Part shown: one piece after another, positions 1 to 39,141 of the stretch
How the letters are laid out: every line of letters begins with the position of its first letter
Position numbering within the stretch: the stretch's first letter is position 1
From: a virus
Reading direction: 5' to 3' (one strand)
Virus record (IMG/VR): IMGVR_UViG_3300030419_003343
Span: 1 to 39,141 of that record
Length of the DNA stretch: 39,141 nucleotides
Position numbers and translations under genes: made by a program
The notes under the pieces: generated by a model
The model's input: only the letters and a program-made list of their open reading frames with translations
Databases searched by the model: none
Told to the model about the DNA's origin: nothing

Positions 1-1425
1 CACCTGCCGTATTGCTAGCCGTTTCGCGATGGCTGCCGCGGCGGCGACTGCCTCGGGCTGGCGGTAGTCCGGATCGTCGCCCGCTTCTCGAAAGTTTCCA
101 AGTAAATCTGCAAGCTTTTTGTCTGCTTTAGCGTTGTCTACAATTGCGTTGATTTGACATGAAAGAGTAGGCTCAATGATGCCCCAGATCGTATTCATGT
201 CGGCCTCAATCAGCTTTAACAACGATCCAAAGTTCTCGGAGGCTTTTTTATTCGGGTCAATGGCGGTGAATTGGATTGCGGCCGTTTTGAAGTTTAATTG
301 CAAGAGTTTTTTAAGGTATCGTAATACGCCGGCATCGTCGGAGATAGCCGAATCCCCAAGGTCGTCGCGCCTGCTGACAGGGGCGAGATTCGGGTCCGTA
401 AGCAACCATATGTTTAATAATTTCTGACTATAACCGGTGATATCGAAATTTTCTGCCTCATATTGCTCATACGTAGGTGCTTCTAAAATGAAATCGACGC
501 AACGTTGTAATCCGTTTACTATGGACGCCATCACAGTTGCCCAGCCGGCTGGGTACCCATAAGTCGGAGAAGTGCTATCTGAGTCGCCAGCTTCACCGGA
601 CTGGTTAGTCGTCTTTTTGGCGGGGCCGTGATATTCGCCGGCTAAGTTTAGGGGGCCTCGTTCTCCGTTCGATTCTATTACTATTGGATAGTTTGGCCAT
701 TTGAGTTTTTTACGGTCAGCCTCTTCAATATCAATATATTGTGCATGTTGGTAATTATCCCACACATTGTAGTCTATCGGTGTCGAAGAATGAGGATGTA
801 ACCTTGGACCATGCTGATACAGAACTGCGTCGACGCCGTCAGGGAGTTCGGCGTCCACATATCGCTTACCGGTTTTTCTGGTTCTGGTAAATTCGGCCGG
901 TAACGCAAGAGTGGCTTCAAAATTTGTACCTACTGTTGTGCGAATCTTTTCTTTAAGGTTAAGCATTTTCTGTGGTAATGCTTGTTTTGCGTTGTTTGTT
1001 GTCGTATTCAAGCACTCCTGGAGTTCTTTGCCGGCTTCAGCGTAATCTTCCAAGAGTTCCTGGCCTGATGCGTGGAGTTGTTTGTATTCTTCACTCCAAT
1101 CTTCACTAGCTTCTGGTGCCGTTATGATATCATAACGCGATTGAACTGTTCGAGCCGTGGAATCGGCGAATGACGCGATTGAGGAAGCAATGTTTTCTTC
1201 GGAGTACTTGTAATAATCTACGCTGCCGCCACGATCATGTGTATTATCCTGTTGCGCCCAACGCCCTCCGCCGTCCGGCCAGTGCTCCTTATACCACTCT
1301 AAGGCTGTGGCAACGTCTTGGTTAGTAGTAACATTGATATTTTCGATGATCTCCGATATAGGAGGTTCGACAACGTTGGCGTCGGCGTTGATGACGCGTC
1401 CTGGGTGATAATCTCTCTTACCCAT
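1..1425 (-). CDS. Large uncharacterised protein, probable baseplate-region structural protein (3' end off the window)
   Basis: An open frame of 475 codons begins with ATG at 1425 and runs without a stop to base 1, so the C-terminus lies outside the window. It starts just after the stop of the LysM/gp53-like baseplate gene, in the tail/baseplate part of a one-direction late cluster. The visible protein is mixed charged and helical, with a Glu/Lys-rich stretch around residues 115-165 and an Ala-rich run near the window edge. I see no signal peptide, membrane segment or known enzyme motif and do not recognise the family. In T4-like phages, gp53-like genes are neighbours of large baseplate wedge genes, so a structural role is inferred from position only. 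The reading frame is certain; the function is not. Confidence 0.75.
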   Translation of the reverse strand, partial: MGKRDYHPGRVINADANVVEPPISEIIENINVTTNQDVATALEWYKEHWPDGGGRWAQQDNTHDRGGSVDYYKYSEENIASSIASFADSTARTVQSRYDIITAPEASEDWSEEYKQLHASGQELLEDYAEAGKELQECLNTTTNNAKQALPQKMLNLKEKIRTTVGTNFEATLALPAEFTRTRKTGKRYVDAELPDGVDAVLYQHGPRLHPHSSTPIDYNVWDNYQHAQYIDIEEADRKKLKWPNYPIVIESNGERGPLNLAGEYHGPAKKTTNQSGEAGDSDSTSPTYGYPAGWATVMASIVNGLQRCVDFILEAPTYEQYEAENFDITGYSQKLLNIWLLTDPNLAPVSRRDDLGDSAISDDAGVLRYLKKLLQLNFKTAAIQFTAIDPNKKASENFGSLLKLIEADMNTIWGIIEPTLSCQINAIVDNAKADKKLADLLGNFREAGDDPDYRQPEAVAAAAAIAKRLAIRQV

Positions 1426-1427
1426 TT

Positions 1428-1769
1428 CTAATAGGCCCTCAAAACCATTAGTGCTTCCTCAAGATCTAATGGAATGGCTAGCATATGCCCCTTACGAACA
1501 GTCACCTCGGTAGGATAACCATTATACCAGGCAATTACCCACCAATATTCAGGTTGCCCATAGTATTGAGCAGCTAGCTTGTAGAATCTGTCCCCAAATG
1601 TCCACATGTGCTGGGTCGTTTTGACGCCGGCGCGTTCGGCTGCGGTGGGGTTATACATAACAGGTGTTCCATAGTGTACTATGTTTGTTTTAACCTGGCG
1701 GTTCTTTCTTAAAAACTCGTAGAACTCGATGTTGTTGTTTATAATTGGTGTAAATTTATATCTTGGCAT
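1428..1769 (-). CDS. LysM-like baseplate wedge protein, T4 gp53-type
   Basis: A 113-residue protein. Residues of about 54-100 form a LysM-like unit: a segment containing WTFGDRFYKLAAQYYG, then PEYWWVIAWYNG, then a stretch ending GHMLAIP. This is the pattern of phage baseplate proteins in which a LysM fold acts as a protein-protein connector rather than in peptidoglycan binding; T4 gp53 is the known example, though it is longer (about 196 residues). The gene follows the baseplate gene at 1779-2918 and precedes a large structural gene, as expected for a baseplate block. The start has a GGAG about 12 nt upstream. It probably joins tail tube/hub to the wedges. The LysM-type fold is fairly clear; exact equivalence to gp53 is inference. 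Confidence 0.7.
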   Translation of the reverse strand: MPRYKFTPIINNNIEFYEFLRKNRQVKTNIVHYGTPVMYNPTAAERAGVKTTQHMWTFGDRFYKLAAQYYGQPEYWWVIAWYNGYPTEVTVRKGHMLAIPLDLEEALMVLRAY

Positions 1770-1778
1770 TTTTTACTA

Positions 1779-2918
1779 TTACTCCTGGGTGCCGGCTCTA
1801 TCGATTGTGGCGGCGCCGCCGGCTTGGCCAGCGGTAAAGTCCACAACGCCGCTTTGCTCATCTTTCAGCTCACTGTCGGCAAGCTCGGCTATCTTTCGGC
1901 CGTGCATTTCCGCTTTGTCAAGTGCGGTTTCGTATGCAGCCCGATTGTTCGCGCGAGATGCCTCGGATTCTGTGCTCTGTGCATTGATGCTGGTTTGTTC
2001 GGACCATGCCGCTCGTGCGGCGATACGGTCTGCGGCGGTGAGGTCTGAGCGGTTCCCCCAACCATGGCCATTTGCTACATAATAAGGGAAGGCTGTTTCG
2101 TTGGTGTCGCCACCACCAAAGCTCCAGGTATCTCCTGATTTCGTCCAACCAAGCATATGTTCATGAACAACCGAAAAATCCATTTGAACCTCGATAGCTT
2201 TGGGAACAATGTTGTTCGTGGACGTAGCGCCTGTTCCACCGGCGCCACCGGAACTCATGCGGCGGCCAAGCTCGAAGACGCCCACATCTGTGTTTTCCAT
2301 GTTATGAGTAACATTCACATTCTTGATGATTCCGAGGAGTCCAGTGTTAAGGTTGGTGGTAGTCTTGTCCATCGACAAGAATTCGTGAGTTTGGGGTGTT
2401 GCAACTTTGCGGATCATGTTCGACATTTGAAGGCGAACAAGGGGCGATTGATTGATTGTTTGGGCGTTGTTTTTTTCTGTGTACGTAGGATAAAGCATCT
2501 GGAGAAATTTCTGTAATCTGACTAGGTTTTCGATTGCCTCACCCTCTGTGGCTGCGACAATTTTCCAAGACAAAGATATATTTCGTGTAGTCTGCTTAAA
2601 CGTGTGAATCGGATCTCCGCGGCCGTAAACAGACTCACTGCTCCAGTCGCTACTATAAGATTCGTTAAAAGCCATCAGAAATGCCTTAAATCTGACACCG
2701 GTTTCTGTAGGTACGTGAACCAAGTTGATTGTGAGGCCTCGATTGGCGAGAGCATCAGTTCCGTCAACATAATAATTAGGGGTACCCGCAACGGGGCGGC
2801 CGACCTCATTCTTCTTTTCCTTTCCAAAGGAGTAATCATCTGGAACCATCTCTACTTCGTGTTTATTATTTCTCCCCACATCGAAAGCTGTGTTAGGGTC
2901 GTCTTTAAAAAATCCCAT
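1779..2918 (-). CDS. Virion structural protein, probable baseplate/tail-tube initiator
   Basis: A 379-residue protein with no signal peptide or membrane segment. A central block (about residues 60-145) contains TGVRFKAFLMAFNESYSSDW, then YGRGDPIHTFKQTTRNISLS and a helical run ending MLYPTY. This arrangement recurs in tail-tube-junction or baseplate proteins of many contractile phages, where the segment after YGR.DPI.T is part of a tube-like beta fold. The C-terminal 100 residues are Ala/Glu-rich and helical. It lies between the tape measure and the LysM-like gene, the position of T4 gp48/gp54-type tube-initiation proteins, although I cannot show homology to those directly. The start has a clear GGAG Shine-Dalgarno sequence. 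Structural role likely; precise role inferred. Confidence 0.65.
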   Translation of the reverse strand: MGFFKDDPNTAFDVGRNNKHEVEMVPDDYSFGKEKKNEVGRPVAGTPNYYVDGTDALANRGLTINLVHVPTETGVRFKAFLMAFNESYSSDWSSESVYGRGDPIHTFKQTTRNISLSWKIVAATEGEAIENLVRLQKFLQMLYPTYTEKNNAQTINQSPLVRLQMSNMIRKVATPQTHEFLSMDKTTTNLNTGLLGIIKNVNVTHNMENTDVGVFELGRRMSSGGAGGTGATSTNNIVPKAIEVQMDFSVVHEHMLGWTKSGDTWSFGGGDTNETAFPYYVANGHGWGNRSDLTAADRIAARAAWSEQTSINAQSTESEASRANNRAAYETALDKAEMHGRKIAELADSELKDEQSGVVDFTAGQAGGAATIDRAGTQE

Positions 2919-2944
2919 TTATTTATTCTCCTTTTTAATCCAAC

Positions 2945-5431
2945 TCATCGTGAGTTTCCTTGTGGCAGATTCGGGCCGTTGCCGTTGGCTTGCGCGGATG
3001 CGGTTTGGCCACGATCACGTCGAGTTATTTTAATTACTTCGGCGTCAAATAATTCCCTGTTTGATGGATTAAATGTGATATTTACTGTATGTTCGGTAGA
3101 TCCTCCGCCTTGATTCTGCATATAGAGAGCGCCCCCGGCATTGGCGTTACCACCTCCAGCGCCTGCAAGAACTCGCGCGGCAGTGGCGGCTGTCGCTGTA
3201 GCTTGCATTGTCATCGTCAGGGCTAGCGCTCTGCCTTCCGGAATCTCTTTCATCGCTTTGGCGACGCCCTTGATAGCTCTCGTTACAGCATTTATATTAC
3301 CTACCGTTGTACCAGATAGGCTTTCAGTAAAAGTTGCAATTGCTTCAAGTTTCCTGGTAGATATAAACGCCAAAGAGAAGGAGACTGCTAATATACCTCC
3401 TGCTAAAACAGCCATACCCACGGCAGCGACTTTCAGGAAAAGGGCCGCGGCGGTCAAACCACCAATAAACAGCAGAAAAGCTGCGGATTTTTTGAGATCT
3501 ATCGCGTCGAACATCTTAGCTATACCATCGCCAGCATAACCCATTGCAGCCGCAAAAAGGGACGCGCTGACAAGAATGATTCCGATGCCAACACCAACTT
3601 GGATGATGGCAAATCCAAGTTTCACCATTGCCGAAGCAAATGCATTTATGCCGCCGGCAGCGCCGGCTGCAGCAGGAGCTACGGGAGCCATCGAACCGGC
3701 CACAGCGCCGTTTGATACCACCACTTCTCCATTGACAACCACTAATGATTGCTTAGCGGCTATCTCCTTGGAGATCTCGACTAATTTCTTCATGTTCGCG
3801 GCGGACTCTAGAGCCGCAGTAGCAACCCTCGCGGCGCGGCGGGCCAACAGGACGCCGTGGACCACATTAAGTGCTATTAGGGTACCTTTAAGAAGGAGAT
3901 ATGCCTTTATAGCAAATTGTACTATGTGTCCATTTTCAAGGAAATATTTGGTGATTTTATTAAGAGTGTTACCTAGCCCGACCAAGCCTTCGGCGTTGTC
4001 TTGAATGATGGCCTGAAAGGCTTCCATAACATTCATGGATGCTTGGGCTCTTTCTTGCATCTCGATGTGACTCTCTGCGCTTTCGTTAGTAGCGCCTGAT
4101 AAAAGATCCATGCGACCAGACATCATGAGTGCTAAATCGCCCACATCGCTCAATCCCAAAGAGTCAGCATAAAACTTCTTTTGATAATATGACATATCAT
4201 CGAACGAAAGACCCGCATTCTCTAATGATTCTCTGATCATATTGAAACGCTCTGCGGGGTCAGTGGCCATCATCATATCCATAGCATTTACAAAGTTTCC
4301 GCCCAATGCAGCATTAAGTTTACCTGTCATCTCGGCTGCGTCTTCAAATGTATCAAATTTATTAGCCAATGCTAACACTTTCTCCATTTCAAAACCAGTA
4401 AGCTTAGAGATACGTGCAACATCTTTAAATGCTCTTACTCCTTCATCTCCAAATTTGGCGAACTGATTAGCCATAGAGCCAAACTGGGCTGAAAGTTGTC
4501 CAGGAGCTACTCCGAGGGCCTTGGCAGTCGACAATAGTTCTCTTGAAACACGGTCGGCGCCAGAAGCGCTCTCACCAAAGAATTTCATGGATGCTTGAGC
4601 CCCTCTTGCAAAGTCATCAAAAGCGACGCCCTGCTCTCCGGCAAGTGCGGCCGTCGAACTAAGCAGGTCCTGCTGTCTAGTAGTCATCATCGTAAAATCA
4701 GTCGCGATTTGCACTAACGAACCGTGGGCTGCTGTAACGTTATCTATTGAAACTCCATATTCATTCATATTCTTATATTGACGAACAAGCATAGAATTGT
4801 ATTTTTCGCTAAATTGAAATTGGCGCTGGAAAGCCTTAGTTGCTTTATCTACTCCAAAAATCATATCTATGGCGCCTGATTTCATTTTACCCCAGAAACC
4901 ATCTGCTTGTTTCATGGCAAAATTTAAGGCGTTGGATACCCCAAGCATGGTCGATTTACCTTCTGCCAGGGCGACTCCCCATTCTTGAGCGGATTGTGCC
5001 ATCTCGGCTGACAGGCCAACACTGCGGTCTATCTTATCATTTATCGAGGAACGAATTTTGTCGAGCTTTTCAGTCTCATCTATCATTTTTTGCAACTCGT
5101 TCATCTGGTCTGTGAGAGCTTTTATCTTTTCTTGATCATATTCTCCGTCTTGTTGCATCTGTAAGAGAGCCGCGTCTTTGTATTCTTTAAGTTTCTGACG
5201 CATAAGTTCGAGTAACTTAACCTGAGTCTCGGCCTGTTGTTCACGCATTTCCTCAACATCTTTGATCTGATCTAATGCGCTCTTATATAATGCGAGCTTG
5301 TCGATCTGATCTTGAAGATCTGTTCCTGAAAGCGTTGAGGATTCGGCACCGAGGGCTTCTTTGATAGCCTTCTTTTGTGCTTCGTTCATTGCGCCTACGG
5401 CTGCTATAATTTCTTCTGGAGTTAATGCCAT
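2945..5431 (-). CDS. Tail tape measure protein
   Basis: 828 residues from ATG 5431 (a TTG 15 nt upstream is in frame but less likely). The N-terminal 140 residues are strongly helical and charged and probably form a coiled coil. The middle is helical with many Ala/Met residues. Three long hydrophobic stretches lie roughly between residues 500 and 665, typical of tape measure proteins that insert into the host membrane at DNA delivery. The tail of the protein is Gly/Asn-rich. Position supports the call: directly downstream of the tail tube and gp26-like chaperone genes and upstream of baseplate genes. By the usual rule of about 0.15 nm per residue this predicts a tail near 125 nm. A promoter-like motif and a terminator precede it, so it probably starts its own transcription unit. 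Confidence 0.85.
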   Translation of the reverse strand: MALTPEEIIAAVGAMNEAQKKAIKEALGAESSTLSGTDLQDQIDKLALYKSALDQIKDVEEMREQQAETQVKLLELMRQKLKEYKDAALLQMQQDGEYDQEKIKALTDQMNELQKMIDETEKLDKIRSSINDKIDRSVGLSAEMAQSAQEWGVALAEGKSTMLGVSNALNFAMKQADGFWGKMKSGAIDMIFGVDKATKAFQRQFQFSEKYNSMLVRQYKNMNEYGVSIDNVTAAHGSLVQIATDFTMMTTRQQDLLSSTAALAGEQGVAFDDFARGAQASMKFFGESASGADRVSRELLSTAKALGVAPGQLSAQFGSMANQFAKFGDEGVRAFKDVARISKLTGFEMEKVLALANKFDTFEDAAEMTGKLNAALGGNFVNAMDMMMATDPAERFNMIRESLENAGLSFDDMSYYQKKFYADSLGLSDVGDLALMMSGRMDLLSGATNESAESHIEMQERAQASMNVMEAFQAIIQDNAEGLVGLGNTLNKITKYFLENGHIVQFAIKAYLLLKGTLIALNVVHGVLLARRAARVATAALESAANMKKLVEISKEIAAKQSLVVVNGEVVVSNGAVAGSMAPVAPAAAGAAGGINAFASAMVKLGFAIIQVGVGIGIILVSASLFAAAMGYAGDGIAKMFDAIDLKKSAAFLLFIGGLTAAALFLKVAAVGMAVLAGGILAVSFSLAFISTRKLEAIATFTESLSGTTVGNINAVTRAIKGVAKAMKEIPEGRALALTMTMQATATAATAARVLAGAGGGNANAGGALYMQNQGGGSTEHTVNITFNPSNRELFDAEVIKITRRDRGQTASAQANGNGPNLPQGNSR

Positions 5432-5473
5432 TTTATCAATTTCCAAGGTTTACGGACCTTGGCCTTATACAAA

Positions 5474-5482
5474 ATAAATAGT
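5474..5482 (-). promoter_or_regulatory. Late-promoter-like motif upstream of the tape measure gene
   Basis: Minus-strand ACTATTTAT, about 40 nt before ATG 5431 and only a few bases downstream of the terminator at 5487-5517. It is an exact member of the recurrent ACTAYTTAT family of this window. Confidence 0.5.
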
Positions 5483-5486
5483 AGAA

Positions 5487-5517
5487 TAAAAAAAAGACAA
5501 AGCAAACGCTTTGTCTT
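5487..5517 (-). terminator. Intrinsic terminator after the gp26-like gene pair
   Basis: Read on the minus strand, a perfect 10-bp stem (AAGACAAAGC / GCTTTGTCTT) with a 4-nt loop is followed by a run of eight T, counting the last two T of the stem. The stem overlaps the stop codon of the gene ending at 5516. It should end transcripts coming from the sheath/tube/chaperone genes. Confidence 0.75.
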
Positions 5518-5746
5518 ATTTCTGGTTTGAAGATGGGGGACCCATTGGATTATTGTAAGGAGTCAGCGTATGCGAGTTGTTGCCGCCGCTTGAAGCCTGT
5601 TCTATCGCTTCGTTTTCAGTTTGGATTTGTTTTAACAAGCGATCAACAAACCATTTACGCAAACCAACTGGAAGGTTGTACGCCTCACTGAATGACCAGC
5701 CTCCGGAATATTTCAAGAAGAAGAACTGCTCATACACATTCTCCAT
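5516..5746 (-). CDS. Small tail-assembly protein downstream of the gp26-like gene
   Basis: 76 residues from ATG 5746, which lies 4 nt after the stop of the gp26-like gene. The N-terminal part (MENVYEQFFFLKYSGGWSF) is aromatic-rich; then comes a helix with NLPVGLRKWFVDRLLKQI and a polar tail rich in Asn, Ser and Pro. The same frame stays open upstream to 5818, overlapping the end of the gp26-like gene, and a run of seven T lies in the overlap. It could therefore also be made as a C-terminal extension of the gp26-like protein by frameshifting. Small genes right before the tape measure commonly encode tail-assembly chaperones in tailed phages. The gene is real; the chaperone role is inferred from place. 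Confidence 0.65.
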   Translation of the reverse strand: MENVYEQFFFLKYSGGWSFSEAYNLPVGLRKWFVDRLLKQIQTENEAIEQASSGGNNSHTLTPYNNPMGPPSSNQK

Positions 5747-5750
5747 ATAA

Positions 5751-6605
5751 TCACCGGTCAGGCCAAAAAAAGTCCGCGGTGAGCGGCACCTCCATTTCCT
5801 GTTCATAACCACATTCATTACAACTAAAGTGTTGGGACATGTCGATATCTGGCGTCGAGAGCCTGTAGGCTAACCGTAAATGCCGTGAATCCATCGAGGG
5901 CATATTCTGTATAAGCTCTGTGATTAAACCAGAGCTATCGTCTCCGTTCACTGCGATTATCATATGACTTAGTTGTGTGGTAACCGTATTCTCAGCGCGG
6001 TTTCGTTTGCGAGCGGATTCGATTTGGGCCATGAAGCTCTTCTCATCTGCGCCAGAAAGAAGCCTAAAAGTAACTTGGGCGCCTAACTTGGGAAGCACGG
6101 TGTCGAAGGTGCCATCTCCGTTAGAAGTCACCCCTAATGTGCTCGCGCTTTCTGTTTCTTTGGTCTGTAATTCGTGCAGATAGAAAGTGTGCTCGACTGT
6201 AGCAGCACATTGGGGACAACTGATTTTTGTTGCATATTCACTTCCATAGCCGGAGATACGTGCGGCAATCAGGACAGCGTTTCTATCACCAACCAACAAA
6301 GAGTTGGGATTAATGCGCTTATCTACAATAATACTAGCTAGTAAACGTTCGAGCGCAATACCCTTCTTGAGTAGCGCTCTAGAAGTAAGCATATCTTCCT
6401 CTTTAGCGGTCATATGCTTAATTTCAATGGTCTCCTCATTATATAAAGGGTGACCTTCTGGGTAATAAAGCCCTTTCGACGGGAGTTCCACAAACTCGGT
6501 GGGAACAACGAACGAAAAGGATTCTGCTTGGGGCTGGGCAAGCTGATTGGGAGGCGAGGAGTTTTGCGGGGATCCGCCTCCTAGCCTATCTTGATTTCTT
6601 GACAA
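5751..6605 (-). CDS. gp26-like baseplate hub assembly protein / tail chaperone with zinc ribbon
   Basis: 284 residues, starting at TTG 6605 with GAGAGG just upstream; no in-frame ATG occurs before residue 65. Residues 37-125 carry the conserved block of T4-like and cyanophage gp26 proteins: FVELPSKGLYYPEGHPL, then IEIKHMTAKEEDMLTS, then KKGIALERLL and VDKRINPNSLLVGDRNA. Two CxxC pairs (Cys130/133 and Cys262/265) probably form one split zinc ribbon. T4 gp26 is shorter (about 208 residues) and acts in baseplate hub assembly. The gene sits between tail tube and tape measure, the classic chaperone position. It ends at a TTTTTTT run beside a second frame that continues into the next small gene, so a longer product is possible. 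Confidence 0.75.
   Translation of the reverse strand: MSRNQDRLGGGSPQNSSPPNQLAQPQAESFSFVVPTEFVELPSKGLYYPEGHPLYNEETIEIKHMTAKEEDMLTSRALLKKGIALERLLASIIVDKRINPNSLLVGDRNAVLIAARISGYGSEYATKISCPQCAATVEHTFYLHELQTKETESASTLGVTSNGDGTFDTVLPKLGAQVTFRLLSGADEKSFMAQIESARKRNRAENTVTTQLSHMIIAVNGDDSSGLITELIQNMPSMDSRHLRLAYRLSTPDIDMSQHFSCNECGYEQEMEVPLTADFFWPDR
5765..5771 (-). other. Possible programmed frameshift site (run of seven T)
   Basis: On the minus strand the gp26-like gene reads GAC TTT TTT TGG, four codons before its stop. Slipping on the T run by +1 (or -2) joins it to the frame of the small downstream gene, giving a fusion of about 362 residues. Simple stop-start coupling at ATG 5746 is the alternative. 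Confidence 0.35.
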
Positions 6606-6626
6606 ATAACACCTCTCTTTTGGTTA

Positions 6627-7220
6627 TTAAACGTTGAATACTTCTTTGTTGCCGGCGGCTACGCTTGCAATTGAGCCATCACCAGTAACTTCGAGGCGAG
6701 CCCAATCATATTTGAGAGTGATGCTAAGTTCTGTCAAAGCATCTTCCCCATATGTAAGGTCACCAAATTTAAGCTCTGTAATAAATGCGTTCCACAGAGT
6801 CCATTTTTCTAATTCGTTGCCATCAGCGTCGACTTGAGTAACTATTACACTACCAAGGGAATTGGCGGCGCCTGCTTTCGAGATTGAAGTTAGATCATTA
6901 GCGTTGGCAGGTGGCGAATAACCAGCAGCCTCCACAATAGAGGCCAATGTACCGGCCATATCGGGACTGGTGGGGTCAACTAGGGTGATGGTAACATCAT
7001 TCCATGTAACAGATCCGGGATAATAGAAAGTATGGTTAAGATACTTGTGTTCTGCCGAACTAATTGCGAAAGATGGCTTGGCAGCCGTCTTTGCATACCA
7101 CGCGATTGTAGTGCCCCCGTTCTTGGAAGAATCTAGACCTGTAAATTCGACCTTAAACCTAAATGCTCTTTTGGGCTCTAATAGTGCCCCTTCAGCGAAA
7201 TTTTCAGACCAGAATGCCAT
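6627..7220 (-). CDS. Tail tube protein, T4 gp19-type
   Basis: 197 residues, somewhat longer than T4 gp19 (163). The N-terminus (FWSENFAEGALLEPKRAFRF) and the following VEFTGL, then the motif AWYAKTAAKPSF and HTFYYPGSVTWNDVTITLVD, are typical of tail tube proteins of contractile phages. The C-terminal part, LKFGDLTYGEDALTELSITL followed by KYDWARLE, is also characteristic. It forms the hexameric inner tube below the sheath. It lies directly downstream of the sheath gene, as in T4 (18-19). A strong AAGGAG is placed before ATG 7220 and a promoter-like motif 21 nt upstream, so it may be expressed from its own start as well as from the sheath transcript. Nothing unusual in composition. Confidence 0.9.
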   Translation of the reverse strand: MAFWSENFAEGALLEPKRAFRFKVEFTGLDSSKNGGTTIAWYAKTAAKPSFAISSAEHKYLNHTFYYPGSVTWNDVTITLVDPTSPDMAGTLASIVEAAGYSPPANANDLTSISKAGAANSLGSVIVTQVDADGNELEKWTLWNAFITELKFGDLTYGEDALTELSITLKYDWARLEVTGDGSIASVAAGNKEVFNV

Positions 7221-7241
7221 ACTGTGTTACTCCTTATAATT

Positions 7242-7250
7242 GTAAATAGT
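7242..7250 (-). promoter_or_regulatory. Late-promoter-like motif before the tail tube gene
   Basis: Minus-strand ACTATTTAC, ending 21 nt before ATG 7220 in the short sheath-tube gap. One mismatch to the most common form ACTATTTAT. Confidence 0.45.
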
Positions 7251-7263
7251 GTTATTATCTTTT

Positions 7264-10221
7264 TTAGTCTTCAAAAGATGCACCCGTAGATGCGATCACG
7301 AAATCAATCGCGATGTACTCGATGGCCCGAGCAGGCTTAATCATGATCTTAGCATACATGATGTTCTGATCAATGAGATCAGGGGTTGTAGTTGACTCAT
7401 CTAGAATCAACTTATAATCAGTAATACCATACTGAACCTTGACATTTGCCAAGAAAGGCTCGATAAGTGACTTGAAACGGTTCCAAGTAGATTGGACGTT
7501 TTGATCAAATAACACCTGGGTGGATAGGACGGAGATCTGCTTCTTCAAGTAGATAACCAATCGGCGAACATTGATGCGATCAAGCGCAGATTGACGCTCT
7601 TGTAACGTTTTCTGCCCAAAGACCACAATGCCTGTGGATGGGAAAGAAGCGATTGGGTTGATTGCTGCTTCATATAGAAGATCGCGATCCTTTGAAACCA
7701 ATCGTTCAGTCACATTTGTAATTGGGATGCCGGCAGCACCATCAGTGAGACCGCCGCGGTTGAAGCCAGCAGGAGCATACCAAAGATGTGAGGCTTTTTC
7801 AGAACTCGCCAAAACACCCATCATTGCAACAGATGGTGGAACCCACACAAGTTGTCCGGTAGCTTCATCACGGGTCTGGACCCAAGGATAGAAGGTACAG
7901 CCGTAACTGGAATCGATCCGGCGGGCGCGCAGACTATTTGCGGCCTGCGATGGAGTTGTTCCGATTCGACTGGAGGGATCAGATTCGTACTGTTCGTGGT
8001 TTGGCAAATAAACACTAGCCAAGTCCACAACAGCCAAGGAATCCGCGCGCTCTTCGCAAACACTGATTGCGTGACTGGTCAACGCATCTACAGTCAGTCC
8101 AGGGACAGAAAGGAGATTCATGTTGATGTATTCTGGGTCAGCTACAGTGTCAATTGCGCGCTTGAATGTGTGATAAGCATAAGAATTATCTTCTGTAGGG
8201 CTGCTGATGTCTGTAATACCTTTATTATAGAGAGGATCGGGTTTCGTAATGTCGAATCCGTCAAAACCACCCCAGAAAGGTGCCGTGAAACGATCATATC
8301 CTGCATTCAGAAGTGTTTCGTATGTGTTGGTGCCGCGGGCGGTGGAACTGTTTCCACTCTTGCGAGAACCAGAGGAATAAGTATAGATATTATCCTGCGA
8401 TGCACTTACATTATCCAGTGTAAAGACATACGCATACCCTTCAAGGACAGAAGTGCTTGCATTATAAGCTGCAGTGCTCGTATCCACCACAAGTCCATTA
8501 GCGGTACCCAGTGAAGAGTACCATAGGCGGTGTGGGTCTGCAACACTCTTGTCTGCTGTGGTACTAGTCGCTGTTCTGGTCACTTCCATACCGAAGTAGG
8601 CATCAGTTGGGTCAGCAAGGCCGCCGTCAGTTGCTTGATTGCGTAGGCGAACTTCTGGGAAGTTAAACGAGCAGGAAAGGCTTCCGGCTGCCGGATACGA
8701 TGAGCTAATAGAATATCGGCCGGCGCCTGCGGCGCGGGTAACACCAGGAGTGTTGGCGCCTAGGCCCAGAATAGATGTAATCACTGCGTTGGTTCCAGAA
8801 GCACTATGTGCGCTAACCGTGCCGATATCGCGGAACTTGGGAGGACCAAAATAACCGAATGGCAATAAAGTCTCAAGACCCGAAGCGCCACCGTCAATCT
8901 TAGAGTCCATCTTTACGCGGACAAACTTAGAAAGGTTTGGATATTCTCCGATAGTCTGGAGTCGACGAGTAGTAGTGTTCCACCTTTGATATTGGGTACC
9001 GATCTTGCGAGCGATGTAGTTGGGAGAAGTGGGGTCTAAAGTAAGGTTATCAAATCGTTCAACGACTTGGACAGCATTGTCTGTATCCAGAAGTGATCGC
9101 AAGACAAGTGAGAAGGTTCCATATTCTGAAGTTGAAACGGAAGATTGGCGAATTTTCTCTATAGAAACTTTGAGGTTCTTTTGAAGCCATTCACCGTGGC
9201 CGCGGCCAATAAGCTGGAAAAGCTTTTGAGCCTGTGGAGCAGAATAATCTGCTGCAGCGCCAAGATCCTGACCAATAAACCAGCCTGAAGTAGCCTCTTG
9301 AGAGGGGATATCAAGCATCCGGTCGGGACCTACCGCACGATCAGAGGTTGCATATGTGCCTCCGGCTGCAGATCCTGAACCCAGGCCAACTACAACACCA
9401 AAGAGTTGAGATCCACCTGTAAGGCTCCGTTCGCGAAGTTCTTGCTCAAATGTTTCACCAAGCCAGTAGTCTTCATAAGAGTCCGAAGAGTAGAATGCTC
9501 CTTGGGTGCTTGTCAGTTGTGGGTTGGTATTAAAGCGCTTACGAGCGAAGAGATCGGTATCATCATCAAAGTTAAAGCTGAACTGTTTTTTGCCGTTAGT
9601 AGCGCCATTAATCTCTACCTTAAACACTCCGTTAGTATCACTAGCGATCATGGTGCATGAGGATGTTGCATAAATAACACCGGGCCCAGCCACGTCTCCT
9701 ACCAGCGCGACAGAACCACTCTGTACATACCAGATGGCAGCTAATTGACCGCCGTTGGCACCGATAAAACTTGTTGCCGGAGCGGCGCCGCTTGGAAACA
9801 CAAAAAGCCCAAAAGCACCACCACCAGTAGTTGCACTATTTTTGGGTACTCCGGTGGTTCCCCAGCCGGCGCGGCCGGTTGTGCCATTATTGGTTGTGGT
9901 CTGTTGTCCGAGAAGTCGGACATATGTTACGGGGGCCACGTTAGCGCGCAGGAAAGCCTTGGCTGCATACGTTCCGTACATGGGTGATTGGTAGTTTCCA
10001 TCACGATAGATGTCGCCGCCGGCGTTACCGGGTACCGTATCTCCGAACATATTGACAAAATCTGAATAAGATTCAACGGTAACGGGCTGCATTGCGAGCC
10101 CGCGGGTAGAACGTCCGATTATAACGGGTCCTTGTGCTGTTGGTGTTTGGGGAACGAAAGAGTTATCAATTTCGTTGATAAACACCCCAGGAGATACAAA
10201 CTTAAAGCTTTTTACTGACAT
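7264..10221 (-). CDS. Tail sheath protein, T4 gp18-type, enlarged
   Basis: 985 residues, against 659 for T4 gp18. The N-terminus (FVSPGVFINEID, then GPVIIGRSTRG and SYSDFVNMFGD) and the C-terminal 200 residues (IAIDFVIAS near the end, preceded by the LVIYLKKQISVLS helix and SLIEPFLANVKVQYGITDYK) match the conserved core of contractile sheaths. The segments TGIVVFGQKTL and LDRINVRRL are also standard. The extra length lies in the middle (roughly residues 110-650), Gly/Ser/Thr-rich and probably forming surface-exposed beta domains. The sheath contracts to drive the tube through the host envelope. It has GAGGAA before ATG 10221 and a promoter-like motif about 50 nt upstream; the tube gene follows. 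Confidence 0.92.
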   Translation of the reverse strand: MSVKSFKFVSPGVFINEIDNSFVPQTPTAQGPVIIGRSTRGLAMQPVTVESYSDFVNMFGDTVPGNAGGDIYRDGNYQSPMYGTYAAKAFLRANVAPVTYVRLLGQQTTTNNGTTGRAGWGTTGVPKNSATTGGGAFGLFVFPSGAAPATSFIGANGGQLAAIWYVQSGSVALVGDVAGPGVIYATSSCTMIASDTNGVFKVEINGATNGKKQFSFNFDDDTDLFARKRFNTNPQLTSTQGAFYSSDSYEDYWLGETFEQELRERSLTGGSQLFGVVVGLGSGSAAGGTYATSDRAVGPDRMLDIPSQEATSGWFIGQDLGAAADYSAPQAQKLFQLIGRGHGEWLQKNLKVSIEKIRQSSVSTSEYGTFSLVLRSLLDTDNAVQVVERFDNLTLDPTSPNYIARKIGTQYQRWNTTTRRLQTIGEYPNLSKFVRVKMDSKIDGGASGLETLLPFGYFGPPKFRDIGTVSAHSASGTNAVITSILGLGANTPGVTRAAGAGRYSISSSYPAAGSLSCSFNFPEVRLRNQATDGGLADPTDAYFGMEVTRTATSTTADKSVADPHRLWYSSLGTANGLVVDTSTAAYNASTSVLEGYAYVFTLDNVSASQDNIYTYSSGSRKSGNSSTARGTNTYETLLNAGYDRFTAPFWGGFDGFDITKPDPLYNKGITDISSPTEDNSYAYHTFKRAIDTVADPEYINMNLLSVPGLTVDALTSHAISVCEERADSLAVVDLASVYLPNHEQYESDPSSRIGTTPSQAANSLRARRIDSSYGCTFYPWVQTRDEATGQLVWVPPSVAMMGVLASSEKASHLWYAPAGFNRGGLTDGAAGIPITNVTERLVSKDRDLLYEAAINPIASFPSTGIVVFGQKTLQERQSALDRINVRRLVIYLKKQISVLSTQVLFDQNVQSTWNRFKSLIEPFLANVKVQYGITDYKLILDESTTTPDLIDQNIMYAKIMIKPARAIEYIAIDFVIASTGASFED

Positions 10222-10271
10222 ATTATGGTTCCTCTTTTGAAAAGCAAGCGTATTTGATGCCTAATCATACT

Positions 10272-10280
10272 TTAAATAGT
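10272..10280 (-). promoter_or_regulatory. Late-promoter-like motif before the tail sheath gene
   Basis: Minus-strand ACTATTTAA in the 108-bp gap upstream of the sheath gene, about 50 nt before ATG 10221. The flanking bases make an imperfect palindrome (ATACTATTTAAAGTAT). Confidence 0.45.
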
Positions 10281-10329
10281 ATTTTCAATCCCAAAAGGAT
10301 AAGCAACTTTTGATATTCCAGTTCCTGAA

Positions 10330-11205
10330 CTAATCTTTTCCCCACAAGTTAAAGTTTCCTGCTGCGACAACTGATTCTTGTGGGAATTGGTATTCAACTG
10401 CATTTTCATCAATTCGAACGATTGGACGATCATCATTGGTGCCTTCTCCGATCAAGTATCCTAAAATATTTACATTAATCTCGGTAGTAAATTGACGTTC
10501 GTCATCTCCAAGGGATGCTATATTGTTATTATGTGCAAAATTCTGTTGTACAAAGGCCTCGTAGCGATGATTGTTTCTTTGTAAGATAAAAGAATTAATC
10601 TGGCCTGGTCTGGCAATAAAAGGAGCGATCAGATCATTCATCTGTTGTTGATATTCTGTCTTAATACTAATTTTATAATCTACGCTTATATAAACTGGGA
10701 TAGGAATAGAGAGAGTTTGAATCACCACCTTCTGGTTGACTCTTGGGTAATATCGCTGCTTTATTCCACCTGTGTTGGTCCTGGTTCCTGCAGCAACGGC
10801 GAAATTTCGTGTCTTGTCGGGAACGATTCTTCGAGCTATTACAAAGCGACCGGATCGGCCGTTCTTATCGGGAGAGTAAATCTGTGCTTGGAAGGACCCC
10901 TTACGGCCCGGATCTTTAGCGATACCTGTTCGTTCTACACTAAGAACGGGAAGCACAATGTTTTTCCCATCTCTTAAATCCTTAGAATGCTTAACTTGGA
11001 ATGATCTTTCTGGTACCTGCCATAGAACTGGGACCTTTTTAAAGCCTTCGTTTGTTATAGTGGAAAGATCCAAGTCTTCTTTGAGCCAAGACACCAAGGA
11101 ATAATCTATATCTTCTATAGTAGACGCAAGCATTCCCACTTCTTCTAAATTATAATCTCCCGATCCACTGGGAAGCATAGCAAAATCAAAATCATCAGGT
11201 AGCAT
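10330..11205 (-). CDS. Probable tail completion / sheath terminator protein, gp15-like
   Basis: 291 residues from ATG 11205, chosen because AAAGGGAC lies 6 nt before it; the frame is open 15 codons further up but those codons overlap the preceding gene and lack a ribosome site. No signal or membrane segment. A beta-rich middle with IPIPVYISVDYKISIKTEY, then QQQMNDLIAPF and FTTEINVNILGYLIGEG resembles the region of gp15-type proteins that follows an 'expressed linear polymerised helix' pattern in T4-like phages. T4 gp15 (272 residues) caps the sheath at the neck. Gene order neck-neck-this-sheath-tube supports a tail terminator role. Sequence similarity to T4 itself is weak by eye, so equivalence is tentative. 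Confidence 0.55.
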   Translation of the reverse strand: MLPDDFDFAMLPSGSGDYNLEEVGMLASTIEDIDYSLVSWLKEDLDLSTITNEGFKKVPVLWQVPERSFQVKHSKDLRDGKNIVLPVLSVERTGIAKDPGRKGSFQAQIYSPDKNGRSGRFVIARRIVPDKTRNFAVAAGTRTNTGGIKQRYYPRVNQKVVIQTLSIPIPVYISVDYKISIKTEYQQQMNDLIAPFIARPGQINSFILQRNNHRYEAFVQQNFAHNNNIASLGDDERQFTTEINVNILGYLIGEGTNDDRPIVRIDENAVEYQFPQESVVAAGNFNLWGKD

Positions 11206-11683
11206 CGAATAGTCCCTTTCTGGCTCGTTTACATGTGGCCACAACCTCAAAGGTATGGCCTACTTGACCAAACAATTTACGAGGTTCTTCAATTTTGGTC
11301 ATTTCATAATATGTATCACCATATAAAACAAAGTCACCCTCTCGAACAAACAAGTCTTGATCCTCTGTGAGTCTCCGATGGTGAAAATAAACCGTAATGA
11401 TGCTGCTATGATCAACACCAACATCATTCATATAAGTTGTAGACTCTTCGTCAAACTTAACAAGAGCATATACTCTAACTGGAGGCAAAAATGTTTTTTC
11501 AATTGCTTCTCCGTATAAGTCGTGAAACTTGGTGCGTTCCATATCAATGGGATAGTACAGAATTTGTTGACCAACAACTTTCTCCACCAACTCATCGTTG
11601 ACCTGTTTGACTAGATCACGCTCTTTCTTACCTAAGAATAGAGGGGGAGGTGGTGCAGTGGGTCTTTTCCATTCATTAGACAT
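11195..11683 (-). CDS. Probable neck / head-closure protein, gp14-like
   Basis: 162 residues starting at ATG 11683 only a few bases after the preceding stop; its last codons overlap the next gene's ATG (11 bp). After a Pro-rich N-terminus (TAPPPPLF) comes a helix (ERDLVKQVNDELVEKVVG) and then ILYYPIDMERTKFHDLYGEA followed by a beta-rich domain with EGDFVLYGDTYYEMTKIEEP. The pattern YYP..., then Y/FGE..., then VYALVKFDE is shared with neck proteins of T4-like cyanophages (gp14), although this protein is shorter than T4 gp14 (256). The position between a gp13-like and a gp15-like gene supports a head-tail connector role. Confidence in the exact T4 counterpart is moderate. Confidence 0.55.
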   Translation of the reverse strand: MSNEWKRPTAPPPPLFLGKKERDLVKQVNDELVEKVVGQQILYYPIDMERTKFHDLYGEAIEKTFLPPVRVYALVKFDEESTTYMNDVGVDHSSIITVYFHHRRLTEDQDLFVREGDFVLYGDTYYEMTKIEEPRKLFGQVGHTFEVVATCKRARKGLFDAT

Positions 11684-11689
11684 TCCCTA

Positions 11690-12964
11690 TTACCCCACAA
11701 AAATTGGCAGCGGTGTAACCTTCAGGACGTTCGTGGCTGCATCAGTGATTTCCTGATCTTGCTTGGCAAGTGCAACATATTCTGTCTCTTTAAGCATTTC
11801 TGCCAGCTTATCCTTTAGCTGTTGTTGCTCATCTTTGGCTTGGGAGAGGAGTTCGCTGTGATTTAGCGTCACACTTTCACCTGGAATCGGGATAGTTGTG
11901 AACTTACCTCGAATTTGCCCTAACATCTCCTTGCAAAGAGCCAATGAATACTTTCGAATCCACTGCTTACCCATTGAGTTGATATTCTGGTAGGGGATAT
12001 TGTCAAAAGGTACAGTATTGAGGTTATTGACTCCCTCTACACCGGTGTCAATAACTCCATCCAACGCGTAAGGCTCCAAATCCACATAAAACTTAACCCA
12101 AAACTTATCATCTTCGCTCGAAAACCCATAATCGCTTGGAGTGGGATAGAGGCGAAGTTTGTTGTTAATCAACTCAAAAGAAAAGTTTGATGTACGAGTG
12201 GTAATGGAGTCTTCATATGCCATGGCCTGCATTTTATTTTGCCATGTGGGTATTACCTCGAATGTAGAGTCGTCCGAGAACTGACCATAGGTACTGTAAT
12301 TCCCTACAACGTTCAATCCACCATAATAACCGTAAAACCTCCACATCGCGCGAGGCGTTACATAGTAAACTTTTGTGATAATAACACGTTTGTTACCGAT
12401 CTTGCCGGCAAACGGCACTGCGTTACCACTATCATCAGTACCAGTCGCAGAGGATGCGGATATGATACTTTGGAGGTCATAGTCTTGCACATCTCTAACT
12501 GGTGTGAAGGAAGCGGAATATTGTGGGATAGTTCCACCCATTCCGCCGGCTGCTGCTGCAGCATCTCCAACTCTTCGTGAGTAACCCAATGAAAAGCGGG
12601 GATATTTAAGATTTGACCCCGAAGGTCCTGTGAGAATATCGCCTTTATGATCGAAAGATGCCGTAGCTGAACCAAGTACATTCGAAAGTACGTTCTTACC
12701 TTGGTGTAAATTAACGATATAAGAATATTCTAATACTGCTTCTTCATACGCTGCATATACATTAGCTGGGGTTAGCTCAATATCCACAACATCGCCACCA
12801 AGCTTCTTATAAACATAAGCAACTTGGTCGGATGCTCCGCTAATAAAAGCGGCAGACCCCGTATAAATACCAAAAGGTAATGATGCTGCTACTAGAGCAG
12901 TACTACCTGTTGAGGTTAATACTATTGCGCTAGTTTGTGATACTGGGTTTAAATTTGTCGGCAT
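11690..12964 (-). CDS. Neck / head-tail connector protein, gp13-like
   Basis: 424 residues, longer than T4 gp13 (309). Features: a helical segment after TPANVYAAYEEAVLEYSYIV, a middle beta region with PRAMWRFYGYYGG and LINNKLRLYPTPSDYG, and a conserved C-terminal helix pair WIRKYSLALCKEMLGQIRGK then IPIPGESVTLNHSELLSQAK. This last block (helix, Gly-rich turn, then an acidic heptad-like helix) is characteristic of gp13-type neck proteins, which join the portal-closed head to the tail. It is the first gene of the neck block, has TAGGAG before ATG 12964 and a promoter-like motif 19 nt upstream. An Ala/Gly-rich loop (DAAAAAGGMGGT) is probably flexible. Confidence 0.65.
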   Translation of the reverse strand: MPTNLNPVSQTSAIVLTSTGSTALVAASLPFGIYTGSAAFISGASDQVAYVYKKLGGDVVDIELTPANVYAAYEEAVLEYSYIVNLHQGKNVLSNVLGSATASFDHKGDILTGPSGSNLKYPRFSLGYSRRVGDAAAAAGGMGGTIPQYSASFTPVRDVQDYDLQSIISASSATGTDDSGNAVPFAGKIGNKRVIITKVYYVTPRAMWRFYGYYGGLNVVGNYSTYGQFSDDSTFEVIPTWQNKMQAMAYEDSITTRTSNFSFELINNKLRLYPTPSDYGFSSEDDKFWVKFYVDLEPYALDGVIDTGVEGVNNLNTVPFDNIPYQNINSMGKQWIRKYSLALCKEMLGQIRGKFTTIPIPGESVTLNHSELLSQAKDEQQQLKDKLAEMLKETEYVALAKQDQEITDAATNVLKVTPLPIFVG

Positions 12965-12983
12965 GCATGCGTACTCCTACTAC

Positions 12984-12992
12984 ATAAATAGT
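12984..12992 (-). promoter_or_regulatory. Late-promoter-like motif before the neck operon
   Basis: Minus-strand ACTATTTAT, 19 nt before ATG 12964. Exact match to the commonest form. Confidence 0.5.
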
Positions 12993-13023
12993 GAGGCTGA
13001 AAGCAAATCAACAATAGAGAACG

Positions 13024-13278
13024 TTATTTCTTGTGTTCTTTTGATGATGCTTTCTTAGCGCGTCTTTTGGGCGCGGCGGCAGCTTTGGGGGCAACTTTCG
13101 GCGCGGCAGCAGCTTTGGGGGCAACTTTCTTAGACCTCGCAGGCTCTGGGGCGGCGGCTACTTCCTCGACCACAGGCTCGGGAGCCGGGGCCTCTTTTAC
13201 TACAGGTGCTACAACAGCTACTGCGGGCTCTTGAGCATTTGTGCGGGTTTTAAGCCACAAGCGTCGTCTGGGGTGCAT
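13024..13278 (-). CDS. Small histone-H1-like Ala/Lys/Pro-rich basic protein
   Basis: 84 residues. The N-terminus is basic (HPRRRLWLKTR), residues 17-50 are acidic and Val/Pro/Ala-rich (PVVEEVAAAPEPA), and residues 50-84 are a basic Ala/Pro/Lys tail ending KRRAKKASSKEHKK. The tail contains two copies of a 10-residue unit like APKAAAAPKV, encoded by a 30-bp tandem repeat. Such tails resemble histone H1 C-terminal domains and bacterial AlgP/HupN-type proteins and usually bind nucleic acid or act as disordered linkers. It stands alone, with a strong AAGGAGGATCATT before ATG 13278, its own promoter-like motif upstream and the neck gene downstream. A role in DNA condensation inside the head or in host nucleoid interference is conceivable but not shown. 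Confidence 0.75.
   Translation of the reverse strand: MHPRRRLWLKTRTNAQEPAVAVVAPVVKEAPAPEPVVEEVAAAPEPARSKKVAPKAAAAPKVAPKAAAAPKRRAKKASSKEHKK
13071..13130 (-). repeat. 30-bp tandem repeat (two copies) coding APK/Ala units
   Basis: Copies 13071-13100 and 13101-13130 differ at two bases. They encode the two Ala/Pro/Lys units of the H1-like tail and probably vary in number between relatives. Confidence 0.8.
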
Positions 13279-13307
13279 AATGATCCTCCTTATATTAAAT
13301 CATCATA

Positions 13308-13316
13308 ATAAGTAGT
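13308..13316 (-). promoter_or_regulatory. Late-promoter-like motif before the H1-like gene
   Basis: Minus-strand ACTACTTAT, about 29 nt before ATG 13278 and 16 nt downstream of the first copy of the 31-bp repeat. Confidence 0.55.
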
Positions 13317-13332
13317 TTTAAAAATGAAAAAC

Positions 13333-13363
13333 GAAAATCTCAAAAATTGGCGGCGGTATTTTT
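13333..13363 (-). repeat. 31-bp perfect direct repeat, copy 1 (possible activator site)
   Basis: Identical to 14202-14232. On the minus strand it starts AAAAATACCGCCGCC and ends TTTTTGAGATTTTC. It lies between a terminator and a promoter-like motif, at nearly the same spacing from the motif as copy 2. Confidence 0.85.
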
Positions 13364-13382
13364 CGACCTATAGGTGTTTTAC

Positions 13383-13408
13383 AAAAAACCCCCCTCATCC
13401 GAGGGGGG
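13383..13408 (-). terminator. Intrinsic terminator after the decoration-protein gene
   Basis: Minus strand: 8-bp perfect GC-rich stem (CCCCCCTC / GAGGGGGG) with loop GGAT followed by TTTTTT. It is 22 bp downstream of the stop of the gene ending at 13431. Confidence 0.88.
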
Positions 13409-13430
13409 CTTGCATAAAATATACTAAAGA

Positions 13431-14102
13431 CTAAAAGTCCTTGTGACCATAGAGTCTGATAACTAGCTTACCCGACGTGAACGATCCTGCAGATCCACTA
13501 CCGTTTGCGCCATTAATCAAAAACACATAAGATGAATCACTACTAAGAACACTGTTGTCTACCACTGTAACACCTTGACTCATTGTACCGGGGACTCCGC
13601 CTTGAGTCATTACCGCAAAGGGGTCGCCCATGCCACTGGCAGCTTGTCCGTGACCATATGTTGGCTGCGTGCTACCTGAAAGAACAAACGAACGGTTACA
13701 TCCGGCGCCGCCTGTGCTGATATCTTCAATACAGCTCATCTCTGCTTTATATAAGATACCATTGATGGCATTTAGGTGTTGATACAGATATGCTGCATCA
13801 GCGGGTGTTTGCGCGTTTCCGATAACTTCGAAAGCGTTATCGTTACTTCCACTAAGGCCTTGTAGATCTAAAGTGATAGTTGTGATCACTTCGCCGTTTA
13901 CCTCTTGGACACGCATTACTGGGGCTGTTACACTCCCTGATTGTAAGCCTGGTCCGGGGCCATTAGTATCTCCGGAGGAAGACACATATGATTTCCCCAA
14001 CACCTTGCTGTTTTCAAAGGTGGTACCACCCATTGTTAATTCTCTTTTTAATTGTTGGACCAAAGCCTGTGTACGCTTCAATCCTATTCTTCTACTTCCC
14101 AT
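13431..14102 (-). CDS. Probable capsid decoration / head structural protein
   Basis: 223 residues. A basic helical N-terminus (GSRRIGLKRTQALVQQLKREL) is followed by a Gly/Ser-rich beta domain with ITTITLDLQGLSG and a C-terminal strand LVIRLYGHKDF. No membrane or signal sequence. Similar proteins (N-terminal SRRIGL.RTQAL..NLKREL) are familiar next to major capsid genes of uncultured marine myoviruses, but I know no tested function. It forms a one-gene unit: promoter-like motif upstream, GGAGGG before ATG 14102, terminator downstream. This matches high-level expression independent of the capsid gene, as for a decoration or minor capsid protein present in many copies. Function is inferred from place and composition. 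Confidence 0.65.
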   Translation of the reverse strand: MGSRRIGLKRTQALVQQLKRELTMGGTTFENSKVLGKSYVSSSGDTNGPGPGLQSGSVTAPVMRVQEVNGEVITTITLDLQGLSGSNDNAFEVIGNAQTPADAAYLYQHLNAINGILYKAEMSCIEDISTGGAGCNRSFVLSGSTQPTYGHGQAASGMGDPFAVMTQGGVPGTMSQGVTVVDNSVLSSDSSYVFLINGANGSGSAGSFTSGKLVIRLYGHKDF

Positions 14103-14174
14103 AGTTTAAAACCCTCCATTTGTAATCATGTCAAAAACATTATGGTATGAAATGGCTCGCAGGCCACCTCTCAA

Positions 14175-14183
14175 GTAAGTAGT
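14175..14183 (-). promoter_or_regulatory. Late-promoter-like motif before the decoration-protein gene
   Basis: Minus-strand ACTACTTAC, about 72 nt before ATG 14102 and 18 nt downstream of the second copy of the 31-bp repeat. Confidence 0.5.
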
Positions 14184-14201
14184 TATAAAAAATTCAAAGT
14201 T

Positions 14202-14232
14202 GAAAATCTCAAAAATTGGCGGCGGTATTTTT
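14202..14232 (-). repeat. 31-bp perfect direct repeat, copy 2 (possible activator site)
   Basis: Identical to 13333-13363. It lies between the capsid-gene terminator and a promoter-like motif. Confidence 0.85.
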
Positions 14233-14251
14233 AGAGCATCTACAATTATAT

Positions 14252-14286
14252 AAAAGAAAACCCCCACCGGAACTAACCGATGGGGG
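14252..14286 (-). terminator. Intrinsic terminator after the major capsid gene
   Basis: Minus strand: 10-bp stem (CCCCCATCGG / CCGGTGGGGG, one G-T wobble) with a 6-nt loop followed by TTTTCTTTT. It lies 34 bp downstream of the capsid stop. Confidence 0.85.
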
Positions 14287-14319
14287 CTTAACTTTATTGC
14301 GCAGTGCGCTTATTGGCTA

Positions 14320-16095
14320 TCAGGAGCCTGACTCACCTAGAAGTCCACGAATGACGACAAGGCCGTACATATCTGGACGAACCATCTTCTTGGCATAGCG
14401 AGTCATCACGCCCTTGCGAGGCACGAAGTCTTCTGGTCCAAAGATGGTAGGAGTGGTTTGTAGTGGCACATAAGGTGCGTATACATAACCAGACTCAAGG
14501 AATGAACCACCTCGGCGGCCGACGAGAACGACGTTGCGGAGGAAGTAAGGATCGACAATAACGTCGAACTTCTTGCTCAGCGAGCCGGTCTTAACGGCAC
14601 CAACGGATCCCTTCTCATCATCTGCGGTAACAGATGCGCGGAAGCCTGCGGTGAACTCAAGGATGTTGGCAACTTCAGGTCCGCAGACGATAAAGTTAGC
14701 ACCACCACGTAGAGTCTTACGGTGGATCTGTGCGGAGACATCATTGATAGTCTCTGCAAGAGTCTCATACCACTCACTCACGGTACCTGTGAAGTCAGGA
14801 GCAGCGGAGCTAGCGCCGATTTCGAGGCCAGTTTCGCGGTTCAAGAACATTCCAGGGGAACGTGCCCAGTAGTAGGTTGCAGCAGTTGCACCATTTACGA
14901 GGTCAGCGAGGATCTCACGGTCGATTTCAAGAGCAATTTGCTCGGAGAGAATCGAAGTAAGTTCAACCTCTGCATCCAAGTTGTGGTATGCGTTGAGGTC
15001 TTGACCCAATTCTGGTGTCCACTTGGCCTTGAGCTTCTTGGTCTGTGCGGTGACAGCCACGGAATCGACCTTGATGTCGATCTCGGGGATAAGCTCAGAA
15101 CCTTCGAGGCCCCATTCGGTTGTACCAGCAACAGAGCCAAGTCCAGTGCCAGCTGTCCAGGCATCCTTAAGAGGAAACTGGAGATCCAAGTTGATCGCAG
15201 CACCGTTGGTACCAGCAATACCACTACAGTTGACAGTACTCAAGAAGTAAAGCTGAACGTTTCCGTTAGCTCCAGTAATATGAGTAAGTCGGCGAAGCTG
15301 TTGTGTGTTTGCTGCTGTAACCGTCTCGTTGGTGACCTCTGTGATGCTCTCGATAGAAGCCGAAATCGCACCTAGGTTGTCATAATCTAGGTTGGAATCA
15401 AGACTTGCTTGAGGAACATCAATACGGATAACCCAACGTGAAGCTGCAGAAGAACTAAGAGCGAGCAAATCTGGATCGAAAACAATGCTCTTCTTCTCTG
15501 CTACGCTTGAACCAGTCAAACCGAAGCCACTTACTGAAATACTGGAAGCGGTTACGGCTGAAGAACCAGTTGGAGATGCGTAAGCATAACCACGGGCGCC
15601 AACTGTGCGGGGACCACCGAAGTCTTCCTTAAGGGTTGCACCCACAAGGTCAACACCGCCAGTAATTTGTGAACCAACCTGATCAGTACCATAGATGGAC
15701 TTATCAGCTTCGTTACCTAGACGGCTAACCATTGTGTCTGATGCACCAAGATTTGGTGAGAACACGAAATCCAGGAAGAAAATGAGACCACTAGGTAGAC
15801 TCATTGGCTGAACGGAAACCAATTCGTTTGCGATCAAACCTGCGAAAACACGACGAACGATGGGGAATGCGACGGCAGCAAAGCCTTCAACATCACCCGC
15901 GCTCATTGAGCTAGATTCGCGAAGCAATTCCTTGGCCTGGTTCTCAAGAAGACGTGCCATTCCTTGCTTCTCACGGTCATTGTCAAGTCCTTCTAGAAGA
16001 CCTGTGCGCTCCCACTTTGATAACAAAGCGTGACCTTCGGCGCGCATATCACGGTTGACAACACCTTCGGTCAACCTTTCGATAATACTAGCCAT
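14320..16095 (-). CDS. Major capsid protein, T4 gp23-type
   Basis: 591 residues; T4 gp23 has 521. The conserved gp23 signature is clear: FPIVRRVFAGLIANELVSVQ, then PMSLPSGLIFFLDFVF at about residues 77-112. A helical N-terminal region (1-60) resembles the gp23 delta domain that is removed during maturation; LRE at residues 58-60 fits the T4 protease rule (L/I-x-E) and gives a cut close to the T4 position (residue 65). The rest shows HK97-type features: KKLKAKWTPELGQDLNAYHN, a helical AEVELTSILSEQIALEIDRE, and near the C-terminus DVIVDPYFLRNVVLVGRRGG. It has a strong AAGGAGG before ATG 16095, follows the scaffold gene and is closed by a terminator. Confidence 0.93.
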   Translation of the reverse strand: MASIIERLTEGVVNRDMRAEGHALLSKWERTGLLEGLDNDREKQGMARLLENQAKELLRESSSMSAGDVEGFAAVAFPIVRRVFAGLIANELVSVQPMSLPSGLIFFLDFVFSPNLGASDTMVSRLGNEADKSIYGTDQVGSQITGGVDLVGATLKEDFGGPRTVGARGYAYASPTGSSAVTASSISVSGFGLTGSSVAEKKSIVFDPDLLALSSSAASRWVIRIDVPQASLDSNLDYDNLGAISASIESITEVTNETVTAANTQQLRRLTHITGANGNVQLYFLSTVNCSGIAGTNGAAINLDLQFPLKDAWTAGTGLGSVAGTTEWGLEGSELIPEIDIKVDSVAVTAQTKKLKAKWTPELGQDLNAYHNLDAEVELTSILSEQIALEIDREILADLVNGATAATYYWARSPGMFLNRETGLEIGASSAAPDFTGTVSEWYETLAETINDVSAQIHRKTLRGGANFIVCGPEVANILEFTAGFRASVTADDEKGSVGAVKTGSLSKKFDVIVDPYFLRNVVLVGRRGGSFLESGYVYAPYVPLQTTPTIFGPEDFVPRKGVMTRYAKKMVRPDMYGLVVIRGLLGESGS

Positions 16096-16133
16096 TTTTT
16101 AATACCTCCTTAATTGTATATTTGACATTAACG

Positions 16134-17258
16134 TTACTTAATGCCTGCTAGTTTTTGCATCCGGTCCAAATGAGGATCGGCTGCAGTGCTCTCTTGACGA
16201 GTAGCACGGATTACAGAAGAACGACGGGTGATGGCCTCGCTCAGCGATTGTGGACTACGTTTTGGCGCAGCCTGCACTGTGCTTTGAAGCGTATCGTATA
16301 TTGTCTTTGCTTCTGTGACGGAACCAGCATTAGAAATCGCTTCGACAATCTTTTCTTTTTGTCGCTCATTCAAGGAGGTATTTCTAAGCACACGGTTCGT
16401 GTATAGTAAACGGCCATTTGACAAATTGGTTTCGACTAATGTCTCTTTCAATTCGCCCATGGCTTGCTTATATTGTAAAACTTGTTGCTTGAGTTGTTTG
16501 TTTTCAAAAGTTAACTCTTCTTGAGCCTTCTTAAGAGGCTCTAATTCTTCCATTGCGTCTGTACTGCGGCGAGCAGCAAGACCCTTTTCCATTTCCCACT
16601 TAACGCTTTCGGCACTCCGGCCGGCCCAGCCGGATAGTTCAGCGGCCATGTCAACAGTTAAGCGTTCCATAACGGCGTCGAGGAGTTCGTCAGAGACTTC
16701 TTGGTCTTCTTCCATAGTGGCGAGGGCGGCTTCATCAGCTTCCTCGGTAGTTTGTGCGGGGTTTTCCACATCAAATTCTTCGTCCTCTTCGATAACTTCG
16801 TCATCGCTGGAAAGTAACTCTGCTAAATCTTCTTCAGAGATTTCAATTTCTTCGTCAACGGTTGCTTCTTGCTTAAGCTCTTGAATGGCTTCTTGCAAGG
16901 CGCCTAGGTTTACGTTAAATTCTACTTCTTCCCCTTCTTCGAGGAAAGACTCTAAATTCTTACCCTCTTCGTCTGCAAGGTTGTCGGTTGCAGCAAGAGG
17001 AATTTCGTCCTCCGTCACCTCTTTGTATTCAGGGGGAGCTTCTTCGCCCATTGGGTCGGTGGCCATTGGGTCTTCTCCAAAAGCTTCTCCGCCGAAATCA
17101 GTTTGGACGGCGCCAAGCTCATCCTGCTCAAGCAAGCTCTCAATAGTTTGTTTTACTTCGTCAGAATACTTGTCAATAATGGCAGCTTCTGCGTTTTTAA
17201 GTGCAGCTTCTTTCAAAGCCTTGGCATCTACGATAGCCTCTTTAAGCAAATTGGACAT
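16134..17258 (-). CDS. Prohead scaffold (core) protein, T4 gp22-type
   Basis: 374 residues, highly acidic (Glu/Asp-rich about 45-200) and helical, with a likely coiled coil about 240-300 (PLKKAQEELTFENKQLKQQV and following). This is the composition of T4 gp22-type core proteins, which are longer here than in T4 (269) and are degraded by the prohead protease. The gene immediately precedes the major capsid gene, as 22-23 in T4. Its C-terminus ends with RMQKLAGIK, almost repeated at the C-terminus of the 463-residue protein at 26643-28034, so this may be a docking signal to the shell or portal. A CAGGAG and a promoter-like motif with an overlapping hairpin lie upstream. Name and role rest on position and composition. 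Confidence 0.85.
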   Translation of the reverse strand: MSNLLKEAIVDAKALKEAALKNAEAAIIDKYSDEVKQTIESLLEQDELGAVQTDFGGEAFGEDPMATDPMGEEAPPEYKEVTEDEIPLAATDNLADEEGKNLESFLEEGEEVEFNVNLGALQEAIQELKQEATVDEEIEISEEDLAELLSSDDEVIEEDEEFDVENPAQTTEEADEAALATMEEDQEVSDELLDAVMERLTVDMAAELSGWAGRSAESVKWEMEKGLAARRSTDAMEELEPLKKAQEELTFENKQLKQQVLQYKQAMGELKETLVETNLSNGRLLYTNRVLRNTSLNERQKEKIVEAISNAGSVTEAKTIYDTLQSTVQAAPKRSPQSLSEAITRRSSVIRATRQESTAADPHLDRMQKLAGIK

Positions 17259-17290
17259 ACAGTTGTCTCCTGGAAAGATAGTCGTTCAAA

Positions 17291-17299
17291 ATAAATAGT
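17291..17299 (-). promoter_or_regulatory. Late-promoter-like motif before the scaffold/capsid unit
   Basis: Minus-strand ACTATTTAT, 32 nt before ATG 17258. Its first bases overlap the right arm of the inverted repeat at 17298-17318. Confidence 0.55.
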
Positions 17300-17318
17300 G
17301 TTTTATGTATCAAAACAC
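17298..17318 (-). other. Inverted repeat downstream of the propeller gene, possible weak terminator
   Basis: Minus strand GTGTTTT, 7-nt loop, AAAACAC, then TATTTATTTT. It could end transcripts of the fibre island or form part of the promoter region; the T-tract is interrupted, so terminator strength is uncertain. Confidence 0.4.
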
Positions 17319-17347
17319 CCTTTTTTGTAAAATGCTTATTGGGAGCG

Positions 17348-18505
17348 TTAGCTAGAAGGAGCGCCCAAAACATTACATGCGATAGACTCAAAGTTCACAT
17401 TACCCAAAGCAGAGGAACTTATGTATGTCCAATTTACTCCATTGGAGCTTGATAGAAGACAATTGTTACCGCCATTTGTAGCGCCCACCACCACAGCTAT
17501 GGTATTATCAGAAGCAATTGCGCGCATGTGGTGAGAATTTCCGATTGGATCCGGTAACGTGGAAGAGGTAAATGAGGATCCTAGGGTACTGTGTGCTATC
17601 TTTCCATTAGACGCTATCGCAATCCACTTGTTTATTGTGCCGGCGGCATAAATGACACCCCAAACATTACTGGTGCCAAATGGACTAATGGCTGCCACCG
17701 GGTCAGTGGCAAAATTATCATCACTATAATAGATCTTGCCACTATTAGTGCCCATTATCCACCGACCTGCAGCGCCTTGGTCGGCATTATATCCTAAACA
17801 ATAAACTTCATATCCAGAAATAACACCGGCGGCCTGACCCCACGTTATAGCATTTGAAGAACTATAAAAGCGACCTACTCCCAAAGGAGATTTCCAATTA
17901 TTAGCCGAGACGTGATATACCGCATATCCAGTATTCGAAGTGCCGATAAATTCAGGGAGGTTAACTTCTTGCCACGCACCTCCTCCATCTGATGAAGACA
18001 TCATCACGAGGCGATTAGCACCGGAGGAGCGCCCTCCACCAACAGCAAACCAGTTGCCGTTTCCGTATCGCAAACCAGGACCACCGCGCTTTGCGGTCTT
18101 GCCGTTTGGACTGACATTTACACTAGTCCACAGCAAGTTGTTGGTAAGGTCTTGAGAGGCGGAGATGTAATAAAGATCATTAGTCACATTATCAGAGTGA
18201 GCGATCCATCGAGGTTGACTAACACCATCTAATCCGTAAGCCATATTGTAAAAATTCATGCTGCCGTGATCAACGACGAGGCCAAGGGCGCCAGATGCAG
18301 AGCCAGAATGAAAAGAACCTCCAGCACTATCGTTTGCATAAATTCTTCCACCGCTAGCGCCCACAAGCCACCGGGTGGCCTGGGTATCACCCCCTCCACC
18401 ATCATACGTTGCTCCCATATATTTAGAGACATTTGCAACCGCGACACCGCTGATCTTCGCTATGTCATCATCTTCTACATTATTGATCTTTTCAATATCA
18501 GCCAT
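17348..18505 (-). CDS. Beta-propeller-like virion protein, possible adhesin
   Basis: 385 residues. Residues 1-32 hold a fibre-style attachment segment (INNVEDDDIAKISGVAVANV). From about residue 40 the chain has repeats of W-[IVL]-x-G-...-G-[KR]-[IV]-[YA]-x-S...; examples are RWLVGASGGRIYAND, WFAVGGG, RWIMGTNSGKIYYSDDNF and KWIAIASNGKIAHSTLG. Short Asp-box-like turns (SSSNAITW, SSSDGGGAW, SSSNGVNWT) follow several blades. This is the pattern of a six- or seven-bladed BNR/YCF48-type propeller, used in sialidases and phage receptor-binding proteins. No catalytic residues can be recognised. It is the last gene of the fibre island, starting 13 bp after the preceding stop. A surface adhesin on head or tail is likely but not shown. 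Confidence 0.65.
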   Translation of the reverse strand: MADIEKINNVEDDDIAKISGVAVANVSKYMGATYDGGGGDTQATRWLVGASGGRIYANDSAGGSFHSGSASGALGLVVDHGSMNFYNMAYGLDGVSQPRWIAHSDNVTNDLYYISASQDLTNNLLWTSVNVSPNGKTAKRGGPGLRYGNGNWFAVGGGRSSGANRLVMMSSSDGGGAWQEVNLPEFIGTSNTGYAVYHVSANNWKSPLGVGRFYSSSNAITWGQAAGVISGYEVYCLGYNADQGAAGRWIMGTNSGKIYYSDDNFATDPVAAISPFGTSNVWGVIYAAGTINKWIAIASNGKIAHSTLGSSFTSSTLPDPIGNSHHMRAIASDNTIAVVVGATNGGNNCLLSSSNGVNWTYISSSALGNVNFESIACNVLGAPSS

Positions 18506-18518
18506 ATTACTATCCGTT

Positions 18519-21500
18519 TTAGTCTAGTTCAATCCATTCAGAACTGGGATTAAAATAGATTACATTTGCTGTGGTTGTGCAGTAGCCCACTATTCTTACA
18601 AAATCACCTGAACCAGCGGGTGCTGTTGTATCCATCGAAGCAGCCGTAGTGCTCACATAAACCGCTTTACCGGCTGAGAAGTTAGATAGATAAGTGTGGG
18701 CATCAAAATAGCCTCTAATCAACACACCATCGTCAGCGGGATCGCTACCTAAAGCAATACCAAGCATCTGGTCAGCGCCGGTTGCAACGGCATCAGCGTC
18801 GACTTCGGTCCAGTTCCCGTCTGTGTGGAGGTAATATAGTTTACCCGCGGTTAAAGTTCCTCCACCAAACATGACAACTTCACCACCGCCCGTATCGTTT
18901 GCTAAATCGGTAGGGTTGTGATAACTAGTTATCGCTACACCAGACGACGCAGATACTATAGCATCACCAGTAACATCTAAATTGGCCGCAGGAGAGACTC
19001 CAGCCTTATTAACAGCCACCCGCTGATTAGCTCCGTAAAGACGAATAGTATTTTGGTTATTTGTCTTTAGGATAATATCTTTGGTGCTTTCATTCTCAAA
19101 AATCAGATGCTCGTTAGAATTGAGTTGGATAGCCGATTGTGCGGTACCATCTTTTGCAAAAACAATTTCTCTAATAGCGTCACTATCTTTGGCATGTATA
19201 GTTAATAAGGTGTTGGAAGACCCAGTAATTTCCAAAGAACCGGTGATCTTTGCAGTCCCGTTAACATTCAAAGCAGAACTATAAATACTTGAACCAGAAA
19301 TGTCTCCCGAACCACTAACGTAAGCTACTTTGCTTCCGTCAAAGAAAACATCTAGGCCCGCAAATGTTGCTTCGCCCGAACTAGAAACCTCGCCCGTGAC
19401 ATCAACCGAGCCGGCTGTCACTTTTCCATCGGTGGTTAGAGCACCAAAGGTTGCTGTACCTGATCCCGATACCACCCCACCGGATCCGTCGAGTTGTACG
19501 CGAACTGTGTTTCCAGAATCGCGGACACGAACGCGGCCGTGACCACTATTAAGTTCAGCCTTAAATAAATCGTTTTTATTATCATCGCGGAGCGTATATG
19601 AATAAGAACTTCCGCTCACACGCATTCCACCAAAACTAACAATAGATCCTGTTGTTTTGAGGGTGGAACCAAAAGTAGCGGCAGCATTGGCATGTAATGT
19701 GCTGGAAGCTGAAAGGCTGCCATCAATATTGACAGCGCCCCCTGCGGGGTCTAAAGTAATGTCACCGTCAACGTTAAATGTAAGATCGGCCGCAGTAGCG
19801 TCATCATCATTTGTTGTGATTGTGGTCGCACCGTGGGTGGTGGTTTGAATCTGGAAATAATCGCCACTATCGGCCGAACTCTCAATCCTAAGATCAACGC
19901 CGCCATCCTCAACGTCAAGCTGGAGTCCATAGTTGATATCGCCGCCACCTGCTTCGATCCTTGCACCTTGGACGAGGCTGGTACCGTTTGTTCCGCCTTG
20001 CGCATTAATAAGCGCGCCATATACAAAAGTGGAGCCAGCGTTGGCAGCGTGTGTAAGCGTCGGCGTGACATGTAAACCATACATGTAGTTAGTGCCGTTG
20101 GTGGCCGTGGTGTTGTCCATATCAAGCTGGATACCATACATGGTATTGTCGCCAGTGGAGGCGCCTGTCTTATCGAAATCTACTTGTAAGCCGGTTATTG
20201 TTGCGTCGGCAGTATCGGAGTGGTTCTTATCTATTGTTGAATCTCCTGTTACCGTAAGCGTTGAGCCATCAAACGTTAGATTAGATTCTACAGTTGCCTC
20301 GGTACCGTTTTTAAATGTCGCAACACCATTAGCAGTAGAGCCATCCCACGAAATACCGCCACCAGTCACTAAAACTCCGTTCGCGTAGAAAGCGGCGCCG
20401 GAAATATTCAGAGAACTGGAAACGTGAGTAGTATTAATGACAGTATCCAAAGTATGTAAGGATGAGCCGGTAACGCCTAAAGAAGCAGAGAGCTGTTGTG
20501 ATGAAACTTTCCCTGGCACAGTTAGAACAGGGTTAGCCCATGTCAGATTATTGAACGTGTCCAAGGTGTTAGTGTCAGAACCACAAAAAACCAGGCGAGT
20601 GTTGGTATAATTGTTAATAGGCGCAGTATCAAGAGTGTCTCCGCGCCCATAAAATGCCGTACCAGATACGTGACCGGAAGAAGAAATTTGACCAATCACT
20701 GCTATAGAGCCTGTGACTGAAACATTTCTGCCGAACGTTGCATCTCGGCCAATAGCCAAATCATTAGAAGCACTCAAGTCGCCAATAATTTGTAATACGT
20801 TGGTGCCGGCTGAATAATTAAAATTAAGATTATTGCTTCCGCTGAAAGTTGAACCACTGTTAAACTGAATGTTTGTGTCAACGCCGGAGGGTGTTCCAGC
20901 CGGCACATTAGTGAGGCCCGAACCATTACCTACGAACAAACTTGAAGAGACGTGACCAGAAGCACTTACATTGACTGTGGTCAACGTATTGGTATCGAAT
21001 GTTAGATTTGAACTAGCTGCGAAAGAACTACCATTCTTATATTGAATTTGGCCATTAGAGCCTCCGGGAGACGCAAACGTCAATGTACTCTGCATATATG
21101 TGCCTAAAACTGTCGCGGTTGCTTTTTTAGTGGCATTAGATGCGTCAGAGTCAGCAATCAGAAATATATCATTATTACTTATAGAACCCTTGGTGGTTGC
21201 ATCATTTGGACTTACTTTAAGCTTGCCAGCGTCATGTGCAAGCCCCCCAGTCGTGGCCAGGTCTACTGCGATACCACTAGCTCCTACAGTAATACTATTG
21301 CCTCCTTTGGCTGCCAATTTATTACTAGAGTTTTGTAGACCATCTCCAAAGAAAATATTTGAAGCTGACAGTTCTCCACTAACTTTGTATGGTTCAAGAG
21401 GGATATTTTTCAAAGATGCTGCTGAACCTGAAAAAGCAGAAGCAGTCAGAGTGGTGCCATTGTAGATCAGACTACTGTAGGCTGTTGCAGTGCCATCACC

Positions 21501-21728
21501 ATCAGAAACCAAAACTCGCCGGGCGCCATCGCCGCTAATTGCAGTAAGGGCACTCGCACCAAGAGTGGCGCCTGCCGTAGTATCATAAAATGCGCTGGCT
21601 GAAACAGTGCTAGAGAACGTCTTTACCCCTGCAATGGTTTGCGCGCTGTAATTATCAACCATACTCTCGATTGAGCCGGTGGTGGAGTTTGAAAAGTTAA
21701 CCTTTCCTTTTAGGGTATTATAAGCCAT
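18519..21728 (-). CDS. Long tail-fibre-like structural protein
   Basis: 1069 residues, built mainly of short Ser/Gly/Thr-rich beta repeats (many SASG, VTGS, GSLSASS elements), the signature of a trimeric beta-helical fibre shaft. The first residues, MAYNTLKGKVNFSNS, resemble those of the other fibre genes here (MGYNALSG, MAYKFQLG), suggesting a shared attachment point. Around residues 490-650 is a domain with repeats of the form YGIQLDMDNTTATNGTNYMY, known in uncultured marine phage fibres. The C-terminal about 120 residues (GKLYYLHTDGNWTEVDADA, then QMLGIALGSDPADDGVLIRG, then FNPSSEWIELD) form a compact tip domain. GAGGAA precedes ATG 21728. Receptor binding is likely; virion location is uncertain. 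Confidence 0.8.
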   Translation of the reverse strand: MAYNTLKGKVNFSNSTTGSIESMVDNYSAQTIAGVKTFSSTVSASAFYDTTAGATLGASALTAISGDGARRVLVSDGDGTATAYSSLIYNGTTLTASAFSGSAASLKNIPLEPYKVSGELSASNIFFGDGLQNSSNKLAAKGGNSITVGASGIAVDLATTGGLAHDAGKLKVSPNDATTKGSISNNDIFLIADSDASNATKKATATVLGTYMQSTLTFASPGGSNGQIQYKNGSSFAASSNLTFDTNTLTTVNVSASGHVSSSLFVGNGSGLTNVPAGTPSGVDTNIQFNSGSTFSGSNNLNFNYSAGTNVLQIIGDLSASNDLAIGRDATFGRNVSVTGSIAVIGQISSSGHVSGTAFYGRGDTLDTAPINNYTNTRLVFCGSDTNTLDTFNNLTWANPVLTVPGKVSSQQLSASLGVTGSSLHTLDTVINTTHVSSSLNISGAAFYANGVLVTGGGISWDGSTANGVATFKNGTEATVESNLTFDGSTLTVTGDSTIDKNHSDTADATITGLQVDFDKTGASTGDNTMYGIQLDMDNTTATNGTNYMYGLHVTPTLTHAANAGSTFVYGALINAQGGTNGTSLVQGARIEAGGGDINYGLQLDVEDGGVDLRIESSADSGDYFQIQTTTHGATTITTNDDDATAADLTFNVDGDITLDPAGGAVNIDGSLSASSTLHANAAATFGSTLKTTGSIVSFGGMRVSGSSYSYTLRDDNKNDLFKAELNSGHGRVRVRDSGNTVRVQLDGSGGVVSGSGTATFGALTTDGKVTAGSVDVTGEVSSSGEATFAGLDVFFDGSKVAYVSGSGDISGSSIYSSALNVNGTAKITGSLEITGSSNTLLTIHAKDSDAIREIVFAKDGTAQSAIQLNSNEHLIFENESTKDIILKTNNQNTIRLYGANQRVAVNKAGVSPAANLDVTGDAIVSASSGVAITSYHNPTDLANDTGGGEVVMFGGGTLTAGKLYYLHTDGNWTEVDADAVATGADQMLGIALGSDPADDGVLIRGYFDAHTYLSNFSAGKAVYVSTTAASMDTTAPAGSGDFVRIVGYCTTTANVIYFNPSSEWIELD

Positions 21729-21745
21729 ACATGTTTCCTCTTGCT

Positions 21746-21754
21746 ATAAATAGA
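21746..21754 (-). promoter_or_regulatory. Late-promoter-like motif before the long fibre gene
   Basis: Minus-strand TCTATTTAT followed by AG, about 17 nt before ATG 21728. One mismatch at the first base of ACTATTTAT. Confidence 0.4.
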
Positions 21755-21760
21755 TTGAAA

Positions 21761-21973
21761 TTATTTGTTTATTACCACAAAGGCGCCGAAATTAGCATAA
21801 TTCTCTGGATAGTATCGAAAATCATGTCTTTCGAGGATCTGAAAAACAAGCTCCTTCATTCGATGAGAATTCCCTGTTATTATCTTAAGGGGAGTATCGT
21901 TCATCAAAATAAAGTTTTCTACCCGTCGTTCGACCGTATCGTGGTACATACCGTGTAAATCTAAAGTTGTCAT
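21761..21973 (-). CDS. Small Smr-domain protein
   Basis: 70 residues from ATG 21973, chosen because GTGAGG stands just before it. It is a bare Smr domain: the LDLHG motif at residues 4-8 and a second motif ITGNSHRMK at about 32-40 in place of the usual HGKG/TGxG. In bacteria the Smr domain occurs as the C-terminus of MutS2 and in small proteins and has nicking-nuclease or RNA-cleavage activity, with the DLHG histidine implicated. Short Smr proteins with an ITGNS motif are familiar from marine T4-like phages. It is an odd guest between two fibre genes, with its own promoter-like motif. Whether it cuts branched DNA during packaging, acts on stalled ribosomes or mRNA, or is inactive cannot be told from sequence. 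Confidence 0.75.
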   Translation of the reverse strand: MTTLDLHGMYHDTVERRVENFILMNDTPLKIITGNSHRMKELVFQILERHDFRYYPENYANFGAFVVINK

Positions 21974-21988
21974 TGTAGCCTCACTTAT

Positions 21989-21997
21989 ATAAGTAGT
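21989..21997 (-). promoter_or_regulatory. Late-promoter-like motif before the Smr gene
   Basis: Minus-strand ACTACTTAT, 15 nt before ATG 21973 and 3 nt after the T-run of the terminator at 22000-22035. Confidence 0.55.
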
Positions 21998-21999
21998 AC

Positions 22000-22035
22000 A
22001 AAAAAAAAGGACGCCCCCCATAAAGAGGGGCGCCC
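22000..22035 (-). terminator. Intrinsic terminator after the 529-residue fibre gene
   Basis: Minus strand: 9- to 10-bp GC-rich stem (GGGCGCCCC / GGGGGCGTCC, with wobble) followed by nine T. It lies 40 bp downstream of the stop at 22075. Confidence 0.78.
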
Positions 22036-22074
22036 AGGAAAGAAGAGAAATCTTCGAACGATATAAAATATATC

Positions 22075-23664
22075 CTAGAAGATCACCCAGTTGTTAGCAG
22101 CAACGTACATCAAAGACACTGCAGCGCCGTTTGATTCAAGCTCAATGCTAGTTTGACCATCAATGGTGTGGCTAGTAGAACCACTACGTTGAACGGTAAG
22201 ATCATAACCACCGAGGTTACCTGGAGCCTTAACGTGAACAACGTCGCCCACAGTAGGTGAACCTGGAAGTGTCCAAGTACGGTCAGCAGTAAAGGTGTTA
22301 GAACCGAAGTTCATACCTTCAGAAAGCATGCTGTTTGTGTCACCGATTGCGGCAGCACTTGCAGCATCAGTCGAAAGAACACCGTTAGTAGCAGTAAGAC
22401 CACCACCTGCGATAGCAGCTACGATGTCAGCCCACTTTTCTTTCTTACCATCGCCCGATGCACCACCATCGAGGAAGACCACATAGTCGTCAGCAACAGT
22501 GATAGCTGCTTCTGTAAGAAGTGGCAGCGCTTTGGTGACCATGTTGTCGAAAGTGACTTTGTGAAGCCCATTATCGCCATCGTCGTTGAACATGATAGCA
22601 TCACCAGAAGCGATTGTTTCAGCACTCAAGTCGTCGATATCGATAGACAAGACACCAGAAGACGCATCAAGACCAGTAGCACTAGTAGTGCCAGCAATGC
22701 CATCCACAAGGTCGGCAATAGATTCGGTCTTAGCGTCGCCAGTTGCACCACCATCGAGGAACACGAAATGGTCAGAACCGACAGCGATAGTTGCAGCAGA
22801 AAGAAGGCCTGGACCATCTGTGAAGAGAGTGTCAACACCAATCTTCTTCAAGGTACCACCATCGCTGATCATCAATTCATCAGCCGCGGCGAGGCCGTCA
22901 GCAGCCAATTCAGTTTGACCAGAGATCACGTTGTCGTTAAGCATTCCGCTTTCAACAGCGTCGTTAGCGATAGTCACTGCACCAGTATTCGAAATGCTAA
23001 CATCTCCACTAAGAGAAACGTAGGCAAGATCAGAACCATCGGAGATGAGCATCTGAGCATCAGAACCAAGTGCCAAAGCAGATGGGTCACCAGAGGAATC
23101 ACCGACGATGAACTTACCGCGGGCAAGTCCAGCCATCTTGGCGAGAGTAACACCGTTATCCTTCAAGCGAAGTGAGTCGGATGAAATCTCGATACCGGTA
23201 TCATCAACGTTAACGCTCAACGCGTTGATGGAGTTAACTCCACCATCATAACCGAGACCGCTACCAGCGATAGAGCCAGTAATACCAAGTTTGTCGCTCG
23301 CGCGAATAATCGAACCAGAAACGCGGACCTCAAGAACACCAGCGTCGGCCTTAAGACCGGTACCAGCGATTGTGCTAGCGTAGTCACTCATGCGTTCTCT
23401 TTTCATAAGGTTGTCACCATCTAAAAAGTAAAAGCTATCAGCAGCCACATCAGCGGTAGCATCAGCTACACCGTCCAAACGGACGGTTCCACCCACTTGT
23501 AGTGTGTTAGAACCAGACAAGGAAACACCGGACAAGTTGCGAGACGCATCGACAACGGTTGAACCTTGAACTTTAAGGACACCAGAATCCTCAATATCAA
23601 TGCTACCCTCTTGCTTGAGAGAACCCGACATTGTGGCGGCGCCTAATTGAAATTTATAAGCCAT
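22075..23664 (-). CDS. Fibre-like structural protein with shared C-terminal tip domain
   Basis: 529 residues from ATG 23664 (GGAGGG upstream); a GTG farther up is in frame but has no ribosome site. N-terminus MAYKFQLGAATMSGSL, then Ser/Gly/Asp-rich repeats: two nearly repeated blocks around AITVADDYVVFLDGGASGD and TIAVGSDHFVFLDGGATGD show internal duplication. The last 70 residues (RTWTLPGSPTVGD, then HTIDGQTSIELE, then VAANNWVIF) match the ends of the next two fibre genes, so this is probably a common tip or trimerisation domain. Codon use looks more uniform than in the neighbours, compatible with high expression. The gene is followed by a strong terminator and preceded by a 107-bp gap. Confidence 0.75.
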   Translation of the reverse strand: MAYKFQLGAATMSGSLKQEGSIDIEDSGVLKVQGSTVVDASRNLSGVSLSGSNTLQVGGTVRLDGVADATADVAADSFYFLDGDNLMKRERMSDYASTIAGTGLKADAGVLEVRVSGSIIRASDKLGITGSIAGSGLGYDGGVNSINALSVNVDDTGIEISSDSLRLKDNGVTLAKMAGLARGKFIVGDSSGDPSALALGSDAQMLISDGSDLAYVSLSGDVSISNTGAVTIANDAVESGMLNDNVISGQTELAADGLAAADELMISDGGTLKKIGVDTLFTDGPGLLSAATIAVGSDHFVFLDGGATGDAKTESIADLVDGIAGTTSATGLDASSGVLSIDIDDLSAETIASGDAIMFNDDGDNGLHKVTFDNMVTKALPLLTEAAITVADDYVVFLDGGASGDGKKEKWADIVAAIAGGGLTATNGVLSTDAASAAAIGDTNSMLSEGMNFGSNTFTADRTWTLPGSPTVGDVVHVKAPGNLGGYDLTVQRSGSTSHTIDGQTSIELESNGAAVSLMYVAANNWVIF

Positions 23665-23771
23665 TAAATAAACCCTCCATATTAAGTTATTTTTGGTATA
23701 AGTGTGACACACCAAGCCTATAGAGACAAGGATGTGCCGCTCTTAATTAGTGCTATCGAGGGCCTTTTTTA

Positions 23772-24806
23772 TTAAGCAATGAAGTATTTATTGGAGCCGT
23801 TGCAATAAACCTGAATAGATGAGTAAGGTGATTCCAAAACTATTGAATTTTGACCATCAATAGTATCAGATCCCGTAGTCGTAATCGTGACATTGTGTGT
23901 ATTCAGGGCTCCCCCTTCGTCTTTTATCAAGTAAGTTTGACCATTAAGCAAAGAACTTGCAGCCGGCAGCGTTAAAGTAGCGGATGCAGTAAGGTCATTA
24001 GATTGGATTCCGATCAAATAATCTTGTGTCCCAATCGTATAATCATCCGCAACAACTCTTCTAACATATCCGATACCTCCGAACATCTGAATCTGGTAGG
24101 CGCGCAACTTAAACAAGCGGCCTGGATCCATCCAGATTCCGTTGTTCTTAAAGTTCATAAATCCGATATCAAGGCCCTTCGTAGTACTACCAGAACCAAA
24201 ACGAAGATTGTTATCGGCGACACTGAGTACTTCGTTCCCAAAGTGAATCGAGCTTCCTGAAATATATAAGTCTCGCCATGGCTTAGCTGAACTACCCAAG
24301 TCATGCAGGTTTGCTACGGTTGGAAGGAGATCTCCATCTAGATTAATGGTCCCGCTCATGTTCATGGTACCTGTTACGGTCAAGGTGCTGCCGGAATATA
24401 GCAGGCCTGCTGATCCGCTAATGCCGCCGGAGCCCGTGTTAAACTGAACTGAGTAAGTCGGACCTTGAGCATTGGCATTGCCGCCTCCTGCAGAGATGCC
24501 TGTTAACTGACTACCATCGCCATAGAACACCGAAGCCGATACACCCGTACTAGCAGTTAGCGCTCCATTCAGATTTAAGACAGAGCCGTTGAAGGTGAGG
24601 TTTGGTTCACCTACCATGCTGTTCGCATTTGAGCCAACAGTGAGTAAATTATCCGCGGACGCGTTTGCTACGATTCGCGGGATTTCACTTAGTTGGGCAC
24701 CATTACCATAAAGAAGATTACCAGAAACCGTGGTGGCGGTTATTTGTTCTAGGCTAAGATCGCCTGATTGAACGGAAATTGTTCCTGATAATGCGTTATA
24801 ACCCAC
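23772..24806 (-). CDS. Fibre-like structural protein, short
   Basis: 344 residues starting at GTG 24806 (GGGGAG 9 nt upstream); the N-terminus MGYNALSGTISVQSGDL parallels that of the 1069-residue fibre, which supports this unusual start. Middle: VTGTMNMSGTINLDGDLLPT, then a segment typical of marine phage fibres, DLGSSAKPWRDLYISGSSIH. The C-terminal 70 residues (LPAASSLLNGQTYLIKDEGG, DTIDGQNSIVLE, VYCNGSNKYFIA) are the shared tip domain. It overlaps nothing and is followed by the 107-bp gap before the 529-residue gene. Probably a short fibre or a whisker-like appendage; the site on the virion cannot be told. Confidence 0.72.
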   Translation of the reverse strand: MGYNALSGTISVQSGDLSLEQITATTVSGNLLYGNGAQLSEIPRIVANASADNLLTVGSNANSMVGEPNLTFNGSVLNLNGALTASTGVSASVFYGDGSQLTGISAGGGNANAQGPTYSVQFNTGSGGISGSAGLLYSGSTLTVTGTMNMSGTINLDGDLLPTVANLHDLGSSAKPWRDLYISGSSIHFGNEVLSVADNNLRFGSGSTTKGLDIGFMNFKNNGIWMDPGRLFKLRAYQIQMFGGIGYVRRVVADDYTIGTQDYLIGIQSNDLTASATLTLPAASSLLNGQTYLIKDEGGALNTHNVTITTTGSDTIDGQNSIVLESPYSSIQVYCNGSNKYFIA

Positions 24807-24829
24807 TTGCTTGTACTCCCCTTATATAC

Positions 24830-24838
24830 ATAGGTAGT
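24830..24838 (-). promoter_or_regulatory. Late-promoter-like motif (variant) before the 344-residue fibre gene
   Basis: Minus-strand ACTACCTAT, 23 nt before GTG 24806, immediately after the stop of the preceding gene. One mismatch to ACTACTTAT. Confidence 0.4.
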
Positions 24839-24839
24839 A

Positions 24840-25529
24840 TTAATATACAAACCAGTTCGTTCCATCCGTATATAAGTTGACCGCGGGCATTGTGCCAGAT
24901 AATTCATAATAACCATTGGACTCGATGCTAAAGTTGCCGGCTGGAACAGACGCCGAAATAGTAATAACACCACTTCTTGAGCTAAGTTCATCTTTAATCA
25001 CCAAAACTTGGCCAACTCCCCCTGCGGATCCGCTATGAAGACTTATCACCACATTACCCGTCTTGGAGACTCCCAAGATATGACTCGTAGCTGTTGTGGT
25101 ATAAGAAGCTGCAGAAACTTTATCATAATTTGCCCGATGACCAGAACCACTGAAGACGATTTGGCGAGTCCCTACATTGACCTCAAACAAGGGATTTTTA
25201 GTACTGGGTGCCTGTCGGCCGACATACATACTTCCGGTACGAATATGTTTATCATCGTTGGTATTACCGAATGTTGTAGAGCCGGTAGAATCAATCTTAG
25301 TTACATCTTCTATATGAAAATGACTAGCACTAATCGTACCTGTCACAATCAACGTACCAGTCAACACCAGGGTACTAGCAGCTAAATCGCCGGTCGCACC
25401 ACTGTGGTAGAAAAACTTATAGGAACCAGTTGTATCGCCGTTGCCCGACATAAACTGCACGGAACCGGTCGGACCAAAGCCTGAGCCGATATCATCAGGA
25501 GTTATGTACGCCCAGTTAAACTTAGCCAT
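24840..25529 (-). CDS. Fibre-like structural protein, shortest of the family
   Basis: 229 residues. N-terminus MAKFNWAYITPDDIGSGFGP, a stretch VQFMSGNGDTTGSYKFFYHS, a segment with TLIVTGTISASHFHIEDVT and the tip-like C-terminus (GQVLVIKDELSSRSGVITIS, then AVNLYTDGTNWFVY). The last 70 residues align by eye with the ends of the two following fibre genes (V..I..., IKDE, a Gly/Ser hairpin and a final aromatic strand). GGAG precedes ATG 25529, which lies just after the stop of the upstream gene, so the two are co-translated. The HIED segment is a common registration element of marine phage fibres. Virion attachment site unknown. Confidence 0.7.
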   Translation of the reverse strand: MAKFNWAYITPDDIGSGFGPTGSVQFMSGNGDTTGSYKFFYHSGATGDLAASTLVLTGTLIVTGTISASHFHIEDVTKIDSTGSTTFGNTNDDKHIRTGSMYVGRQAPSTKNPLFEVNVGTRQIVFSGSGHRANYDKVSAASYTTTATSHILGVSKTGNVVISLHSGSAGGVGQVLVIKDELSSRSGVITISASVPAGNFSIESNGYYELSGTMPAVNLYTDGTNWFVY

Positions 25530-25531
25530 TG

Positions 25532-25936
25532 TTAACCTACTCCTGAAGAACCTGACCAGCTAGGAAGACCGGTACCCATCGAAGTACGATCAGGGGGAAT
25601 GGTAGTTAAACCAGCCACAACGTCAACACTGTTAGAACCCCATAACCAAAGTTCAGACACCTTCAACTCTAACCTGACGGTTGATGGTGCAGTTTTTGGC
25701 GATTCCGAGGTACCTCGAAGACGTACGTAATTCGATCCCGATACTCCATTTTCAGAAAAACCAATTTTAACAGCATTAGCTCCGTGATTAGACACCTGAA
25801 CCCAGCGAGTTACATAGGGAAAATTAAGTCCGATTGCGTATGTGGCGTCAAGAGCGCCGGTTACGAACGGACGACCGCTTACTTGATAAGCTGGAACGTT
25901 GTTAATTCCAACGTCCATTTTCCATGATACAGCCAT
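25532..25936 (-). CDS. Small virion structural protein of the fibre island
   Basis: 134 residues, beta-rich, no signal or membrane segment. Conserved-looking elements are NNVPAYQVSGRPFVTGAL and the strand pattern VTRWVQVSNHGANAVKIGFS followed by ENGVSGSNYVRLRG; the C-terminus is Pro/Gly/Ser-rich. The VSNHGANAVKIGFSENGV pattern recalls small one-domain beta-sandwich proteins found with fibre genes in many marine phages, but I do not know a tested function. It is the first gene of the fibre island, with GGAGG before ATG 25936 and an exact promoter-like motif 31 nt upstream, so it is probably well expressed. It could be a fibre adaptor or a decoration protein. Confidence 0.65.
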   Translation of the reverse strand: MAVSWKMDVGINNVPAYQVSGRPFVTGALDATYAIGLNFPYVTRWVQVSNHGANAVKIGFSENGVSGSNYVRLRGTSESPKTAPSTVRLELKVSELWLWGSNSVDVVAGLTTIPPDRTSMGTGLPSWSGSSGVG

Positions 25937-25967
25937 AATATAAAACCTCCAATTTTATTTACTAACT

Positions 25968-25976
25968 ATAAATAGT
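25968..25976 (-). promoter_or_regulatory. Late-promoter-like motif at the head of the fibre island
   Basis: Minus-strand ACTATTTAT, 31 nt before ATG 25936; its first base touches the stop of the bS21 gene. Confidence 0.55.
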
Positions 25977-26218
25977 CAATAATTTCTTCTTCTGCGTCTT
26001 TCGAGCGCTCTTTGTTTTTTTCTTTCATCGCGTTGGCGCTGTCTTTCGGCGCGGATTTGCTTTTCTTTCTTCTTTACAGAAGGTTTTTTATAAAATCTGC
26101 GGTCTTTTACTTCTTCGACTATCCGGGCTCTTTTAGTCTTCTTGATGAATTTGCGAATCATCTTCTCTGGGTTACCGCGACATTCTCGCGCATGGACAAC
26201 AACATTGGCTTTTTTCAT
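25976..26218 (-). CDS. rpsU: Ribosomal protein bS21, phage-encoded
   Basis: 80 residues, very basic. It follows the bS21 layout: a short N-terminal strand (NVVVHARECRG), the helix EKMIRKFIKKTKRARIVEEV, then the family core motif DRRFYKKPSVKKKEK and a long basic helix rich in Arg/Gln/Glu. bS21 sits at the decoding platform of the 30S subunit near the Shine-Dalgarno helix and helps initiation; it is one of the ribosomal proteins known to be carried by phages. The gene lies in the late structural region, with AGGAT before ATG 26218 and a terminal ERRRRRNY. It could replace host bS21 on the ribosome to favour phage mRNA. Family assignment is firm, the effect on the ribosome is inference. Confidence 0.88.
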   Translation of the reverse strand: MKKANVVVHARECRGNPEKMIRKFIKKTKRARIVEEVKDRRFYKKPSVKKKEKQIRAERQRQRDERKKQRALERRRRRNY

Positions 26219-26224
26219 TTTATC

Positions 26225-26641
26225 CTACTTGATCGCTTGCCAGATTTTTGAAGCGTCGCCCACCAAAGAAGAGATGTCAACACCAGAATCAGTAGGGTCG
26301 CCCAAGTCTGCTTGACCTGATTGAGACTCTCTGTAACTCATAGGATCTGTGCCTTCAAAGAGATTTACTCCGTTGTAGGCGCCTTTTCCCATTGACTCCA
26401 TCATCTTCTTTCTGTGTATATCTAATTTTTCTTTAGTTTCTGCAGACTTACGCTTCATTTGCAAGTCTTCTGTATATAGGTTCTCTTTTTTCTTTTCAGC
26501 CCTTTCTACTACCAGATTTCCTTGCATTCCTTTAGCAACCTCTGCAACCACATTTGATAAAAGACCTTCTTCGATAAGGACTTCATGGATGCATTCTTTT
26601 ACTAAAGGCTTAATAAGTTGTTTTAATTCTGTTTTTTTCAT
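26225..26641 (-). CDS. Small helical protein with MKKT-type N-terminal addressing helix
   Basis: 138 residues. Residues 1-28 (KKTELKQLIKPLVKECIHEV) are a helix of the same class as the N-termini of the genes at 28636, 35685 and 37841. The middle is very charged and helical (EKKKENLYTEDLQMKRKSAE), followed by YNGVNLFEGTDPMSYRESQS and a polar tail with DLGDPTDSGVDISSLVGDAS. No signal or membrane segment. The start is supported by AGAGAG just before ATG 26641, and the promoter-like motif at 26679 lies 37 nt upstream, inside the end of the preceding gene. Position between a core-type gene and bS21, in the head module, suggests a minor core or internal head protein. I do not recognise a family. 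Confidence 0.65.
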   Translation of the reverse strand: MKKTELKQLIKPLVKECIHEVLIEEGLLSNVVAEVAKGMQGNLVVERAEKKKENLYTEDLQMKRKSAETKEKLDIHRKKMMESMGKGAYNGVNLFEGTDPMSYRESQSGQADLGDPTDSGVDISSLVGDASKIWQAIK

Positions 26642-26642
26642 T

Positions 26643-28034
26643 TTACTCTCTTTTGATACCAGCTAATTTTTGCCATCTATAAATAGTTGATTCTTTAATT
26701 AAACCTTCGCCGTAAAAGTTAGGTATACCTGAGCCGGCAGCCGGGACGTTCGAGCGTTGTGTTTCAACATTTGCCTTAGAGATTGCGGCGAGGAGGCCCG
26801 GATTGGCCTCTCTCTCTTCTTCTATAAGCTCATTAACCGCGGTCTCAAACTTCCGGTATGTTGTCATAATCTTTTCGTTATTGCCGGTGTATTTTTGGAG
26901 TTTCTTCCCGATTTCCTTCATTTGGGTTTTTACAACAAGCTGACCATCATCGTTAACAGTAAGAAGTTTCTTTACTAATTCCCCATATAAATCAGGGCCG
27001 AGGCCGTCTTCGAGTTCTTGTTTGATTGTTTTCACGCCGGTAGCGGCTTTTGCCACTTGTGAGACCTTTTTTGCCTGCCCAAACAACTTGATTATTTTAG
27101 GAGACTTGGCCATCGCAGCGCCGCCAGGGATAGCAGACAAACTTAAAGCAACTACATCTACTAATGCCCATGCGTATTTTGGGGGATCATAAGTCAGATT
27201 GTTAATAAGCGAAGCGGCGGTAGCTCCACCTCCAATAATCTGGCCGGGACCTGGAAAGAAGCTAGCCAAAGAACCCAAATCGGCGAGGCCGCCGAGAACA
27301 TCTTTAGCTCTGTCTGAGAGACTTTTCTCGGGGCTTTGTATATCATGTTCTTCCTCATCGGTACCTCTACCCGGAATATTTTGGGTTTCGTCATCTCCTG
27401 GAGCTTCTTCTGGTGATGGTTCTTGTGCTGGTTGTGGTTTTGGCGATGGCTCTTGTGCTGGTCGTGGCTTGGGGGGACCAGGGGCATGCTGTTGCATCCG
27501 GTTTAATGTATAATCTACGGCATTGACACTCTTTATTGAGAAGCCGGCTGTGATGAAAAGCTCCATAAGCTTTACGTAATTGTCGTATTGGCTTCCGTGA
27601 AGTTGGAATAAGAACTTCGAGAGTTCGGGAAACTTCACCTCATCCCAGATAAATGATGCGCGGTTTCTATCGCCAAGTCGGGCGGCTTGAAGCTTCATAC
27701 TGCTTGCTTCGGTGTCGGGCACAAACTCTTCCTTGATAGTAAGCTTCTGCTCCGCTAACATCTCTTCAAGTTCTTCAAGAATCTTCGTTCGTCGGGCTGG
27801 GTCGTCTAGACCTATCTCGGTCATAAAGTGCAAGATCATGCGAAGGCCGTGGGCCGGGAACTCTCCTTCTTCAAATTGCGGCCCTTCCGCTTCTGCGTCA
27901 GCAACCCCAATATTTTTGAGATTCACGGGGCCTCGCTGGGCCTTTCTTTTTGAAGCAGCAGACTGGCCGAAGCCGAAAGCTTCAGTTAAAAACTCTTGCC
28001 ATGCATCTTGGAAATCTTTAGTCTTACCGTTCAT
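26643..28034 (-). CDS. Core-type protein with hydrophobic Gly/Ala segment and C-terminal QKLAGIK motif
   Basis: 463 residues from ATG 28034 (GAGG upstream); another ATG at 28049 is in frame but has no ribosome site. The N-terminus KTKDFQDAWQEFLTEAFGFG recalls the short capsid-targeting peptide of T4 internal proteins (Phe/Tyr, then EF[IL].EA). Residues about 185-215 are Pro-rich tandem repeats (PRPAQEPSPKPQPAQEPSP). Residues about 245-305 are hydrophobic and Gly/Ala-rich (SFFPGPGQIIGGGATAASLI, then VDVVALSLSAIPGGAAMA) and could pair with a membrane. The C-terminus, WQKLAGIKRE, nearly repeats that of the scaffold. The gene overlaps the protease by 11 bp. It could be an internal head or ejected protein; identity is unknown. 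Confidence 0.65.
   Translation of the reverse strand: MNGKTKDFQDAWQEFLTEAFGFGQSAASKRKAQRGPVNLKNIGVADAEAEGPQFEEGEFPAHGLRMILHFMTEIGLDDPARRTKILEELEEMLAEQKLTIKEEFVPDTEASSMKLQAARLGDRNRASFIWDEVKFPELSKFLFQLHGSQYDNYVKLMELFITAGFSIKSVNAVDYTLNRMQQHAPGPPKPRPAQEPSPKPQPAQEPSPEEAPGDDETQNIPGRGTDEEEHDIQSPEKSLSDRAKDVLGGLADLGSLASFFPGPGQIIGGGATAASLINNLTYDPPKYAWALVDVVALSLSAIPGGAAMAKSPKIIKLFGQAKKVSQVAKAATGVKTIKQELEDGLGPDLYGELVKKLLTVNDDGQLVVKTQMKEIGKKLQKYTGNNEKIMTTYRKFETAVNELIEEEREANPGLLAAISKANVETQRSNVPAAGSGIPNFYGEGLIKESTIYRWQKLAGIKRE
26679..26687 (-). promoter_or_regulatory. Late-promoter-like motif before the 138-residue gene
   Basis: Minus-strand ACTATTTAT, 37 nt before ATG 26641, inside the 3' end of the preceding coding sequence. 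Confidence 0.5.
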
Positions 28035-28632
28035 CGTCCAAGACCTCATTCAATAAACGATAAATGCGGTCAGACTTGGTGAATACTTCATTCTTATAAT
28101 CCTTAGCTTCTTTCATCATAAAAGCGCCTGGTGTCGAAGGTTCAGACACCACATCGAAACAGATCAATTGAAAATCATCTTCTACGATAGTCTGTCCGTT
28201 GTTTTCTGTAACCGACCCCATGCCGCGTGATGAAATGCCGATAGCACAACCACCCTCAACAAGAGAGCGTAGAATCTTACCAGAAGGAGTATCGAGAACT
28301 TTAATCTTTCCCATCACTTTGTTTTCTTCCATCCAACAAGATGTCACAATGTGAGAGGCATTTTTGAGGTTGATTACGGAGTCATCAGGGTGATCAAGCT
28401 CACCGAGTGCTCGACGTTCTTTTACAAGCTTTTGATAGTTTTTTACTTCCTTCATTAAAACCGACGAGGGGTAAATGCGACCATTACCATTAACCGTTTC
28501 GGCCATCTGCATGATGCCCGACAAGATCATTCCGCCGTCTGTTACAAATCTCTTTTCCTCTTCGGTAAGAAGATCTTGACAGACGCCGCCTTCACATAGT
28601 TCATAGTATTCTCGTAAAAGTACTTTACTCAT
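28024..28632 (-). CDS. Prohead core maturation protease, T4 gp21-type
   Basis: 202 residues, close to the T4 gp21 length (212). The fold of herpesvirus-type serine proteases is visible: GGMILSGIMQMAETVNGNGR, then IYP, the histidine in ALGELDHPDD (His81), and the serine in GISSRGMGSV (Ser134/135), followed by FQLICFDVVSEPSTPGAFM. His and Ser are the expected catalytic residues. It cuts scaffold and capsid N-terminal domains at L/I-x-E sites and then destroys itself. It overlaps the 463-residue gene, and AAGGG precedes ATG 28632. It lies about 11 kb from scaffold and capsid, separated by the fibre island and bS21, unlike T4 where 21-22-23 are adjacent. Confidence 0.9.
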   Translation of the reverse strand: MSKVLLREYYELCEGGVCQDLLTEEEKRFVTDGGMILSGIMQMAETVNGNGRIYPSSVLMKEVKNYQKLVKERRALGELDHPDDSVINLKNASHIVTSCWMEENKVMGKIKVLDTPSGKILRSLVEGGCAIGISSRGMGSVTENNGQTIVEDDFQLICFDVVSEPSTPGAFMMKEAKDYKNEVFTKSDRIYRLLNEVLDDER

Positions 28633-28635
28633 CTT

Positions 28636-29754
28636 TTAACCCTTCATTTCATTTAAAACTGCTTGAAATTCTTCTTCAATAACATAGCGCAACGCTTCTT
28701 TTGTGAGGCCTCCTTGGGTTGCCGCTAAAGCTTGTTCTGCTTCTCGGGCATCAAGACTTGCTTGGCGTTCAGGATTAAATCCAGTTGCGCCTTGAATTCG
28801 ATCAGTTTGGCCGCGATTTGCCAAATCTACACGAAGTGCATTTACTCTCTGTATAACGCGATTAAGTACGCCCTCAGTCATATTAAAAATACGCATGAGT
28901 TTTTGTCTGTCCTGGTCACTGATTTGACTATTAAAAGCCTCAAGTTTATTCAACCTTTCTTTGGAAGCAATGAGATCTTCGTTGGAGCCTGTGTAGTCTT
29001 TAAGTTGATCAATATTCGTTACTCCACCGTAGTCGCCTTGGGCAAGGTATGAGTTAGCGGTCGCTGTTGTGTTGAAATATAAACTCCAATCTTCGGCCGC
29101 GTGCTCCAGCTTATCCTTAGTGTCTTCCATTAGATACCGACTAATCAACCCTAGAGCTTCATATTCAGAAGGTGTTGCTGGTGCATTTTCTCCGCGCATT
29201 TGAATAGCTAACTGAATAGCATTCATGGCCGACAGAGCTTCCATACATCTAAGTAATACATCAGTGATATCTCCCTTAACACCAAGCGAAAACCACTCTG
29301 TAACATCAATAAGAGGATTATCTGGATCAGTTGTGGATCCCACTGTGCCCGCCCATGTAGGGGCGTCCTGTCTTTCCTCGGTACTTAACATACCAGCCAC
29401 ACCAAAAGGCCATGAAGCGAAACGTTGTTCGCCGGTCGGTCTCCATTTTGCTGTCTGGGAGAGGTAGTCCCACAGTGGGCGGCCGTCGAGCATGGAATCA
29501 AGTTTCCAATCGCTCTCTTTCTTCTGTTCAATGAATTCAGCCGTTTTTTCAGCAACAGTTCCGCCGGAAGATACTTTGGACATGTCTTTCATAAATGTCT
29601 CAACATCTCCCTTAGAACGACTGGCTGCTCTTTGGGCCCACTGATTAACTGGGGCTGCAACCTTATTCCACAGGCTAGCAAGGAAATTTTCCTGCAGCAC
29701 TTCATTAAGTTCGTGTTGAATGATTTCATTAAGATATTGTTTTTTAATCTTCAT
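28636..29754 (-). CDS. Probable head core/internal protein with addressing helices at both ends
   Basis: 372 residues, mainly helical. The N-terminus MKIKKQYLNEIIQHELNEVL belongs to the same helix class as the starts at 26225, 35685 and 37841; the C-terminus (TKEALRYVIEEEFQAVLNEM) repeats the same pattern. The middle contains LSTEERQDAPTWAGTVGS, then YLMEDTKDKLEHAAEDWSLY and a helical region with ASKERLNKLEAFNSQISDQD. No membrane or enzyme motif. AAGGAA precedes ATG 29754. It is placed immediately before the prohead protease, so a protease substrate or core protein is a fair guess. I do not recognise a named family. Confidence 0.65.
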   Translation of the reverse strand: MKIKKQYLNEIIQHELNEVLQENFLASLWNKVAAPVNQWAQRAASRSKGDVETFMKDMSKVSSGGTVAEKTAEFIEQKKESDWKLDSMLDGRPLWDYLSQTAKWRPTGEQRFASWPFGVAGMLSTEERQDAPTWAGTVGSTTDPDNPLIDVTEWFSLGVKGDITDVLLRCMEALSAMNAIQLAIQMRGENAPATPSEYEALGLISRYLMEDTKDKLEHAAEDWSLYFNTTATANSYLAQGDYGGVTNIDQLKDYTGSNEDLIASKERLNKLEAFNSQISDQDRQKLMRIFNMTEGVLNRVIQRVNALRVDLANRGQTDRIQGATGFNPERQASLDAREAEQALAATQGGLTKEALRYVIEEEFQAVLNEMKG

Positions 29755-29842
29755 CTTTGTTATTCCTTTTTAAATCGCCGGCGCCACCGGCACGAGTTAG
29801 CAGCCTGACTTGCAAAGCCTCACTGGCTGAAGCATCCACTTC
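29755..29842 (-). other. 88-bp non-coding gap with possible hairpins
   Basis: Read on the minus strand it contains CAGCC...GGCTG with a 3-bp inner pairing (TGA/TCA) and a compact GCCGG-TGGCG-CCGGC hairpin just before the AAGGAA ribosome site. No T-run follows, so it is not a normal terminator, and it does not fold into a recognisable tRNA. It might affect translation of the downstream core protein. Confidence 0.3.
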
Positions 29843-30184
29843 CTAGTCCATGTGTTGTTCATTTGAAATCTCCATTTTAGGTGAGTGTTGAATTCCTGTA
29901 TCTCCGAAGACCATGTTCAAAACATAAGATGTTCCAGACGATAACCAACCGAGTAGAAAGAAATTAGCGACACTAACGTCAAAATTAAATAGTTCAGTGT
30001 ATGGAGAAAGTAGCATTAAAAACCAACCAACATGAAATCCCATGCACATTGGGCAGTTAAATAACTTTCCATATCCTCGTAGTGAATCTTTTGCTGGTCT
30101 TAATTTTTTAAGAACAGGGTGATCACTGAATACTAAAATTTGTGTGAGCCCATAGGCTGCCAAAATAAAAGTTAAAAGCTCCAT
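29843..30184 (-). CDS. Small membrane protein with CPMCMGFHVG motif
   Basis: 113 residues. There is an N-terminal hydrophobic stretch (residues 1-20), then a soluble part with KKLRPAKDSLRGYGKLFNCP, the motif CPMCMGFHVGW at about residues 46-56 directly followed by a membrane stretch (FLMLLSP), and another membrane stretch (VANFFLLGWLSSGTSYVL). The CxxC followed by Gly and a helix is typical of DUF1360-like small membrane proteins found in phages and Gram-positive bacteria; their function is not known to me. AGGAG precedes ATG 30184. It lies between head genes, where T4-like phages usually have no membrane gene. It could act on the host membrane or on head assembly at the membrane. Confidence 0.65.
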   Translation of the reverse strand: MELLTFILAAYGLTQILVFSDHPVLKKLRPAKDSLRGYGKLFNCPMCMGFHVGWFLMLLSPYTELFNFDVSVANFFLLGWLSSGTSYVLNMVFGDTGIQHSPKMEISNEQHMD

Positions 30185-30192
30185 TCATTCTC

Positions 30193-30732
30193 CTAAACTG
30201 TGTATAGATAATTCAAGGCGTATGGATTTCTTATATATCCAGGTCGAATGGATCCTTGTTCATCTCTCTGCGGTACTTCGCCAAGCTCTGTAGAGTCAGT
30301 TTTATCCGGATGGACCAGCGCTTCATCGTCCATAGCAATGATTGCCTCGGTGGACTCAAAGTATGGTCGCTCTTCATCAATAAAGCTAGAGATATTTACA
30401 AGGGCCATTTGAGCAGACTCAATCCCTTCCTTAAAAGGAGTCTGGAGATCTGCCACCAAAGCACCGAAGAAGGCGCCGGCTTGGATAGATTCCGGAAGAA
30501 CAACGCCGCGCTTATATAAAAACGTGAACAATCGGTTTTGAGCGCCGTATACTAAATCGTTTAAAGATTCCTTTGGAAAAGCAAGAACCTTGTTTGTAGT
30601 AGGAGATAGAACAATATCGATATCCCCGTGATCAAAAATCATTAGATCGCCGTTAAGAGCTTTGCGGACGTTCATCTCTAGTGTGACCACAGAAGATGTA
30701 TCCCCCTTCTTGATCGTGATCTTAATTGCCAT
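30193..30732 (-). CDS. Conserved-looking head-module protein, function unknown
   Basis: 179 residues, mixed alpha/beta, acidic towards the C-terminus. It begins AIKITIKKGDTSSVVTLEMN, continues GDLMIFDHGDIDIVLSPTTN and then KVLAFPKESLNDLVYGAQ and helix-rich FTFLYKRGVVLPESIQAGAF. The first part looks like a beta-sandwich or ubiquitin-like unit, the second a helical bundle; the C-terminus (RPGYIRNPYALNYLYTV) is Tyr-rich. No signal or membrane segment. The start overlaps the end of the preceding gene by 11 bp, so they are translationally coupled. Position between the portal-proximal gene and the small membrane protein suggests a head assembly or portal accessory role, but I do not recognise the family. 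Confidence 0.6.
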   Translation of the reverse strand: MAIKITIKKGDTSSVVTLEMNVRKALNGDLMIFDHGDIDIVLSPTTNKVLAFPKESLNDLVYGAQNRLFTFLYKRGVVLPESIQAGAFFGALVADLQTPFKEGIESAQMALVNISSFIDEERPYFESTEAIIAMDDEALVHPDKTDSTELGEVPQRDEQGSIRPGYIRNPYALNYLYTV

Positions 30733-31549
30733 CGCTAATAATCTCCTCTACGAGTGATTGTGTTTTCAATATAGAGAACACAATATTCTCTTCAATTCCG
30801 CTGGTGCGATAACTATCCAACTTCTCGATCACCCTACTTGTCTTTTCCGACAACTCTTCATCGGCGCTAATAATATCGTTAGCTAAAGACGCAACAAGCG
30901 TTTCTCTCAAGGATGCAATTTCTGTATTTAAGAATGTTTTAAGTTGAACACCATTATCGACAAAGGAAGTAATATAGTGATTCAAGAGAGTCTTTTGGTT
31001 TTCTAATAAGTCATCCTTGTATTTCTCGTTAAATCTCTTAACAAAAGATGTCATAATAATATTGTCGATAGGCTCCATTGTCTCTTGTTTGTTTTCCGAT
31101 AACATCATGTTCTCAATAATGCTGTTCTCAAGAATAATAGTATTCTTTGGTGACGGCTTATCAGAAAACATCTGTGCTATAGATGCTAGCGTCTTATAAT
31201 TGGGAACAAAATTATTAAACACAGCCGGGGTCAACTCTTTGTTGACATCTGCAATAAGGTCACTTTGGCTCAAAAACAAACCTTCTGTGTCCAACAGGCG
31301 ACTGGCTAACTTTGCTTCCTTTACAATCTTCTCTGCTATCTCTCTTGGGAGATTCTGATTCTCATATAGAGATCGATAATTCTGCAGATCTTTGTATAGT
31401 ACAGATCCTGGGACAAAATGCTTTTTAATAATTGCAACAACTTTTTCTTTAGTCTCGTGGCTTTCTTTTATAATTGCCACGGTCGCTTCACGTATTAAGG
31501 CTTCAAATACGAATGCTGTATTACGCTTTTTGTTGTGTTTTATTTTCAT
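30722..31549 (-). CDS. Helical portal-proximal protein, function unknown
   Basis: 275 residues, nearly all helical. The N-terminus is basic (MKIKHNKKRNTAFVFEALIR), then helix after helix with Leu/Ile/Glu/Lys and few Gly or Pro. Proteins with an N-terminal 'KRNTAF.[FY]E.L.RE' occur just after the portal gene in T4-like marine phages, but their function is not established to my knowledge. The gene overlaps the end of the portal coding sequence by 29 bp, has GGAG before ATG 31549, and itself overlaps the next gene by 11 bp, so the three are co-translated. It may be a core protein that nucleates on the portal, in the way T4 gp67/68/22 do. Role inferred from position. Confidence 0.6.
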   Translation of the reverse strand: MKIKHNKKRNTAFVFEALIREATVAIIKESHETKEKVVAIIKKHFVPGSVLYKDLQNYRSLYENQNLPREIAEKIVKEAKLASRLLDTEGLFLSQSDLIADVNKELTPAVFNNFVPNYKTLASIAQMFSDKPSPKNTIILENSIIENMMLSENKQETMEPIDNIIMTSFVKRFNEKYKDDLLENQKTLLNHYITSFVDNGVQLKTFLNTEIASLRETLVASLANDIISADEELSEKTSRVIEKLDSYRTSGIEENIVFSILKTQSLVEEIISDGN

Positions 31550-33545
31550 CCTGTTGCTCCGTTAGTATTTCTTTTTCTTCGAGACCTTCGATCAAAGACC
31601 GAATAGAATCATTGAGTTCAAACAATTTGCTCTCTTCTTCATCCTCTTTCAACTTATAAATAGATTGATCTTGTTCATAAAGACTTGCTAAACCGTGCAT
31701 TCCTGTCAGAGTGTCCATATCAGTCTTACCAGGGAATGTATTTCGAGGCGTTGAACTACTCTTCTCTCTGTTGCCTGCTGCAGCAAAAGAACGACTTCTA
31801 GCTCCGGCAGGGCGAGCGTCTGTCTTAACAGGCCGGTACTTTGCGCCTCCCTTATAAGTGCGGACATCACGCGAGCCAGGAGGAACGGCCAATAGGGCGG
31901 ATTCTGCGGCTTCGTCGCCTGCGGCCGCTTCACCAGCTGGCATTTCTTCTGGGCCTCCCCCAAGGTCTCCTTCAGGGGCCCCTCCTAGATCGCCGCCAAG
32001 ATCTCCACCTAGATCGCCACCAAGGCCTCCGCCTAGGTCACCGCCAAGACCACCGCCAAGACCGCCGGCGCCGGCTGCGGCGGCAGTTTCTGCCACCTGT
32101 TGAAGCTCCGCATCATGAGTGCGATCATAGTACATCTCGCGCTGATTCCGAATGAATTCTTCATTAGACATACCAAAGATGTGTTCTGCGACCCAACGAC
32201 GTGAGAAGTAACCTTCTGTCGCAGAGCCTGCTATATCAAACTTTTGTTTCCAATGCTCAAGCTCTTGAAGCTCTGCAATTTTCGATGGATTGTTCAGAGC
32301 TAACTTAAAACTCAACAGATCATCGCCGCGGAACCCAAGAGTATAAAGATGGATGATTCCAATCTTCTCTAGTTCTGCAATAATAACTCGTTGAAGTCTT
32401 TGGACAGTGCGCGCAAAACGGATATCCTTTTGAGCTAAGGTTGTCTTGTCTTCTGCGGCGCCTTCACCCATTGCTAGATACGCTTGGGGAATTTTAAGTG
32501 CAGAAAACAACTTATCGCGCAAATACTTAATATCATCGATTTGTGTAGTGTTTTGTCCTCCAGCAAGATTCTGGATATCTGTTACAGAACCTGCTCGGAC
32601 CGGAATAAAGTAATCTTCCTCAACGGCCATAGGGTTGTAACGCAGATCAATGCGGCCGGTCTTGGCATCTACCACAGAATGGCGCTTCAGTTGCGATACT
32701 GTCTTTTGCATAAATTGTTCGACTTCGTTTGGTGGAACAGCGCCAACGTCGATTTTAAATACGCGACGTTCGGAAGAACGAATCACGCGATAGGCCATCA
32801 TGGCATCTTCCATGAGAGTAAGCTGACGCCAAATACGACGGGCAGGTTCAAGGATGGAAGTTCCATAGGGGGCGTATTTATCATTACCAAGGATGCGGAA
32901 GTGGGCGACCTGCCAATTTTCAAAAGTCATGCCGGCAGAGTTCCACTGGTATTGGATATAATTTGGGTTTGTTGAGTCTTGTCCTTCTAATCTTTCGATT
33001 TCCATAGGAGGGAGCGCGATGACGGATTTAACACCAAAGTTATCGTCAATGTCCAAATACAAAAAGAAGTCACCATACTTGCACATTGTACGCGACCAAC
33101 CAAAGAGATTGTATTGAATATTAAGGATCTGATCGTAAAGAGTGGTTAAGACTGCTTTGATTTCTTCGTTACCAGACTTTACATTAAGCATCGGACGAAG
33201 GTCAGAATAAGTTGTCATCTCGTCTGCATAGATGTCCATGGTAGAGGCAATCTCTGGCATGTATTCCATCTGATCAAAATCGACATAGCGTTCGGATCGA
33301 CGTTGATTTTGGATAGCATTTGTAGCAATCGTATCAAGCGGGTTATATTGGGCTTTCTTAAACTGTTGGCCCGACGCAGACTTAAAGCGCGAAGAGAATT
33401 TATCCAGATGCTGGCGACGGATTCGGCGACCGGTCTGTGAACGATAATTGATAATGGGGCCCGAGAATAATCTCGTAAGAGCTTTGAATAGATCAGTATC
33501 TCTGTTTGCTGGGTTTTGGCCCTGATTTCTTTTTCTTTGTGCCAT
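31521..33545 (-). CDS. Portal protein, T4 gp20-type, with Gly-rich C-terminal tail
   Basis: 674 residues; T4 gp20 has 524. Conserved portal elements: EYMPEIASTMDIYADEM at about 94-110, then FGWSRTMCKYGDFFLYLDID, then a stretch with PYGTSILEPARRIWRQLTLM, EDAMMAYRVIRSSERRVFKI, and GEGAAEDKTTLAQKDIRFAR. The portal ring is the first structure in head assembly and the channel for DNA. After residue about 490 the chain is a Gly/Leu/Asp-rich linker (GGLGGDLGG repeats) and then a polar, Arg-rich region ending in a Glu-rich helix; this tail is absent from T4 gp20. It begins 15 bp downstream of the terminase gene; GTGAGGA lies 12-13 nt before ATG 33545. Confidence 0.92.
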   Translation of the reverse strand: MAQRKRNQGQNPANRDTDLFKALTRLFSGPIINYRSQTGRRIRRQHLDKFSSRFKSASGQQFKKAQYNPLDTIATNAIQNQRRSERYVDFDQMEYMPEIASTMDIYADEMTTYSDLRPMLNVKSGNEEIKAVLTTLYDQILNIQYNLFGWSRTMCKYGDFFLYLDIDDNFGVKSVIALPPMEIERLEGQDSTNPNYIQYQWNSAGMTFENWQVAHFRILGNDKYAPYGTSILEPARRIWRQLTLMEDAMMAYRVIRSSERRVFKIDVGAVPPNEVEQFMQKTVSQLKRHSVVDAKTGRIDLRYNPMAVEEDYFIPVRAGSVTDIQNLAGGQNTTQIDDIKYLRDKLFSALKIPQAYLAMGEGAAEDKTTLAQKDIRFARTVQRLQRVIIAELEKIGIIHLYTLGFRGDDLLSFKLALNNPSKIAELQELEHWKQKFDIAGSATEGYFSRRWVAEHIFGMSNEEFIRNQREMYYDRTHDAELQQVAETAAAAGAGGLGGGLGGDLGGGLGGDLGGDLGGDLGGAPEGDLGGGPEEMPAGEAAAGDEAAESALLAVPPGSRDVRTYKGGAKYRPVKTDARPAGARSRSFAAAGNREKSSSTPRNTFPGKTDMDTLTGMHGLASLYEQDQSIYKLKEDEEESKLFELNDSIRSLIEGLEEKEILTEQQDENKTQQKA
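31656..31664 (-). promoter_or_regulatory. Late-promoter-like motif inside the portal gene's 3' end
   Basis: Minus-strand TCTATTTAT about 106 nt before ATG 31549. Within coding sequence, so weaker evidence. Confidence 0.25.
31951..32085 (-). repeat. Gly-rich coding repeats in the portal tail
   Basis: Degenerate 9-15-bp repeats encode GGLGG/GGDLGG units. Such tracts change length easily by slippage. Confidence 0.65.
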
Positions 33546-33559
33546 TTAATTTATATTCC

Positions 33560-35143
33560 TCACTTTATAATCCATTTATATTCGTCCCAATAGGACTTTG
33601 CTTCAGACATTATATCAGTTGCATTGTTGGGTTTGTATCCATTTTGGCCTTTTATTTGTGTATTCATAGTAGTTTTAACTGTGTAGATTGCATCAACAAA
33701 GGCTTTTTGATAATTTAAGTCGCGAGCATTTGCCTGAATAGCCGTATCTCTAACCCAGCAAGCAATCGCCAAAGCCATGATTAGATCATCATTATAGCTC
33801 TTCATTGCTTGGGGTCTTCCGTTCCTCCAAATAAACGTCTTAAATTCATTCACTGTTCGTGAAGAATATACTTTAATTAGTTTATTTCTTATAAACTCCT
33901 CTAATTTCGCAACGATCAGAGGTCTCGTTTTCATGCTGGTGGTAAAACCAGCGACTGCAGATGTCCTATGTTCTGCAACGTGTTGTTCCACATACTCGTG
34001 AGTTGACTTAATAGAATAGTAAACATTGGGATATGCAAATTCTGTCAACTTATCCAAAACGGTATAACCAATATTATTGTTCTCAACTACCATCATAGCA
34101 TTTCCAAACTCTCGACCTACCTGATTCAACATTACAGCAAACATGTCGGGAGTCGGCTTGCCTTGATATTCTCCCACGATTTCTAGAGTTTCTAATTTAA
34201 TAATATGAAAAGTTGAGAAATCGGCTCCATCGCCTCTTGATACGTCAACAGACATAAGATAGTTACAAGTAGGGTCGAACTCTTCCCAAATCCAAAAGTT
34301 GCGGTCAAAGCCTGTGCGATACTTTGGTTCGCAGACATTTGATAGGAGCCATTCCATATCATCGGGATCGATAACAGTTTCACCAGAAGTATTGAAGTTA
34401 CACTCTAGCTCCTGCGCAATCTGTCGCTTTGACATGTTTTTGGTTTCTTTCTTGTACCATTCTTTGTCGCGGTCTGGGTGAACATCCCAAGGAAGTGTCG
34501 TTAAGTGAAAATTGTTTGTGCCGCTTTCAGCATCAGTGCAAGTCTTATGAAACCAGTTTCCGACACCATTAGGTGTTGACAACGCAATACATCGTCCACC
34601 TGTCGATAGTGTAGGATATAGACCTGTCCATAGTTCTTCGAGACCTTCGATGTGGGCGGCCTCATCAAGAACCAACAAAGACAGTGCTTCTGAACGACCC
34701 GCATCGCCGGAGGTTGAAGCGGCTTTAATGGTTGAGCCATTAGAAAGCTCAAAAGATGTACGGTTATCTACATCAATACTGGCAATCTTAATCCATTCAG
34801 GCAGGTTGCGCATTACGCCCTTTACTTTCTTTACAAGGTTTCCTGCTGTGGCAAACTTGGTTGCCATAACAAGAATCGACTTGTCGCGGTGGAAAAGCAT
34901 CAGCCATACAATATAGCCTGCTGTGATCGTTGAGATACCAAGCTGGCGCGCTTTCAGAATAACATTAAAACGATAATCATTAAAATCTTGGAGTAACTCA
35001 TCTTGAAAATCATATGTGTCAAATAAAATCAGCCCGTGCATCGGATGGGATATACGGGCATATGTTTTTAAGAAATAGGCAGGATCCTTACCGCACTTTA
35101 ATATCTCTTTTACTTTTTGTTTTTTGTCTAGTTCGAAACTCAT
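33560..35143 (-). CDS. terL: Terminase large subunit (TerL), T4 gp17-type
   Basis: 527 residues. ATPase: deviant Walker A ARQLGIST at 65-72, Walker B SLLVLDE at 154-160 (catalytic Glu160), and coupling motif LSTPNG at 187-192. Nuclease (RNase H-like): Asp299 in SVDVSRG, Glu353 in VVENNN and Asp451/452 in YNDDLIMALAIA are the expected metal ligands. It packages DNA through the portal and cuts concatemers (headful packaging is probable by T4 analogy). No small terminase gene of known type is seen next to it; the 177-residue gene upstream could fill that place. There is no good Shine-Dalgarno before ATG 35143, and translation is probably coupled to the gene just upstream, which stops 8 nt away. 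Confidence 0.95.
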   Translation of the reverse strand: MSFELDKKQKVKEILKCGKDPAYFLKTYARISHPMHGLILFDTYDFQDELLQDFNDYRFNVILKARQLGISTITAGYIVWLMLFHRDKSILVMATKFATAGNLVKKVKGVMRNLPEWIKIASIDVDNRTSFELSNGSTIKAASTSGDAGRSEALSLLVLDEAAHIEGLEELWTGLYPTLSTGGRCIALSTPNGVGNWFHKTCTDAESGTNNFHLTTLPWDVHPDRDKEWYKKETKNMSKRQIAQELECNFNTSGETVIDPDDMEWLLSNVCEPKYRTGFDRNFWIWEEFDPTCNYLMSVDVSRGDGADFSTFHIIKLETLEIVGEYQGKPTPDMFAVMLNQVGREFGNAMMVVENNNIGYTVLDKLTEFAYPNVYYSIKSTHEYVEQHVAEHRTSAVAGFTTSMKTRPLIVAKLEEFIRNKLIKVYSSRTVNEFKTFIWRNGRPQAMKSYNDDLIMALAIACWVRDTAIQANARDLNYQKAFVDAIYTVKTTMNTQIKGQNGYKPNNATDIMSEAKSYWDEYKWIIK

Positions 35144-35151
35144 TAATCATT

Positions 35152-35685
35152 TTAGCGTGAATCATTCTTTGGGCGCTTGCCTTTCCAGCCACCTTGGTTA
35201 AGGAAAGTCTCCCAACTCTTTTCGACAGGGTTGGCGTTACCGGAATTGTCGTCGTTCATAGCCTCATCGAGACCACCAACCTTAAAGTGCTTTTTGGCGG
35301 TCACCCAAGAGCGTACACGAGATGAGTTCTCGGCAAAGATATCAACCTCGCCTTCGGCAGTAAGAGTTACTGAATCACCAGTGATTCGTTTGTATTCTTT
35401 CTTAAGCCAGCCAGCAATATCAGACATGCGTTGATCGATATCCGATTCGAAGCCGGGGCCATAAATTTCTTTAAGTTGGATTTCAGATTGATAGGTAAGG
35501 CACATCATATTACCATAAAACTTCACACCAAAGCCGTCCATCACGCGACGGTCGATAAGCATATCACCTTCTTCGCGACGTAAGGCGCCTGTCTTTACTG
35601 GTTCATAATCTTCTCCAAGCGCTCCATCGTATGCGTTGGCTGCGGCTTGTGAGAGTCCTTGTACTATTTCGTATACTGTTGCCAT
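35152..35685 (-). CDS. Uncharacterised protein upstream of terminase
   Basis: 177 residues, mixed alpha/beta. It begins ATVYEIVQGLSQAAANAYDG, then RREEGDMLIDRRVMDGFGVK, then MMCLTYQSEIQLKEIYGPGF and DIAGWLKKEYKRITGDSV. The C-terminal 30 residues are polar and Gly/Lys/Asn-rich (SWETFLNQGGWKGKRPKN). No signal, membrane or enzyme motif. It overlaps the preceding gene's stop by one base (TAATG) and has GGAG in front, so it belongs to the same operon as the terminase. The place is that of the small terminase in T4 (16-17), but no helix-turn-helix or coiled-coil typical of small terminases is evident, so that assignment is only a possibility. Confidence 0.6.
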   Translation of the reverse strand: MATVYEIVQGLSQAAANAYDGALGEDYEPVKTGALRREEGDMLIDRRVMDGFGVKFYGNMMCLTYQSEIQLKEIYGPGFESDIDQRMSDIAGWLKKEYKRITGDSVTLTAEGEVDIFAENSSRVRSWVTAKKHFKVGGLDEAMNDDNSGNANPVEKSWETFLNQGGWKGKRPKNDSR

Positions 35686-36044
35686 TATACTTTTGCTCCT
35701 GCGGGTGGAGGAGCGGCCGATGGATCTGTGGTTGCGGGGGGAGAATCCTTAACTTGGCCATGGACAAGATCATGCAATCTGCTAACTAGGGTTTTCACTT
35801 GGCCGCCTGCTTGATTTCCGGGTTCCTGTAGAAGAGTCAAAATCTTTTCTAATGCCGCAGCGACATCTACTTCTGCCTGGGCTAGATTGCCGGCATCTTG
35901 GGCGCGTTGGCTGCCGGTAACACCGCGATATGCCTTTTGGAGCGCAGCTTTACCGCCTTGAAGCTTGTCAAGCAGGCCCTCATGTTGTAATTCTTCCATT
36001 TCCTCTTTAATAATCTGTTTAAGTTGTTCTTTTGTGATTTTCAT
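35685..36044 (-). CDS. Small helical protein with MKITK addressing helix
   Basis: 119 residues from ATG 36044 (GGAG 7 nt upstream; overlaps the preceding stop as ATGA). The N-terminus MKITKEQLKQIIKEEMEEL is the clearest example of the shared motif. Then come GLLDKLQGGKAALQKAYRGV, an Ala-rich helical middle (DAGNLAQAEVDVAAALEKIL) and a Pro/Ala-rich end (TTDPSAAPPPAGAKV). No membrane or signal sequence. The combination of a short amphipathic N-terminal helix and low-complexity chain suggests a structural or internal-head protein. It is co-translated with the zinc-ribbon gene in front and the 177-residue gene after it. I do not recognise a family. Confidence 0.6.
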   Translation of the reverse strand: MKITKEQLKQIIKEEMEELQHEGLLDKLQGGKAALQKAYRGVTGSQRAQDAGNLAQAEVDVAAALEKILTLLQEPGNQAGGQVKTLVSRLHDLVHGQVKDSPPATTDPSAAPPPAGAKV

Positions 36045-36412
36045 TTTGGTCTCCATCCTTTTAACCATCTTTCTTCTCTACCGTCCACATGTTGAATGTA
36101 ACATTTATTGCAACAATCAAATTTGGTGAGACAAACATCGTCCATTGATTTCTTTGGATAAGCTCCGCAGACCGAACAACATCTTAGAGATTCTCTATTA
36201 AGTAGTTTTTTTGAAACCTTTATACCATTTATGTCAACTTTTTCCTGCTGTTCTTCTTTCTGGTAAGATTTCTGATAGAATTCTTTGGATTGCTCCAAGT
36301 ATTCTTTTTCCTTTTCCTCATCCCAATTTGCGCGGGGATTCTGGATAGCTTCATCTCCATATTTTTTGGATATCGCTTGCTCAACAGCGGCGATGCGATC
36401 AGGCTTATCCAT
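36041..36412 (-). CDS. Small zinc-ribbon protein, function unknown
   Basis: 123 residues. The first 60 are charged and helical (ANWDEEKEKEYLEQSKEFYQ and following). The second half has CCSVCGAYPKKSMDDVCLTK followed by FDCCNKCYIQHVDGREERW: Cys79/82 and Cys101/104 form two CxxC pairs for a single zinc. Similar small proteins with the spacing C..C.AYPK...C..CY..HVDGREERW are common near terminase genes of marine myoviruses, but no function is known to me. AAGGTG precedes ATG 36412, which overlaps the upstream stop (TAATG). It could be a packaging or DNA-binding accessory. Structure assignment is good, function is not. Confidence 0.65.
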   Translation of the reverse strand: MDKPDRIAAVEQAISKKYGDEAIQNPRANWDEEKEKEYLEQSKEFYQKSYQKEEQQEKVDINGIKVSKKLLNRESLRCCSVCGAYPKKSMDDVCLTKFDCCNKCYIQHVDGREERWLKGWRPK

Positions 36413-36840
36413 TAGTTGAACACCTTATAGGCTCCGTATGAAACCGCAAGCCCGGCACCTACGCCGCCCACAAACCACATCCAGCGATTGTCAGACGAAA
36501 GTCTAGACAGCGTGTCCTGTAGGCTGCTTATTTGTTTTTGTTGTGCGGCGATTGTTAAATCTTTCTGTTGAATCTGCGACTCATAGCCGATTCGTTGATT
36601 GTCCATTTCAAGTTGAAGTTCTGTTCGTAAGGTTCCAAGTTCAAGTTTCATTCGACTTTGGCAATTTAAGGTTAGTTGCTCTTCTAATGTTAGAATTCTC
36701 GATGTGGCTACCACATCAAAGAGGGCGCCTTCAAATGGGGCGCACTGTCCTTCTCCTAATAATGTAAACCGACCAGCATCTTCAGCGATTGCTGTGTTAC
36801 ATAGAAACATACTCAAAATTAAAACTGTTAATGATTTCAT
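36412..36840 (-). CDS. Secreted coiled-coil protein with C-terminal membrane anchor, spanin-like
   Basis: 142 residues. Residues 1-20 are a signal peptide (KSLTVLILSMFLCNTAIA, with an A-x-A cleavage site before EDAG); it is not a lipobox, because the residue before Cys is Leu. Then comes a two-Cys segment, a long coiled coil (about 50-112), and a C-terminal membrane stretch (WFVGGVGAGLAVSYGAY). This arrangement, periplasmic coiled coil tethered to a membrane, resembles a spanin component. The gene overlaps the preceding inner-membrane coiled-coil gene by 44 bp, as spanin pairs often do. Outer membrane linkage is not evident, so it is a spanin-like guess only. GAAGAG precedes ATG 36840. Confidence 0.55.
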   Translation of the reverse strand: MKSLTVLILSMFLCNTAIAEDAGRFTLLGEGQCAPFEGALFDVVATSRILTLEEQLTLNCQSRMKLELGTLRTELQLEMDNQRIGYESQIQQKDLTIAAQQKQISSLQDTLSRLSSDNRWMWFVGGVGAGLAVSYGAYKVFN

Positions 36841-37189
36841 TTGCTAACTCTTCTTTGTTTTGTGAAAACTTTTTTTCAATATTCTTTCGCTTCTCGTCAA
36901 TCAAATCTTGATTGCGCTCTTGCTCTTCTAAATAGTTTTGCTCAAGCTCTTCGAGAGTGTCGCGATAGTTGTCGAGGGCTTCTTCTTTTTTACGAAGCTC
37001 TTCGGCATGGATAGCATGCAAGCCATCAATTTGCTCCTGAAGGGCTGCAGACTGTTCCTCATAAATACGAACCATCAATCGGTGATCGTAACGCATTTTT
37101 CCAAATACCACAAGCGCCAGAAGTACAATGGCGATTTCCTTCCAGTATACTTTAGCGTAAGGTAAGAGTCTGATTAATATCTGGGGCAT
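36797..37189 (-). CDS. Inner-membrane coiled-coil protein, i-spanin-like (Rz-type)
   Basis: 130 residues. One N-terminal membrane stretch (about 17-29, EIAIVLLALVVFG) with a positively charged flank, then a long charged coiled coil (about 40-115). This is the layout of Rz-type inner-membrane spanins, which bridge the inner and outer membranes after holin/endolysin action. The start overlaps the holin-like gene's stop (TGATG), and the gene overlaps the next one by 44 bp. A holin-like gene directly in front and a secreted coiled-coil gene directly after support a lysis role. No endolysin is visible in this window. Length is near that of Rz (about 150). Confidence 0.55.
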   Translation of the reverse strand: MPQILIRLLPYAKVYWKEIAIVLLALVVFGKMRYDHRLMVRIYEEQSAALQEQIDGLHAIHAEELRKKEEALDNYRDTLEELEQNYLEEQERNQDLIDEKRKNIEKKFSQNKEELANEIINSFNFEYVSM

Positions 37190-37383
37190 CAGCCGGCCTT
37201 CTTCAGTCTCTCGACAATATCAACCGCACCTTGTGTGCCGATGAATACGATAGAAATGGTAACCCAATCGTTGCTGGTCAAATAACCAGCGAATGCCAAC
37301 GCAGATGCGGTGGTCCACACCAACAGCTTGCGGGATGTAAATTTCTCTAGCCATGTGTCAATAAATGCTTTTGTTCTAGCCAT
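37189..37383 (-). CDS. Holin-like small membrane protein
   Basis: 64 residues with two hydrophobic segments, about 20-34 (LLVWTTASALAFAGY) and 41-53 (VTISIVFIGTQGA), between charged ends. The pattern FTSRKLLVW..., then YLTSNDW..IS.V.IGTQGAVD is typical of small two-TM phage holins of marine phages. In holin action the protein forms membrane lesions that release endolysin or collapse the membrane potential. It is followed by spanin-like genes and preceded by a small basic protein. AAGGAAG precedes ATG 37383. Holin function is inferred from topology and neighbours. Confidence 0.6.
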   Translation of the reverse strand: MARTKAFIDTWLEKFTSRKLLVWTTASALAFAGYLTSNDWVTISIVFIGTQGAVDIVERLKKAG

Positions 37384-37434
37384 GTTTTAAACTTCCTTTT
37401 CTTTTAAGCGTGACCTACGTTTCTTTTCTTTTGG

Positions 37435-37626
37435 TCATGTTTTTTTCTTCTCAAGTTCTTTGAGGTATTCTATAATTTCTTCCCGGATGACTTCTTTGAT
37501 TGCCTCTTCGTCAAGATCTTCTTTTACTTTCTTGCTTTTTCTTTTTGATTTCTTGGACCACTTCTTGGCCATTTCCGGCTCATTAGCCCACATCCATCTT
37601 TCTTGTTTTTTTGATTTAAAGGGCAT
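37435..37626 (-). CDS. Small basic phage protein, MPFKSKxQxxWM family
   Basis: 63 residues. N-terminus PFKSKKQERWMWANEPEMA then KKWSKKSKRKSKKVK, the pattern of a small protein found in very many phages (MPFKSKAQRRWMYA.EP..AKRW), with no known function. The C-terminal part (LDEEAIKEVIREEIIEYLKE) is an acidic helix with the spacing of the addressing-type helix of neighbours. ATG 37626 lies 1 nt after the preceding stop, with GGTGAT close by. A DNA- or head-associated protein is possible. It stands in the small membrane-protein block. Confidence 0.65.
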   Translation of the reverse strand: MPFKSKKQERWMWANEPEMAKKWSKKSKRKSKKVKEDLDEEAIKEVIREEIIEYLKELEKKKT

Positions 37627-37627
37627 A

Positions 37628-37837
37628 TCACCGATCTGCCTTCCGTTGTAGTTTGTTTACTTGTCTGGAAACTTGTTCCATGTTATCGTTGAGTTGTGCG
37701 ACAGTTGCGGACAAATCTTCCATCTCGCCCTCAAGATGATCAAGGCGATGCTGGGTCGTATAATAAAAACCGCCCAAGGCGGCTACGACAGCAAAAAGCG
37801 GTAAGAGTCCTTTGATGTTTTCTATCATTGTGTTCAT
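37628..37837 (-). CDS. Membrane-anchored coiled-coil protein
   Basis: 69 residues. One membrane segment at about 10-26 (GLLPLFAVVAALGGFYY), then a coiled coil (about 28-66) with heptad-like Leu/Val spacing. The membrane protein is widely seen in marine phages next to lysis genes, but its function is unknown. It is close to (3 nt from) the small helical protein that is translationally coupled to the FtsZ-like gene, so it could be a membrane partner of that protein; this is only a neighbour-based idea. AGGAATAAAC precedes ATG 37837. A small spanin-like or holin-accessory role is also possible. Confidence 0.6.
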   Translation of the reverse strand: MNTMIENIKGLLPLFAVVAALGGFYYTTQHRLDHLEGEMEDLSATVAQLNDNMEQVSRQVNKLQRKADR

Positions 37838-37840
37838 TGT

Positions 37841-38152
37841 TTATTCCTGGCTGCGGGCTTGAGGGTCCAGCGCTTCATCTAAGGCTTCCTTAATATATTT
37901 TCTTAATTGTGCCTCGTCAATGTCTTTTGGGAGAGAAGATTTGATAGCAGGTGCTGCAAATCGACCCATAGTTTTTTGAGCAGAACCCAGACTCATCGGA
38001 TCCTCACCGGTAAAAGCAGAAGCAAGGTAGTCTATACTGATGTCCAAATCTTCTATTTTTGCAGTAAGTTTGTGAATTGCGTTAATAAGTTTTTCATTCG
38101 ATTCGACTTCTTCGAGAAGGATTTGTTTTATTTGTGATTTAGTAATTTTCAT
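37841..38152 (-). CDS. Small helical protein coupled to the FtsZ-like gene
   Basis: 103 residues from ATG 38152, which overlaps the stop of the FtsZ-like gene (ATGA), so the two are translationally coupled. The N-terminus MKITKSQIKQILLEEVESN is the addressing-type helix; the middle (NAIHKLTAKIEDLDISIDYL) is a probable coiled coil; then FTGEDPMSLGSAQKTMGRFA, and the C-terminus IDEAQLRKYIKEALDEALDP repeats the helix pattern. No membrane or signal segment. The coupling and helix-rich form make it a candidate regulator or partner of the filament protein, but it could equally be a virion protein using the addressing signal. Confidence 0.65.
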   Translation of the reverse strand: MKITKSQIKQILLEEVESNEKLINAIHKLTAKIEDLDISIDYLASAFTGEDPMSLGSAQKTMGRFAAPAIKSSLPKDIDEAQLRKYIKEALDEALDPQARSQE

Positions 38153-39141
38153 GTTGCTAATCCATTCATACTTAGTATCGCAATCAATCCAGGCACATTC
38201 TTTCTGACATAAACGCCAGAGAAAAGTGTCTCGCATCTTCCACCAACATAAGCAATCGCTGACTCGATGTTTTTACTAACCTTCGGGTCTGATGCCATCT
38301 CTTCCGAAACTACCAATACTAACGATCCTGCTGCGGCCTTACCTTTCGGTGGAGGACATGCAGAACGATTCATGCAGTTATGAAGAATCACCGATCCAAG
38401 CTTTCCAGTATTTGGATCTTTTATCATTGTCGAACCTAAGAAGGCGCGACCGTCATTACTCAAGCAAGTTTCCAAATCCTTCGAATCAAAAGATTGGATC
38501 GGTGAATCCTCGGTGGAGAGTTTAAGTACTTGAGCAAACGATTTAGCAAACTGGGTATTTGCGACAGGGTACATGCCAAGCATGCCGATTCTGCCGCGTA
38601 GTAAACGTGTGGCTCGTTCATTATCAAGAATAATGTGTGGATGCGGAGTGACATCGTTTGCCAGCGTCAACGCATTACGAGCGATTGTGGGGTTAAGATT
38701 TTCTTGTGCGGTTGGCCAGGATACTACGTAAACGACTTTACCAGAAGCCTGAACAGAACGTAAGTAACGCTCAAAGACAGGCTGAAGAGCAGTAACAGAA
38801 GAGCCGGTGCCACCACCGCCGCCAGCAAGAACAAAAAGCCAATCAACTTTTCCGAGTTTAATTCGGAGTGCATCTTCAACGATAGCGCCATTTTGTGATA
38901 GGACCTCCTTGCCATATTCAACGTTCTTACCAATACCATCTGAATCAGGAATCAGTACAACGTGGTCTTCTTCGACATTCTTTGGGATATCTTTCCCTGT
39001 GGTGTTAACCAACAGGGTCTTGTTGAAACCAAGCTCAATAAAAGCATTGGCCATTTTGTTGCCTCCACCGCCGACGCCTACAAAGCCCACGTTCAATGAA
39101 GATGGAGCGGTATTTTCAGGGAGGAGGTCTTCGTCGGAATA
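38149..39141 (-). CDS. Tubulin/FtsZ-like GTPase (5' end off the window)
   Basis: At least 330 residues; the frame is open to the window edge, so the true start is outside and the TTG at 39096 need not be the start. N-terminal GTP-binding loop GFVGVGGGGNKMANAF (FtsZ: GVGGGG), tubulin signature motif GGGGGTGSS (about 38797-38823) in VLAGGGGGTGSSVTALQP, the PHIILDNERA strand/helix, and a T7-like loop FDSKDLETCLS with two Asp three residues apart as in FtsZ, expected to complete the GTPase of the neighbouring subunit. The second domain (LVLVVSEEMASDPKVSKN and following) ends shortly after SGVYVRKNVPGLIAILS, with no long C-terminal linker or FtsA/ZipA-binding tail. It is thus a complete filament-forming core. 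Phage tubulins (PhuZ, TubZ) are known in other phages. Confidence 0.9.
   Translation of the reverse strand, partial: YSDEDLLPENTAPSSLNVGFVGVGGGGNKMANAFIELGFNKTLLVNTTGKDIPKNVEEDHVVLIPDSDGIGKNVEYGKEVLSQNGAIVEDALRIKLGKVDWLFVLAGGGGGTGSSVTALQPVFERYLRSVQASGKVVYVVSWPTAQENLNPTIARNALTLANDVTPHPHIILDNERATRLLRGRIGMLGMYPVANTQFAKSFAQVLKLSTEDSPIQSFDSKDLETCLSNDGRAFLGSTMIKDPNTGKLGSVILHNCMNRSACPPPKGKAAAGSLVLVVSEEMASDPKVSKNIESAIAYVGGRCETLFSGVYVRKNVPGLIAILSMNGLAT

What the first reader, a model, noticed from the sequence alone, without database searches (positions are those of the whole stretch)
38149..39141. FtsZ/tubulin-like filament protein in a T4-type late cluster
The protein carries both the tubulin signature (GGGGGTGSS) and an intact T7-type catalytic loop (FDSKD), so it should bind GTP, polymerise and hydrolyse GTP. 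Its sequence looks closer to FtsZ (GVGGGG start, D..D catalytic loop) than to PhuZ, and the conserved C-terminal peptide that ties FtsZ to the division machinery is missing. Phage tubulins are established for nucleus-forming jumbo phages and a few plasmid-like phages, but here the gene stands upstream of T4-type packaging, portal and lysis-like genes. A phage-made cytoskeleton for capsid or DNA positioning, or interference with host division, is a reasonable hypothesis.
Basis: partly seen in the sequence, partly recalled or inferred. Interest (0 to 1): 0.85.

Follow-up and report, generated by a model that had tools for sequence, protein, structure and literature searches.

The report
Tubulin of marine T4-type phages
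A large group of uncultured ocean viruses of bacteria carries its own highly conserved, apparently active relative of tubulin and FtsZ, usually beside the genes that build the virus particle, which suggests that these viruses build a filament inside the cell to organise particle assembly.

Summary
The ORF at 38149-39141 (-) is a tubulin/FtsZ-superfamily GTPase cut by the contig end. Intact copies (about 378-395 aa) supply the missing 50 residues.

It is a core gene of a large uncultured marine T4-type phage clade. One intact genome is a circular 195 kb. It was present in 14/14 TerL-sampled loci with room for it, and is more conserved than TerL in 115/115 contigs (dN/dS about 0.04).

In a tree the family is one clade (99/99), separate from cellular FtsZ and from PhuZ. 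The nearest relatives sampled are Bacillus phage G gp138 and a 340 kb jumbo-phage protein. A confident model (pLDDT 88) matches TubZ, CetZ and FtsZ (Z 28-32).

All GTPase loops are kept. There is no FtsZ C-terminal peptide and no TubZ/PhuZ-type C-terminal extension. Instead there is an acidic N-terminal tail with a conserved motif (DDFDFVEAY-like).

Across relatives the gene occupies several slots, mostly inside the virion-gene block, often exactly between major capsid and neck genes. Best reading: a GTP-driven phage filament that organises late virion assembly. That function is inferred, not shown. No earlier description was found in the libraries searched.

The parts
38149..39141 (-). Tubulin/FtsZ-superfamily GTPase, 3' 330 codons; first 50 codons lie beyond the contig end
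39088..39141 (-). Remaining end of the conserved acidic N-terminal tail (YSDEDLLPENTAPSSLNV)
39058..39084 (-). Nucleotide-binding loop FVGVGGGGN (FtsZ T1 equivalent)
38797..38826 (-). Tubulin signature AGGGGGTGSS (T4 loop)
38605..38628 (-). LDNERATR, equivalent to the FtsZ PNDKL guanine-site segment
38467..38490 (-). Catalytic T7 loop FDSKDLET with both aspartates of FtsZ
37841..38152 (-). Next gene, translationally coupled (ATGA overlap) to the tubulin stop; begins MKITKSQIKQILLEE (head-targeting-like tag)
37189..37383 (-). Holin-like small membrane protein
   Evidence: phrog_126, weak
36797..37189 (-). Rz-like spanin candidate
   Evidence: phrog_1403, weak
33560..35143 (-). Terminase large subunit
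31521..33545 (-). T4-type portal protein (gp20)
   Evidence: PF07230, 2e-76
28024..28632 (-). Head maturation protease
   Evidence: phrog_207
14320..16095 (-). Major head protein; in many relatives the tubulin gene sits just 3' of this gene
11690..12964 (-). Neck / head-tail adaptor Ad2; in many relatives the tubulin gene sits just 5' of this gene
7264..10221 (-). Tail sheath

Best explanation
A phage-encoded tubulin-superfamily GTPase that founds its own family and is a core gene of a large clade of uncultured marine T4-type phages. Most likely it is made with the virion proteins, binds GTP, assembles head to tail into FtsZ-like protofilaments that turn over by hydrolysis at the T7 loop of the next subunit, and serves as an intracellular scaffold that positions or gathers procapsids, necks or packaging DNA. 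The conserved acidic N-terminal tail would be the arm that binds the phage partner. Shown here: family membership, fold, intact catalytic residues, strong purifying selection, presence across the clade, and association with virion genes. Inferred: polymerisation, late timing, the partner and the role.
For: Pfam Tubulin over cut-off. AlphaFold2 model from 51 relatives, pLDDT 88.1 and pTM 0.82, about 95 in the core; Z 32.1 TubZ, 31.7 CetZ, 28.4 FtsZ. T7 loop in 145 of 149 and GGGGGTGS in 143 of 149 family proteins; full-length alignment with E. coli FtsZ. dN/dS about 0.04, and equally low (0.039) in tail residues 10-59. More conserved than TerL in 115/115 contigs and than portal in 67/67. 14 of 14 TerL-sampled loci with room carry it; carriers form one TerL clade. 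In 73 loci I counted: between major capsid and neck in 24, portal-protease interval 6, protease-scaffold interval 3, upstream of lysis/TerL genes 6. The putative late promoter ACTATTTA (core CTATTTA 37 versus 2 by strand in one genome) precedes scaffold, neck and sheath genes, and a variant of it precedes the tubulin itself in 22 of 71 loci against about 6 sites expected.
Against: No biochemistry, expression or imaging data. In 19 of 73 loci the gene lies beside sigma-factor-like, PhoH and PrkA genes, and in 15 elsewhere, so the virion association is not universal. No dedicated partner gene travels with it. The promoter call is a motif, not a mapped start. The tail partner is unknown. Conserved GTPase loops do not prove polymerisation.
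Confidence: 0.45

Rival explanations
1. A fixed virion or morphogenesis component: the tubulin fold was recruited as a structural or chaperone-like part of head or neck assembly and does not act as a dynamic filament.
For: Position exactly between major capsid and neck genes in 24 loci and within the head block in others. Among the most conserved proteins of the phage.
Against: All nucleotide and catalytic loops are kept, which a purely structural protein would not need. The slot changes among relatives (8 changes on the tree), unlike fixed neck genes. The sister phages tested lack it but have the same head genes.
Confidence: 0.17
2. An anti-division protein: it co-polymerises with or caps host FtsZ, blocking septation so that the infected cell stays large.
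For: FtsZ is the best sequence match among solved structures. It lacks the peptide that links FtsZ to the divisome.
Against: Only about 20% identical to FtsZ and a separate clade. Very slow evolution and placement with virion genes are unlike typical host-takeover genes.
Confidence: 0.15
3. A TubZ-like DNA segregation or positioning system for the replicating phage genome.
For: TubZ is a top fold match (Z 32.1). In the window lineage the gene just upstream is weakly ParB-like (phrog_1033, E 4e-4).
Against: No constant DNA-binding partner beside it. The ParB-like neighbour was seen only in the window's lineage. The C-terminal helix and tail of TubZ are absent.
Confidence: 0.13
4. Cellular contamination or a host FtsZ on a misassembled contig.
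For: FtsZ is universal in bacteria and could enter viral bins.
Against: Found in a terminally redundant (circular) 195 kb phage genome, at the same place in many contigs, and flanked by phage genes. Tree outside FtsZ.
Confidence: 0.01

Closest known systems
Bacillus phage G gp138 (annotated 'putative FtsZ-like cell division protein')
   Same: Phage-encoded tubulin-fold GTPase of similar length; LDNE and FDxxDL loops; nearest sampled relative in the tree together with a 340 kb jumbo-phage protein (95/87)
   Different: About 24% identity; lies among nucleotide-metabolism genes rather than virion genes; no N-terminal DDFDF tail; C-terminal extension present
PhuZ of nucleus-forming jumbo phages (Chimalliviridae)
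   Same: Phage tubulin; the proposed role (positioning DNA, moving capsids) is modelled on it
   Different: Separate clade (100/99); not found by the profile in PDB sequences; PhuZ has a C-terminal tail; a phiKZ nuclear-shell query found nothing in the carrier genomes, though that search had no positive control
Cellular FtsZ
   Same: T1, signature and T7 loops; core ends after the last strand; best profile match
   Different: About 20% identity; TIGR00065 49.9 bits against cut-off 295; no C-terminal linker or peptide; N-terminal tail instead
TubZ (Bacillus plasmids, Clostridium botulinum phage c-st)
   Same: Highest structural Z (32.1); mobile-element tubulin
   Different: No C-terminal helix/tail; no constant TubR-like neighbour seen; sequence match weaker than FtsZ
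CetZ (archaea)
   Same: Z 31.7; Foldseek top match; profile aligns through the C-terminal domain of 3zid
   Different: 21-23% identity; different genomes and context; placement against CetZ not tested in a tree

Membership tests
Tubulin/FtsZ superfamily (PF00091) | Score over the curated cut-off and tubulin fold with two subdomains | tested here: met
   36.2 bits vs 33; model pLDDT 88 with Z 26-32 over residues 63-380
Tubulin/FtsZ superfamily (PF00091) | Signature GGGTGS/T and T7-loop acidic residues | tested here: met
   143/149 and 145/149 proteins
Tubulin/FtsZ superfamily (PF00091) | GTP-dependent polymerisation | not testable with these tools
   Needs purified protein
Cellular FtsZ (TIGR00065) | Equivalog score above cut-off 295 bits | tested here: not met
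   49.9 bits
Cellular FtsZ (TIGR00065) | Conserved C-terminal peptide D-[IL]-P-x-[FWY]-[LIVM] | tested here: not met
   0 of 149 proteins; chains end 12-19 residues after LPGLIA
Cellular FtsZ (TIGR00065) | Falls inside the FtsZ clade | tested here: not met
   Separate clades, 99/99 and 100/99
PhuZ | Falls inside the PhuZ clade / phrog_4733 | tested here: not met
   Separate clade 100/99; no phrog_4733 hit
PhuZ | Genome encodes chimallin nuclear shell | tested here: inconclusive
   phiKZ gp54 query found nothing in 7 genomes, but there was no positive control
TubZ | C-terminal H11 helix and tail | tested here: not met
   Model and sequences end at the last strand
TubZ | TubR-like DNA-binding partner and centromere | tested here: inconclusive
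   No constant neighbour in 73 loci; a small sigma-r4-like gene is adjacent in one slot; centromeres not searched
CetZ | Falls inside the CetZ clade | not tested
   No CetZ sequences in the tree; fold match only
Phage-G-type FtsZ-like protein | Common clade to the exclusion of FtsZ and PhuZ | tested here: met
   95/87; long branches, TubZ and CetZ not sampled
T4-type phages | gp20-type portal, gp23-type major head protein, T4-type terminase, contractile sheath | tested here: met

The most novel reading that the evidence does not exclude
A third lineage of phage cytoskeleton, independent of PhuZ and TubZ, used by abundant marine T4-type phages that lack a detectable phage nucleus. Its filaments recruit head and neck proteins through an N-terminal peptide, so that virion assembly in these phages is spatially organised rather than diffusive.
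Probability: 0.35. Interest if true: 0.88.

Novelty: new variant of a known kind. Interest (0 to 1): 0.76.

Why it matters
Phage tubulins with known roles are PhuZ in nucleus-forming jumbo phages and TubZ in plasmid-like phages. A tubulin that is a core, slowly evolving gene of a large T4-type marine clade, and tends to sit among capsid and neck genes, implies that cytoskeletal control of virus assembly extends to phages with no recognised nucleus. It also gives a new deep branch for tubulin/FtsZ evolution, with an inverted layout (interaction tail at the N-terminus), and a directly testable protein.

Tried and rejected
1) gp21-like protease release: the tail of the window lineage ends in LLPE|N (an L-x-E site), but distant members read QLPD, MLAP or MLPS, so a conserved cleavage is rejected. 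2) Tail motif shared with other phage proteins as a hub peptide: 1 hit in 327,792 other residues, 4.6 expected; the motif is tubulin-specific. A similar DDFDFAML string in the window's 10330-11250 protein is isolated. 3) FtsZ-peptide mimicry by the tail: no D[IL]Px[FWY] motif. 4) T4 late promoter TATAAATA: 0 upstream hits; the enriched motif is ACTATTTA. 5) Cellular relatives: two genome-contig scans found none, but the chosen patterns were narrow, so this is weak. 6) Plasmid relatives: none. 7) The first structure job with 13 near-identical rows gave pLDDT 50; repeated with 51 diverse rows. 8) Published reports: eight library searches gave no description of this family; most subscription papers are not held. 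9) Host: not determined; the TerL of the nearest cultured phages (Flavobacterium phage immuto, Microcystis phage Mel-JY01) is only 43-44% identical. 10) A c-st record and two plasmid records were not held, so TubZ and CetZ are absent from the tree.

Full report
OBSERVATION. The window is a 39,141-base uncultured viral contig. Its last ORF, 38149-39141 minus, has 330 codons and no start inside the contig. It matches Pfam Tubulin above the curated cut-off (36.2 vs 33 bits). The neighbours are T4-type: portal (2e-76), terminase, head protease, major head protein and sheath.

THE WHOLE GENE. A scan of viral contigs found 164 that encode a relative; the 80 kept are 90-98% identical. Seventy-one full-length copies start about 50 residues earlier. 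One lies in a 195,459-base contig with a 127-base terminal repeat, so a complete circular-map genome of about 195 kb, with seven tRNA genes. The tubulin is encoded there as gene g14, ten bases after g15, and its stop overlaps the next start (ATGA); that overlap recurs in 68 of the loci examined.

A WIDER FAMILY. A degenerate signature scan and then an alignment-based scan brought in members down to about 50% identity, on contigs up to 281 kb. Every one of ten large carrier contigs tested has exactly one copy. The alignment shows a fixed layout: an N-terminal acidic tail of variable length with a DDFDFVEAY-like motif about 25 residues before the GTPase core, and a C-terminus that stops right after the last strand. 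The motif is essentially confined to the tubulin in these genomes.

STRUCTURE. With 51 diverse rows AlphaFold2 gave pLDDT 88.1 and pTM 0.82, with the core near 95 and the tail disordered. Against solved structures: TubZ Z 32.1, CetZ 31.7, FtsZ 28.4, over residues 63-380; the differences between these folds should not be over-read. By sequence profile FtsZ is the best match (5e-11), then CetZ-like 3zid, then TubZ; PhuZ is not listed. E. coli FtsZ aligns over its full core including both T7 aspartates.

TREE. The family is one clade (99/99), apart from nine FtsZ or FtsZ-like sequences (100/99) and five PhuZ (100/99). It groups with phage G gp138, a 66% relative of it, and a 340 kb jumbo-contig protein (95/87). 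Long branches warn against detail, and TubZ and CetZ were not included. No member is in 50,697 public phage genomes except the remote phage G protein.

CORE GENE OF A CLADE. When loci were sampled by TerL instead of tubulin, all 14 with at least 6.5 kb upstream carried the tubulin; over 23 loci the distance to TerL was 2.3-4.9 kb. In a TerL tree the 14 carriers form one side of a branch with support 100, against 17 non-carriers; several non-carriers are partial contigs, but two complete cultured phages and a 162 kb contig also lack it. Median identity to the window is 95% for tubulin against 84% TerL, 72% portal, 54% holin-like and 39% spanin-like; tubulin is the higher in 115/115 and 67/67 paired comparisons with TerL and portal. 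dN/dS is about 0.04 in both the core and the tail.

CONTEXT. In 73 diverse loci I sorted the gene's position from the synteny output: 24 between the major capsid gene and the neck (head-tail adaptor Ad2, phrog_211) with sheath following; 6 between portal and protease; 3 between protease and scaffold; 6 in the window's slot upstream of lysis and TerL genes; 19 beside a sigma-r4-like gene, PhoH and a DUF444-SpoVR-PrkA operon; 15 elsewhere. The tree needs at least eight slot changes, so the gene has moved repeatedly yet mostly stayed among virion genes. An 8-mer ACTATTTA is strongly strand-biased and enriched before scaffold, neck and sheath genes; in the window it occurs 9 times, all on the coding strand, 1.4 expected. 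A slightly looser form of it precedes the tubulin itself in 22 of 71 loci. I read it as the late promoter; this is inference.

MECHANISM. From tubulin-superfamily knowledge: GTP sits on T1-T6 of one subunit and is hydrolysed when the T7 loop of the next subunit docks, giving polar, turning-over protofilaments. All parts are kept here. PhuZ delivers procapsids along treadmilling filaments (review PMC8314001). A tubulin expressed with heads and necks, carrying a conserved exposed peptide, fits a comparable assembly scaffold. Steps shown: fold, loops, selection, context. Steps inferred: polymerisation, late timing, partner, role.

LIMITS. No biochemistry; host unknown; promoter and slots are computed; library searches cover open-licence papers only. 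Family members without a GGGGG signature could have been missed. One look-up by accession named a plasmid that should not be used as a yardstick; nothing was returned and it was not pursued.

Noticed in passing
37841-38152, 35685-36068, 26643-28049, 28636-29754 of the window; L082 genes g10-g20: Many small late proteins and the prohead-core-like proteins begin with one of two tags, MKKLFENWRKxLNE or MKITKxQLKxIIKEE (or ...FLTE), reminiscent of T4 capsid-targeting propeptides ending in (L/I)xE. The genes just 3' of the tubulin form a hypervariable cassette that mostly carries these tags.
   Followed up: partly
L370, L384, L390, L369 and others near the tubulin; absent from L006 genome: Relatives carry a complete DUF444-SpoVR-PrkA operon (E 1e-112 to 1e-135), a bacterial stress/sporulation module, next to the tubulin slot; the 340 kb jumbo contig also has a 1090-aa PrkA about 7 kb from its tubulin.
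   Followed up: partly
5475, 7243, 10273, 12985, 17292, 25969, 26680, 29986, 36929 (minus strand): ACTATTTA occurs 9 times, all on the coding strand (1.4 expected); a candidate late promoter different from the T4 TATAAATA.
   Followed up: partly
L371:14393-21026, L355, L375, L381 and others: Two tandem tail-sheath-like genes of about 1,000-1,100 residues each in many relatives; the window has one sheath of 985 residues.
   Followed up: no
L082:10213-11277: The gene directly upstream of the tubulin in the window's lineage has a weak ParB-like domain (phrog_1033, E 4e-4) and a head-targeting-like tag; possibly an injected internal protein.
   Followed up: no
L370:6373-7740; L088 g191: A remote GroEL-like protein (phrog_5725, 2e-20) is conserved in these phages.
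   Followed up: no
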